Origin: Malus domestica
Taxonomy: Eukaryota; Streptophyta; Magnoliopsida; Rosales; Rosaceae
DNA length: 64,000 nucleotides
NCBI RefSeq assembly: GCF_042453785.1
Contig: NC_091673.1
Location: 22,806,501 to 22,870,500, forward strand
Direction: 5' to 3'
Each line of letters begins with the position of its first letter. Position 1 is the first letter of the stretch. Both the position numbers and the translations under genes were made by a program. Below the pieces are notes generated by a model that did not search any database, was not told where the DNA came from, and saw only the letters and a program-made list of their open reading frames with translations. Shown here one piece after another: positions 1 to 64,000 of this stretch.

Positions 1-1786
1 ATTAGAGAATCTCATGGAAAGAGGAAACATAAAATCTGGCAACATCAGTCACCCCGTATCGTCTAATATCCATATGCAGCATCAGTATACAGCATCAATC
101 ACCCCATATCGTCTAATATCCATATGATGCATCAGTATGCAGCATCAGTCATATGCAGCATCAGTCACCACATATCGTCTAATAAGAACTGAGCAGCTGA
201 AAATATATATAGGAGAAATATATGTGTTTCTTAAATCCTTCTTTATATAGTTTTTCATGGTTTTCTGGGACTACAAATAATAACACCAATAAACAGAAAA
301 GACATTGCCACTAATAATCAGAAGAAAGAAAATCATCTATGATGGGGGGAAATCATTTTGCTTGCCCAAGACACCATTTTCAATCTTTTTCAAATGCAGA
401 GCACTTAAAAGAATTATGGTTCAAATTTCAGAGCAATTCAAAGCCAAATCAAACAACTTTCCTTTTCAATAAATGGTATCAGCAACTCAAAATTTTTTAC
501 CTTCAATCACCATGTAAAACCAATAAGCCCAGAAAAAAATACCAACTTATAAGTTCATAACAAACAAAAAATTGAAATAGAAGGACCAAATAAAACAACT
601 TATTAAAGCCTCCATATGTGCAAATAAATCATTTGAATAATCCCCAACGATTATCCAGAATAAAAGAAGAAATTCTTACAAGTTTCTTTGCTAAAGTTAT
701 TGATTAATGTTCCTTCCTTCAGTTTTTTTGTTTGTAAATTTGTGAATGTAAACCTGCAAGTTCCAAAAACAAATAGAAAAAGCCAGGGATATATATATAT
801 ATATATATTATTTATATATAAATCTAAAAATTAAAAACCAAATTTTACCCAATTAGAGTCCTTGAAAGATGGATGAAGAGGTTGAGGGCTGCTAGCGTGC
901 TCAATTTGGAGGCAATTACCTGCAAATCCAAAACCCTAAGTTAAAAAGAATGATAAAAATTGAATTCGTTAACCATTTGGCCACATAGTAGTCTCGTAGG
1001 CATTGAGAAATTTGGCATAGATTTATGTAGTTGGTGGAAAGGGTCTATGGTTCTTGGGTTTTTGGTGGTGGCGCAAGAAACTGGAAGAAGGTTGAGACGT
1101 AACAGGGTGTGGATTTGGCTTGTTGGTTGAATTGGTCTCTAGGGTTTTTGGTTGTGGAGTGTGATAGACAACGAATAGATGAGAGATGGTTTGAGCATTT
1201 GGCTTAGAAGATCCTGGTAATGTCACGATAGAGAGAAAAGAAGATTAAGAGACGCGTCGGTTGGCTTGGGTCACAGTGATAAGAAATGGGAGAAGTCTGA
1301 AAGACAGAGAAAGTGAAAGTGAAAGAGAACGGTTTAGAATTTAGATGGGCTTTCTCAAATTTGTTTAATACTTTACTATGTTTCTTTTTTCTTTTCTTTT
1401 TTAATTTATTTATTGTTGGAAAAGTGATGAATCACTTTTGTCACCGAGAATACACATATGTGACCCTTTTGCAATTCCTCACATATCATACTTCGTTAGG
1501 GCGCCATTGTTCCTCGCCATAGATTTTAGTAAGGACTCCAAAAAATTTGTCACCACTTTTTCATCTTAAAAGATATAAAATAATTTTAAGTGACGCTTAT
1601 GATTTTCGTCACTCCATTCTAGAATATGTGATGTCTTTATCGTCACCTAAGTGTTCTCAAATTTCATACCTAAAAAACTAGTCATGCGTGACGCTCCAAA
1701 CAATTCGTCACATATAGAAAAAATATGTGACGAATTTTTGGGCACCACATAAAATTTGGTCACCTATTCCATGTTTTCTTGTAGTG
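1..1786. mobile_element. CACTA (En/Spm) transposon, right end only
   Basis: The sequence ends at 1774-1786 with TTTTCTTGTAGTG, the reverse complement of the CACTACAAGAAAA terminus of plant CACTA elements. The last 450 bases are full of short subterminal motifs in both orientations (GTGACGAA, CGTCAC, TATGTGAC), the expected transposase-binding architecture. The three bases after the end are ATT, and the following sequence matches the duplicated host unit at the equivalent ATTCATGG site. The other end lies beyond the left edge, so strand and total size are unknown. No transposase reading frame is visible; the short open frames at 339-560 and 1023-1522 look like chance. Confidence 0.72.
43..183. 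repeat. Short imperfect tandem repeat
   Basis: About two and a half copies of a 50 to 67 base unit containing CACCCCATATCGTCTAAT and CATATGCAGCATCAGT (starts near 50, 100 and 167). It lies inside the CACTA element. Unit length varies because the CAGCATCAGT segment is itself repeated. Confidence 0.6.
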
Positions 1787-2090
1787 ATTCGTGGCGGATA
1801 GATACTACGTTGTTGGTTGTTTTCTCATGTGTTTAATTTACGTTCTTGGAATAGCTAGTTGCGCCTGTTGGTCGGATTTCCTTTGCTTGTAGCCTTGTAT
1901 TGCTTGTCTTGGAATAACTATGAAACGAATCAACCGCTATCAAAGACTAATCCAAGACTGCAACCACAAACATATTGGAATTAATATTCCTAACATCAAT
2001 GAAGAAATGGGACTAAGTTGCCTATATGCTTGCCTAAATTCTTCCAAAAGTTATCTGCTTTCTATCAATTGTATGCACGCATATGCATAT
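1787..2090 (+). repeat. Unit 0, first piece: 3' flank of a zinc-knuckle gene copy
   Basis: This is the downstream flank of a zinc-knuckle gene copy. It matches 30508-30836 and 40828-41170 nearly base for base, including the stretch just before the gypsy insertion. The CACTA end cuts it on the left and the LTR at 2091 cuts it on the right. The coding exons that should lie to its left are outside the window or lost. Confidence 0.8.
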
Positions 2091-2605
2091 TGTTGATGCA
2101 CAAAATCAATGAGGACTTTGGTACAACAGAAAGTGTTAAGTTTGTGACCTTCATTAGATTGCTTCGGTCACTAGTATGGATAAGTATGTAAATGGATAAA
2201 GACAAGGAAGCAAACACAAGATGTACGTGGTTCACCCAGATTGGCTACGTCCACTGAGTATAGGAGTTCTCATTAATTGTGAAGGGTTTACACAAGTACA
2301 TAGGTTCAAGCTCTCATTTTGTGAGTACTAGTGAATGATTTAATACAAATGACATTAGGAAATATTGTGGGAGAATGATCACCTTTTATAGAAGAGAGTT
2401 TCTAGCTTTGTTCTGACATTGACACATGTCGTGTTGTGATTGGCTTCTGATGTTGACACATGTCGCACTATGATTGGCTTCTGATGTCGACACGTGTTGC
2501 GTTGTGATTGGCCTCCTAGTTGGAGGGAAACTCTTCTAGGTCCTTGACGGTATAACGTTGACCGATGCTCTGTAGTTTCGGGATTGGTTAAGTATGGTAC
2601 AAACA
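2091..2605 (-). repeat. 3' LTR of the gypsy element (about 515 bp)
   Basis: It starts TGTTGATGCA and ends ACAAACA, followed by GTGCTCCCCTAAG, whose complement is a plausible polypurine tract. The left boundary is exact because host unit sequence stops there. No partner LTR survives, so age and target duplication cannot be read. A diverged copy of the sequence just inside the LTR recurs at 5574-5720. Confidence 0.65.
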
Positions 2606-3927
2606 GTGCTCCCCTAAGTTCCTGAGTGAGAGAATCTCCTCGGTTGGGGACTTGCAAGATCCAAGCCGCTGAGTAATCACAAAACTTCTAAGTACTGAAG
2701 TGTGGTATCGTTTTCACTTGCCTTATCTGTCTCATAGGTAGATGTGGCATCTTCTCTGGAAGTATTTTTCCTCCATCCAGGGGTGGTATCTTTAACTGGT
2801 GGAGATGCACAAAGTAATGTATCAATTTCACTTGAAGCTTACTTGTAGTTTCAGGCTTGGTCAAGCGCGATACAAACCATGTAGTAAAAGTCCCCCAAGT
2901 TGCCAAGCTAGGAGATTTGCTGAAAGAGGTGATAGACAAGGTAAGCAATCAGAGTTCCAAGCAATCAGTCCCAGATCAGAAGTTTGATTTCGAGTTCCGA
3001 CTGATTGTTCTCATTCTCCCTATCTTTCAGGCAACAAGAAGGATAAAGAGAAGAAAAATGAGAAGATATGATATGAGATACTTTTGCTTTTGAAGAAGTA
3101 ACTTTCCACAGGCTTATTCTTGAACTGGGCTGAAGGGTTTTCTGGTTTCCTCTAGAGTATAAGGCCGACTCAAGAATTTGAGGGTCAAAACAAGTCCATC
3201 AAATCAAGAGTGCGTTCGACCTTGATGATATGTGATACTTTTGTTGTTGACAAAATAATAGATGAATCGCCATGTGTTCTGTTGCGCTTGTCTCCACATG
3301 CTTCCTTGTATCCTTCTCACTTGCCCTATTTATTCCTCAGGCAAATGTGGTATCTTTTCTGGAAGCATAAGATGTTGAAGATGAGTACTCGAGAGTAATG
3401 CCAGGTAAGTAATCAGGTAAGGAGTTCCAGGTAGTCAGTTCATGACTGGAAGCTTAATTCCAAGTGCTGACTGATTGCTCTCTTTCTCCTTGTCTTGCAA
3501 GTAAGAACAAGGCCAAAGGAAAAGACAGGGAAAAAGCATGATATGGGATACTCTTGTTTTTAACCCTAATGATATGAGATACTCTTGCTCTAGTGTGGCT
3601 TGTTTGCAGAGGTATTATTGGGGGGAAAAGAAGCTGAGTATTTCGAGAGACTCTGCTGAGAGTGCCCTCTCGGATGTGAAGAAAAGTTGAGCATTTTTTT
3701 TTATTTGCAAGTCTGCTTGGCTGTGGAGGATAAAGGTCGACATATATAGGAATTTTCCCAATAGCGAGTGGTAACGCTGTTCCTTTACCCTTCTCGGTCA
3801 TAGCAATGTAGTGGAAGCTGCAAGATTCACGTGTTTTAACTTTGTTAGAGCACTTTGAAAAAGTGGTCTGTGGTATCTGGAAAGCTGATGTTACACGTGA
3901 AGATTGCAGACAAGCTTTATCCAAGGA

Positions 3928-4247
3928 AATCTGGCTCTCAAAGTTTGGAGAGCGGTGCCTCTTCGGTTTTCGAACAAGCAATCTTGTCGGGGATCTGGCT
4001 CTCGAGATTCGGAGAACGGTGCCTCTTCGATTTTTGAGAAATCAATCCTGTTGGGAGTCTGGCTCTTAAGATTTGGAAAGCGGTGCCTCTTCAATTTTTG
4101 AGAAAGTAATCCTGTTGGGAGTCTGGCTCTCGAGATTCGGAGGGTGGTGCCTATTCGATTTTTGAGCAAGTAATCCTGTTGGGAATCTGGCTCTAGAAAT
4201 TCGGATAGCGGTGCCTCTTCGATTTTTGAGCAAGCAATCTTGTTGGG
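3928..4247. repeat. 64-bp tandem repeat, five units
   Basis: Five head-to-tail units start at 3928, 3992, 4056, 4120 and 4184, each exactly 64 bases. Each contains TCTGGCTCT, GGTGCCTCTTCGATTTT and CTGTTGGGA. A diverged sixth copy lies at about 4505-4556. 64 is not a multiple of 3, so the open frames across the array are repeat artefacts. It lies in the non-coding 3' region of the gypsy element. Confidence 0.85.
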
Positions 4248-4698
4248 AGTATTTTCTCGAACGTGAGTAAAGGTTGGGCATTTTTGCCAGTCTGCCTTGC
4301 CACGGAGCACGGAGGTTGACACACATAGGGACTTTCCAGTTATCAAGCAGTGGTGATATTCCTTTACCCTTGTGGGTAATAGTAGGGTAGCTGGACCTTC
4401 AAAATTTATGTCTAAACTTTGTCAGAGATCTTTGGCAAAGTTATATGTGATACCCGATGAGCTGATGTTGTGTGTGGAGATTGTCGAGATATTTTACTCA
4501 GGAAAATCCATTTCTCGAAATCCGGAGAGTGGTGCCTCTTCGATTTTTGAACCAACGGCCCTGTTGCCCTTTCTTTTATAGGGGCACCAATTGTGTGCAA
4601 GAAGTACATTCAGAGAGTTATTGCTTGCAGGAATTTTCCCCTTATTTTTATACTTCAGAGATTTATTGGACCTCATTCCTCCTTCATCATTTCTGAAA

Positions 4699-5424
4699 AT
4701 GTCTGGCCCATCCGACCGTCGTTTTGACTTGAACTTTGGTGAAAAGGCAGCTATGTCTCCTCAAGACAACATATGACGCCCATCCTTCTTATCCCCTACT
4801 GGTCCTCTTACCATTGGGGACTCTATGATGAAGAATGATATGACCGCTGCGGTGGTGGCCAGGAACCTTCTCACTCCCAAAGATAACAGACTACTTTCCA
4901 AACGGTCTGATGAGTTGGCTGTTAAGGATTTTCTAACTTTCAGTGTTCAGTGTGCAGATTCTGTGTCTAATATGGCCCAACGCCTATTTGCTTGAACCCG
5001 CCAAGTTGAATCATTGGCGGCTGAAGTGATAAGTCTCAAACAGAAGATTAGAGGGCTCAAGCATGAGAATAAATAGTTGCACAGGCTCGCACATGACTAT
5101 GCTACAAACATGAAGATGAAGCTTAACCAGCTGCAGGAATCTGATGGTCAGATTTTACTTGATCATCAAAGGTTTATGGATTTGTTCCAAAGGCATTTAT
5201 TGCCTTCGTCTTCTGGGGCTGTACCGCGTAATGAAACTCCAAATGATCAACCTTCGGTGCCTCCTCCTCCTGGGTTCTACCCAGTACTGAGGCTCCGAAT
5301 GATCACCCTCTGGTGCCTACTCTTTTTAGGGCTCTGCCGACTGCTGAGACTTCTCCTGAGTAACCTTTGTGAAGGCTCCCTCTTGTTTGTTTATTTTGAT
5401 TCATGTATATGTACATATTTATAA
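4699..5424 (+). pseudogene. Decayed plus-strand reading frame in the gypsy 3' region (coiled coil)
   Basis: One frame runs from ATG at 4699 (beginning MSGPSDRRFDLNFGEKAA) and is interrupted by TGA at 4774, TGA at 4993 and TAG at 5074, all in phase. The middle is hydrophilic with heptad-like spacing (QVESLAAEVISLKQKI), suggesting a coiled coil. The end is proline- and serine-rich. It runs opposite to the element's pol genes. I recognise it as a repeat-associated hypothetical protein type in rosaceous genomes but know no function. All three stops are one C-to-T change away from CGA or CAG codons. It is probably an inactive extra gene of the retroelement. Confidence 0.5.
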
Positions 5425-5917
5425 CTTATCAGAGATATCAATAAATAAATTTTGCTTCATTTCAACATATTGTGTTAAATACACCAAAGCCTTCTTCACT
5501 AAGTTCTTTGAATTTTTTCTTTTGTTGAAGCTTGTATGTTGAAGCTTTGTGAGTGAAGCATGTATGTTGAGGTAGTGCTCCCTTAATTTCCCGAGTGAGG
5601 AAGACTTCTCGGTTGGAGACTTGAAAAATCCAAGTCACTGAGTGGTCGTGAGACTTCCGAGTATCAAGGTGCAATAGCATATGGTAGGAGTCCCCCAAGT
5701 CTCTGGTCGAGGGAGTTGACGAAAGAGGTGTCTTGCTAGTAGCCAAGTTTCCAAAGTAACAAAACTTCACCATTTTCCCTTCTAAGTGGTAGCCCAAAAC
5801 TCCTTCTTCATATATATTTGTTATGAAAGTTGTTAGGCCCAAAGAAGAGAAGGCCTAGGCAATTTTTTTTTTTTTCGAATTTTCAAATTTCCGAATTTTC
5901 AAATTTTTTAATTTCCG

Positions 5918-5953
<36 letters not shown>

Positions 5954-5962
5954 AGCTTTGTA

Positions 5963-6860
5963 GGTGAAGCTTTGAGGTTTAAGCTTTGTTGGGTACCATG
6001 AATTGATTTTGCTTCACACTATCTTGATCAAGAGTGTGTGAAGCTTTTGTAGGTGAAGCTTTTGTGTTGAAGCTTTTGTAGGTGAAACTTTTGTGGGTGA
6101 AGCTTTTGTGGGTGTAGCTTTTGTAGGTGAAGCTTTTGTGGGTGAAGCTTTTGTGTTGAAGCTTTGTAGGTGAAACTTTGGAGTTGAAGCTTTGTAGGTG
6201 AAGCTTTTGTGTTGAAGCTTTGGAATTGAAGCTTTGGAATTGAAGCTTTGGAGTTGAAGCTTTTGTAGGTGAAGTTTTGGAGTTGAAGCTTTGGAGTTGA
6301 AGCTTTTGTAGGTGAAACTTTGGAGTTGAAGCTTTGTAGGTGAAGCTTTTGTGTTGAAGCTTTGTAGGTGAAGCTTTTGTTGGCACCATAAATTGGTTTT
6401 GCTTCACACTGTCTTGATCAAGAGTGTGTGAAGCTTTTGAGAATTGTGGTTGCCCTCCATTGATGAAGTCTTGTTGGCACCAAGAATTGTGGTTGCCCTC
6501 CATTGATGAAGCTCTTGTTGGCACCATAAATTGGTTTTGCTTCACATTGTCTTGATCAAGAGTGTGAAGCTTTTGAGAATTGTGGTTACCCTCCATTCAT
6601 GAAGCTCTCGTTGGCACCAAGTGTGTGAAGCTTTTAAGAATTGTAGTTGCTCTCCATTGATGAAACTCTTATTGGCACCATAAATTGGTTTTGCTTCACA
6701 CTGTCTTGATCAATAGTGTGAAGCTTTTGAGAATTGTGGTTACCCTCCATTGATAAAGCTCTTGTTGACACCATAAATTAGTTTTGCTTCACACTGTCTT
6801 GATCAAGAGTGTGTGAAGCTTTTGAGAATTATGGTTGAACTCCTTTGATGAAGCTAATAT
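5963..6860. repeat. GAAGCTT-rich minisatellite and about 95-bp repeats
   Basis: From about 5963 to 6383 there are many short units of the type GTTGAAGCTTTGTAGGTGAA, 13 to 17 bases long and irregularly phased. From 5990 and again from 6384 to 6860 a longer unit (AATTGGTTTTGCTTCACACT, CTTGATCAAGAGTGTG, CCCTCCATTGATGAAGCT) recurs about five times at spacings near 95 to 135. The minus-strand open frame at 5979-6596 (Lys-Ala-Ser-Pro-Thr repeats) is a by-product of the array, not a credible protein gene. Confidence 0.8.
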
Positions 6861-6869
6861 GTTCACCTC

Positions 6870-6950
6870 CTCCCCCCTCTTTTTTTTTTTGGATTTTTTT
6901 TTCTTTTTTTTCGGATTTTTTTTTTTTTTTTTTTTGAGGGGGAGAAGGGG
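6870..6950. repeat. Poly-T low-complexity tract
   Basis: Long T runs separated by GGATT and CGGATT, followed by a GAGGGGGAGAAGGGG purine stretch. A similar AT-rich tract with (AT)n lies at 5862-5950. No coding signal is visible. Confidence 0.85.
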
Positions 6951-7363
6951 TGCTATAAGTTTGAAATTTGAAAACTCCCTAGCTTGTGTGGAAGTTTGAA
7001 GACTTTCCATGTGGGGTTTTCTCATGGTTTGAATTTTGAATTTTGAATTTCTTTGGCCATGTTGAACCCTATAAGAATGATAAGTTTCCATTCTTTTCAT
7101 TGTCTTCATTTGCTCATTTTGTAGTGATTTTTGGAGACATAGTGCTCTTATAGTTGAGAGGGATTCCGACATTACTTTGCACCATGTTCAGGTTGGTAGT
7201 CTTCTTCACTAGATCGCATGCTTTCATTCTTGTTGAATTGTTTGAGTGTTCATGTGTTTGGTTGAGAACATAATGAACTGATTGAGCTTTTCTCCATGCC
7301 CTAGGAACTTCCTTATGTTTCGATCTTTCATGTGGTGATAGATTTTGTTTTTGTTTGTTGTAG

Positions 7364-9638
7364 ATGTCAGAGTCTGAAAGTCCTAGTGATAAGGGCTCCC
7401 CTAACTCTAACTCTAGGTTTGAGCTTGCAATGTTGGAGTCTTGTACAAAAAATTCGAGATTGGGTGATCTTCGCAATTGTCAAGCCTTAGCCAATATTGG
7501 TTCTTCCTCCTTCATGTCAGTGGGTGAGGGGGTTGTTTGTGACACCATGCCCATATTTCGCTCTGAGTTCACAGCAGACCATTTAGTGCAAAACTTGTTA
7601 GATAGCAAAAAACAGCTTGAGGCCCTAAGGCAGTCATGTAGTATCCCCCGTAGTGTAAGAATGCGTTTGGTGCATCATGAAGAATTGTCCTCTAAACCGC
7701 CCAATGGTCATGTTATGTTCAATACCCAGATATTATTGACTTTAGGGGTGAAGCTACTTTTGCACCCATGGTTGCAACGAATGTTGTCTTTCATTGGATA
7801 TGCGTCTGGGCAACTCTACCCTGGTTTTTGGGATACCTTGATCGGGTTTTATATTATTTGGATGGAATGTGGGTTAGGTGAGCTTTCCTTTCATCAGTGG
7901 CGTTACTGCTATAAGATGCGCCCGGTGAAAGCATGCACTGGGTATGCCGAGTGTGCATGTCAGAGTGAGAGAGAGCGTATTATTTTTTGTAAGAAAAATG
8001 CGTACTGCACTTGGAAAAACCGTTGGTGCTTTCTTTATAATGATTGGGAGTATGCTAAAGGTGTCACACCTGAGCGACATGTTCCTACTCACTTCCAAAC
8101 TGTAGGTTGTAATGTATCCATTGTTTGCATTATTTGATATTTGTTGTGATTTTCTCTTACTTCTAACATTTTTCTTCGTGCAGTGACGCGAGGGACCATC
8201 AAGCTGTCCGAATGGGAGCTAGCTAACGTAGAGAGGTGTTGAGGGTGCCCAAAGAGGATAGACATTTGGGCAAGCTACGACCCTTATTTCGAAAGTACGG
8301 TTTCCAGCCCCTAGTGTCGGAGTGCAAAAGACGAGCAAGTAAGTTGTGTCTTTCATTTTGCCTCCTTTTTCTTTTACAAAGTTGCATTCCTTACTTTGAT
8401 TTTTCTTGTTTAGTGGAGAAAATGGGCAAGAAAGGGAAAACACCCATGTTAGTTCCCGTAGACGACATTTTGTTTCACAAGATAGCTCGTAAGCACCTGG
8501 TGAGGCCAACCCCTAAACCTAAGTCGCAAGAGAAGGTCATCAAGATTGCTGCCTCAAAGAAGGCTGAAGTTGAGGCCATCGGGTATGCTGCTGCTATAGT
8601 TGCAGGGGAAGAGAGACGATTGTTCCTTCCTCTTCCTACCATCAATCCCATATTTCCTCCAACCATGGAGTCTACTGACCAAGAAGGTGGCCCTAGCTCT
8701 AGCCGTAAGAGAAAGTATAAGGAAGAGGTTGGCAGCATTCATTGGAAGGACTTGAAGGTTGCCATGCAGCCAAGTAGTTTTAGGTATGTCAATAATTTCC
8801 TAGCATGATGTTGATCCACTATTGATGAGCTTGGCGAGACGGCTAGATGAGAACGAATCAGATCGTGACCGGATGATGAGGCTATCTTCTTATGTAAGTG
8901 TTACTCTGTTATTTCTTTGCTTTCTCCCCTCTTTTTCCTGGTAGTGACGATCATCTTGTCATGTAGGTCATGACCGAGTACGATGACAAATTACGAAAGG
9001 TCAAGCGGTACAAGGCAAAGTTTAAAGAGAATAAGCAGCTTGTGAATGATGCCAGAAAAACGAGCAAAGCTTTGGCTGATGACATCCGCCTTAAGGATCA
9101 AAACTTCAAGAGTTTAAAAAGGCGGAATGGTGAGAACATGAGGCTCAAGAAACAATTGGAAGCAACTAAGGAACAGTTTGAGACAACCATCCTTGAGGTT
9201 TCCAAGGTTAAAAGGGAGTTGGATAGTGCCTTGGTTGAGGTTTCTGGGCTGAAGAGGAGTATCCCGACTGAGAGGGATGCTGCTGTGCAGGAGTTCTTAG
9301 GTTCCCAGGCCTTTCACGATGCCTTTAGACCTCACTGCATCCGGGCGGCTAATTTTGAGAAAAGGAAATAGATGGCCGTCCTTGAGCGTTACGACAATGG
9401 AAGCATTATCCGAAAGTACCATGATGAGATGGATGAGTACCTACAAAAAGGTGAAGCTTTCGTCCTCGTAGTTGATCCTAGTAGTGATGATGACTTTGAT
9501 AATGAGGCTAGTATGAGTGAGCAGTCTCAGGAGAGTGAGGATGGTCCTAAAGATGCTGAGGAAGGTGGTGATGGCAATGGGGTTAAAACGCAGGGTGATA
9601 TTGTCAGGGGTTCGGTCTCAAATGAGGATGACTCGTAG
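7364..9638 (+). pseudogene. Antisense extra gene of the gypsy element (Transposase_28-like plus coiled coil)
   Basis: This plus-strand gene lies inside a minus-strand gypsy element, between integrase and 3' LTR. The first exon (7364 to about 8105) encodes an acidic Ser-rich start and then, at residues 80-240, a region resembling Pfam Transposase_28 ('putative gypsy type transposon'), with motifs such as LLHPWLQRML and WDTLIGFYIIW. A donor at 8106 and acceptor at 8183 fit, followed by RVPKEDRHLGKLRPLF (8236 on), a basic segment with KRKYKEE, a third segment from 8970 rich in Lys and Glu (coiled coil), and an acidic Asp/Ser/Glu tail to 9638. A frame break near 8236 and a stop at 9369 make it a pseudogene. 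Antisense genes in this position are known for Grande and relatives. The function is unknown. Confidence 0.62.
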
Positions 9639-9652
9639 TGCCCTTTTTTCTG

Positions 9653-9889
9653 CATGTACTCTAGATGTACGAGTTTGTTGTTTGTGTGGCATGTGCCATG
9701 TACTCTGGATGTACTAGTTTGTTGTTTGTGTGGCATGTGTCATGTACTCTGAATGTACTAGTTTGTTGTTTGTGTGGCATGTGCCATGTACTCTGGATGT
9801 ACTAGTGATGTACTAGTTTGTTGTTTGTGTGGCACGTGCCATGTACTCTGGATGTACTAGTTTGTTGTTTGTATGGCATGTGCCATGTT
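9653..9889. repeat. 44-bp tandem repeat, about five units
   Basis: The unit runs CATGTACTCTGGATGTACTA then GTTTGTTGTTTGTGTGGCATGTGC. Units start at 9653, 9697, 9741, 9785 (with an 11-base internal duplication of GATGTACTAGT) and 9840. It begins just after the antisense gene's stop codon, so it would sit in that gene's 3' untranslated region. Confidence 0.85.
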
Positions 9890-10400
9890 GTAAGCCTGAG
9901 AGCTTTTTATTTATGGATGCTTACGACTTTGCGCCGTATAGTTTGATGTTAATTACCAAGTATTTGCACTATCATTGATGAATGCCTGGCTATGTTTGAG
10001 CAAATCCTTTGTTTGGATATAAGCCATAACTTGGGTCAGATTGAACGAATATACTGTAGAGTTGTTCGTTTATTTGTATAGTCTTGTTGACATATACTTA
10101 GACTTTATTTCCTATTGGGAGCATTCATGTTGAAGCTTTGAACCCGAGTGTCTCATTGCTAGGAATGTAAGAGGATTAGGACCGAGTTGTCTAAATCACC
10201 TATTTATTGAATTCATGACAAATGGTCTTCGTTACATAAGATGCCGAACGGCTGAAGCTTAACACTTGTACAATGTGAGTTTACTTGAAATAGTACTTCA
10301 AGTGATCAGCGTTCCATGGATGGCCAAGGGTCTTGCCATCAGAGCTTCTAAGCTTGTAGGAGCCAGGGCGACTGATGCCAACAACTTCAAACAGCCCATC
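9890..10400. other. Gypsy spacer with no gene seen
   Basis: AT-rich sequence between the 44-bp repeat and the integrase end. No open frame over 60 codons makes sense, and no structured repeat is visible. It belongs to the retroelement. Confidence 0.5.
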
Positions 10401-11400
10401 CTAGTTTGGACTAAGAGTTCCTTCACTCGGGACTCTGTCGCAGAGTAATCTTTTCATCAATACCCAGTCCTCCACTTTGAAAAAACGAGGTTTGACCCTT
10501 GAGTCATAATAGTTAGAGATACGCTGCTTGTAGGCGACATTCCTCAAGTGAGCCTGGTTTCTGTGTTCCTCGACTAGATCTAAGTTGAGGGTAAGTTGTT
10601 TGTCATTTTCGCTTTGCATGTAGTTCTGGACTCGGACGTTGCTTGCTTAAGCTTAACTAGGACAACTGCCTCTGTACCAAAGGCAAATGAGAATGGGGTT
10701 TTTTCTGTTGACGTCCGATACGAAGCGCAGTATGACCAAAGAACTTGGGGTACAAATTCTGGCCAACAACCTTTAGCCTTGTCCAAGCTGGTTTTCAAAG
10801 TTCGCTTGATTATTTTGTTAATGGCTTCAACTTGTCGATTAGACTGGGGATGAACTGGGGAAGCAAAACATAAGTTGATGTTGAACTTAGAGCACAACAT
10901 CCTGAACTTATTGTTGTCGAACTGTCGCCCGTTGTCAGTGACTATCGCATTGGGAATGCTGAATCTGCAAAGGATGTTCTTCCATACGAAGTCTTCTATT
11001 TTTGCCTCAGTAATGATTGCCAAGGGTTCTACTTCGGCCCATTTTGTGAAGTAGTCAACTGCAACGATTGCATAGCGGACCTTGCCCTTCCCTGCAGGCA
11101 TTGGGCCGATCAAATCAAGTCCCCATTGGGCGAAGGGCCAAGGGCTGATCATAGGAGTGAGCGGCTCGGGAGGGGAGTAAGGAATAGTTGCATAGCGTTG
11201 ACATTTATCACATGAGCGAGATATTCTGATGGCATCTTGGTGGAGTGTTGGCCAGTAATATCCTTGGCGAAAAGCCTTGTGTACTAGGGATCAAGATCCA
11301 GCATGATCTCCGCAGACTCCTTCATGTATTTCGCGAAGGACAATTTCCGCCTTCGCGGGCGTAAGGCATCTTAGGTATGGTAGGTTAAAACCCCGCATAT
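10401..11400 (-). pseudogene. Gypsy integrase, broken
   Basis: Integrase inserts element cDNA into the chromosome. The zinc-binding segment (11160-11400, ending CDKCQRYATI) is followed by the catalytic core at 11152-10580. In that core the DD35E residues are present as Asp13 (GLDLIGP), Asp73 (VTDNGRQF) and Glu109 (NRQVEAINK), with 35 residues between the last two. The C-terminal part continues at 10619-10401 in another frame, so there is a frameshift near 10.6 kb. An in-frame TGA lies near 11290 in the zinc-binding part. It is inactive as it stands. Confidence 0.8.
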
Positions 11401-11418
11401 AGAGTTAGTCGTTAATGA

Positions 11419-11996
11419 TCAAGTAACGGGTAGACTTGTATCGAATCTGCTTAGCTTGGACTTTGTAATTTGGAAGGTGCCATGAGCAAGGAATCTATAA
11501 ATCGGGGTAATCCAACTATCCCCCTGTTGAAAATTGCACACTTCCGCAGCCATGGTGCTTGGTGCTACTAACAATTCGACCTGAATTGTTCTCCCAATAT
11601 TGTCTTCCACCGCTAAGGCGAGGCGAGCCAAAGCATCTGCATGACTATTTACTGCTCGAGGAATTTGGGTGATCTGGTAGTGGAAGTGTTTGAGCAACAA
11701 TTGTGTTTGTGCCAAATATGCTACCATGGAGCTATCCTTAGCGTCAAAGTTGTTGGTGACCTGGTTAACCACCAATTGGGAGTCATTGAAGATATCAATT
11801 TGTTTAACCCTAAGGTTTTTGGCCAAACATAAGCCTGCTATGAGGGCTTCATATTCGGCCTCATTGTTCGACGCTTTGAATTTGAAACGAAAAGCATACT
11901 CCATCGCCACTTTGTCAGGGGTTCTAAGAACTAGTCCTGCTCCACAACCCTGTTGGTTGGACAAGCCATCAACATATAGACTCTATGTTGGGGTTG
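11419..11996 (-). pseudogene. Archaeal-type RNase H domain of the gypsy element
   Basis: The open frame 11964-11419 reads SNQQGCGAGLVL, SNNEAEYEALIAGL, NDSQLVVNQV and NSHADALARLA, the core motifs of an RNase H with its carboxylates (Glu37, Asp61 and Asp110 in this frame, with the first Asp just upstream in YVDG). A TAG lies a few codons before YVDG, near 11977. A second RNase H placed after the normal one marks the Tat lineage. It would degrade RNA in RNA-DNA hybrids during reverse transcription. Confidence 0.72.
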
Positions 11997-11999
11997 TTG

Positions 12000-12802
12000 G
12001 TTCTATTTTCTGAGCTTCCGAGGGTAATGAAACCACTTTTTTAGGCGTAGAAACAATGTCAACAGGATATGTGAAGTCGGTGATGAAGTCTGCCACTGCT
12101 TGGCCCTTCTCAGCTGGCTTTGGTTGGTAGAAGATGTCAAACTCACCCAATGCTATTGCCCATTTGATCATTCACCTTGAAATGTCAGGGCTTTGGAGTA
12201 TCTGTCGAAGATGATGATTGGTAAGCACGATGATGGAGTGTGCTTGGAAGTAAAGGCGAAGTTTTCGAGCAGACATGACCAATGTTAGAGCCAATTTCTC
12301 AATGTTGAAGTATCATGTCTCCGCATCTTGTAAGGCCTTGCTAGCGTAATAGACAGGTCGTTCAACATTACCATCCTTTTGAATGAGAACGGAACTTACT
12401 GCTGAAGCCGATACCGATAGATAGATAATGAGAGTGTAACCAACCTCAGGTTTGGAGAGCAGAGAGGCTTTATTCATGTAGTCCTTAAGGTTTTTTAATG
12501 TCTCGGCACATTCATCAGTCCATGTAATGTACTTCTTACTTCCCTTGAGTGCTTTGAAGAAAGGAGCACATCTATCTGTGGCCTTATAGATGAACCTAGT
12601 TAAGGCTACCGTCTTGCCAGTGAGGCTCTGGATGTCTTTTGAAGTTACTGGTTCCTTCATGTCGAGGATTGCTTTGATTTTCTCGAGATTAGCCTCAATG
12701 CCTCGTTGGCTTATCATGAAGCCTAAGAATTTGCCATAGCCTACGCCGAAGGCACATTTGTTGGGGTTTAACCTCATTTGATACCTCTTCAGAATGGTGA
12801 AA
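12000..12802 (-). pseudogene. Gypsy reverse transcriptase thumb and first RNase H, truncated
   Basis: The frame from 12802 down to 12313 begins within the thumb region (TFTILKRYQMRLNPNKCAFG, KFLGFMISQRGIE) and runs into the connection and RNase H segment (YYASKALQDAET). RNase H-like sequence continues less clearly to about 12000. The palm with its catalytic YxDD motif is absent because the element is cut at 12802 by the copia LTR, so no functional polymerase can be made. Confidence 0.78.
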
Positions 12803-13138
12803 GTGTGGTTGTTAAGCATTAGCTAGAAAGTTCTAGCAATGCCAAAGTTGGCAAACTTATCTATAAATAGGTGAGGTGTTAAGCTATGTGATGTAACAAC
12901 CAAGAGAGCAAGTAGTGAAAAGTGAGAGTGCCAAGTCAGAAGTGAGAAGTGAGAAGAAGCAACAAAGCTTCTAAGAGTGTTTGAGTGTTTCCTCTTGTAC
13001 TAAGTTTGTGAGTGAATAAAAATCTTGTGTAATAGTTTGAGTATTATTTCTTTCTCTTGCCTATCAATTTCGCTGCATTACATTCTTCTTTGTGAGATAA
13101 ACATCTTCAAAGTAGTGAAGTCTTTTTAAGCCCCAACA
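12803..13138 (+). repeat. 5' LTR of copia 1, first 162 bases missing
   Basis: It matches 17385-17721 of the 3' LTR. It contains TATAAATAG at 12862-12870, a likely LTR TATA box, and ends CCCCAACA. Confidence 0.88.
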
Positions 13139-13141
13139 AAG

Positions 13142-13152
13142 TGGTATCAGAG
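13142..13152 (+). other. Primer binding site of copia 1
   Basis: TGGTATCAGAG starts three bases after the 5' LTR. It is complementary to the 3' end of initiator methionine tRNA, the usual copia primer. Confidence 0.88.
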
Positions 13153-13154
13153 TT

Positions 13155-16100
13155 ATGGCTAGCAACGTTGTGGCAGCCTTCCAAGGTCCAGTACTCGACA
13201 ACAACAACTTTGATAATTGGAGTATCAAAATGAAGGCCCTTTTGGGAGCACACGATGTATGGGAAGTCGTGGGAAAATGCTACACTGAGCCAGAAGATGA
13301 AGCTACTATGTCTCAACCCCAGAATGAAAGTTTGAAAGATTCAAGAAAGAGAGACAAGAAGGCTTTCTACCTCATCTACCAAGCATTAGATGACAATGGT
13401 TTTAAGAAGGTCTCAAGTGCAACCTCTACAAAGCAAGCATGGGAGAAGCTTCAAACCTCTTACAAAGGAGCCGAACAAGTGAAAAAGGTTCATCTTCAAG
13501 TATTAAGAGGTGATTTCGAATCTCTACAAATGAAAGGGTCTGAATCAATCTCTGATTATTTCTCAAGAGTCTTAGCCGTATCCAATCAATTAAAAAGAAA
13601 CGGAGAAAAGTTAGAAGATAATAGAATTATGGAGAAGATACTACGCTTGTTGGACCAAGTTCGAGCACATTGTCGTGACGATTGAAGAAACTAAAAACTT
13701 GGAAGAAATTAGTATAGAGCAATTAATGGGTTCACTACAAGCATATGAATAGAAACATAAGAAAAGGCAAGGGAATGATGAGCAGCTCCTCAAGACGCAT
13801 GTCCAGCCAAAGAAGAAAAAAGAAAAAAGAAAGCTTCGACAACGAGAGAAGCCAGTACGGAAAAGTCGTGGTTGAGGTTGCGGATGTGGACATGGACGTG
13901 GACATGGTTGGATCTTCAACAACCATAGCAACTACGAAAGAGGAAGAAGCTCAACAAAAGGTCATGGAAGAGGACACTCAAACTTGAGGTATGACAAATC
14001 TCAAGTTCAATGCTACAATTGTCAAAAGTTTGGGCATTATGCTTGGGAATGTAGAACTCTAAGCAACAGACCTGATGAGAAGGTCAATTATGTGAAAGAA
14101 GAGAGAGAAGAGAATGGCATTGTGCTACTAGCATGCAAGAACAATGATGGAGACAAAGACTATACATGGTACCTTGACACCGGCGCCAGTAACCACATAT
14201 GCGGAAGAAAAAGCATGTTCGTAGAGCTCAATAAATCGATGAATGGCAACATTTCTTTTGGAGACGAATCCAAAATACCCGTAAAAGGAAAAGGTAACAT
14301 CCTTAGTCCCCTGAAAAATGGCGGTCACCAATTAATTTCAAATGTCTACTACGTGCCCAATATGAAAAGCAACATTTTGAGCTTGGGTTAACTCTTAGAA
14401 AAAGGTTATGATATTCATATGAAAAATTATAGCCTTTTTCTTAGAGATGACAAAGGAAGATTAATTGCCAAGGTAAAAATGTCAAAGAATAGGATGTTTC
14501 CCATGAACATTCAAAACGATGTTGCAAAATGTCTCAAGATATGTTACAAATACATATCCTGGCTTTGGCATCTTCGTTTTGGGCATCTTAATTTTGGGGG
14601 ACTGGAGTTATTGTCCAAGAAAGAGATGGTGAGAGGCTTATCGTGCATCAGTACCCTGATCAAGCTTGCGAATGATGTTTACTTGGGAAACAGTTCAGGA
14701 AAAGCTTTCCAAATGAGTCGACCACAAGAGCCCAAAAGCCACTCGAGCTCATTCACATTGATGTGTGAGGTCCAATAAAACCAAGCTCTTTGGGTAAAAA
14801 TAATTATTTCCTTCTCTTCATTGATGATTTTTCAAGCAAAAGCTGGGTGTATTTCTTGAAGCAGAAATCAGAGGTATTTGGAGCATTTAAGAAGTTCAAA
14901 GCCGCTGTAGAAAAAGAAAGTGGTTGCAAGATCAAAGCCATGAGATCTGATCGAGGAGGAGAATTCACTTCAAAGGAATTTCAAGAATTCTGTGAAGCTA
15001 ATGAATTTCGTCGACGTTTAACAGTTCCAAGATCCCTTCAAGAAAATGGTGTGGCGGAAAGAAAAATTCGAACCATCCTCGACATGGCTCGAAGCATGCT
15101 CAAAAGTAAGAGATTGCCTAAGGAGTTGTGGGTAGAAGCTGTAGCATGTGTTGTCTACCTATCCAATCGGTCTCCAACAAGAAGTGTGTGGGGGAAAGAC
15201 TTTGCAAGAAGCATGGAGTGGAAGAAAACCAAGTATCTCTCATCTAAGAGTTTTTGGAAGCATAGCCCATGTACATGTACCAGACGAAAGGAGAACCAAA
15301 CTTGACAACAATGAAAAGTTCATCTTCATCAGATATGATTCAAATTCAAAAGGCTATAAGTTATATAATCTGAACAATAGGAAGACTGTGATATGTCAAG
15401 ACGTGATGTTCGATGAAGAAGGAGAATGGGATTTTGGCTCTCATGCAAGTGATCTCAGCTTCTTTCCTCAGTTTAAAGAAGAGAATGAACAAGGGATGAT
15501 GGAGCAAGCAAGAGAGGTTCAACAAGAATCCATTACTCCACCTGTTTCACCAACATCAACCAATCATGGTAATTCACCAGGATCGTCAAGTTGGAGCCTA
15601 AATGAAAGAAAAGTACCACGCACAAGAAGTATACGAGATCTCTATAAGGTAGCTGAAAGACTTGATAATCCTATGCTTTTATGTCTCTTTGCTAATTGTT
15701 AACTAGTCGACTTCCAAGAAGCAGGGCAGGATACTAAGTGGAGGAAAGTAATGGATGAAAAAATCGAAGCAATTCAAAAAAATGATACATAGGAACCCGT
15801 TATTCTTCCGAAATGACACAAAGCCATCGGAGTCAAGTGGGTGTACAAGACAACAAAAAATGCCAATGGATAGGTTGAAAGATACAAGGTGAGACTAGTG
15901 GCAAAAGGCTATAGTCAAAGAGCCGGAATCGACTATAATGAGGTATTTGCACCTGTTGCTCGTTTGGAAACTATATGATTACTAATTTCCTTGGCAGCTC
16001 AAAATAAATGGAAGATTCAACAAATGAATATGAAGTCCGTTTTCCTAAATGGAGTCCTTGAGGAAAAAGTCTACATTCAGTAGCCATCAGGCTATGAAAG

Positions 16101-17151
16101 TAAAGGACATGAAGACAAGGTTCTGAAGCTAAAAAAAACCCTCTATGGGTTAAAACAAACGCCACGAGCATGGAATAGTCGCATTGACAAGTACTTCCAG
16201 GAAAACAACTTCACCAAGTGCCCTCATGAACATGCTCTCTACGTCAAAGACAAAGATGGAGATATTTTGATTGTGTACTTATATGTGGATGATCTAATCT
16301 TCACCGGAAGTAATCCAAGCATGTTTCAAGAGTTCAAGAGAGTGATGACCAAAGAATTCGAGATGACCTACATCAGGCTGATGGCATACTACCTAGGCAT
16401 TGAAGTCAAGCAGAACGAAGAAGGCATTTTCATCTACCAAGAAAGCTACACAAAAAAGATACTGAAAAAGTTCAAAATGGACGACTGCAAGCCCATAAGC
16501 ACACCAATGGAGTGCATAGTCAAACTAACCAAGCATGACCAAGGAGAAAGGGTAAATCCAACATTTTTCAAAAGTATAGTTGGAAGCTTGCACTACTTGA
16601 CTTGCACAAGACCAGATAATCTCTATGCCGTCGGATTAGTCAGTCGCTACATGGAGAATCCCACAGCTACACATTTGAAGACCGCCAAAAGAATTCTTCG
16701 ATACCTTAAAGGTACTATTAACTTTGGCTTGTTCTATTCAAGTTCTGATAACTACAAACTTGGTGGATATAGCAACAGTGATTGGGCAGGAGATTCCGAC
16801 AATTGAAAAAGCACTACTGGATTTGTGTTCTTCATAGGAGACACTGCATTCACATGGATGTTGAAGAAGCAACCAATTGTCACTATGTCTACCTGCGAAG
16901 CTAAATACATAACTGCTACCTCATGTGTCTGTCATGCAATTTGGCTGAGAAACTTGCTGAAAGAATTAAGCATGACACAAGAAGAGCCAACCGAGATCTA
17001 TGTTGACAACAAATCTGCAATAGCTCTAGCAAAGAATCCAGTATTCCATGACAGGAGCAAACACATAGATACCCGTTATCATTACATAAGAGAGTGTATT
17101 GCAAGTGGAATACGTGAAGTCTCAAGACCAAATTGCGAACATATTCACTAA
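13155..17151 (+). pseudogene. Copia 1 gag-pol polyprotein, many stops and frameshifts
   Basis: Gag starts at ATG 13155 and runs cleanly for 176 codons to a +1 frameshift near 13660. A CCHC knuckle (CYNCQKFGHYAWEC) lies at 14010-14051 and the protease motif DTGASNH at about 14176. The integrase core follows at 14757-15200, with RSDRGGEF and NGVAERK present. Reverse transcriptase motifs follow, with YVDD at 16282-16293, and then RNase H (STCEAKY, YVDNKSA). In-frame stops fall near 14390, 14766, 15790, 15868, 15978, 16082 and 16804, with a frameshift near 15200. Most stops look like C-to-T or G-to-A changes. It is inactive. Confidence 0.88.
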
Positions 17152-17222
17152 GCCACTCAAACAAGAAGACTTTATCAGACTGAGGAACTCAATCGGTGTC
17201 ACAAGACAAGATTAAGGGGGGA

Positions 17223-17721
17223 TGTTGAATTGTAATCTTGTCTTGGCCCAAGACAATTGATCCGGCCCATACACAAAGAAAGATCCATGCACATACTTGA
17301 GAGCTCTAGCAAAGTTCAAGTTGGGGGAATGCATGCATAAATATCTAAGGCTTTTTGTAGAAATATCTAGAATCTTGTAAAAATGTGTGGTTGTTAAGCA
17401 TTAGCTAGAAAGTTCTAGCAATGCCAAAGTTGGCAAATCTTGCCTATAAATAGGTGAGGTGCTAAGCTATGTGATGTAACAACCAAGAGAGCAAGTAGTG
17501 AGAAGTGAGAGTGCCAAGTGAGAAGTGAGAAGTGCGAAGAAGCAACAAAGCTTCCAAGAGTGTTTGAGTGTTTCCTCCTGTATTAAGTTTGTGAGTGAAT
17601 AAAAATCTTATGTAATAGTTTGAGTATTCTTTCTTTCTCTTTCCTATCAATTCTGCTGCGTTACATTCTTCTTTGTGAGATAAACATCTCCAAAGTAGTG
17701 AAGTCCTTTTAAGCCCCAACA
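17223..17721 (+). repeat. 3' LTR of copia 1 (499 bp)
   Basis: It runs from TGTTGAATTG to CCCCAACA, directly after an AAGGGGGG polypurine tract. The TATA motif is at 17445-17453. Host unit sequence resumes at 17722. Confidence 0.88.
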
Positions 17722-18250
17722 ATATATTGTCAGATCTGTAACAGAATGGAACGCTGAAGATTTCACATCATCTGTGAAATTCTGTTGTATAACATGAAGC
17801 GGTGAAATTGAATATGGTTGACTAATATTGTTGCTAAAATATTGTTAAACGCAGAAACTCTGGCGTAAGTTGATGGAAAGCATCAACGATCGTCTACTCT
17901 TGGGCTGTTCACATCAGCATTTTTTTTTTCAACTTCAACCAAGTATATCTCTAATTGTTCAGTTAGTTTTTCGTACGTACTATTATTATAGCTAGATTAG
18001 CAGTCATGTTCTCCTAGACCTCGGGTTTACAGAAATCATGGCCACCCACCGTTTGATCTTAATCCAACGATAGTAAGGCCAAGTACTGATGGCACAGTAC
18101 ATTCTTTCTTCCAAAATTTTAAGCCTGCTAGAGTGACTCGAATAGGAGAAACCCTCCAAGTCTGAGAGTACCACAAAATTAGCATCAGGTTTTTCCAGCT
18201 TCCGTTTTAACGTCACTCTGCCACAGAAAGTAGCTAGTGAATGGAGCTGA
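17722..18250 (+). repeat. Unit 0, second piece: distal flank
   Basis: It matches 32605-32976 and 42018-42540 of units B and C. The same relic segment is present up to GGAGCTGAAGC, where it stops and is fused to the intron side of the next zinc-knuckle copy. About 0.85 kb of unit sequence between 2090 and 17722 is missing compared with unit C. Confidence 0.8.
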
Positions 18251-19089
18251 AGCCCAACCGGCGGTGAGATCCGAGGTGAGATCCGGATTTGTCTTGGTGT
18301 ATATATATGCGTTTGGTTTCTGTTTTAGGGTTTGTAAATTCTGCATATTAACCAAAAATGTTGCAGCTTAATTGCTGTTAAACCCAAAATATATGCATTT
18401 GACGAAACATATCAAACAAAAAATTGCTGTTTTTCGTCACTGTGCGAGAATTACCCTTAAATTAATTACATGCCTAGTTTTTTGTTTCGATAGAATTCCC
18501 TTTTTATATTGAAAATATGTATCTATTTTTGGTGGCTCTCTTAATTTGACCTGTTAATTAGCTGAGTAAATATATCTAGTATTAATTAATTTATGTGCAA
18601 CAAACAGATGAGAAGAAAGAAACAAAAGCTGTCGAAGGCTCTATGAGTAAACTCCAACTTGATGATGATACTCCTACTGCAAAGAAGAAACGTTACCGTG
18701 AGTCTAAGAAATGCCATTCTCAGAATGAGCATTATGCAGTTTGCCTTATGGACGGCCACCACCAATATCTATGTCCCTACCGGGAAAGTGTCCCGTTGGG
18801 CGTAACTAAAGTTGGAGAGGGCTATATACTAATGTGTAGGACTTGTGGTTTTGTGGGTAACGTCTGCGGTCGCTCTTATGCTCGTTTCTATAGGCGTGCT
18901 GCGGCTCTGAAACATCAGTACCCAAGCCACGAGGAAGTGGAGCAATTCAGGGCAAGACAGAGAGAAATGGCTGAAATGTCCAGGGCACGAGTGGAAAGAG
19001 GTGAACCATCCTTATTGGATGATACCTCTTCCGATTCCTCTTCTGATACCTCTTCCGATTACTCTTCTGATTCCTCTTCTGAGATATAA
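18251..19089 (+). pseudogene. Zinc-knuckle gene copy A, first exon and promoter lost
   Basis: Only the end of exon 1, the intron and exon 2 (18608-19089) remain. Exon 2 keeps the CX2CX4HX4C knuckle and the Ser/Asp tail but has two residues deleted (Leu-His after the second cysteine cluster) and several changes near RRAAALKHQYP. The usual start and Gly-rich exon 1 are replaced by the tail of unit 0. An ATG at 18241 precedes a GT at 18264, but the 23-base exon so formed is in the wrong phase for exon 2. It has the Leu variant (EPSLLDD) shared with copy D. Likely a pseudogene. Confidence 0.75.
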
Positions 19090-20028
19090 TCGTAATGAAG
19101 CTTAGGATTGGAACATACGGTGGCTGCAGCTGTTGGATTGCCTTTTCTGTTCATTCATGGCGGATATATACTACTTTGTTGGTTGTTTTCTCGTGTGTTT
19201 AATTACGTTCTTGGAATAGCTAGTTGCGCATGTTGGTCGGATTTCCTTTGCTTGTAGGCTTGCACTGCTTGTCTTGGAATAACTATGAAACGAATCAACC
19301 GCCATCAAATACTAATCTCACCAGAATTGTTCAGTTAGTTTTTCATACGTACTATTATTATAGCTAGATTAGCAGTCATGTTCTCCTAGACCTCGGGTTT
19401 ACAGAAATCATGGCCACCCACCATTTGATCTTAATCCAACGGTAGTAAGGCCAAGTACTGATGGCACAGTACATCTTTCTCCCAAATTTTGAGCCTGCTA
19501 GAGTGACTCGAATAGGAGAAACCCTCCAAGTATGAGAGTTCCACAAAATTAGCATCAGGTTTTTCCAGCTTCCGTTTTAACGTCACTCTGCCACAGAAAG
19601 TAGCTAGTGAATGGAGCTGAAGCGCACAAGGAACGTGTACTAGCAGCAAAACAGAAGGCCAACCCTAAATCCTAGAAAAGGCGGGACTTGCATTGGAAGC
19701 AACTGCAGCAGCAAGCCTCAAGAGGCAACAATTTTGGCAGCAGACTAAGCAGTTGAGATGTTTTCTTAGATTAAGCTGCAACCATGCATAAATGCAGATT
19801 TCGCATCCAACAATGCTCAGTTCATATCTTAGCTGCTGTTATATTTATGGTTTCTCTTGCTTTTCTCTAATTTGTAGTTAACCTAGCTTGTTTCAACAAG
19901 ATTTAGAACGGCATTCTATTTGTTTTAATTTGTTTAAATTTTCGTGAAAGCTAGTTACTAGTTGGCCACCTCTTTAACATATATATAGTCGTTTGTATAT
20001 GTATATATATGTACATCTATATATATAT
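19090..20028 (+). repeat. Unit A, downstream flank
   Basis: The 3' flank of copy A passes directly from CTCACCAGAATT to GTTCAGTTAG at about 19327, lacking some 2.2 kb present in unit B, exactly as unit D does. The conserved relic segment follows (19330-19740), then the TATATATAGTCG region and an (AT)n run, where unit homology ends. No credible complete gene is present. Confidence 0.78.
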
Positions 20029-20585
20029 ACTAGAAACGAAAGAGCACCCAAATATAACAATTCCTTTATTGCAAAACCAGATTACTCATACAACTGTCAG
20101 ACTAAGGCAGGAAATTAGTATTAAAACTAACGATTGAATTACAAAGTGAAGAGAGGAGGTAAGGTCTCCTGAGTTGTAAGAATGAAGTAGCCATTATCCA
20201 GTACCAAAAATTCTCATGTCCACCTTTATTCACATCATAGAAAGTTATTGATTGGCTACGGTTCAAAGAGCCATGGCGTAACTAAATCAATAAAGACCTA
20301 AAATTTTGGAAATACCCACTATAGAATCCCCTAATATCAGTCCTTCTCTCTCCACCTTTCAAAATCAACAACTTTTCTCTCCTTCCCATCTCGATATATA
20401 CTATATAACAACAATTTCTGGATTCATTTCAGAAAATTTTGAATTTTTATCCATGAACACACAGGTACAAAGCTCAAACCAATACAAATATTCTCATTTT
20501 ATTTGTGGTACCGCTTCGAAACCAATATCTAAACACAATTCAATCAAATGCCCCCCACCCCTATAAAAAGAATTTCAAAATTTAC
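20029..20585. other. Unassigned intergenic sequence
   Basis: Moderately AT-rich sequence between the unit A microsatellite and the MED16 fragment, with short open frames only. The last few bases up to 20585 are the start of the intron that follows the MED16-like exon on the minus strand. No repeat structure is recognised. Confidence 0.4.
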
Positions 20586-21290
20586 CTAAAATTGTAACAA
20601 AGCTCGGGGACGCTCATCTTGTGCTGCAAATTGGACTTGGGCTGCTTGAGCCTGATGCAGAAGACGGCGGTGGGGTTGACTGCGTCTTCCTCCATGGGAT
20701 CGTCGGGCTCGTCCACGGGCTCTACCTCTTCGTCTTCTTCTCCTTCTCCGCCAATGCTCTCAATACTCCCCGTTTCGAGCTTGTCGCTCTCAAGGGAATG
20801 AGCTACAGGCTCATCGTCAGAGCAAAACTGACCTGGAAAGGCCGGATTAGATCGGTTCCAACCAAATCCCAATCGAATCCAAAATAGGTACAAATCTCTG
20901 ATATCTGATATCAACAAAAAAAAAAAAAAACACACGAAAAAAATGCAAAATCAAAACCCTCGCTGTCAGAAACATGAAAAACTTCTTGTAAAGGACCGAT
21001 CGAATGAGCGGAAAAATATTTCGAACCCAACCCAAAAGAAGCATAAATTAACAATAATCGAAGAACAACAAAGCAAAGGGCTCAATATTTTGAACAACAA
21101 AACCAACGAAGAAAGATGAAAACAGAAATCAGAACGGCAGACAATGGAACCGGAGGTATGCGAGAGAGGAAAGAGGAAAGGAAAAGAAATGCCTGGAACG
21201 ATTCTGCTCTCCGTTTGACAGCAAAGCAAAAGTAGCAAAGTTGAAATAACTACAAAAAAGCCACAGCAAAAAGGGAAGTACACTGTTAAT
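20586..21290 (-). pseudogene. Fragment of Mediator subunit 16 gene, 5' end
   Basis: On the minus strand an exon at 20832-20586 encodes an acidic stretch (GGEGEEDEEVEPVDEPDD) followed by NPTAVFCIRLKQPKSNL and HKMSVPELC. This is the conserved start of plant MED16/SFR6, the tail subunit of Mediator in cold and defence transcription. The exon is bounded by an acceptor (CCTTTCCAG) and a donor (AG|GTAAAT), as at the first coding junction of MED16. Sequence upstream to about 21290 looks like a 5' leader with an intron. MED16 is over 1200 residues and nothing further is present, so this is a duplicated gene fragment. No initiator Met is seen in this exon. Confidence 0.68.
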
Positions 21291-21972
21291 GAACAGTAAC
21301 TTTTGTGTTGAGTTTTAGTATGTGTATAATAGGGATGGCAATTTTAACCGTGAAACCCGATACCCGTGGATAACCGCCCGAATGGATTAGGTTTGGATAT
21401 GAAAATTTGGGTATGGTTTGGATATGGGGAAAAACCGTAAACTTTATTTGGTTATGGGTTTGGATATGGTTATATGGGTATCCAATTCATATCTGTACCC
21501 GAATCCGAACCGAATATTATATATATATATATATATTTGATATATATTATATTTTATTCAATTAATTCTTAAAAATTCAATTTTGCAACCGGGATTCACT
21601 GATTCAGCAGTTGTGTAAAATGACATGATTGTCCATCTCATCTTCAGATCCTACAGTGAGGATGATGAGTTAGAGGGGTAGAACTAGAATCATCTTTTTA
21701 TCATAGGGTTTCAGTCTTTCAGATTAGGACTTGAATCTTCTTTCTTGGGCGCAGCCGCGCAGGTAAGGCCATGCATGCCGCCGATCCTGGCACGGGTGAG
21801 AGAAAAAGAGAGTGACAGTGAGAGAAAGAGAAGAGAGAGTGGTTGTCCGGATAATAGGGAGAGAAACAGAGAGGGAGGGGTTGGGATGGTGAACAGAGAC
21901 GAGTAAGGTCCCTCGACTCCGGGACTCCCTCAGTGTCAGTCCATGAATCACTCTGGATCGTCCGTTCCCTTT

Positions 21973-22290
21973 TGCGTGTCGGATGAGTGGCTGGATTTCA
22001 AAAGCTAAGTTCCTTTTTTTATTGGATTCTTTACTGTTAGCATATATTTTCATCATTTCAGCCTTTTTGCTATGAATTATATCCGAATTTTGTTGCACTG
22101 TTTGGTCAGGTTTTGGGGGTTCCTTTATTTGTTTCATTCTCTGTCATTTTGTTGATGCAGCATCTCTCTGTTCTGTGTATTGTTCTTTGTTTTAAGGTCA
22201 GTTTTTTTTTTTTTGGGTTGGTTTTCAGTTCGTTGATCTATGACTCTGTGTTTAGATTTTCGTTCGTGTATGATTAAATGGGTATTGGGT
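21973..22290 (+). repeat. Direct repeat, left copy, inside the hAT element
   Basis: From GTGTCGGATGAGTGGCTGGAT to GTGTATGATTAAATGG this matches 25571-25856 in the same orientation with few differences and a short extra segment. A weaker partial copy lies at 22697-22850. It probably represents leader and intron sequence of the transposase gene that was duplicated. Confidence 0.75.
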
Positions 22291-22983
22291 TTTGGTGGTT
22301 GAAAATATGTTTTTTTCTTGCTTATGCTTCTTGCTCATTTTCCTGGGATTTTTTGTTTTAAGTTGCAAGGGTAAAGAAAACACTGAAATCTCAGGTTAAA
22401 TGGGTATTGGGTTTTGGTGGTTGAAAATATGATTTTTTCTGCTTTAGCTTCTTGCTCATTTTTCTGCAATTTTTGTTTTTTGGTTGCAAGGGTAAAGAGA
22501 ATACTAAAATCTTAGAAATCGGTTTTGGCATTTGTGTTAATGCATTTCCATTTTTGGTTTGCAGGATAGGTGGATGCATTGAGACCTAAAAATATTTGCG
22601 TGAACATCATAAAGTTTTCTAAGGCTTCAAACGTTGAAGGGTAAGTGTTTTTGAGCTATGTTCAATTTTTAATTCGATTCTCTACTATTGGGGATGCATC
22701 TCTGATCTCTCCGTTCTGTGTATTGTTCTTTGTTTTAAGGTCAGTTTCTTCTTTTTTTTTTGGTTCTTTTTGTGGGTTTTTAGTTCGTTAATTTGTGACT
22801 CTTGTGTTTAGATTTTTCGTTGGTGTATGATTAAATGGGTATTGGGTTTTGCTTGTTAAATCAATAATTGTCTTCTTGTTTATTGTTATATATTTAGTTT
22901 ACATGTTAATTGACTCAATTTCAGTATTATACCATGTCTTTGTTTACATATTAATGGATTTGGTTGTGTTTGCAGCAATCAAA

Positions 22984-25123
22984 ATGTCTAAAAGAAAATT
23001 TAAGTCTCAAGAAGAAACAATATGTACCCCAACTGATAGTAATCTAGCACCTACATTGTATCCAAGTGTTGTGCAACAAGAAATACCAAGTCAAATTGCT
23101 CAGCCCCAAGATATACCAACTCCAAATGAGGTCGCTGGTGAGATTGAGGAACCTGAGGGTGATGATGGTGAAGGTAATAATTCGAGACTTCGCAGTTTGG
23201 TGTGGCAACATTACACAAGAACACTAGTTGATGGGGTGATGAAAGCAATATGTAATTATTGTAGCAAGAAGCTTGGTGGGAACACTGGAAATGGAACCAG
23301 CCATTTGAGGCATCATGTGACGATATGTCCACGTCGGAGACAAAAAAAATTGAAGCAAACACTAACCCAAAAAGTAGGAGATGGGAAAGTAGAGTTGTAT
23401 ACATTTGACCAAGAAAGTGCAAGGAGAGCTCTCGCCCAAATGATAATATTGCATGAGTATCCTCTTTCCATGGTTGAGCATGTTGGATTTAGAAACTTCA
23501 TGAGTGTTGTCCAACCGTTGTTTAAGGTTGTTTCAAGAAACACAATCAAGAGTGATATCCTCAAAATATATGATTATGAGCGTTTGAAAACAATGCAATT
23601 GTTGGATGAAAATAAGAGTAGAATTGCCATAACTACTGATATGTGGACTGCATGTAATCAGAACAGAGGATTTATGGTAATAACATCTCATTTTATTGAT
23701 GACTCTTGGACGTTGCAGAGCCGAATAATAAGGTGATATTTTTAATACTTTAACTTCTATTTAATTGTTGTCTAGCTTTAGATTTATATTTCAGATTGTT
23801 TATTGTAACCATCTTCATTGTAATTTTTTCAGATTTATTTATGTGCCTTGTCCGCATACCGCCGAGACACTTTCAGATGTTTTGATGGAGTGCTTGCTAG
23901 ATTGGAACCTCGATCGTAAGCTTTCTACCTTAACAGTAGATAATTGCACTACAAATGATAAAATGATTGATCTTATTCTTGAAAAACTTTATGGTAGTTC
24001 ACTTTTGTTGGGTGGAGGGTTCTTTCACTGCGTTGTTGTGCACATATATTAAACTTAATTGTGAAGGATGGTCTCAAAGTGATTGGTGGTGGTATTGAGA
24101 CAATTCGTGAGAGTGTTGTTTATTGGACAGCAACACAAAAAAGAGAGGAAAAATTTGAGGAAGCAGCACGTCAGTTGAAGCTTCCAGGCACTAAGAAAAT
24201 GGTGCTTGATTGTAAAACTCGATGGAATTCCACCTTTTTAATGATTCAATCTGCTTTGATTTACAAGGATATTTTCCCTCGTTTGAAACAACGAGAGTCG
24301 CAATATAAGTGTTTGCCTGATGATAGAGATTGGGAGATGGCAAAAGAGATTTGTGAGAAGTTAAAGTTGTTTTATAATGTCTCCGAGTTGTTTTTTGGAA
24401 CTAAGTACCCTACAGCCAATCTTTATTTTCCAAAGATTTGTGAGATCAGGTTGTCACTAACTCGGTGGCTTACCTCTAGACGTGATGAAATAAAAAAATA
24501 TGGCAAGAAGTATGATTGAGAAATTTGATAAATATTGGAGTGTGATTCATGGAATAATGGCTGTAGCTACTGTATTGGATCCAAGATTCAAGATGAGGCT
24601 GATTGAGTATTTCTTTCCGCTTATGTATGGGCAATATGCTTCGAATGAAATTGATAAGATTCGCAAATATTGTTATGATTTGATAAAAGAGTGTGGATCT
24701 AATCATAGTTCTAACATGGGTCATCAGCCATCATTCACTTCATCTCATTTGAATCAATCTGACTTTGAAGAGATGAATCCTTTAATGGATAACTTTGACT
24801 TGTTTGTTTCTAGTACTGTAAGTACTGATAATGAAAAGTCAGAATTAGATCACTATTTGGATGAGGCTGTTTTGCCTAGAACATCTGATTTTGATATTTT
24901 GGGCTGGTGGAAATCAAATGGGACTAAATATCCTATCTTAAGTGCTTTGGCAAGGGATATATTAGTTATTCCTGTATCTACAGTTGCTTCCGAATCAGCT
25001 TTCAGTACTAGTGGGAGATTTGTAAGTCCACACCGTAGTAGACTTCATCCAAAGACATTGGAAGCCTTAATGTGCGCCCAAAATTGGTTGTGGAAAGAAA
25101 TTCAAGGTACTCCAAAGTATTAA
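22984..25123 (+). pseudogene. hAT transposase with BED zinc finger, frameshifted
   Basis: The start ATG at 22984 opens MSKRKFKSQ. A BED finger follows (ICNYCSKKLGG, then SHLRHHVTICPRR), then ITTDMWTACNQNRG with the first hAT catalytic Asp. A 100-base intron (23733-23832) has GT-AG ends. Exon 2 gives CPHTAETL and TVDNCTTND, then loses one base near 24028, so the conserved HILNLIVKDG continues in another frame (from about 24035). DCKTRWNST is intact. A second break occurs near 24495-24510. The C-terminal dimerisation domain ends VASESAFSTSGR to about 25120. It resembles RICESLEEPER-type transposases, which in some plants are domesticated, but two breaks argue against function here. Confidence 0.82.
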
Positions 25124-25570
25124 TTTATTTTCATCTTATATTTGTGCTGCTGTGCATGTTCTTTAATCTTAATTTCGAACTTATTTTTCAAACTTAATTA
25201 ATTAGTATGCATTCAGTTTTTAGAACTAATTTAACTCTTCAATTTCATGTTTCACAACTAGCTTCTTGTTCTAATGCACACGTTGGTTGCTGCACTTATT
25301 TTGAAGAAATGGATATGGATGAGGTAAGTATTGGCAATTATATTATATGTATATAAATATCTTCTTTGTAGATTATATGTGTACAACGATTCATATTAAT
25401 TATTTCGTCATTTTCTTAATAATTTAGGATTCATGCTCCATTGATGGGTGTGAAGGAGGAGCTGCAGGAGCACCATGAAATAATGATGATGGTAGCCTTG
25501 GCGGAACTAGAAGCAAATTGCATATATCTCGTTCTTTTGTCGTCAATATATTGTTATGTTTTTTGTAATT

Positions 25571-25856
25571 GGATGTCGGATGAGTGGCTGGATTCTTTAC
25601 TGTTAGCATATATTTTCATCATTTCAGCCTTTTTGCTGTGAATTATATCTAGATTTTGTTGCATTGTTTGGTCAGGTTTTGGGGGTTCCTTTATTTGTTT
25701 CATTCTCTGTCATTTTCTTTCATTTTGTTGATGCAGCATCTCTATGTTCTGTGTATTGTTCTTTGTTTTAAGGTCAGTTTTTTTTTTTGGTTGGTTTTCA
25801 GTTCGTTGATCTATGACTCTGTGTTTAGATTTTCATTCGTGTATGATTAAATGGAT
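25571..25856 (+). repeat. Direct repeat, right copy, inside the hAT element
   Basis: Partner of 21973-22290, placed after the transposase stop and just before the right subterminal region. Confidence 0.75.
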
Positions 25857-26018
25857 ATAACCGATAACCGATTGAAAATCCGTTACCCAGTGGATATGGT
25901 TATGGATAATCCCCGATTGGTTATTTTACGGTTATGGGTATGGCTAATTTTTGTGGTTATGGGGATGGATATTGCTTTTCCGTCCCCAAACCAAACCGTT
26001 GCCATCCGTATTGTATAA

Positions 26019-26187
26019 TGTGTGTGTGTGCGTGTATTGTTACAACTCACTAACTTTTCTTCTGGAGACAAACGACTGAGACTCGTCTATATATATATAT
26101 TGTTTAAATTTTCGTACAAGCTAGTTACTAGTTGGCCACCTCTTTAACATATATATAGTCGTTTGTATGTGTACATATATGTACATC

Positions 26188-26230
<43 letters not shown>

Positions 26231-26236
26231 TGTTAT
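26019..26236 (+). repeat. Unit fragment with (AT)n and (GT)n microsatellite
   Basis: Pieces of the unit found upstream of the USP kinase genes: the CTTTTCTTCTGGAGACAAACG segment, then a second pass through GCTAGTTACTAGTTGGCCAC and the TATATATAGTCG region, ending in (AT)n(GT)n at 26188-26230. The order is scrambled relative to units C and D, so this is a rearranged end of unit A. Confidence 0.65.
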
Positions 26237-26800
26237 GATTCGGCGCTAGCTTTTCTTGGTGTGGGGTGGATTCGGGATGCAGGTAGGTTGGATCCACCTT
26301 CGTCAACTCTTTTACAGGTTGGTATCACCTTCCTCTCCCCCCCCCCTCTGTGATGAGCCAACCAACGGATCCCTTCTCAGAGTGGTGTAGTTTTTTCACT
26401 CACCTTATGTGCACCGTGGTGGCGCTGTTGTTTTGGCTAGATTGGTCTTCGCCTTTGTGCAATGCGTTTTGTAGTCTCGTCTGTCAACGATGACTTGATA
26501 TGGTCTCACTCTACCGCAATGACTTTATATCGCCTCGTTATTCAGCGATGACCATTGTGGCTGCCTGTATTGCTCTGTTGCGGCTATCGTTTATTGTGAC
26601 AGTTCTGTACTAGTGGCACTTGTGCACTTGGCGATTGTGTGTTCGTGCTTGTGGTAGTCTACTAGGGGTTTACTCTTATTTGTCTGTTTGCGCAAATTCA
26701 CTCTTTATTAGTCATTGGAGCTATGTACCCAATGACACCCTTGTATTTGTTTGTGTTGATTAATAAAATACCACACTATTGTTTCTTAAAAAAAAAAAAG
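26237..26800 (+). mobile_element. Possible 3' end of a LINE-type retroposon with poly-A
   Basis: A 550-base GC-richer stretch ends with TTGATTAATAAAATACC and a run of 12 A at 26788-26799. This has the look of a 5'-truncated non-LTR element or other retroposed RNA. No reverse transcriptase frame and no clear target duplication are seen, so the call is tentative. Confidence 0.35.
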
Positions 26801-26848
26801 GAGGATGAAGGTGCGGCTTGTTAAATATTTGAATACGTTATTCATAAC

Positions 26849-28404
26849 CAAGGAAGAAAATATCGGTAATATCGGAAATATCGGTAGTCCGAAAACACGG
26901 AAATATCGATGGAAATATCGGGATAATATCAATATCGATAAAAATTACATGGAAACCACGGAAATTGTAAGAAAAACTTGGAAATTTTTATTGAAACTTT
27001 GCAGGATGTTTATTTAGTCAATTATCTATTAGTTTATCACAAAAAATTGGAAGGAAATGCATTGCATGATGGATTTAACATTATCAAGTTGATTATATAG
27101 CGAGCTGACAAACATTGTGAGTGTAGAAAATATGTAGTAATTAATGAAAGAAGTCTAAACACACCATAATCATTTATATATAATGAATTAGTACAATATT
27201 TTACACAAAAGCCTAAAAAATTAAAATCCTAAAATTTTACTTTCCCACCCCCAAACTTATTCCACACCTTGTCCTCAAGGTGTGTAAAAATAAACAAAGA
27301 TTGAAGAACAAAAATAAAAACTGTAAAAGATTTTCAAAAGCCTAAAATAAATAAACTAGAAGAAAAGGAAAATAGAAAAGAAAACAAAGAAATTAAAATA
27401 AACAAATAATAAAACAAAAAGAAAAGAAGAAAAAGGACAAATATCACCTGGATTCGAACTGAAGACCTGGTGCTATTGAAGAGAAACACGGCCCAACACG
27501 TCCAAGTCCACACTTGTGTCAAAGTGCAGCGACAACTACAATATATGCTGATGCAGTAGCTTCCTTTTTGAATTGAAAAACCCTAGCAGCTGCTACATCT
27601 TTTGCCCTTGCCTCGAGCCCAGAGCCTCAAAAGGCTCTCTATCTCTCCGTAGCAGACCATCCCTTTCAATCTCTCCATTGTTTCTCAGTTTCGCACCCCT
27701 TTTCAACCAAGAGCCAAGCAACATACATACCCCTTTTCGCACCCCGTGGCTCTACCTCAAATCAGTCATCCCCATCGGCGCCCTCTACTTCCTTTCCCTC
27801 TGCTCCTCCCTCGCCTTCCTCCTCGTCGAGCCCGTCACCATGTCCCGCGGGCCGCGACCTCTACCTCTCATCCGTCGTCCCCATCGGCGCGATCCTCCTC
27901 GTCCTCGTCTCCCTCTGCTCTCTCTCTCTCTCCTCTCTTTCAGCCGCTGATCGAATACGATCTGTGAAATGCTTGCTCATTGATCTCTCACCTCCGTCCG
28001 ATCCGCGGCCTTCCAAAGATGATGATCTTTAGCACTGTAACTGCCGGTGAGGTACTCGATTTCTCAGCTTCTACTGTTTTCTTCCAGATCTTGCTCGAAT
28101 TCAAGCCCTTGCTTCTCGGATTAGTGTAATTTTGTCACTGATTTTGGTATAAAGTGGTGATTTTTGTTGAAAGATAGTGATGATTTTGTTTCGTTTGGTT
28201 GCAGGTTTCGTTCTTGCTCGGAGTTATTCCGATTCTCCGGCGAGGTTGTGACTGACTGTCGAGAAACCAAAAATATCGCGATATTATCTAAAATATCGCG
28301 ATATTTTGACGAAAATTACTTGGATACCTATTAAAATATCGGTAAAGCAAAAAACCGATAATATCGGCGAAATATCGCCGATATTATCGATTTTTTCTTC
28401 CATG
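26849..28404. mobile_element. Non-autonomous DNA transposon (hAT-like) carrying a gene fragment
   Basis: It is flanked by a perfect 8-base duplication TTCATAAC (26841-26848 and 28405-28412). The ends form an inverted repeat: CAAGGAAGAAAATATCGG on the left against the complement of the right end CATGGAAGAAAAAATCG. ATATCGG and AATATCGCGATATT motifs crowd both subterminal regions. An 8-bp duplication fits hAT. There is no transposase inside. The GC-rich interior (27590-28260) resembles exon sequence of a normal gene, so the element probably captured it. Confidence 0.72.
27736..27960 (+). pseudogene. Captured fragment resembling a sugar-phosphate translocator, duplicated
   Basis: The frame at 27740-27810 reads LYLKSVIPIGALYFLSL. 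A second, related segment at about 27855-27920 reads LYLSSVVPIGAILLVLV in another frame. Both resemble the SVVPIGALYSLSL membrane segment of plant triose-phosphate/nucleotide-sugar translocator family members. The two partial copies suggest an internal duplication after capture. They are short and out of frame with each other, so not functional. The family identification is moderate. Confidence 0.42.
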
Positions 28405-28412
28405 TTCATAAC

Positions 28413-29298
28413 AACACTGGCAATTGACACGACAAAACTTTAACTTGCTGTCAAGGTGGTTATATTATCAATCTTTTTGGTTTTTAAAATTAAATATATA
28501 TTTCAGTTTGTAACCGATCCTTTCATGTTCGGGTCGGTTTTTTTATTTCGATTTGGTTTTTTATTTGGGTCAATTTTTTTTTCGAGTTAAGTTTGATGTT
28601 CCATTCGAATTTTTTGGTTTTTCATTTTTTTGAAAGGGCTTTTAGATCTAGTTCTAAAAATATAAATGATTTTTAGAAGTGAGTTCAATTATCTAATTAT
28701 ATGTTTTTATTTCTTTTATACTTATTTTATATTAAAATATTAAAAATCAATTAAAATCTTCTAATATTAAGCATTTTTCAACTCCAAAAATTCTAATTAA
28801 TATCTTATAACAAAAAAAACTAATATAGTAACATAAATTATCTACAAAACATTCTACCTTAACTCAAGTAACAAATATATGAATGTATATTATACATGTA
28901 AGCACGATATGAAACCTAACTAAAAAGTAGGAAAAAAAACATAATATACCTACAAGCAAGACACATTAAGCTGTGACACGTTGATTATAAAAAAAGAATC
29001 TATCATATAGATAAATAAAAATAATTAATCTGTGATATAGGTTGATTATAAAAATTAAAAGTAAAATCTATAAATGAGGTTTAAAGCAGGAGGAAGAACA
29101 AGAAATAACAAAAAATAAAAATACATAATCAAAGAGATAATTAGGAAGCAATTTGATTTTTATAATAAATATTATTATTGAATAGATAATTATTGATAAT
29201 AAAATAATTAAATTTAAAGAATTGGACTTATTTTAATAAATTAGACTATTCCTACTATTGGCTAAAAAAAATGGGACTTATATCAAGTTTCCCCTTTT
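28413..29298. other. AT-rich intergenic sequence, nothing recognised
   Basis: Low GC with T-rich runs near 28490-28630 and A-rich sequence to 29298. No open frame, terminal repeat or target duplication was found. It separates the captured-fragment transposon from unit B. Confidence 0.5.
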
Positions 29299-29480
29299 TT
29301 TAAACCCACCCCGTTAAGCACACTTAAGTAGATGGAGAAATGATTGATATCTTATTTTTGGATAATGATAGGGAGATTAAATTTTTTAAACCAAATGATG
29401 TGGTGATTAATGATTATATCATTACTTAAGCGTTGATTAACGTTTTGATTTAAAATTTTAGTGTTCCTAATATTATCCTT

Positions 29481-29572
29481 TATTTATATAAAGAGCCGGA
29501 CGGTCAAATGACGTGGAATAAGTTGTGTGTATAAGGGTAATTTCATTGTTTTGTCAAAAGCGTAACCCTAAA
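29481..29572 (+). promoter_or_regulatory. Promoter region of zinc-knuckle copy B
   Basis: TATTTATATAAAG at 29481-29493 is a TATA box candidate. TGACGTGG at 29509-29516 is a bZIP-type element and AACCCTAAA at 29564-29572 a telo-box, often found in promoters of genes for growth and translation. The same three elements recur at the same spacing upstream of copies C and D, so they have been kept through duplication. Confidence 0.55.
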
Positions 29573-29628
29573 AGGTAAATCTCCAAACTCGTGCAATCTC
29601 TCTTAGTCTCTCTCGCACAGACGAAGCC

Positions 29629-30447
29629 ATGATCCGGGTACCCAGAGGCGACGCCAAGCGCGGAGGCGGAGGCGGAGGCGGAGGCAGGGCCAATTGGCTC
29701 GCGCGATCAGAGTCCGGGCGGGGGAAGAATCCAGCCCAACCGGCGGAGCTCCGAGGTGAGATTCGGATTTGTCTTGGTGTATATATATGCGTTTGGTTTC
29801 TGTTTTAGGGTTTGTAAATTCTGTATATTAACCAAAAATGTTGCAGATTAATTGCTGTTAAACCCAAAATACAAAGGTGCCCTGCTCCCTTAATTTGACC
29901 TGTTAATTAGCTGAGTAAATATATCTAGTATTAATTAATTTATGTGCAACAAACAGATGAGAAGAAAGAAACAAAAGCTGTCGAAAGCTCTATGAGTAAA
30001 CTCCAACTTGATGATGATACTCCTACTGCAAAGAAGAAATGTTACCGTGAGTCTAAGAAATGCCATTCTCAGAATGAGCATTGTGCAGTTTGCCTTATGG
30101 ACGGCCACCACCAATATCTGTGTCCCTACCGGGAAAGTGTCCCGTTGGGCGTAACTAAAGTTGGAGAGGGCTATATACTAATGTGTAGGACTTGTGGTTT
30201 TGTGGGTAACGTCTGCCTTCATGGCCGCTCTTATGCTCGTCCCTATAGGCGGTGTTATGCGCGTCTGAAACATGGGTACCCAAGCCACGAGGAAGTGGAG
30301 CAAATCAGGGCAAGATAGAGAGAAATGGCTGAAATGTCCAGGGCACGAGTGGAGAGAGGTGAACCATCCTCATTGGATGATACCTCTTCCGATTCCTCTT
30401 CTGATACCTCTTCCGATTCCTCTTCTGATTCCTCTTCTGAGATATAA
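29629..30447 (+). pseudogene. Zinc-knuckle gene copy B, truncated by a stop
   Basis: Exon 1 is 29629-29755 (127 bases; start MIRVPRGDAKRGG with a longer Gly tract than in C and D). The intron begins GTGAG and ends at AG 29955-29956. Exon 2 starts at 29957. The junction G|AT codes Asp. The CCHC knuckle is intact, but TAG at 30316-30318 replaces the CAG found in C and D and would give a 162-residue protein without the Ser/Asp tail. The ancestral stop is at 30445-30447. The promoter is complete, so a shortened protein could still be made. Confidence 0.78.
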
Positions 30448-32971
30448 TCGTAATGAAGCTTAGGATTGGAACATGCGGTGGCTGCAGCTGTTGGATTGCC
30501 TTTTCTGTTCATTCATGGCGGATAGATACTACTTTGTTGGTTGTTTTCTCGTGTGTTTAATTACGTTCTTGGAATAGCTAGTTGCGCATGTTGGTCGGAT
30601 TTCCTTTGCTTGTAGGCTTGTACAGCTTGTCTTGGAATAACTATGAAACGAATCAACCGCTATCAAATACTAATCTCACCAGAATTCATATAAGACTAAT
30701 CCAATAATGCAACCACAAAGATATTGGAATTAATATTCCTAGTATCAATGAAGAAATGGGACTAAGTTGCCTATATGCTTGCCTAAATTCTTCCGAAAGT
30801 TATCTGCTTCTATCAATTGTATGCACGCATATGCATATAAAGTGTTGTATAGCCTTTGTAAATTAGCTTGGAGTTGTTTAAAAACTTTAGTCATATGAAT
30901 TGCCAATTTAGTACATCCAAGCAATCATCCAAGTGAAAATTAGGTCCTTAAACTATTTTTTTTTCAGAAAAATCAGTCCTTGAATTATAAAAATATGCCA
31001 ATTACATCCCTAATATTATAGTCAAAACTACTATATTCAATTTTCCGTCAATTTAAATCATGGTACTTGCATGTAATACACATTGGAATGTAGATTAGTG
31101 GTTAACTTTGGAGGATAAATTAGTAGTTTTTCATAAGAAATAGTGTAAGTTAACTTTGGAGATTAAATTAGACGTTAGATTCGCAACCTATATGAAATGT
31201 TAAGGGTTTATAGGTGAGAAAATGGTGGTATTACACTTTAAGGTGTGTCAAATGATTTAAGTTGACGAAAAATTGGATAAAATAACTTTGAATAGGTTTT
31301 TTATATTAACACCCCACAAAATGTTGAATGCACCCCACATTAAAATTTACTAATAAATAACTATTTACTCCACTATGTAATGATAATTTTGACCTTATTA
31401 GGTTTAAAAAAAAAAATTTTAAATTCTAAATACACCCCAAATCACCTTTAGCGTATTATTTCTCTTTTTCAACTATCAAAACCCCTCTCACCCTCGATTG
31501 TTGAACGAAACCCTAACCAATGAAACTACAGACATGTTGATTGAGAAAAATTATTTTTGATTAATGGAACACGAAATTGAAATACCTTCCACATGTATTG
31601 AGAGAAGGTAATTTTGAAGGTCTAATGGAATCATTTGGTGCCAATCCCCATCAAATTTGTTGGTTCTTTTATGTTATTTGTATTAGAAAGATGGAGACCT
31701 AGTTCTTTTCGACAAAAAAAGAAAAGAAAAGATGGAGACCTAGTTCTTCAATATATGAATGACAACATCTGTCTGGGAAAACCCACCTTATCATCCCCAA
31801 GAGAAAAGTTTAGCGATTAAGAAATGCAACATTTTCTGCGGCCACCCTTGAGAAAAGGGGTAGCAACTATAGGAATCTATTTCAATTGAATGTTAGACAG
31901 CCACACGCATGAAATTGAGTTGCATCTGTTCATATAGTATTAAATATCAATGGCTCTTAGATGATTTGAAATCATTCGGCAAACGAAACGTTCAAATGTT
32001 TCAGTCCATGAAAATTAAAAATGAGTGTTATAAGATTTGAGAAATGTGGGGTGTATGTAGAAAATATAAGATGTATATTGAGAATGTAGGGTGTGGGGGT
32101 ATTATGGAGAAGTATGTGGGGTGTATTAAGATAATTTTTAAGTGAAAAAGCAAATGTTGGGTGTATTAAGTATGTGGGGTTTATTCAACAATGTGTGGGG
32201 TGTTAATATAATAAGCCCTTTGAATATAATAGTAGGGATCAAATTAGCAATTTTTAATGAATTTAGGGACTTATTTTATAAAAAAAAAATTCAGGAACCT
32301 AATTTTCACTGAGGTGATAGTACTAAATCAGCACTTCACCCTTATTTTTATAGAAGAATGAACACATGTTTCGGGTGCAATGCAAAGTCACAACACTTTC
32401 AGCGTTCCAAAATTAGGACGTTGTCACCAATGGTTTTGTCCCAAATGCATGTAATAGACGATATTTTCCGTTGCAAATTTCAATTTATCTGTCGATTGAT
32501 GAATTGATTAGTTGAAGCCAAGACTGATTATGAGTTGCAATCTTCAACCGAGATTCTTCACTTATTTTCATGGAGAATCAGTGACGGTGAAGACGTTAAG
32601 TTATATATTGTCAGATCTGTAACGTAATGGAACGCTGAAGATTTCACGTCATCTGTGAAATTCTGTTGTATAACATGAAGCAGTGAAATTGAATATGGTT
32701 GACTAATATTGTTGCTAAAATGTTGTTAATTGCAGAAACTCTAGCGTAAGTTGATGGAAAGCATCAACACGATCGTCTACTCTTGGGTTGTTCATATCAG
32801 CATTTTTTTTTTCAACTTCAACTAAGTAGATCTCTAATTGTTCAGTTAGTTTATCGTACGTACTATTATTATAGCTAGATTAGCAGTCATGTTCTCCTAG
32901 ACCTCGGGTTTACAGAAATCATGGCCACCCACCGTTTGATCTTAATCCAACGATAGTAAGGCCAAGTACTG
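30448..32971 (+). repeat. Unit B, downstream flank (contains a MITE)
   Basis: Matches 40767-42380 of unit C apart from the 31295-32217 insertion. There are no convincing genes. A stretch at 32510-32680 keeps an open plus-strand frame (DYELQSSTEILHLFSW and following) in B and C that I cannot assign. Confidence 0.7.
31295..32217. mobile_element. MULE-like MITE, 923 bp
   Basis: It has terminal inverted repeats of about 24 bases (GGTTTTTTATATTAACACCC on the left; the right end complements GGCTTATTATATTAACACCC). The 9-base target duplication CTTTGAATA lies at 31286-31294 and 32218-32226. Unit C has the empty site with a single CTTTGAATA near 41630, which proves the boundaries. 9-bp duplications fit Mutator-like elements. 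There is no transposase. Confidence 0.85.
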
Positions 32972-33244
32972 ATGGCTGTTTGAAATGGTACCAGGCATGG
33001 TATTTTAGGTTGATTTAAAATGCACAAAGATTGAAACTTTATGACAGAATATTGCAGAGAAAAGAATGAGCTCAGAGAATAGAGAATGTTCAGAGTTCTT
33101 GATTGAAATCGAAGAGGGAATTTACAAGCCTATATCACTAAATCAGTCAAATGCTCAAATCCTATTTTTTAGGGAGCAAGGACTGATCTCTAGCCATTCA
33201 AGCCATCGGAGGCTACGATCCTTCCACTTGGGAGAGGATCGAAT

Positions 33245-33699
33245 TGATAAAGTTTGTTTGTTTTGTGTTTTGATTGAGTGTTTGAACCGGTTTCTTTTGA
33301 TTAGAATGACAAAGAATGGAGAGAGCTTGGAGGTTGGATACTGGCTGTGCTAAAGAATGTAGCAGCCCTGATTGATTAAGTAAGGTGAGATTTTACAAGG
33401 GTATGGTGCATTGCCATCACCCATACTTGTTAAAAAAAATGATTGACAAGAGACTTTAACAACCATTTAAGCATTACTACTCCAGATTACATCCTAACCC
33501 TTCATTTGGGGGTTAAGTGATTTAATCTGGAGTGTACACTTGTCACTCACACACTTACACCCACATTTAAACAAAATAGCCGTTGGAGACTAAAACCCTT
33601 CATCTTCTTTCTTCTTCTTCGATGCAAATAACACCCTTTGCTCGGGAGCCCCTTGCTACCTTCGACCCCTCGACTCCAAGAGTTGGTTAGCTTCCAACA
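33245..33699 (-). repeat. 3' LTR of copia 3
   Basis: 455 bases from TGATAAAG to CCAACA, followed by CTCCCTT, the complement of the polypurine tract. Confidence 0.9.
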
Positions 33700-33831
33700 C
33701 TCCCTTCTAAACTGCTTCTGGGAGTCAATCCGAGCAAACCCCTCAGGTAATTGAATCTCTCCTTCGGTAGTGCTTTTGTGAATATGTCTGCGATCTGATC
33801 TTCTGTGCTGCAATAGATTAGCGGTGTTGTC

Positions 33832-36672
33832 CTACAATGCTTTTCTGATGAAATGATACCTTCTCTTGATGTGTTTTGTTCTCTGATGAAATACTGGGTT
33901 TTTAGTCATGTAAATTGCAAAGGTGTTGTCACACAAAAGTGGTGTGGCTTCAACCTGCAATTCGCCAAAATCTTTAAGTATGAACCTTAGCCAAATAGCT
34001 TGAGCTGTAGCTTCTGATGCACTCACATACTCTGCCTCGGCTGTGGACAGTGCAACACTTTGTTGCTTCACAGAGGCCCATGAAAATACCCCTGATTCGA
34101 AAGTGAAAGCATAACCAGATGTGCTTCTGCTATCATCTTCACTGCCACCCCAGTCACTGTCACAAAATCCAATTAGGATAGATGACTTTCCCATCTCATA
34201 GTTGATCCCATAATCAAGGGTTCCTTGTACATATCTTAGTACTCTCTTAGTTGTGCCCATATGTATCTTGCTAGGATTCTGCATAAACCTAGAAAGTAGG
34301 CTTGCTGAGAACATTAGATCCGGCCTTGTTGCAGTTAGATACAATAGACTGCCAACAATACTTTTATAGAGACTAGCATCTGCAAGTTTACTTCCATCCT
34401 CCTTCTTAAGCTTCTCATTTGCAATTAGGGGTGTAAAGACTGGTTTGCAACCCTTCAAACCAAACTTCTCAAGCAAAGTTTCAGCATACTTCTTTTGATG
34501 AATAAAGATGCTACTTGCTTCTTGAATTACCCCAATACCAAGAAAATGATGCAAGAGGCCTAGGTCAGTCATTTCATACCTCTTCATCATTTCTTCCTTG
34601 AACTCTTTAATCATTTCAGCATCATTTCCAGTGTAGACAACATCATCCACATAGATTGAGACAATGAGTGTCTTGTTGTTGCTTTCTGTCTTGGTGTAGA
34701 GTGTAGCTTCACTAGGACTTTTCTGAAATCCTTTCTCAGTGAAATAGGAATCAATCTCACTGTACCAAGCTCTTGGAGCTTGTTTTAGGCCATAAAGAGC
34801 CTTCCTTAACTTGTACACTTTTTCTGGAAACTCTTGACTTGTGAACTCTTGAGGTTGTTCCACAAACACCTCCTCCTCTAGCACTCCATTTAGAAATGCA
34901 GATTTAACATCCAATTGATGCAGCTTCCAACCCTTCTTGGCAGCTAGGGCTATCAAGGTCCTTATGGTGTCTAACCTTACTACTGGAGCAAAGGTTTCAT
35001 TGAAGACTACACCAGGCTTCTGTGAGTAACCTTTGGCCACTAACCTGGCCTTGTTCTTTTGCACAGAACCATCTAGATTTAGCTTCACTTTGTACACCCA
35101 TTTTACACCAATCACAGGCTTGTCACTTGGTCGATTTACAAGTTCCCAAGTGTCATTCTTTTCTATCATTTCAAGCTCTTCCTTCATTGCTTTCTTCCAA
35201 GCTTTGTCTTTCTCAGCTTTTTCATATGTTTCTGGTTCTACTACACAGTAATTACATGTAGCATAAATCTCATCCAGGTTTCTCAATCTTACTGGAGTTG
35301 AACTAGAAGTTGTTTTCTGTGATTGACTTGATTGTGGACTCATAGTAGCTTGTTGTGGAGTCCCTTGTATGTCACCATTATCTGTGACTTCTTCTTGAAC
35401 TGAGGTCTCCATAGGCTCCCTTGTTTGCCTTTTGTTTAGGTCAATTTGTAGAAAGACACTGTCCTTTTCCTCTACCATTATATCCCAGTTCCACATTGAG
35501 TCTTCATCAAAGATAACATCCCTTGATAGGATTATCTTCTGAGTCAACACATTATAAACTCTGTATCCTTTCTCACTGGTACCATAGCCTACAAAAACAC
35601 CCTTGTTACTTGATTTCTCCAACTTGTGTCTTAGTTGGTGAGGGATGAGAGTGTAGCACACTGAGCCAAACACTCTCAGATGCTTCAAAGAAGGCTTCAT
35701 TCCACTGAACACTTCAAATGGAGTCTTCTTCTCCAATGCTTTAGTAGGACACCTATTTAATAGGTACACTAAAGTGTTCACAGCTTCACCCCAAAATTTA
35801 TAAGGCATGTTCTTCTCATGCATCATAGACTTAGCCATTTCGACTATAGTCATATTCTTCCTTTCTGCAATCCCATTCTGTTGTGGTGAATATGCCACAG
35901 TGAGTTGCTTCTCCAACCCCACATCTTCACAGAATGCATTGAACTCATGTGAGGTGTACTCACCTCCCCTAACACTTCTTAGTCTTTTGATTTGGTATCC
36001 ACTTTGCAATTCCACCATTGCCTTGAACTTCTTGAATATTGTGAATACCTCAGACTTGAACCTCATAAAATACACCCAACACATCTGTGAATAGTCATCA
36101 ATCAAAGTTAGGAAATACCTGTTTCCACTGATTGTTGTTGTTTTCATTGGTCCACACACATCTGAGTGAATCAATTCGAGTGGCTTTGTTGCCCTCCAAG
36201 CCTTTCCAGCTTCAAATGAATCTCTATGGTGCTTGCCAAACACACACCCTTCACAGGTTTCATTGCATTGATCTATCTTTGGTATACCTTGCACCATTTC
36301 ATCCTTTTGTAGATTTTGTAAGCTTGTCATGTTTAAATGACCGAGTATCTTGTGCCATAGCTTCATAGAACTTGTCACACTTGCTTTCTTTGCCACTTCT
36401 TCTAAGTACTTCAGCACAAGTGGAAAGCTTCTGTTTTTCACTTCCACTTTGGTCACTAAGTTTGATAGGGATCTGTCATCATAGATCTCAACCACAGTTC
36501 CCCCAAAGAGTAGAAAATAGCCAATCTCCATCATTTGACCCACACTAAGTAGATTCTCATCCAATCCAGGTACTAGCATCACCTTCCTTATGCATCTTCT
36601 TCCTTTCTTGGTGTTGATAATCAGAGTTCCTCTTCCAGTGGCTTTGACAATGTTTCCATCACCCATTTTCAC
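33832..36672 (-). pseudogene. Copia 3 pol: integrase, reverse transcriptase, RNase H (946-codon frame)
   Basis: The uninterrupted frame covers the protease tail, the integrase zinc site (His107, His112, Cys140, Cys143), the integrase core, reverse transcriptase ([11 protein letters not shown] at 541-551, YVDD at 674-677) and RNase H (STAEAEY, CDN). The first listed codon is GTG, so this is a continuation of an upstream frame. In the integrase core Asp171 and Glu270 are present, but the middle catalytic position, residue 234, is Val (LRSVRGGEY) with codon GTT at 35973-35971, one base from an Asp codon. Integration activity should be lost although the frame is open. Confidence 0.85.
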
Positions 36673-37816
36673 TTTTCCAGTGAAGTTTGTGTCGATGTCA
36701 ATGAGTAATGACTCATGTGGTTGCTGCAGCCACTATCAATGTACCACACTTCATTGTTTCTCTCCATTTTTGCATTGAAAGCACAGAACACATTTGCTTC
36801 TTCTTCCACTTGATTTGCACAGTTCACTTGTTACACATTCTTTGATCTGCAGTCTTTCATAATGTGCCCAAACCTGTTGCATTTGTGACATCTAGGCTTG
36901 TCCTTGAACCAACACTCCCCAAGATGGAATTTATCACAGTGCTTGCATTGTTGCTTGGTTCTTGGACCTGCATTGATGTTGCTGCCTTGGTTAGGTCTTG
37001 AGTTGTGATACCCTTTTCCTTCCCATTTCTTGTTCTTGCCCTTCCACTGTGGTTTCTGATTGCTTGCACTAGCTTGACTACTAGATCCAACATTGAGTGA
37101 TTGAAAGACTTTCTCAGGTGCAGAGTCAGCATGCCTCTCGAATCTTTGATCAAAAGCTCTTAAGGATGCCATTACATCGTGTACACTAAGAGTTTCAGTG
37201 TCTTTGGTTTCTTCTATAACACTCACTATTGAATCATAGGGTTTAGTCAAACTAATCAATAGTTTTTGGACAACTCTTTCATTAGGCAGTTCCTCACCAT
37301 ATGTTTTCATCTTGTTTACAACATCAAACAGTATAGTGAAGTAGTCTTTTAACAGCTCATTTTCCCTCATTCTTGTATACTCAAAATCTCTTCTAAGGGA
37401 CTGAAGTTTTACCTTTCTAACGTTAATGTCTCCTATGTACTATTGCTGTAAAACTTCCCAAGCTCCTTTTGCAGTCTCTTCATTTGCTATCCTCGGAAAA
37501 TGGTGTCTGAGACAGCCCCATCCGATTCTGCTTCAGCGTTTTGAGTTGTGTTTCTGTGAGATCCTTCTCTAGAGCATCGATCTCCAAGTGCTCTAGCATC
37601 CTCCATCCGATTCTGCTTCAGTGTTTTGAGTTGTGTTTCTGTGAGATCCTTCTCTAGAGCATCGATCTCCATCTCAGGTAGTTCATACCCGTGTTGAACC
37701 ATATCCCACATATCATAGGATTTGAAAATGGTTGTCATTCTTATTCTCCAAAAATCATAATTCTCCCCATCAAAGACTGGAGCTTTTAGCTCACTGCTAC
37801 TGCTGGATCCCTTCAT
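36673..37816 (-). pseudogene. Copia 3 gag and protease start, broken
   Basis: Gag starts at 37816 (MKGSSSSSELKAPVFDGENY). A direct duplication with a 95-base period (37522-37616 and 37617-37711, about 66 bases near identical) throws it out of frame. A TAG near 37440 follows. The rest of gag (37370-36831) is open and ends in two Cys/His clusters, CKHCDKFHLGEC and the knuckle CHKCNRFGHIMKDC. The protease motif WYIDSGCSNHM is at about 36745-36712. A small deletion just after it shifts the frame relative to pol. Confidence 0.82.
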
Positions 37817-37943
37817 TTCAGGGTAGTTTGTTGATTGTTGTTGTAGAAGACACTACGTTGGTGCTCCCGGAAATCTCTATTTGCACAGATTACGCCCAAA
37901 CTTCTCTTTTTTTTTTTAGATCAGTAACAAAGCTCTGATACCA

Positions 37944-38399
37944 TGATAAAGTTTGTTTGTTTTGTGTTTTGATTGAGTGTTTGAACCGGTTTCTTTTGAT
38001 TAGAATGACAGAGAATGGAGAGAGCTTGGAGGTTGGATACTGGCTGTGCTAAAGAATGCAGCAGCCTTGATTGATTAAGTAAGGTGAGATTTTACAAGGG
38101 TATGGTGCATTGCCATCACCCATACTTGTTAAAAAAAAAAGATTGACAAGAGACTTTAACAACCATTTAAGCCTTACTACTCCAGATTACATCTTAACCC
38201 TTCATTTGGGGGTTAAGTGATTTAATCTGGAGTGTACACTTGTCACTCACACACTTACACCCACATTTAAACAAAATAGCAATTGGAGACTAAAACCCTT
38301 CATCTTCTTTCTTCTTCTTCGATGCAGACAACACCCTTTGCTCGGGAGCCCCTTGCTACCTTCGACCCCTCGACGCCAGGAGCTGGTTAGCTTCCAACA
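37944..38399 (-). repeat. 5' LTR of copia 3
   Basis: 456 bases from TGATAAAG to CCAACA, next to the primer site at 37933-37943. About 97 percent identical to the other LTR by eye. Confidence 0.9.
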
Positions 38400-38616
38400 C
38401 GAATAACATAGTACAACCTAGACAGATAAGAATAACAGCTGTGCAGGTTTCTAATAATAGAAAGTAAACTAGCCGTTACATATTTGAATCTAATGGCTAC
38501 TTGCTAAAAATAGCAAGTTCTTCATCTCTTCGATTTCAGTATTCTCTTCAGCTTCTTTCTGTAGGATTGTCATCTGCATATCGATATTAAGCTAGTATGC
38601 AACTTAAATCTCAACA

Positions 38617-39175
38617 ATGGCACAGTACATTTTTTCTTCCAAAATTTTGAGCCTGCTAGAGTGACTCAAATAGGAGAAACCCTCCAAGTCTGAGAGTACC
38701 ACAAAATTAGCATCAGGTTTTTCCAGCTTTCGTTTTAACGTAACTCTGCCACAGAAAGTAGCTAGTGAATGGAGCTGAAGCGCACAAGGAACGTGTAATA
38801 GCAGCAAAACAGAAGGCCAACTCTAAATCTTAGAAGAGGCGGGACTTGCATTGGAAGCAACTGCGGCAGCAAGCCTCAAAAGGCAACAATTTTGGCAGCT
38901 GACTAAGCAGTTGAGAAGTTTTCTTAGATTAAGCTGCAACCATCCGTAAATGCAGATTTCGCATCCAACAATGCTCAGTTCATATCTTAGCTGCTGTTTT
39001 ATTTATGATTTCTCTTGCTTTTCTCTAATATTTAGTTAACCTAGCTTGTTTCAACAAGATTTAGAACGGCCTTCTATTTGTTTTAATTTGTTTTAATTTT
39101 CATGAAGGCTAGTTACTAGATGGCCACCTCTTTAACATATATATAGTCGTTTGTATATGTATATATATGTACATC

Positions 39176-39222
<47 letters not shown>

Positions 39223-39407
39223 TGTTACGATTCGCTAACTTTTCTTCTGGAGACAAACGACTCATACTAGTCTAGATGTTTTGGGGGTATGTAAATTTTG
39301 CTAATTTAGGAATAACAAGTAGGTGGTAGTTACAACTACATGCTCCAATGCAAGAAAGGAGTATTTGGGGAGGCACAAAGACAAGATGGTTAGGGAATTT
39401 GGTTATA
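38617..39407 (+). repeat. Unit B, distal end
   Basis: Continues unit B after the nested LTR: relic segment (38620-38950), TATATATAGTCG region, (AT)n(GT)n at 39170-39220 and about 70 bases of what lies upstream of the USP kinase in unit C. It then breaks off at 39407, so unit B never contains the kinase itself. A short unrelated linker (39408-39492) follows before unit C. Confidence 0.75.
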
Positions 39408-39673
39408 GGGGTCTTTTGATATGGGTCCAATTGGACTAAAAATTGGACCTATTTCAAAAATCAAAAGTCACTAAAAATTGATATGGGTTTTGTTTAAACC
39501 CACCCCGTTAAGCACACTTAAGTAGATGGAGAAATGATTGATACCTTATTTTTGGTAATGATAGTGAGATTAAATTTTTTAAACCAAATGATATGGTGGT
39601 TAATGATTATGACATCACTTAAGCATTGATTAACGTATTGATTTAAAATTTTAGTGTTTCTAACATTATCCTT

Positions 39674-39766
39674 TATTTATATAAAGAGCCGGACGGTCAA
39701 ATGACGTGGAATAAGTTGGTGTGTATAAGGGTAATTTCATTGTTTTGTCAAAAGCGTAACCCTAAA
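39674..39766 (+). promoter_or_regulatory. Promoter region of zinc-knuckle copy C
   Basis: TATTTATATAAAG at 39674-39686, TGACGTGG at 39702-39709 and telo-box AACCCTAAA at 39758-39766, followed by a CT-rich leader before ATG 39823. Spacing equals that of copies B and D. Confidence 0.58.
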
Positions 39767-39822
39767 AGGTAAATCTCCAAACTCGTGCAATCTCTCTGAG
39801 TCTCTCTCGCACAGACGAAGCC

Positions 39823-40766
39823 ATGATCCGGGTACCCAGAGACGACGCCAAGCGCGGAGGCAGAGGCGGAGGCAGGGCCAATTGGCTCGCGCGATCAGAG
39901 TCCGGGCGGGGGAAGAATCCAGCCCAACCGGCGGAGCTCCGAGGTGAGATCCGGATTTGTCTTGGTGTATATATATGCGTTTGGTTTCTGTTTTAGGGTT
40001 TGTAAATTCTGCATATTAACCAAAAATGTTGCAGCTTAATTGCTGTTAAACCCAAAATATATGCGTTTGATGAAACATATCAAACAAAAAATTGATGTTT
40101 TTCGTCACTGTGCGAGAATTACCCTTAAATTAATTACATGCCTAGTTTTTTGTTTCGATAGAATTCCCTTTTTATATTGAAAATATGTATCTATTTTTGG
40201 TGGCCCTCTTAATTTGACCTGTTAATTAGCTGAGTAAATATATCTAGTATTAATTAATTTATGTGCAACAAACAGATGAGAAGAAAGAAACAAAAGCTGT
40301 CGAAAGCTCTATGAGTAAACTCCAACTTGATGATGATACTCCTACTGCAAAGAAGAAACGTTACCGTGAGTCTAAGAAATGCCATTCTCAGAATGAGCAT
40401 TGTGCAGTTTGCCTTATGGACGGCCACCACCAATATCTGTGTCCCTACCGGGAAAGTGTCCCGTTGGGCGTAACTAAAGTTGGAGAGGGCTATATACTAA
40501 TGTGTAGGACTTGTGGTTTTGTGGGTAACGTCTGCCTTCATGGCCGCTCTTATGCTCGTCCCTATAGGCGGTGTTATATGCGTCTGAAACATGGGTACCC
40601 AAGCCACGAGGAAGTGGAGCAAATCAGGGCAAGACAGAGAGAAATGGCTGAAATGTCCAGGGCACGAGTGGAGAGAGGTGAACCATCCTCATTGGATGAT
40701 ACCTCTTCCGATTCCTCTTCTGATACCTCTTCCGATTCCTCTTCTGATTCCTCTTCTGAGATATAA
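39823..40766 (+). CDS. Zinc-knuckle protein, copy C (203 residues, intact)
   Basis: Exon 1 is 39823-39943 and exon 2 is 40276-40766, joined in phase 1 (G|AT, Asp41). The donor is GTGAGATCC; the acceptor follows ATGTGCAACAAACAG. Exon 1 gives a basic, Gly-rich N-terminus (KRGGRGGGRANW). Exon 2 gives a Lys-rich segment, then Cys83-X2-Cys86-X4-His91-X4-Cys96, a textbook CCHC zinc knuckle that usually binds single-stranded nucleic acid. A second cluster, Cys117-X2-Cys120-X6-Cys127-X-His129, may bind another zinc. An Arg/Glu-rich helix follows, and the last 20 residues are a Ser/Asp repeat that could be a CK2 phosphorylation target. No known gene name fits; role unknown, probably nuclear or RNA-related by inference. 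Intact frame and promoter suggest an active gene. Confidence 0.75.
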
Positions 40767-43180
40767 TCGTAATGAAGCTTAGGATTGGAACATGCGGTGG
40801 CTGCAGATGTTGGATTGCCTTTTCTGTTCATTCATGGCGGATAGATACTACTGTGTTGGTTGTTTTCTCGTGTGTTTAATTACGTTCTTGGAATAGCTAG
40901 TTGCGCATGTTGGTCGGATTTCCTTTGCTTGTAGGCTTGTACTGCTTGTCTTGGAATAACTATGAAACGAATCAACCGCTATCAAATACTAATCTCACCC
41001 GAATTCATATAACGTAGAATCTCACCGGAAGACTAATCCAATACTGCAACCACAAAGATATTGGAATTAATATTCCTAGTATCAATGAAGAAATGGGACT
41101 AAGTTGCCTGTATGCTTGCCTAAATTCTTCCGAAAGTTATCTGCTTTCTATCAATTGTATGTTCGCATATGCATATAAAGTGTTGTATAGCCTTTGTAAA
41201 TTAGCTTGGAGTTGTTTAAAAACTTTAGTCTTATGAATTGCCAATTTAATTAGTACATCCAAGCAATCATCTAAGTGAAAATTAGGTCCTTAAACTATTT
41301 ATTTTTTTAGAAAAATCAGTCCTTGAATTATAAAAATATGCCAATTACATCCCTAATATTATAGTCAAAACTACTATATTCAATTTTCCGTCAATTTAAG
41401 TCACGGTACTTGCATGTAATACATATTGGAAGGTAGATAGTAGTTAACTTTGGAGGATAAATTAGTAGTTTTTCATAAGAAATAGTGTAAGTTAACTTTG
41501 GAGATTAAATTAGACGTTAGATTCGCAATCTATATGAAATGTTAAGGGTTTATAGGCGAGAAAATTGTGATATTACACTTTTAAGGTGTATCAAGTGATT
41601 TAAGTTGACGAAAAATTGGACAAAATAGCTTTGAATATAATAGTAGGGATCAAATTAGCAATTTTTAATGAATTTAGGGACTTATTTTATTAAAAAAAAC
41701 AATTCAGGGACCTAATTTTCACTGAGGTAATAGTATTAAATCAGCACTTCACCCTTATTTTTATAGAAGAATGAACACATGTTTCGGGTGCAATGCAAAG
41801 TCACAACACTTTCAACGTTCCAGAACTAGGACGTTGTCCCAATGGTTTTGCCCCATATGCATGTAATAGACGATATTTTCCGTTGCAAATTTCAATTTAT
41901 CTGTCGATTGATGAATTGATTAATTGAAGCCAGGACTGATTATGAGTTGCAATCTTCAACCGAGATTCTTCACTTATTTCCATGGAGAATCAGTGCCGGT
42001 GAAGACGTTAAGTTATATATTGTCAGATCTGTGATGGAATGGAACGCTGAAGATTTCACGTCATCTGTGAAATTCTGTTGTATAACATGAAGCAGTGAAA
42101 TTGAATATGGTTGACTAATATTGTTGCTAAAATGTTGTTAATCGCAGAAACTCTAGCGTAAATTGATGGAAAGCATCAACGATCGTATACTCTTGGGCTG
42201 TTCATATCAGCATTTTTTTTCAACTTCAACTAAGTAGATCTCTAATTGTTCAGTTAGTTTATCGTACGTACTATTATTATAGCTAGATTAGCAGTCATGA
42301 ACCTAGACCTCGGGTTTACAGAAATCATGGCCACCCACCGTTTGATCTTATTCCAACGGTAGTAAGGCCAAGTACTGATGGCACAGTACATTTTTTTCTT
42401 CCAAAATATTGAGCCTGCTAGAGTGACTCGAATAGGAGAAACCCTCCAAGTCTGAGAGTACCACAAAATTAGCATCAGGTTTTTCCAGCTTCCGTTTTAA
42501 CGTCACTCTGCCACAGAAAGTAGCTAGTGAATGGAGCTGAAGCGCACAAGGAACGTGTACTAGCAGCAAAACAGAAGGCCAACCCTAAATCCTAGAAGAG
42601 GCGGGACTTGCATTGGAAGCAACTGCGGCAGCAAGCCTCAAGAGGCAACAATTTTGGTAGCTGACTAAGCAGTTGAGATGTTTTCTTAGATTAAGCTGCA
42701 ACCATCCGTAAATGCAGATTTCGCATCCAACAATGCTCAGTTCATATCTTAGCTGCTGTTTTATTTATGATTTCTCTTGCCTTTCTCTAATTTTTAGTTA
42801 ACCTAGCTTGTTTCAACAAGATTTAGAACGGCCTTCTATTTGTTTTAATTTGTATAAATTTTCGTGAAGGCTAGTTACTAGATGGCCACCTCTTTAACAT
42901 ATATATAGTCGTTTGTATATGTATATATATGTACATCTATATATATATATGTGTGTGTGTGTGTATTGTTACGATTCGCTAACTTTTCTTCTGGAGACAA
43001 ACAACTCAGACTCGTCTAGATTTTTTGGGGGCATGTAAATTTTGCTAATTTAGGAATAACAAGTAGATGGTAGTTACAACTGCATGCTCCAATGCAACAA
43101 AGGAGTATTTGGGGAGGCACAAAGACAAGATGGTTAGAGAATTTGGTTATACTATCGTTCCCTCCACACATTCTTATCTC
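40767..43180 (+). repeat. Unit C, downstream flank and relic segment
   Basis: Full-length version of the unit flank: AT-rich sequence to about 42240, the conserved relic segment at 42240-42660, the TATATATAGTCG region, (AT)n(GT)n near 42930-42965, and the region leading to the USP kinase. No clear gene is seen. It serves as the empty-site reference for the MITE and solo LTR in unit B. Confidence 0.75.
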
Positions 43181-43195
43181 CCTAGCTCTAGAATA

Positions 43196-43200
<5 letters not shown>

Positions 43201-43246
<46 letters not shown>
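43201..43246 (+). repeat. (GA)n microsatellite in the USP kinase leader
   Basis: About 22 GA repeats just after TATTTAAG and about 165 bases before the kinase start codon. Unit D has only about 12 repeats at 61568-61591. GA/CT tracts are common in plant 5' leaders. Confidence 0.88.
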
Positions 43247-43247
<1 letters not shown>

Positions 43248-43410
43248 GATGAGAATATAGCACAGCTTCAGTGCCAAGACGTTGCCAAGGAGAGCGTACG
43301 ACAGTGGTTCTCCGTCAGGGATTTGTTTCGTTCAGAGCCGGAGACATTTCTACGTACGCATGCAGGTTAGAGTTTGATGGAGATTTGAATTAATTCACAG
43401 AAGGTGAGAA

Positions 43411-43584
43411 ATGGGAAGAGGTCAAACACAAAAGAAGGCGGGGGAGGTGGTGGCTGTGGCAATAGACAATGACAAGGGCAGCCAACATGCTCTCAAATGG
43501 ACTATTGATAGTCTTGTCACCAGAGGTCAAGCTCTCACGCTGCTCCATGTTAGACAAAGAACCGCAATTCCCACCCAAAGTACA

Positions 43585-43615
<31 letters not shown>

Positions 43616-43635
43616 ATATGTGTGTGTGTGTGTGC

Positions 43636-43681
<46 letters not shown>

Positions 43682-46600
43682 GCATGAATGAATAAGATGA
43701 TGATGATGATGATCGTAATTTACTAATGTATGTCACCAGCCACAGAGGAGGTTGAAAGGGCTCAAGCCAAAGAGTTGTTTCTACCATTCCGCTGCTTTTG
43801 CACGAAAAAACTTGTGAGCAATGCTTCTTCCCTTCATAAAAGTGATAGTGTATTTCCTATCCCGCTCCATGAACAGTTGAGCGGAATCCCTCGTTTCACA
43901 ACGTGATTTGTAGTTGTACTGCTGATTTGATTTTTGCAACAGCTAAAATGCAATGAAGTCATGATCGAGGATAAAAACATAGCAAAAGCACTGGTAAACT
44001 ATGTTGTCAATAATTCAATTGACATTTTGGTACTTGGTGCGCCGTCAAGAAGCGGCCTTCTCAGGTACTGATTTCTTCTCCAAGTTATATCTCAGTTCAT
44101 ATGCACCAACACTGTACAATTCATCAGAAAAATAGTATCAAAGAGAACAAGCATCAATCGTAAAATGTATAAATCATTCATTTATTTGAATGGAACTATA
44201 ACTGTAGATAGTTAAGTATTACATCTTTAAAATCCAATGAACTAAGAAAACTTTCATAGATCTGTCTCAACTAATACCAGCTTACATACGCCAAAAATTT
44301 GATGGTTTGAGAAATCATTTATTCAAGATCTGGTTCCGCACGTTGTAGTCTTACCTCAGTTTTTTCTTCTGTAGATTTTTATGTTCAAAAATATATGTAT
44401 TTCATGTGTTGTAAGAGTTAACAACTAACTCATATATATGAGTAGTAAAGAACCGGTTACAAACCCATCCCTATACAAAACTCTTGGGACAACACAAAGA
44501 TAAAAAACTGAGAGGACTTATAATACTAACAGCTCCATAACCTTCTCCATGCTGCCCGTGCTTGTCTTTGTCGAAGACCACACATGATGTGAAGATAGAA
44601 AGCTGACAGGACAAGAATATATGCTGCCCGTGCTGCATGTGCTTGAGTTTATTGTACAATATTCAAGAGTTGCTGCCCGTGCTTGTCTTTGTCGAAGACC
44701 ACACATGATGTGGAGATAGAAAGCTGACAGAACAAGAATATATGCTGCCCGTGCTGCATGTGCTTGAGTTTATTATACAATATTCAATGTCCATACTTCT
44801 TGGTTCCAACACCCCCCTCAAGCTGGATCAAGGGGATTTATTGAGCCAAGCTTGCCCAGAAGACGATGAAACTGAGCAGATGGTAGTGCTTTGGTGAATA
44901 AGTCAGCCAATTGATCATAACTGCGAGTGAACACAGTGTGAATGACCTGAGATTGAACCTGAGATCGAACAAAATGACAATCCACCTCTATATGCTTCGT
45001 TCTTTCATGAAAGACAGGATTAGCAGCAATGTGCATGGCTGCTTGATTGTCACACATAAGTGGTATGGAGTTGGAACAATGAAACCCTAGATCAGATAGA
45101 AGACCTTTGAGCCAAATAAGCTCACATGCAGTGGCTGCCATTGCACGATACTCAGCTTCTGCACTAGACCGAGCAATGACCTGTTGCTTCTTGCTTTTCC
45201 AAGTTACAATATTGCCTCCAACAAACGTGCAATAGCCTGTCGTGGACCTTCTATCAATGGCATTGCCTGCCCAATCAGCATCAGTGTAACCACTTATGCT
45301 TGTGGATTGGTTATTTTGCATGAGAATTCCCCGTCCAATGGACCCTTTAAGATAACGAAGGATCCGTTTGACAATGTTGAGATGATCAACGGTGGGAGAA
45401 TGCATAAATTGACTAACTATGCCCACTGCATAGGTGATATCAGGACGAGTAATGGTGAGGTAAATTAACTTACCAACCAGTCTTTGATAATAACTCACAT
45501 TATGAAGAGCTTCCCCATACATAGTAAGCTTGAGCTTGCTGTCAATTGGAGAGGTTGCAGGTTTGCAATCAAGAAGATTTGTCTCCTTGAGAAGATCAGT
45601 TACATATTTTCTTTGATTTAGGAATAGTCCTTTGGATGAGGTAGCCATTTCTATGCCAAGAAAATACTTAAGCCTCCCAAGGTCTTTGATGGCAAAGGTC
45701 TCTTGTAGAGATTGCTTTAAGGCTGCAATCTCAGTTTCACTTTCACCTGTGATTATGAGATCATCCACATAGATAAGAATCATCAATCTTCCTCTCATTC
45801 CTGTTCGAACAAATAGAGAGGAATCTGCATTGCTTCTAAGAAAACCAGCCCTTTCCAACACTGAGCTGAGCTTGGCGTACCAAGCTCTTGGAGATTGCTT
45901 TAAACCGTAAATAGCCTTGTGAAGTTTGCAGACCATACCATTTTGGGCTTGAATATAACCTGGTGGAGGTTGCATGTACACTTCCTCTTGTAATTCTCCA
46001 TGTAGAAATGCATTTTTTACATCCATTTGATACAAGGACCAACCAGAATTAACTGCCACAGACAAGAGAACTCTGACAGTGTTCATCTTGGCTACTGGTG
46101 CAAAGGTTTCTTTGTAATCCACTCCAAAAGTTTGAGTGAATCCACGTGCAACGAGTCTGGCTTTGTGCCTTTCAATTGAGCCGTCAGCTTTGAATTTTAC
46201 CTTGAAGATCCACCTGCTGCCAACAGCCTTTTTTCCAGGTGGTAAATGAACAAGACTCCAGGTTTTGTTGTCACTCAAGGCTTGTAATTCCTCTGACATT
46301 GCCTTCCTCCACTTAGATGATTGGTTTGCCTCCTGAAAGGTGCTAGGTTCAACATTATTTGCAACTTCAGTGAGAAATGCAATGTGAGACTTTGAGAAAC
46401 AGTTGTAATTGAGAGTTTTAGTGTGAGGATGCCGTGAGGCATAAGTAACATAGTCCATCATCTTAGCTGGTGGCTGTCTTGTTCGAATGGGATATCTCCT
46501 AGCTTCTAGAAGTGGTGTTGTTGGTAGAGAGGGGCTTGGGCCTGTCTGAACTTCACCTGTATGCTCACTGATGGATTGAGAGTGTAGTTGGCCCACACTT

Positions 46601-49600
46601 GGAATCAAGTCATCTTGAACTCCTTCAATGATTTGACCATTTGAGATGTGATCTTCTGCTAGTGTATCATGGTCAGTGACTCTTGGTAAGGGAAGCAAAT
46701 CACTCAAGGTCTCATTCTCATTAATATGAGTCTCATTGCTTTTATAGTAGGGCATTGTTTCATCAAAACGAACATCCCTTGACACAATACATTTCTTTGT
46801 GATAGGGTCAACACATTTGTATCCCTTCTGAGTTGGTGAATACCCAACAAAAATGCACTTCACTGCTCTAGCTTCCAATTTATCACGATGAGGTGCTTGC
46901 ACATGGACAAAGCAGCTGCAACCAAACGTTTTAAGATGCGCCAAGTTGACTGCCTTATTGTTTAGAGTTTCATGTGGAGTTTTGAACCCCAATACTTTAC
47001 TTGGAAGTCTATTAATTATATAGGTAGCAGTGAGAACAGCATGTGACCAATATCTTTTGGGAACATTCATATGCAGCATTAGAGATCGAGTTTTTTCAAG
47101 CAGATCTTTATTCTTCCTTTCTGAGACCCCATTTTGTTGGGGTGTCCCTACACAACTGGTTTGGTGAACAATCCCTTGTGAACTCAAGTACTGAATCATG
47201 TTATTGGACAGAAACTCAGTGCCATTATCTGACCTAAGCACCTTAATGTTTGAGTTGTATTGAGTTTGTACAAGTTTATGGAAATCTTTAAATATGCAGA
47301 AAACCTCACTTTTTGATTTCATAAGGTATAGAAAGGTAGTACGAGTGAAATCATCAACAAATATGACAAAATATTTGTAACCATCCATTGATTCAATTGT
47401 AGGTCCCCAAACATCCGTGTGTACTAACTCGAATGGTTTACATGTCTTAAAAACAGAAGTGACAAAAGGTAGTCTGACTGACTTTGAAAAATGACATGTT
47501 TCACACTCAAGGGGTGATTGACAAAAACCGGGAAACAATTTTGACAAAACAAGTTCAGATGGGTGAGCAAGTCTTTGGTGCCAAAGTTGTTGATGTTCAA
47601 AATACTTGGTTCCAGCTTGAAACGTTTTAGGCATGACTGAGTTTTTGCACAGGTAGTAGAGACCATTAAGGAAGAACCCTTCACCAATCACTTTCTTGGT
47701 GATGACATCCTGAAAAACGACGTTGTTTGGTGAGAAAATGGCATGGCAGTTTAGGGAGCTTGTTATCTTTCCTACTGAAAGTAATTGAAAAGGAAATGAG
47801 GGAACATATAGGGCTAATGACTCATTATTGTTTGTGAGTATACTAGCTTTTCCCTTACCCAAAACTGACACATTTTTTCCATTTGCAACTGACACTAGTG
47901 AGGGGTTTTTGAATGCTTGAAAATTATGCAGATTTGAAAGTTTGTTTGTCATGTGATCAGTGGCACCTGAGTCAATTATCCAACAATCATATTCAGTGCT
48001 TGTTTGTAATGCAGTGGAGAAAGCATTGAGAATACCTGAAACCTCTCCTTGTTCTGCAGATTTGTTATTGGCAAGAAATCCTGCAAACTGCCCCAGCATG
48101 GCAGCGTGTTCTCCATCCTCCTTTTGTAAGTTTGATGCAGTATTCCCATGATCCTTGGTTTGCAAGTACGCAACAAATTCTTTTATAAGTGTCACAGGAC
48201 TTGTAGTGAAGTCCATGGATCCAAAAGAAACCCCAGAGGTGACGTTTGCTGCATGATGACTCTTGAAATGGCTTGTTTGTGAAGGTTTTGATGGAATCAT
48301 CTTCCCATCTTTGGTAAATTTGGGCTTTAACTCGGGATGAAGGATCCAACACTTTTCTTCCACGTGACCAACACCATTACAGTAGGTACACTTGAGATGG
48401 GAATTCTTACCTTTGTATATTTTGTGGTTTGCAACATAGGCTAGAGCTTCAGTTGGCCTTGAGCTAGACTCACCATTCATGGCTTTCTTCCTAGCTTCTT
48501 CACGTTGGACAATACCACACACACTTTTGAATGTTGGCAGTTCTTGACTCATAAGTATATGGCTTCTGAGATCCTCGTACTCAGAACTTAAGCTTCCCAA
48601 GAGTTGGTATATCTTATCTTCCTCCCCTCTCTTTAGTAGCGTATTTGCATCTGTGGTGTGTGGAAGATACATATCCAGTTCATTCCACATGGTTTTGAGC
48701 CTGCCAAGGTGTTGTACAAAGGACTTCCCATTTTGTTGAATGCATGCAATGTCTTTCTTCAGTTGGAACACCCTTGCATAATTGTTTTGATTTCCATACA
48801 TGTCCTTCACCGAGTTCCACAAATCTTGTGAGGACTCTGAGTAGCTAAAAATTTCTGCAACATGCTTCTCCATAGTATTGAGAAGTAAGGACATGACGAA
48901 TTGATCTTTGCAGAGCCAAGTCTCATAGGTTGGTGAGGTGATATCAGGAGCTTCGATGCTTCCATTTATAAAACCAATTTTTCCTTTTCCTCCTAGAGCA
49001 AGTGAAACTGCACGAGACCAAGGTAGGTAGTTGAACTCATTCAGCAAGGCTGAACACAAACGCTAATTGGTGTTAACCTCAGTGTCTGAAAAATTTGAAC
49101 AAGAATTACGGGAGGTTTTATCCTCAACATTTACTGAATCTTCTTCAGCCATGGCTCAAGGTTGAAGGAGAGAAGCAGCGGAAAGAAATGGCCAGAGACA
49201 GGTTAAAGAAGGACCCGCTCTGATACCATGTAGATTTTTATGTTCAAAAATATATGTATTTCATGTGTTGTAAGAGTTAACAACTAACTCATATATATGA
49301 GTAGTAAAGAACCGGTTACAAACCCATCCCTATACAAAACTCTTGGGACAACACAAAGATAAAAAACTGAGAGGACTTATAATACTAACAGCTCCATAAC
49401 CTTCTCCATGCTGCCCGTGCTTGTCTTTGTCGAAGACCACACATGATGTGAAGATAGAAAGCTGACAGGACAAGAATATATGCTGCCCGTGCTGCATGTG
49501 CTTGAGTTTATTGTACAATATTCAAGAGTTGCTGCCCGTGCTTGTCTTTGTCGAAGACCACACATGATGTGGAGATAGAAAGCTGACAGAACAAGAATAT

Positions 49601-52600
49601 ATGCTGCCCGTGCTGCATGTGCTTGAGTTTATTATACAATATTCAATGTCCATACTTCTTGGTTCCAACATCTTCTCGGAAGCCATCAATTACGCATGCA
49701 TCATAATTATATCAATCTCGTCACAGATTCAAAACAACAGACGTTCCAAACACTGTCTCAAGAGAGGCACCGAGTTTCTGCACTGTGTATGTCATTGGCA
49801 AGGGAAAGATATCATATATGCGAGCTGCTACCACTTCACTGTCCCAGAAAGCTTACTTGCCTAATCAAAAACAGCACCAAACAAACAAAGCTTCTGACAC
49901 AAATGATACGCAATTCAGCCACAACCAGCAATGCAGAGGTTGGCCAGATTCGGTTTTTTCTTTTTTTTTTTTTTAGGTCGAAAGTTCAGATTATGTTCTA
50001 GCATCTGTTATTTCCCACCTCACGTCTGGTTTCTTGTCATTACTCAAACAAATTTCTTTGACCAATACAGCATGGGAGAGGACGCAGTATCCACCACAAA
50101 GCCAGCAAGATGAAATCCAAATCAAGTAAGCTCTGGTACATTTATTGTCTGGGGAACAAAAGGCATAGACAATGATGCTTAAAAAAATTAACTATGGAAG
50201 AGGTGTAGATACCGATTAGTTAATTCAGCTCCTTATTTTGGTTGTACGTTGTAAGTATGTACGTACCTCCATTTAAGCAGTATTAAAATGATTAGCTTAT
50301 AGGTATGTGGCCCTTCACTAAGAAATTTTTGCCGATGCTTTCATTCAACCACTATCTGCATTTCCAGGCAAAGCACACCCGAGCATTCCCTAGATGAAGT
50401 TTCAGTTAACGTGTTAAAGGGCTTCCAAATGAATAGCCTGGATACTTATGTAGAACAACTATATTACTGAAATAGAGCATGTGAGTACTCAACTGAGGAG
50501 AGGACTAACCTAATAAATATGATGCAGGTCACCATTCACAAGAGGAGGAGCTTCAGCTAACAAATCATATGAGCTCTCGTCAGATACTGACATATCATTT
50601 GTGAGTAGTGGAAGGCCGAGTGTGGATCACATGTTTCCTTCTTTCTATGATGATCTGGACTCAGGACCTCGGCTTTCAATCAGCCCAGAGATTGATAGCA
50701 GAAGCTCTACATCATCTTACTCGTCCGGGATGAACAACAGGAGCTCTACCTCATCTTACTCCGGACATAAGTTCATTGACATGAGCACTTCACCATATGA
50801 CTTCTCATCATCCTCAATTGAAAGTGGAAACTCATGTTCACAACTGAATTTTGTAAGACAATTTTTCTGCACAGTAAACTTGAAGCACAACCAAGCTACA
50901 AGCTTTGAAGCATGCCTCCAACTACAAACTTGACAGCAGAAACTAATATACCACAAATGATTATCCGAGCCAGTTCTGGTGTCCCAATATCATTCCTTCA
51001 ATAATTGATACCTAAATTTACCAGTTTTGAGTGGTTTTAGTTCCACAATCCAAAAGAAGCTTTATTTTTATAAAGCATACATGCAGGTATAGTTCAGAGT
51101 ATTAATACGTAATTTTCTTGAAAATAATAGGATGAAATGGAAGCTGAGATGAGGAGGCTCAGGCTAGAGCTCAAGCAAACAATGGACATGTACAGTACAG
51201 CCTGCAAGGAGGCACTCACAGCAAAACAGAAGGTATTGATGCAAAACCTTTTATTTGATGAACTATAAATCTTGGGTTCAGAACAACTATTTAAGCATAA
51301 ATTCTAATAATATATCATCGCAGGCAACCGAACTCCACCGGTGGAAATTTGAAGAGGAACAGAGATTAGAACAGGTACGACTAGATCAGGAAGCTGCATT
51401 GGCACTGGCAGAGAATGAGAAATTGAAATGTATGGCAGCCATGGAGGCTGCAGAAGCAGCTCAAAGGATCGCAGTAATGGAAGCACAGAAAAGGAGGAAT
51501 GCAGAAATGAAAGCCTTTAAAGACGCTGAGGAGAAGAAGAAGGCAATAGAAGCAAAAACATATGATTTCATGTTCAGGAAATACACAATTGAGGAGATTG
51601 AAGCAGCAACAAATAATTTTTCAAGCGTTCACAAGATTGGGGAAGGAGGCTATGGGCCGGTATACAGAGGTGAACTAGACCACACACCAGTGGCAATAAA
51701 AGTTCTACGTCCAGATGCAGCTCAAGGACAGTCACAGTTCCAGCAAGAGGTTAGCGACACTGCCAATAGGAAACTTTACCTATCTTATAAATTACATACT
51801 TTCGTCAGATATTTAGCACATAAATGAAATAACCAAGGAAAAGGACTATTATTAGGCACTTCACATCTTGAATTTGATCATGAAGGAATTGAAGATTGAA
51901 CTTTCACTTTGTTTCCAAAACCGGTAACATATTGTTCGAAAACAGCAGCAGCCACATCGATTATAAAGAGGAACACGAGTATAAGAAATTGCTCATGCAT
52001 CAAACAAAGATTTTAATCGATATATTCATCAAGTGATATTCATGCATCCAAAAAAAGTTTATACTTTACACCAATCTGCCAATCCTCTCAAGTCCGGATA
52101 GTTCAAATAGAAAGGTGCTTCTATATTTATAAGCCATTTTATTGGTTGTGTATTATATATCGGGAAACTCTTAATTATCCAGGTTCAAGTATTGTGTTGC
52201 ATCCGCCATCCAAACATGGTTCTCCTTCTGGGAGCATGTGCCGAGTATGGTTGCCTAGTCTATGAATACATGGCTAATGGAAGCTTAGAAGACCGTCTCC
52301 TACAGCGAGGTAACACCCCAGTTATTCCTTGGCAGCTAAGGTTCCAAATAGCCGCAGAAATTGGCACTGGACTTTTGTTCCTTCATCAGACCAAGCCAGA
52401 ACCCATTATACACCGTGACCTGAAACCGGCAAACATTTTGCTAGACCACAACTACGTGAGCAAGATTAGTGATGTAGGTTTGGCCAGGCTTGTCCCTCCA
52501 TCGGTAGCAGATTCTGTCACTCAATATCATATGACATCAACAGCTGGGACACTTTGTTACATAGACCCAGAGTACCAACAAACTGGGATGCTTGGAGTAA

Positions 52601-53235
52601 AATCTGATATCTACTCACTTGGCGTCATGTTTCTACAACTAATAACGGCCAAGCCACCAATGGGTTTGACTCATCACGTTCAGAGGGCTATTGAGAAAGG
52701 GACTTTTGCTGAGATGCTTGACCCTGCTGTTCCTGACTGGCCAGTTGAGGAAGCTCTAAAGTTTGCCAAGCTAGCTTTACAATGTGCTGAACTGCGACGA
52801 AAAGATAGACCGGATCTTGGTAAAGTTGTGCTACCTGAGCTTAACAGATTAAGAGCACTAGCCAACGATAGGAAAAACAGTGTCTTCCTTGGTGGTGGTG
52901 GTGGAGAATGTTCACCAAGACAAAGCTCGACTCCCACAATACAAGTGAGTTGCATAACATGGTCCTGCCATTGCTCTTGCCTCTTATATAGCATGCTCGA
53001 ATTCTGTTTAATCACATACAATGTACAGCTAATATAACCTGCGAATGCTTCACAATTGTTGGTTCTCTTTTACTTTTGCATATATAATCAACACTAACTT
53101 ATTTGTTAATTTTTTGGTCTTTTCTTTTTTCAGGATGTAATCAGTGACGGCGATCTATCACAGCCTGGTTATGAAAGCTCAAGGAGTCGCTCAAGCACAT
53201 CATCTTATCCTGGAAGAAAAATCTTTTTGGATTAG
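43411..53235 (+). CDS. USP-domain protein kinase (RLCK-IX type, no U-box)
   Basis: Exons: 43411-43579, 43740-43813, 43943-44064, 49727 to about 50125 (end uncertain), 50528-50852, 51131-51232, 51324-51749, 52183-52944, 53134-53235. All mapped junctions are GT-AG and in phase. The N-terminus is a universal stress protein fold (VVAVAIDNDKGSQHALKW; LVLGAPSRSGLLR; FKTTDVPNTVS). A Ser-rich linker (SFVSSGRPSVDHMFPSFYDD) and a long coiled coil follow. The Ser/Thr kinase has GEGGYGPV, VAIK, HRDLKPANILL and DVGLARL; the DVG in place of DFG is usual for this family. It ends FLD with no U-box, unlike its PUB relatives. A young copia sits in intron 3 (44065-49726). A poly-T run near 49960 makes the exon 4 frame uncertain. 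Confidence 0.82.
43587..43678 (+). repeat. (TC)n, (TG)n and (TA)n run in intron 1
   Basis: Compound microsatellite inside intron 1 of the USP kinase: TC repeats to 43612, TG repeats near 43619-43635, then TA repeats at 43641-43678. Unit D keeps only short TC and TG parts. Confidence 0.85.
44370..44811 (-). repeat. 3' LTR of copia 2, with internal 121-bp tandem duplication
   Basis: 442 bases, TGTAGATTTT to TTCCAACA. A 121-base unit starting GCTGCCCGTGCTTGTC is present twice (44551-44671 and 44672-44792) with a few differences. Confidence 0.92.
44818..49059 (-). CDS. Copia 2 gag-pol polyprotein, 1413-codon frame
   Basis: Polyprotein of a Ty1/copia element. Gag covers residues 1-220 (NEFNYLPWSRAVSLAL). 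The knuckle CTYCNGVGHVEEKC is at 224-237 and protease DSGATDHM at 363-370. The integrase zinc site is His494, His499, Cys519, Cys522; the catalytic triad is Asp549, Asp611, Glu647 with the DD35E spacing. Reverse transcriptase has Asp1013 and YVDD at 1097-1100; RNase H has Asp1260, Glu1303 and Asp1337. All catalytic residues are present. The natural start is probably ATG at 49152-49150, 31 codons upstream in the same frame, with TAG at 49065-49063 between. Translation must bypass that stop or start downstream, so activity is uncertain. Ribosomal frameshifting is not needed. Confidence 0.88.
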   Translation of the reverse strand: MCSALLNEFNYLPWSRAVSLALGGKGKIGFINGSIEAPDITSPTYETWLCKDQFVMSLLLNTMEKHVAEIFSYSESSQDLWNSVKDMYGNQNNYARVFQLKKDIACIQQNGKSFVQHLGRLKTMWNELDMYLPHTTDANTLLKRGEEDKIYQLLGSLSSEYEDLRSHILMSQELPTFKSVCGIVQREEARKKAMNGESSSRPTEALAYVANHKIYKGKNSHLKCTYCNGVGHVEEKCWILHPELKPKFTKDGKMIPSKPSQTSHFKSHHAANVTSGVSFGSMDFTTSPVTLIKEFVAYLQTKDHGNTASNLQKEDGEHAAMLGQFAGFLANNKSAEQGEVSGILNAFSTALQTSTEYDCWIIDSGATDHMTNKLSNLHNFQAFKNPSLVSVANGKNVSVLGKGKASILTNNNESLALYVPSFPFQLLSVGKITSSLNCHAIFSPNNVVFQDVITKKVIGEGFFLNGLYYLCKNSVMPKTFQAGTKYFEHQQLWHQRLAHPSELVLSKLFPGFCQSPLECETCHFSKSVRLPFVTSVFKTCKPFELVHTDVWGPTIESMDGYKYFVIFVDDFTRTTFLYLMKSKSEVFCIFKDFHKLVQTQYNSNIKVLRSDNGTEFLSNNMIQYLSSQGIVHQTSCVGTPQQNGVSERKNKDLLEKTRSLMLHMNVPKRYWSHAVLTATYIINRLPSKVLGFKTPHETLNNKAVNLAHLKTFGCSCFVHVQAPHRDKLEARAVKCIFVGYSPTQKGYKCVDPITKKCIVSRDVRFDETMPYYKSNETHINENETLSDLLPLPRVTDHDTLAEDHISNGQIIEGVQDDLIPSVGQLHSQSISEHTGEVQTGPSPSLPTTPLLEARRYPIRTRQPPAKMMDYVTYASRHPHTKTLNYNCFSKSHIAFLTEVANNVEPSTFQEANQSSKWRKAMSEELQALSDNKTWSLVHLPPGKKAVGSRWIFKVKFKADGSIERHKARLVARGFTQTFGVDYKETFAPVAKMNTVRVLLSVAVNSGWSLYQMDVKNAFLHGELQEEVYMQPPPGYIQAQNGMVCKLHKAIYGLKQSPRAWYAKLSSVLERAGFLRSNADSSLFVRTGMRGRLMILIYVDDLIITGESETEIAALKQSLQETFAIKDLGRLKYFLGIEMATSSKGLFLNQRKYVTDLLKETNLLDCKPATSPIDSKLKLTMYGEALHNVSYYQRLVGKLIYLTITRPDITYAVGIVSQFMHSPTVDHLNIVKRILRYLKGSIGRGILMQNNQSTSISGYTDADWAGNAIDRRSTTGYCTFVGGNIVTWKSKKQQVIARSSAEAEYRAMAATACELIWLKGLLSDLGFHCSNSIPLMCDNQAAMHIAANPVFHERTKHIEVDCHFVRSQVQSQVIHTVFTRSYDQLADLFTKALPSAQFHRLLGKLGSINPLDPA
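49217..49228 (-). other. Primer binding site of copia 2
   Basis: The plus strand reads GCTCTGATACCA, the complement of TGGTATCAGAGC, directly beside the right LTR. Initiator methionine tRNA is the expected primer. Confidence 0.9.
49229..49670 (-). repeat. 5' LTR of copia 2
   Basis: Appears identical to 44370-44811 base by base, including the internal 121-base duplication, which implies a very recent insertion. Confidence 0.92.
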
Positions 53236-54592
53236 AAATGTTTAAAAAGTGTAGCAAAATTGAATTCTTCCCGTAATATTGCTCAGCCCGCCTCCCTGTA
53301 ACCTTTGCAAGTCCATCTCTGTTTTCTCTAATAATTTCTGGTAGGGACTGCAAAAGAGTTGTTTAAGTCTGCGTAGTTGTGTAAACTGGGAAATCCCGAA
53401 TGTAGGTTGTACTGTTTTGCTGTCCATTGAAGATTTATCATTCTGCACTCGAGAGTCGAGACATAAATGCTGATAGCACTTTTCTAAATACATAAGTGGC
53501 ATTCTTTGGGAGGACATGCGGTCAAATTTTTTGCAAGGTTCATACTTACAATATCATGCTCTGAGACCACATAGGATTTGTTGGGCTACCACTATTCTCA
53601 AAAGCTTAAACTATTACGGTATGAAGATTAATTACTTCATTTTGTGCCACATATATTTATAACAACTAGGAGCTTTCTCTTTCATTACGAAGGGACAAAG
53701 TACAGATGTATTCATAGTTCATACCCTTAGCTGTTCTATACCTTGCAGGACAAGAATTCAAGTAGCTGGTCGGGATAGCAGCATTGCCAACTAATTAGTA
53801 CAAGACTCCCCAGCAGGATATTATGCTCACAAATATTAATGTAGAGTTGATGTTTAAATAGTCTTAAGGCTCCACAACAACAGGATGTTTTTGGCAGAAA
53901 TTATACTGAGGAAATTATTTATATGTACGTATCATCAACTTCCCAACAATTTAGGCTTCTTGTGAAAGTAGAAAAGCTAACAGTTTCATCTGTTAATTTA
54001 ATAATTTAAGAAGGTACTTTTCAAGCCAATGAAACTATAAAAAAAAAAACCAATTTGTGATATTAAGGTCTCATAGCAGGTTTATGAAGCATAGAAGGGA
54101 AACTGCAGTAAACAGAAAACGAAACAGACTTGAGAGGAATTAGTTTTGACTGCAGATCAGTTTCAGCATGTGGGATTCAGAAGGAATAGTAGTTGGACTG
54201 CTCTTACCTTTATTTCACACTCCTCGGAGTTTTCTTTGAATCTGAATGAATGTAGCATTTTCATTTTAGCTTTTGATAAGTTCATAACATTGGTAAGTCA
54301 TCCATCAGCAATATCCAACTTCATCTCAGCCTGAACACGGGGATCCTACACAATATCCATGAGACTAGGACTGCATTTTGCTTACCTAAAATGAACATAA
54401 TAACAAAGTCCAGATACGTACCCATTCCATAATGCAGGACGATGCATATCTGAGCTGCATTTATCACTTTGTTACATACATGCACTAACTGAACCAATAG
54501 AATGCAAACTGGAACTGATAGACATAGTATTATCAGCGACAATAATCCTTTCCTAACAATCGGTCAAACATGCACAATATGCAGGTCGCTAG
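53236..54592. other. Intergenic region between USP kinase and PPR gene
   Basis: Holds the kinase 3' untranslated region and the PPR 3' side; the two genes converge. From 53790 onward it matches 63193-63985 of unit D closely. There is an A-rich run near 54040. No other gene is supported. Confidence 0.6.
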
Positions 54593-56111
54593 TCAGTAAT
54601 TCCAAAAGATCTGATTCCTCCGGTATGTTTTTTTCAAATATACTGAAATTAACTTCCTATAAGTCCATTCCCTTTGCCTCTGGAACTCCAAAAATGCCTC
54701 CGAGCTTGCATGAAAGTCTCCTTTTCCCAAAACTTCAAACACAAATGGATCCGTCAATACCAATGGGGAATCATCCAGATTCATTTTATTGAGGGCAAAA
54801 TACAAATTCCGTCCTAGTCTTCTATCCAAGTATGCATCAACAACACAGCCGCAAGTCACAAGATCGGGAACAACTTTCTCATGTTTCATGTGTTCAAGGC
54901 TAAGATGGAGATCCCACAGTAGAGACATCTTTGAAAAGGCCAGAGCACGGATATTAAACGTAGTAAGATCAGGGCGGAAACCAGCTTCCACCATTCTCAA
55001 AAATTCTCTTTGTAAGCTTTTCATCTTAAAATTCGCAGCATAGGATAACAACAAAAGGTTCCACAGAAGATTTCCCAAGTTTCTTCTACCAAGACCTACA
55101 TCCTTCACGAACTCAGCTAATTCGTAAAACTTGCTGCGCTTCAGATACGCAAATGACATTGCCCAGATTCCCTCTTCCTCTATCAGAAACCTAGACCTTT
55201 TAAGGCGGCCATAAGCGGTCTCCATCTCAGTAAGGGAACCAAAAATGCTATAGTATCTGATAAAGGCATTTCCAGTGGCAGAGTCCACCGGGAAACCCAT
55301 TGAAATCATTTCTTTCAATGCACCTTCCATCAATTCAAGCTGGCCTCCCTTCCCAAAACAAGAGATAGCTAGCGAGTAAACCTCCGGAAACAAACTCAAA
55401 TACCTAGCCCTCATCTGGCCCAAAATTTCATTCACTTTTTCAAAACATCCCGCATTTCCATAAACATCAAATAACTGCGAAACAACCTGAATACTAGGCA
55501 CAAAAGAAGTATATAACAGGTCGTTCCACACTGCTTCCGCTTGAGGAAAAAGGCCATTGTTGGCATGGCATAGCATCAAAGCAGATAGGGTGGAGTTGCT
55601 GGGCAAAAGACCATCCGATTTCATTTCGAGTAAAAGCTCCTGAGCTACATGAGGCAACTTTTGTCTACTTAAACTCCGAATTATCCGCACGCAATCTACA
55701 TAAGTAGCTTGGCCATTAAAACACTCATCCCGCTTCCATTTCCGGATTATCTGTTGTAAGCACAGCCCAAATAAAAGGATATCCTTGAAGAAATCTAAGG
55801 CAATATCGTAATCTTCAACTCATTTTACACAAAGGATGGGTAATTAAAGACTTCAAGACACTAATATGTACACTCTTTCAAACACTAGATCAAGAAATTC
55901 ATAAAATTCATAAACCTGCTAAAACAAATTACGGGCACTTGTTGAATCAAAATTTGATTAAAATGTTCGTGAGAGAGAGAGAGAGAGAGAGACCGACCTT
56001 GCGTGCTAAGGCTCGATTTTGTGAATGGGATTGATGGCAGAAAATAGAAAGGCGTTTTGGGTTGAGAGAAGCTGAAACACGTATTGGGCTCAGAAGAACC
56101 GTGACCCCCAT
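54593..56111 (-). CDS. Pentatricopeptide repeat protein, At3g42630-like (423 residues)
   Basis: Exon 1 is 56111-55998 (38 codons) and exon 2 is 55750-54593; a 247-base GT-AG intron joins them in phase 0. The start MGVTVLLSPIRVSASLNPKR is Ser/Arg-rich without acidic residues, fitting an organelle transit peptide, as for most PPR proteins. Degenerate 35-residue helical repeats follow (LPSNSTLSALMLCHANNG; EVYSLAISCFGKGGQLELM; PDLTTFNIRALAFSKM; VPDLVTCGCVVDAYLD). It ends RRNQIFWNY. PPR proteins bind organellar RNA in a base-specific way to guide processing or editing. The overall match, including the C-terminus, is to the At3g42630-type single-copy PPR protein. No E/DYW editing domain is present. 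Confidence 0.82.
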
Positions 56112-56159
56112 TTCCTGACACAGCTGAGCGTTGGAATGATAACACAAATTTGAACCCTC

Positions 56160-57161
56160 CGTTTAATGCATTTCGATATTGATACTACATTTGGAAATGT
56201 TCCATTGAAATGTTTTTTTTCCCGATAATTTTTAAATAAAGATTTAAACCTTAAATACTTTCGTGTATTACATTTGCACGCTGAAAATACTTTATTCAAT
56301 ATTAATTGACGCATAAATTTATATATTTATTATTCGTTAATTGTTTAGATATAAAATGAATGAGCGTTTGCACAAGCACGGAACAGGATCCTATAACATG
56401 CGTTCTTTAGCTTTACAACTTTTACGTTTCTTTTGGTTACAACGTTGGTATTATTTTGTCATTTAATTTCAACTTTGCATGGTTGAAACTTGAAAAGTGC
56501 ATCTCACACATTTTTTTTTTTTGTATGAATCTAAAACCAACCCAAACTTGAATTAAGAATGTTGGGTTAGGATTGCGTTAGGAATGTTGGGTTAGGATTG
56601 GATTGACTATCCAACTGGCCCAACCCGTCCGAGTTGTACCTAATTAAAAGTGTGTGCATTTTCTACCTAAACCAAAAGTTTTGTTTTCCAATTACCACTT
56701 AGACTTCAATTTTGGTGCCAATGTGCAACCTTTGATGATTTCAGTTAAAATTTCTGTTAAAGCACCTTCTTCATGGATGTGGGGTCTAGTTTTAATTTTT
56801 TTTAATTTATTAAACATCAAAGTAAATGAAAATTTCAAAAATAATGAAATAAAAAAAAAAAAAAAAAAGAAGAAGAAAGACATGGATTTACCATCGCCGA
56901 CTTAGTGACGTTCCTCTACCCCTCACGCCTCCACCTGTCTCATCTCAGATTCCAAATCGAAGCCTTCAGACCCCAATCCAATCTCAAACCTCTCGACTCA
57001 TAATCCTATTTCTACGACCCCATACCACGCAACATAAATCAATCCCTCCTCCTCCCACTCCCAACCTCACCCCCACCCCTGGCTATGTTTCCGATATCTA
57101 CCTCCCCAACTCCATTCATCTATCCCTCCCCTATTACATTTTTCTCTCTTTTCTTCACCCA
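56160..57161. other. AT-rich intergenic sequence upstream of the PPR gene
   Basis: Includes the PPR promoter side (about 56112-56400), a short duplicated GTTGGGTTAGGATTG near 56560-56600, and a poly-A run at 56854-56874 followed by GC-richer sequence. No gene or defined element is recognised. The boundary of unit C falls somewhere in or before this stretch. Confidence 0.5.
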
Positions 57162-57169
57162 ATCTCTCT

Positions 57170-58849
57170 TAGGGCTAGGCACGGGTTAGGCCGGACCCAA
57201 TATTGAAGAGACTGCATTGAATCCGGATTTAAAAGAGACAAGCCAGGCTGGGCCAGGGACAACATATTCTACATATTCTAATATAGGAACCAGACCTAAC
57301 TCGGCCCAGTTGACTCCCAACACAGATTCACAGTTCACTCCCAGCATAGATTCACTACCAGTGTAGTGTGCAGATTTTACAGTTTGCACAAATTCACTCT
57401 CTGCACAAATTCATATCCAATCCAAACATTACAAGTCCATAGATTAACAATAAATCCAAAATAACCACATTACATCGTCCAACATCATTCGATACATTAA
57501 ATCCGAGACATTCAAAATAACATCCGAGAGACATCTAAAGATCAATGAATCCCTAAATTACAAGGAAACCAAAAAAAAAAATTCATCAGAAAGCTCAAAC
57601 CTTTATACAGTAACAATAATAATCAGTGGTGAGTTGTTCAACTTTTACCAAATGTCAGTAAATTCTGTAATGCAAACTACATAGAGAAATCCAGAAAGAC
57701 GAACAAATATCAAGTGAAACAGATAACCCAAATTCTGAAAACATCATCGAATTGCTAATGCGAAAAGATGTTTTTCCATTTTAACTCTCAAACAAACGAT
57801 AAATTTTAACACAAAGGGAAGGTGTTGAAATATGAAGAAAGTTTGACTGTATTTAGATGCAATAGAAATCATACATAACTATGGATAGGCAACATAGGGT
57901 GAACATGTATTCAGCAGACAGCACTAGAAAACATGTATTCAACAATATGGAAGCATCAGGACTACTACAAATGAAGGTCTCCAAACAAAAAACATAGATA
58001 ACTCTCAAACAAACGATAAATTTCGACACAAAGGGAAGGTGCTTAAATCATTACTCCTAATCGGGTAAAATATAACTAAGTTTCGATAAAGTTTTTATAC
58101 GAAACTGAAACCAAGCTAATCTAAAAGAACAGACAATCTGAAACTAACAGGAAACTTACATGAGAAAATATAATTCCAAAGCAAAATACTCGATCAATTA
58201 CGTTATTTGAGAACCAAAGAGAGAGAGAAAAACATAGCCAAAAAGAAAATTCACGCTTTCTTTGTCAATTAAGTTTATCATGCACAATAACAATATTTCA
58301 ATCTAAGCAAGCACAAAACGAACAATTCTAAACATGGAATCGGATAGGAAGTAGTAAACAAAATTCAAACCCAACAAATTCAACTATGAGATAAACAGGA
58401 CAAACATATGAAGTCCCTGTGATAGAGGAATACATGAAATTCACCATATACACATATAAATGGTATAATTTAACCGTATAAAAAAGTTTGTTTCTTCCTA
58501 TAAAAAAAGAACCAGATAATCGAAAGATGGAAAACCAAAAAGAAAATGAATACCCAACACCCAATTGGAAGACTTGAGGGAGGGACTGGAACCTGCACTC
58601 AAGACTAGGGTAGAAACTAACGGTTGAGATTGGATGATAGGTTATCATTCAATCTCGGCCGTTCATTATAATTAGAAACAGGTCGGTCTGGGAACCCGTT
58701 GTTTTTAATTTTATGGACCCACCCTGCCCCATAATTGACAGCGGCCCGGCCCGTTTTCTCTCTACAAATTTTGGAACCAGCCCTTACCCGCCCCGAACCT
58801 AGAATACTCGCCTCGACCCGCGGTTCCTTTACCCGTTTGCCCAACCCTA
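57170..58849. mobile_element. Probable non-autonomous hAT element
   Basis: The left end TAGGGCTAGGCACGGGT and the complement of the right end TAGGGTTGGGCAAACGGGT form imperfect inverted repeats. Flanking 8-mers ATCTCTCT and AACTCTCT agree at 7 of 8. Both subterminal regions are rich in GGCCGG and GGGCC-type motifs (57180-57310; 58680-58840). The interior is AT-rich with no transposase. Confidence 0.5.
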
Positions 58850-58861
58850 AACTCTCTATCT

Positions 58862-59269
58862 CAACTAGGGGTGATTCAGTATGGGATCCCAAATCGAAAA
58901 ATGGGATTTTGAATTCCAAACCGAAAATTTTTTAGATTGGAATTTGAAGACCAATCCCGAACCAAAATTTTGGTATTTCTAATTTTTCGGGATTCCCGAA
59001 ATGTTTTTGGTATTTTAGGATGGATCAAGATTGAATTTTCGGTTTTGAGCTTTTAGGTTGAAATTTGAGATTTTTGGGCTATGGACTTAAATTTGGACTT
59101 TTCGCCTAAAATTTTGTTCCCCAATTTCATATCAATTGAAATTTAGGCTTTGTACCTCATACCAATTTGAAATTCCATACCAATTGAAATACCAAGTCAA
59201 ATTGATGTTCCAAAGTTCCAAAATACTTAATTTCATACTTCTATTTCTAATATAGTCTACTATAAAACC
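58862..59269. mobile_element. Left part of another small DNA element
   Basis: Starts AGGGGTGATTCAGTATGGGA and is full of CCAAATTTCGG-like subterminal motifs and GGGATTCCCGAA inverted segments, as in small hAT elements. It runs into unit D at 59270 without a matching right end, so unit D duplication may have truncated it. Confidence 0.38.
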
Positions 59270-59326
59270 ACTTAAACATTGATTAACGTATTGATTTAAA
59301 ATTTTAGTGTTTCTAACATTATCCTT

Positions 59327-59419
59327 TATTTATATAAAGAGCCGGACGATCAAATGACGTGGAATAAGTTGGTGTGTATAAGGGTAATTTCATTGTTTTG
59401 TCAAAAGCGTAACCCTAAA
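59327..59419 (+). promoter_or_regulatory. Promoter region of zinc-knuckle copy D
   Basis: TATTTATATAAAG at 59327-59339, TGACGTGG at 59355-59362 and telo-box at 59411-59419. Unit D begins only about 60 bases upstream of the TATA box, so any more distal control elements of unit C are missing here. Confidence 0.58.
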
Positions 59420-59475
59420 AGGTAAATCTCCAAACTCGTGCAATCTCTCTGAGTCTCTCTCGCACAAACGAAGCC

Positions 59476-60419
59476 ATGATCCGGGTACCCAGAGACGACG
59501 CCAAGCGCGGAGGCAGAGGCGGAGGCAGGGCCAATTGGCCCGCGCGATCAGAGTCCGGGCGGGGGAAGAATCCAGCCCAACCGGCGGAGCTCCGAGGTGA
59601 GATCCGGATTTGTCTTGGTGTATATATATGCGTTTGGTTTCTGTTTTAGGGTTTGTAAATTCTGCATATTAACCAAAAATGTTGCAGCTTAATTGCTGTT
59701 AAACCCAAAATATATGCGTTTGATGAAACATATCAAACAAAAAATTGCTGTTTTTCGTCACTGTGCGAGAATTACCCTTAAATTAATTACATGCCTAGTT
59801 TTTTGTTTCGATAGAATTCCCTTTTTATATTGAAAATATGTATCTATTTTTGGTGGCCCTCTTAATTTGACCTGTTAATTAGCTGAGTAAATATATCTAG
59901 TATTAATTAATTTATGTGCAACAAACAGATGAGAAGAAAGAAACAAAAGCTGTCGAAAGCTCTATGAGTAAACTCCAACTTGATGATGATACTCCTACTG
60001 CAAAGAAGAAACGTTACCGTGAGTCTAAGAAATGCCATTCTCAGAATGAGCATTGTGCAGTTTGCCTTATGGACGGCCACCACCAATATCTGTGTCCCTA
60101 CCGGGAAAGTGTCCCGTTGGGCGTAACTAAAGTTGGAGAGGGCTATATACTAATGTGTAGGACTTGTGGTTTTGTGGGTAACGTCTGCCTTCATGGCCGC
60201 TCTTATGCTCGTCCCTATAGGCGGTGTTATTGGCGTCTAAAACATGGGTACCCAATCCACGAGGAAGTGGAGCAAATCAGGGCAAGACAGAGAGAAATGG
60301 CTGAAATGTCCAAGGCACGAGTGGAGAGAGGTGAACCATCCTTATTGGATGATACCTCTTCCGATTCCTCTTCTGATACCTCTTCCGATTCCTCTTCTGA
60401 TTCCTCTTCTGAGATATAA
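59476..60419 (+). CDS. Zinc-knuckle protein, copy D (203 residues, intact)
   Basis: Exon 1 is 59476-59596 and exon 2 is 59929-60419, with the same splice sites and phase as copy C. The CCHC knuckle (CAVCLMDGHHQYLC), the second Cys/His cluster and the Ser/Asp tail are all kept. Differences from C include Trp for Met near CYWRLKHGYPIH, Ile for Ser two residues later, Lys for Arg in EMSKARVE, and Leu for Ser in EPSLLDD, the last shared with copy A. No disabling change is seen. Function unknown, as for copy C. Confidence 0.75.
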
Positions 60420-61757
60420 TCGTAATGAAGCTTAGGGTTGGAACATGCGGTGGCTGCAGCTGTTGGATTGCCTTTTCTGTTCATTCATGGCGGATAGATA
60501 CTACTTTGTTGGTTGTTTTCTCGTGTGTTTAATTTCGTTCTTGGAATAGCTAGTTGTGCATGTTGGTCGGATTTCCTTTGCTTGTAGGCTTGTACTGCTT
60601 GTCTTGGAATAACTATGAAACGAATCCACCGCTATCGAATACTAATCTCACCAGAATTGTTCAGTTAGTTTTCGTACATATTATTTCCTTTGCTTGTACG
60701 TATTATTTCCTTTGCTTGTACGTACAATTATTAGTAAGGCCAAGTACTGATGGCACTGTACATTTTTTCTTCCAAAATTTTGCGCCTGCTAGAGTGACTC
60801 GAATAGGAGAAACCCTCCAAGTTTGAGAGTACCACAAAATTAGCATCAGGTTTTTCCAGCTTCCGTTTTAACGTCACTCTGCCACAGAAAGTAGCTAGTG
60901 AATGGAGCTGAAGCGCACAAGCAACGTGTACTAGCAACAAAACAGAAGGCCAACCCCAAACCCTACAATAGGCGGGACTTGCATTGGAAGCAACTGCGGC
61001 AGCAAGCCTCAAGAGGCAACAATTTTGGCCGCTGACTAAGCAGTTGAGATGTTTTCTTAGATTAAGCTGCAACCATCCGTAAATGCAGGTTTCACATCCA
61101 ACAATGCTCAGTTCATATCTTAGCTGCTGTTTTATTTATGATTTCTCTTGCTTTTCTCTAATATTTAGTTAACCTAGCTTGTTTCAACAAGATTTAGAAC
61201 GGCCTTCTATTTGTTTTAATTTGTTTAAATTTTCGTGAAGGCTAGCTACTAGATGGCCACCTCTTTAACATATATATAGTCGTTTGTATATGTATATATA
61301 TGTACATCTATATATATGTGTGTGTGTGTGTGTGGGGTTACGATTCGCTACCTTTTCTTTTGGAGACAAACGACTCAGACTCGTCTAGATTTTTTGGGGG
61401 CATGTAAATTTTGCTAATTTAGGAATAACAAGTAGGTGGAAGTTACAACTGCATGCTCCAATGCAACAAAGGAGTATTTGGGGAGGCACAAAGACAAGAT
61501 GGTTAGGGAATTTGGTTATACTATCGTTCCCTCCACACATTCTTATCGCCCTGGCTCTAGAATATTTAAGAGAGAGAGAGAGAGAGAGAGAGTTGATGAG
61601 AATATAGCACAGCTTCAGTGCCAAGGCGTTGCCAAGGAGAGCGTATGACGGTGGTTCTCCGTCGGGGATTTGTTTCGTTCAGAGCTGGAGACATTTCTAC
61701 GTACGCATGCAGGTTAGAGTTTGATGGAGAGTTGAATTAATTCACAGAAGGTGAGAA
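60420..61757 (+). repeat. Unit D, downstream flank, short form
   Basis: Jumps from CTCACCAGAATT to GTTCAGTTAG near 60655, lacking the 2-kb stretch of unit C. It then has a small local duplication of TATTTCCTTTGCTTGTACGT (60684-60722). The relic segment follows at 60730-61075; here its plus-strand frame (EAHKQRVLATKQKANPK and on) has no stop until 61041. The (GA)n leader of the kinase copy ends the stretch. Confidence 0.72.
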
Positions 61758-63184
61758 ATGGGAAGAGGTCAAACACAAAAGAAGGCGGGGGAGGTGGTGG
61801 CTGTAGCAATAGACAATGACAAGGGCAGCCAACATGCTCTCAAATGGACTATTGATAGTCTTGTCACCAGAGGTCAAGCTCTCACGCTGCTCCAAGTTAG
61901 ACAAAGAACCGCAATTCCCACGCAAAGTACATTCTCTCTCTCTGTATGTGTGTGTGTGTGTGTAAATGCATGAATGCATAAGATGCTGATGATGATCGTA
62001 ATTTACTAATGTACGTCACCAGCCACAAAGGAGGTTGAAAAGGCTCAAGCCAAAGAGTTGTTTCAACCATTCCGCTGCTTTTGCACGAAAAAACTTGTGA
62101 GTAATGCTTCTTCCCTTCATAAAAGTGATAGTGCATTGCCTATCCCGCTCCATGAACAGTTGAGCGGAATCCCTCGTTTCGCAACGTGATTTGTAGTTGT
62201 ACTGCTGATTTGATTTTTGCAACAGCTAAAATGCAATGAAGTCATGATCGAGGATAAAAACATAGCAAAAGCACTGGTAAACTATGTTGTCAATAATTCA
62301 ATCGACATTTTGGTACTTGGTGCGCCGTCGAGAAGCGGCCTTCTCAGGTACTGATTTCTTCTCCAAGTTATATCTCAGTTCATATGCACCAACACTGTAC
62401 AATTCATCAGAAAAATAGTATCAAAGAGAACAAGCATCAATCGTAAAATGTATAAATCATTCATTTATTGGAATGGAACTATAACTGTAGGTAGTTAAGT
62501 ATTACATCTTTAAAATCCAATGAACTAAGAAAACTTTCATACATCTGTCTCAACTAATACCAGCTTACATACGCCGAAAATTTGATGGTTTGAGAAATCA
62601 TTTATTCAAGATCTGGTTCCGCACGTTGTAGTCTTACCTCAGTTTTTTCTTCTCGGAAGCCATCAATTACGCATGCATCATAATTATATCAATCTCGTCA
62701 CAGATTCAAAACAACGGACGTTCCAAACAGTCTCAAAAGAGGCACCGAGTTTCTGCACTGTGTATGTCGTTGGCAAGGGAAAGATATCATATATGCGAGC
62801 TGTTACCACTTCACTGTCCCAGAAAGCTTACTTGCCTAATCAAAAACGGCACCAAACAAACAAAGCTTCTGACACAAATGATACGCAATTCAGCCACAAC
62901 CAGCAATGCAGAGGTTGGCCAGATTCGGTTTTTTCTTTCTTTTTTTTTTAGGTCGAAAGTTCAGATTATGTTCTAGCATCTGTTATTTCCCACCTCACGT
63001 CTGGTTTCTTGTCATTACTCAAACAAGTTTCTGTGACCAATACAGCATGGGAGAGGACGCAGTATCCACCACAAAGCCAGCAATAAGGAGCATGCCTCCA
63101 ACTACAAACTTGACAGCAGAAACTAATATACCACAAATGATTATCCGAGCCAGTTCTGGTGTCCCAATATCATTCCTTCAATAA
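61758..63184 (+). pseudogene. USP kinase copy D, kinase domain deleted
   Basis: Exons 1-3 (61758-61926, 62023-62096, 62226-62347) match copy C and are intact. Exon 4 (from 62704) has lost two bases within FKTTDVPN-T, shifting the frame. Two large deletions follow: copy C 50110-50905 is missing at 63074, and copy C 51013-53790 at 63193, which removes the linker, coiled coil and entire kinase. Only the start of the protein, a USP fold, could be translated. Intron 3 has the empty site for copia 2. It may be an expressed USP-only remnant, but a pseudogene is more likely. Confidence 0.8.
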
Positions 63185-63192
63185 TTGATACC

Positions 63193-63985
63193 TAATTAGT
63201 ACAAGACTCCCCAGCAGGATATTATGCTCACATATATAAATGTAGAGTTGATGTTTAAATAGTCTTAAGGCTCCACAACAACAGGATGTTTTTGCCAGAA
63301 ATTATACCGAGGAAATTATTTATATGTACGTATCATCAACTTCCCAACAATTTAGGCTTCTTGTGAAAGTAGAAAAGCTAACAGTTTCATCTGTTAATTT
63401 AAGAAGGTACTTTTCAAGCCAATGAAACTATAAAGAAAAAATCAATTTGTGATATTAAGGTTTCATAGCAGGTTTACGAAGCATAGAAGGGAAACTGCAG
63501 TAAACAGAAAACAAAACAGACTTGAGAGGAATTAGTTTTGACTGCAGATCAGTTTCAGCGTGAGGGAATGAGAAGGAATAGTAGTTGGATTGCTCTTACC
63601 TTTATTTCACACTCCTCGGAGTTTTCTTTGAATCTGAATGAATGTAGCATTTTCATTTTAGCTTTTGATAAGTTCATAACAATGGTAAGTCATCCATCAG
63701 CAATATCCAACTTCATCTCAGCCTGAACACGGAGATCCTACACAAGATCCATGAGACTAGGAATGCATTTTGCTTACCTAAAATGAACATAATAAGAAAG
63801 TTCAGATACGTACCCATTTCAGAATGCAGGACAATGCATATCTGAGCTGCATTTATCACTTTGTTACATACATGCACTAATTGAACCAATAGAATGCAAA
63901 CTGGAACTGATAGACATAGCATTATCAGCGACAATAATCCTTTCCTAACAATCAGTCAAACATGCACAATATGCAGGTCGCTAGT
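63193..63985. repeat. Unit D copy of the kinase-PPR intergenic region
   Basis: Matches 53790-54592 with scattered substitutions and small gaps. No gene is present. Confidence 0.8.
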
Positions 63986-64000
63986 CAGTAATTCCAAAAG
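63986..64000 (-). CDS. Start of a second PPR gene copy (C-terminus only, cut by window edge)
   Basis: The last 15 bases equal 54593-54607, the stop codon and final residues (FWNY) of the PPR gene. Unit D therefore very probably includes a PPR paralogue continuing beyond the window. Its integrity cannot be judged. Confidence 0.5.

What the first reader, a model, noticed from the sequence alone, without database searches (positions are those of the whole stretch)
44370..49670. Very recent copia insertion, antisense in intron 3 of the USP kinase
Both 442-base LTRs look identical, the 5-base duplication TCTTC is perfect, unit D holds the empty site, and the 1413-codon frame keeps every catalytic residue. 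The only defect is TAG at 49065-49063 between the likely start and the rest of gag. The family may be active, and the 5.3-kb insert could alter kinase splicing or silencing.
Basis: seen in the sequence. Interest (0 to 1): 0.75.

Follow-up and report, generated by a model that had tools for sequence, protein, structure and literature searches.

The report
Young copia element in kinase intron
A recently inserted, nearly complete but gag-disrupted copia retrotransposon sits backwards in the third intron of an apparently intact plant stress-protein kinase gene; a clean but ordinary example of a well-known kind of event.

Summary
A 5,301-bp Ty1/copia LTR retrotransposon (44370-49670, minus strand) has two identical 442-bp LTRs, a 5-bp target duplication (TCTTC), and a PBS and PPT abutting the LTRs. 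Its open 1,413-codon frame has gag, integrase and RT by Pfam, protease and RNase H by motif only. The uninterrupted site survives in a paralogous unit. TAG at 49065-49063 cuts gag after 29 codons. The insert is in intron 3, 305 nt from the donor and 56 nt from the acceptor. The unit with the empty site is a truncated, frameshifted copy. The insertion is younger than about 0.3 of the unit duplication (95% bound); years depend on an unknown rate. Family activity, polymorphism, and effects on splicing or silencing are untested: the genome search did not complete and none of the collections used is of plants. A nearly intact frame is expected of any young copy; the TAG argues against autonomy. New member of a known kind, low to moderate interest.

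The parts
44365..44369 (.). target site duplication TCTTC, left copy
44370..44811 (-). 3' LTR of the element, 442 bp
   Evidence: identical to the other LTR
44812..44819 (-). polypurine tract GAGGGGGG abutting the 3' LTR; overlaps the stop codon of the polyprotein (44818-44820)
   Evidence: read from sequence
44818..49059 (-). open frame, 1413 codons plus stop: rest of gag, protease (motif), integrase, RT, RNase H (motif)
49063..49065 (-). in-frame TAG that cuts gag after 29 codons
49066..49152 (-). 29 codons from the likely gag start ATG (context GAGCCATGGCT) to the TAG; no copia Pfam family on its own at E 0.1
49211..49228 (-). primer binding site TGGTATCAGAGC..., abutting the 5' LTR
   Evidence: tRNA-Met type by a recalled tRNA end, no tRNA was compared
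49229..49670 (-). 5' LTR of the element, 442 bp
49409..49650 (-). two tandem 121-bp units inside the LTR (LTR positions 21-141 and 142-262; 7 differences), present in the other LTR too
49671..49675 (.). target site duplication TCTTC, right copy
43411..44064 (+). exons 1-3 of the USP kinase gene (43411-43579, 43740-43813, 43943-44064)
   Evidence: Usp domain
44065..49726 (+). intron 3, 5662 nt, holding the insert (356 nt in the unit with the empty site)
49727..53133 (+). exons 4 to 9 with their introns (49727-49938, 50071-50125, 50528-50852, 51131-51232, 51324-51749, 52183-52944)
   Evidence: kinase domain
53134..53235 (+). exon 10, coding to 53232, then stop TAG
62633..62672 (+). empty target site in the paralogous unit, exact 40-base junction

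Best explanation
A Ty1/copia LTR retrotransposon was copied by reverse transcription and integrated, in antisense, into intron 3 of one copy (unit C) of a duplicated USP-kinase gene, after units C and D had separated. Its LTRs have gained no difference since. Shown: structure, target duplication, empty site, open host reading frame. Inferred: the copy was made with Gag from a sister element or before the TAG arose; the host gene is probably still spliced over the intron, with a possible loss of efficiency because the insert ends 56 nt before the acceptor, and possibly with heterochromatin over the intron.
For: LTRs 442/442 identical and TCTTC on both sides; exact empty junction in unit D; seven copia Pfam families in order; integrase stretch matched to a PDB integrase, 7z0h, E 1.1e-16; insertion younger than the duplication with posterior 0.9999 and ratio under about 0.30 at 95%, taking equal rates and no conversion; ten exons in frame, 782 aa with Usp and Pkinase; a second copia in the same window keeps 13 LTR substitutions.
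Against: LTR identity can also come from gene conversion between the LTRs or from assembly, neither of which I could test. CpG is already low in the element (o/e 0.29, against 0.66 and 0.45 in two host flanks and 0.54 in the window; the older copia has 0.18), which may be inherited from the donor. The gene model was chosen by hand from frame and splice consensus, without cDNA; a second donor for the last intron (52881) also keeps the frame.
Confidence: 0.93

Rival explanations
1. The insertion is old and the LTRs were made identical by gene conversion or by collapse in assembly.
For: LTR identity alone cannot exclude it; no reads were available.
Against: Only one stop was found in over 4.2 kb of frame, the TSD is perfect, the empty site is in a paralogue 2.3% diverged, and another copia in the same window keeps 13 LTR substitutions.
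Confidence: 0.05
2. The TAG is not a defect: it is read through or by-passed, and this copy is fully autonomous.
For: The frame behind it is open for 1,414 codons; stops that are read through are known in retroelements (recalled).
Against: It stands 29 codons into gag, not at a gag/pol border; the bases after it (CGT TTG) do not resemble the tobamovirus-type read-through context (recalled); the first ATG behind it is codon 57, inside the Retrotran_gag_2 match.
Confidence: 0.06
3. The insert has knocked out the kinase by blocking intron 3 splicing or by early polyadenylation.
For: About 5.3 kb added to a 356-nt intron, ending 56 nt before the acceptor; on the kinase strand the element has two AATGAA/ATTAAA signals, one GTAAGT and five acceptor-like strings; an intronic copia with a functional LTR polyadenylation site is documented at Arabidopsis RPP7 (passages of PMC7529245).
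Against: The element is antisense; on the kinase strand it has 0 AATAAA against 6 on its own strand, though 0 is not significant (12% of 200 Markov simulations). In human genes, young antisense ERVs show suppressed splicing into the element (passages of PMC1794541). The ten exons remain in frame, which at this age is expected either way.
Confidence: 0.2

Closest known systems
Plant Ty1/copia LTR retrotransposons (Pseudoviridae, recalled name)
   Same: LTRs, 5-bp TSD, PBS, PPT, one frame with gag, integrase and RT in copia order
   Different: gag is cut by a TAG; the LTR holds a 121-bp tandem duplication
COPIA-R7 in intron 1 of Arabidopsis RPP7 (PMC7529245, passages seen)
   Same: copia element in an intron of a gene that belongs to a gene cluster
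   Different: RPP7 is an NLR receptor gene, here a kinase; no expression or chromatin data here; the orientation of COPIA-R7 was not found in the passages seen
BARE2 of barley (PMC3735527, passages seen)
   Same: copia element that cannot make its own Gag
   Different: [quoted passage not shown] here one copy, a nonsense codon, no helper known

Membership tests
Ty1/copia LTR retrotransposon | integrase before RT in one frame | tested here: met
   rve 541-640, RVT_2 931-1172
Ty1/copia LTR retrotransposon | protease before integrase and RNase H after RT | tested here: inconclusive
   motifs in the right order, but no Pfam family named for either at E 0.001
Ty1/copia LTR retrotransposon | paired LTRs starting TG and ending CA | tested here: met
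Ty1/copia LTR retrotransposon | 5-bp target duplication, with an empty site to compare | tested here: met
Ty1/copia LTR retrotransposon | PBS next to the 5' LTR and PPT next to the 3' LTR | tested here: met
   which tRNA it fits is recalled
Autonomous Ty1/copia element | uninterrupted gag-pol frame from the start codon | tested here: not met
   TAG after 29 codons
Copia lineage (Ale, Ivana, SIRE, Tork and others) | position in RT, RH and INT trees | not tested
   no reference set on hand; the PBS type speaks against Bianca and TAR, and the lack of room for a 3' extra ORF against SIRE (criteria from PMC6317226 passages; sequence)
BARE2-like gag-defective parasitic subfamily | defect shared by many copies that were mobilised in trans | not testable with these tools
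   The genome search did not complete
USP-domain kinase (host gene) | N-terminal Usp and C-terminal kinase domain in one protein | tested here: met
   Usp 14-138, Pkinase 453-706 of 782 aa; no U-box among matches to E 0.01

The most novel reading that the evidence does not exclude
The TAG is shared by many young copies: a gag-defective copia subfamily that spreads on the Gag of a sister family, as BARE2 does, and one of its antisense intronic copies now regulates the only copy of this USP kinase in the window that still has its kinase exons.
Probability: 0.07. Interest if true: 0.5.

Novelty: new member of a known kind. Interest (0 to 1): 0.2.

Why it matters
It is a clean natural experiment: one apparently intact kinase gene with an antisense intronic insertion that can be dated against a duplication, and a paralogue that preserves the empty site. 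If the insert is polymorphic, carriers and non-carriers could be compared for intron splicing and methylation. As sequence alone it adds one more young copia insertion to very many.

Tried and rejected
Relatives elsewhere, each with one RT stretch only: viral contigs, 3 stretches matched a pattern and 0 of 3 were confirmed; genome contigs, 1 of 20 confirmed, a contig in a cyanobacterial bin at 53% identity, too distant to help with family or age; plasmids by tblastn, 4 records, all under 60% identity. Six LTR, PBS and U3 strings in papers: 0 papers. Papers with all five of copia, intron, universal stress protein, kinase and insertion polymorphism: 0. These two searches are no basis for saying that the family or locus is unpublished. 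Structure prediction was not run: the fold of these domains was not in question. Further copies of the LTR in the window: at E 1 only the two LTRs, their internal repeats and matches of 13 to 24 bases. The differences between LTRs of the second copia were first counted with wrong ends and recounted; its CpG figures had the same fault and were redone. The 29-codon piece was translated in a wrong frame; replace it. An earlier count said that unit D lacks exons 5-10; one search shows that it keeps most of exon 5 and lacks 6-10. One search looked for exon landmarks on the plus strand only; one search repeats this on both strands with the same result.

Full report
What was claimed and what is there. 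The finding describes a copia insertion at 44370-49670. The two LTRs are 44370-44811 and 49229-49670, 442 bp each, identical at all 442 positions, starting TGTAGA and ending CCAACA on the plus strand; TCTTC stands on both sides. The element lies on the minus strand. Read from 49228 down, the sequence starts TGGTATCAGAGC directly at the LTR edge, the usual plant tRNA-Met type of primer binding site; the tRNA end is recalled, and no tRNA was compared. A polypurine tract GAGGGGGG abuts the other LTR. Passages of PMC6317226 say that 93.4% of the plant LTR elements surveyed there have 5-bp duplications, and that most copia groups use tRNA-Met.

Coding. ORF listing gives a minus-strand frame 44818-49059 of 1,413 aa, opened at a TTG. 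Pfam finds, in order, Retrotran_gag_3, Retrotran_gag_2, Pol_BBD, gag_pre-integrs, rve, SH3_retrovirus and RVT_2, all seven above their curated cut-offs; no family named for a protease or RNase H appears at E 0.001. The integrase stretch matches 26 distinct PDB sequences at E 0.01, best 7z0h (E 1.1e-16; Ty1 integrase, recalled), with foamy-virus integrase (PFV, 3l2q) at 8.5e-11; the two alignments shown, 7z0h and 3dlr, align the D, D and E. An RT stretch found no solved structure at E 0.01. Protease, RT and RNase H residues therefore rest on motifs: DSGA, MDVKNAF, YVDD, DADWAG, SSAEAEY, CDNQA, ERTKHIEVD (the assignment of motifs is recalled). The likely start is ATG 49152-49150, in the context GAGCCATGGCT; 29 codons later comes TAG 49065-49063. 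The Retrotran_gag_3 match begins at position 12 of 48 of the profile, at residue 3 of the listed frame, so the TAG lies at or inside the edge of that domain. The next ATG is codon 57 behind the TAG, inside the gag_2 match. This copy is therefore probably unable to make complete Gag.

Age. The paralogous unit D has the uninterrupted site: the 40 bases around the junction occur exactly at 62633, and the joined flanks differ from D at 31 of 1,366 ungapped columns. The 84 gap columns not counted are 18 of overhang at one end and the rest mainly in simple repeats. With zero LTR substitutions in 442, and taking equal rates and no conversion, the insertion is younger than the C-D split with posterior 0.9999 and at most about 0.30 of its age at 95%. 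In years the 95% bound is 0.26 million at 1.3e-8 per site per year, 0.48 million at 7e-9 and 1.36 million at 2.5e-9 (the rates are recalled and the species is unknown). The second copia of the window, 33245-38399, shows 13 substitutions and 1 indel between its LTRs, so identity is not an artefact of the assembly as a whole. CpG is low in the element (o/e 0.29; its LTR 0.43) compared with two host flanks (0.66, 0.45) and the window (0.54), but higher than in the older copia (0.18; LTR 0.33). This may reflect a methylated donor and is no sharp measure of age.

The nearly intact frame is weak evidence. A random single change in the frame makes a stop in 592 of 12,717 cases; at the 95% bound of age about 0.65 stops are expected in the whole frame. 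An almost intact frame is thus expected of any copy this young. One stop is compatible with an origin after insertion, during reverse transcription, or in the donor; the data do not separate these.

Host gene. Exons 43411-43579, 43740-43813, 43943-44064, 49727-49938, 50071-50125, 50528-50852, 51131-51232, 51324-51749, 52183-52944 and 53134-53232 join in frame into 782 aa without a stop, followed by TAG. I chose the borders by hand so that each intron begins GT and ends AG and the frame continues; another donor for the last intron, after 52881, also keeps the frame. The protein has Usp (E 1.3e-11) and Pkinase (E 2.8e-41) domains and no U-box among matches to E 0.01. Intron 3 is 5,662 nt; the insert starts 305 nt after the donor and ends 56 nt before the acceptor. 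In unit D the same intron is 356 nt. Unit D has a frameshift in exon 4 and, by tblastn of the 782 aa against the window at E 0.01, matches residues 1-205 only; no match to the kinase domain occurs outside unit C. Landmarks of exons 1, 3 and 4 (30, 20 and 19 bases, up to 4 substitutions, both strands) occur only in C and D. Unit C is then the only copy in this window that has its kinase exons.

Effect on the host gene. On the kinase strand the element has 0 AATAAA, on its own strand 6; the kinase strand also has two AATGAA/ATTAAA signals (own strand 1), one GTAAGT (own strand 1), and five acceptor-like strings (own strand 17). For AATAAA on the kinase strand the mean of 200 order-2 Markov simulations is 2.1 and 12% of them have none, so the absence is suggestive at best. 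Human intronic retroviruses show an antisense bias and, for young antisense elements, suppressed splicing (passages of PMC1794541). At Arabidopsis RPP7 an intronic copia affects polyadenylation through H3K9me2 and EDM2 (passages of PMC7529245). Both are analogies. No expression data were available.

LTR structure. The LTR contains two tandem 121-bp units (positions 21-141 and 142-262 in element orientation, 7 differences), upstream of a TATATA at 374. Both LTRs carry the same two units, so the duplication is older than this insertion. Tandem repeats that act as enhancers in the U3 of other copia elements are recalled; no function was tested, and U3, R and U5 were not mapped.

Family. The PBS type speaks against Bianca and TAR, and the stop codon lying in the polypurine tract leaves no room for the 3' extra ORF found in 74% of SIRE elements (criteria from passages of PMC6317226). 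The lineage was not determined. The nearest parallel for the defect is BARE2 of barley, which cannot make Gag and is packaged into BARE1 particles (passages of PMC3735527). Whether this TAG defines a subfamily could not be tested, because the genome search did not answer in seven tries.

Verdict. A real, cleanly documented, recent antisense intronic copia insertion in an otherwise apparently intact kinase gene. The kind of event is well known; regulatory effect and family activity remain open.

Noticed in passing
33245-38399: A second copia element with both LTRs, on the minus strand: LTRs of 455 and 456 bp with 13 substitutions and 1 indel, TSD CGAAT, RT 42% identical to that of the first; longest frame 946 aa.
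   Followed up: partly
14718-17112: Relic of a third copia element on the plus strand, with integrase, RT and RNase H stretches at 34-41% identity to this one; the integrase pieces lie in two frames.
   Followed up: partly
59261-64000: Unit D is a decayed kinase copy: 2-bp deletion in exon 4, exons 1-4 and most of 5 present, no match to the later exons.
   Followed up: yes
17382-20029, 29295-32976, 38617-42949, 59261-61520: Repeated copies of the region upstream of the kinase, mostly over 92% identical in the longer matches; kinase-gene exons were found only in units C and D.
   Followed up: no
44550-44787 and 49409-49646: A tandem duplication of about 120 bp within each LTR, with short inverted repeats such as CACATCATGTG.
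   Followed up: partly
L002 (NZ_CP115454.1) and L003 (NZ_CP115302.1): Two linear 'plasmid' records of rhizosphere Kitasatospora and Streptomyces, 4.6 and 5.2 kb, with 2 and 1 annotated genes, each with a copia-like RT at about 40% identity; possibly eukaryotic contamination filed as plasmids.
   Followed up: partly
L001: A contig of a cyanobacterial (Trichormus) metagenome bin encodes a copia-like RT at 53% identity; perhaps DNA of a plant host.
   Followed up: no
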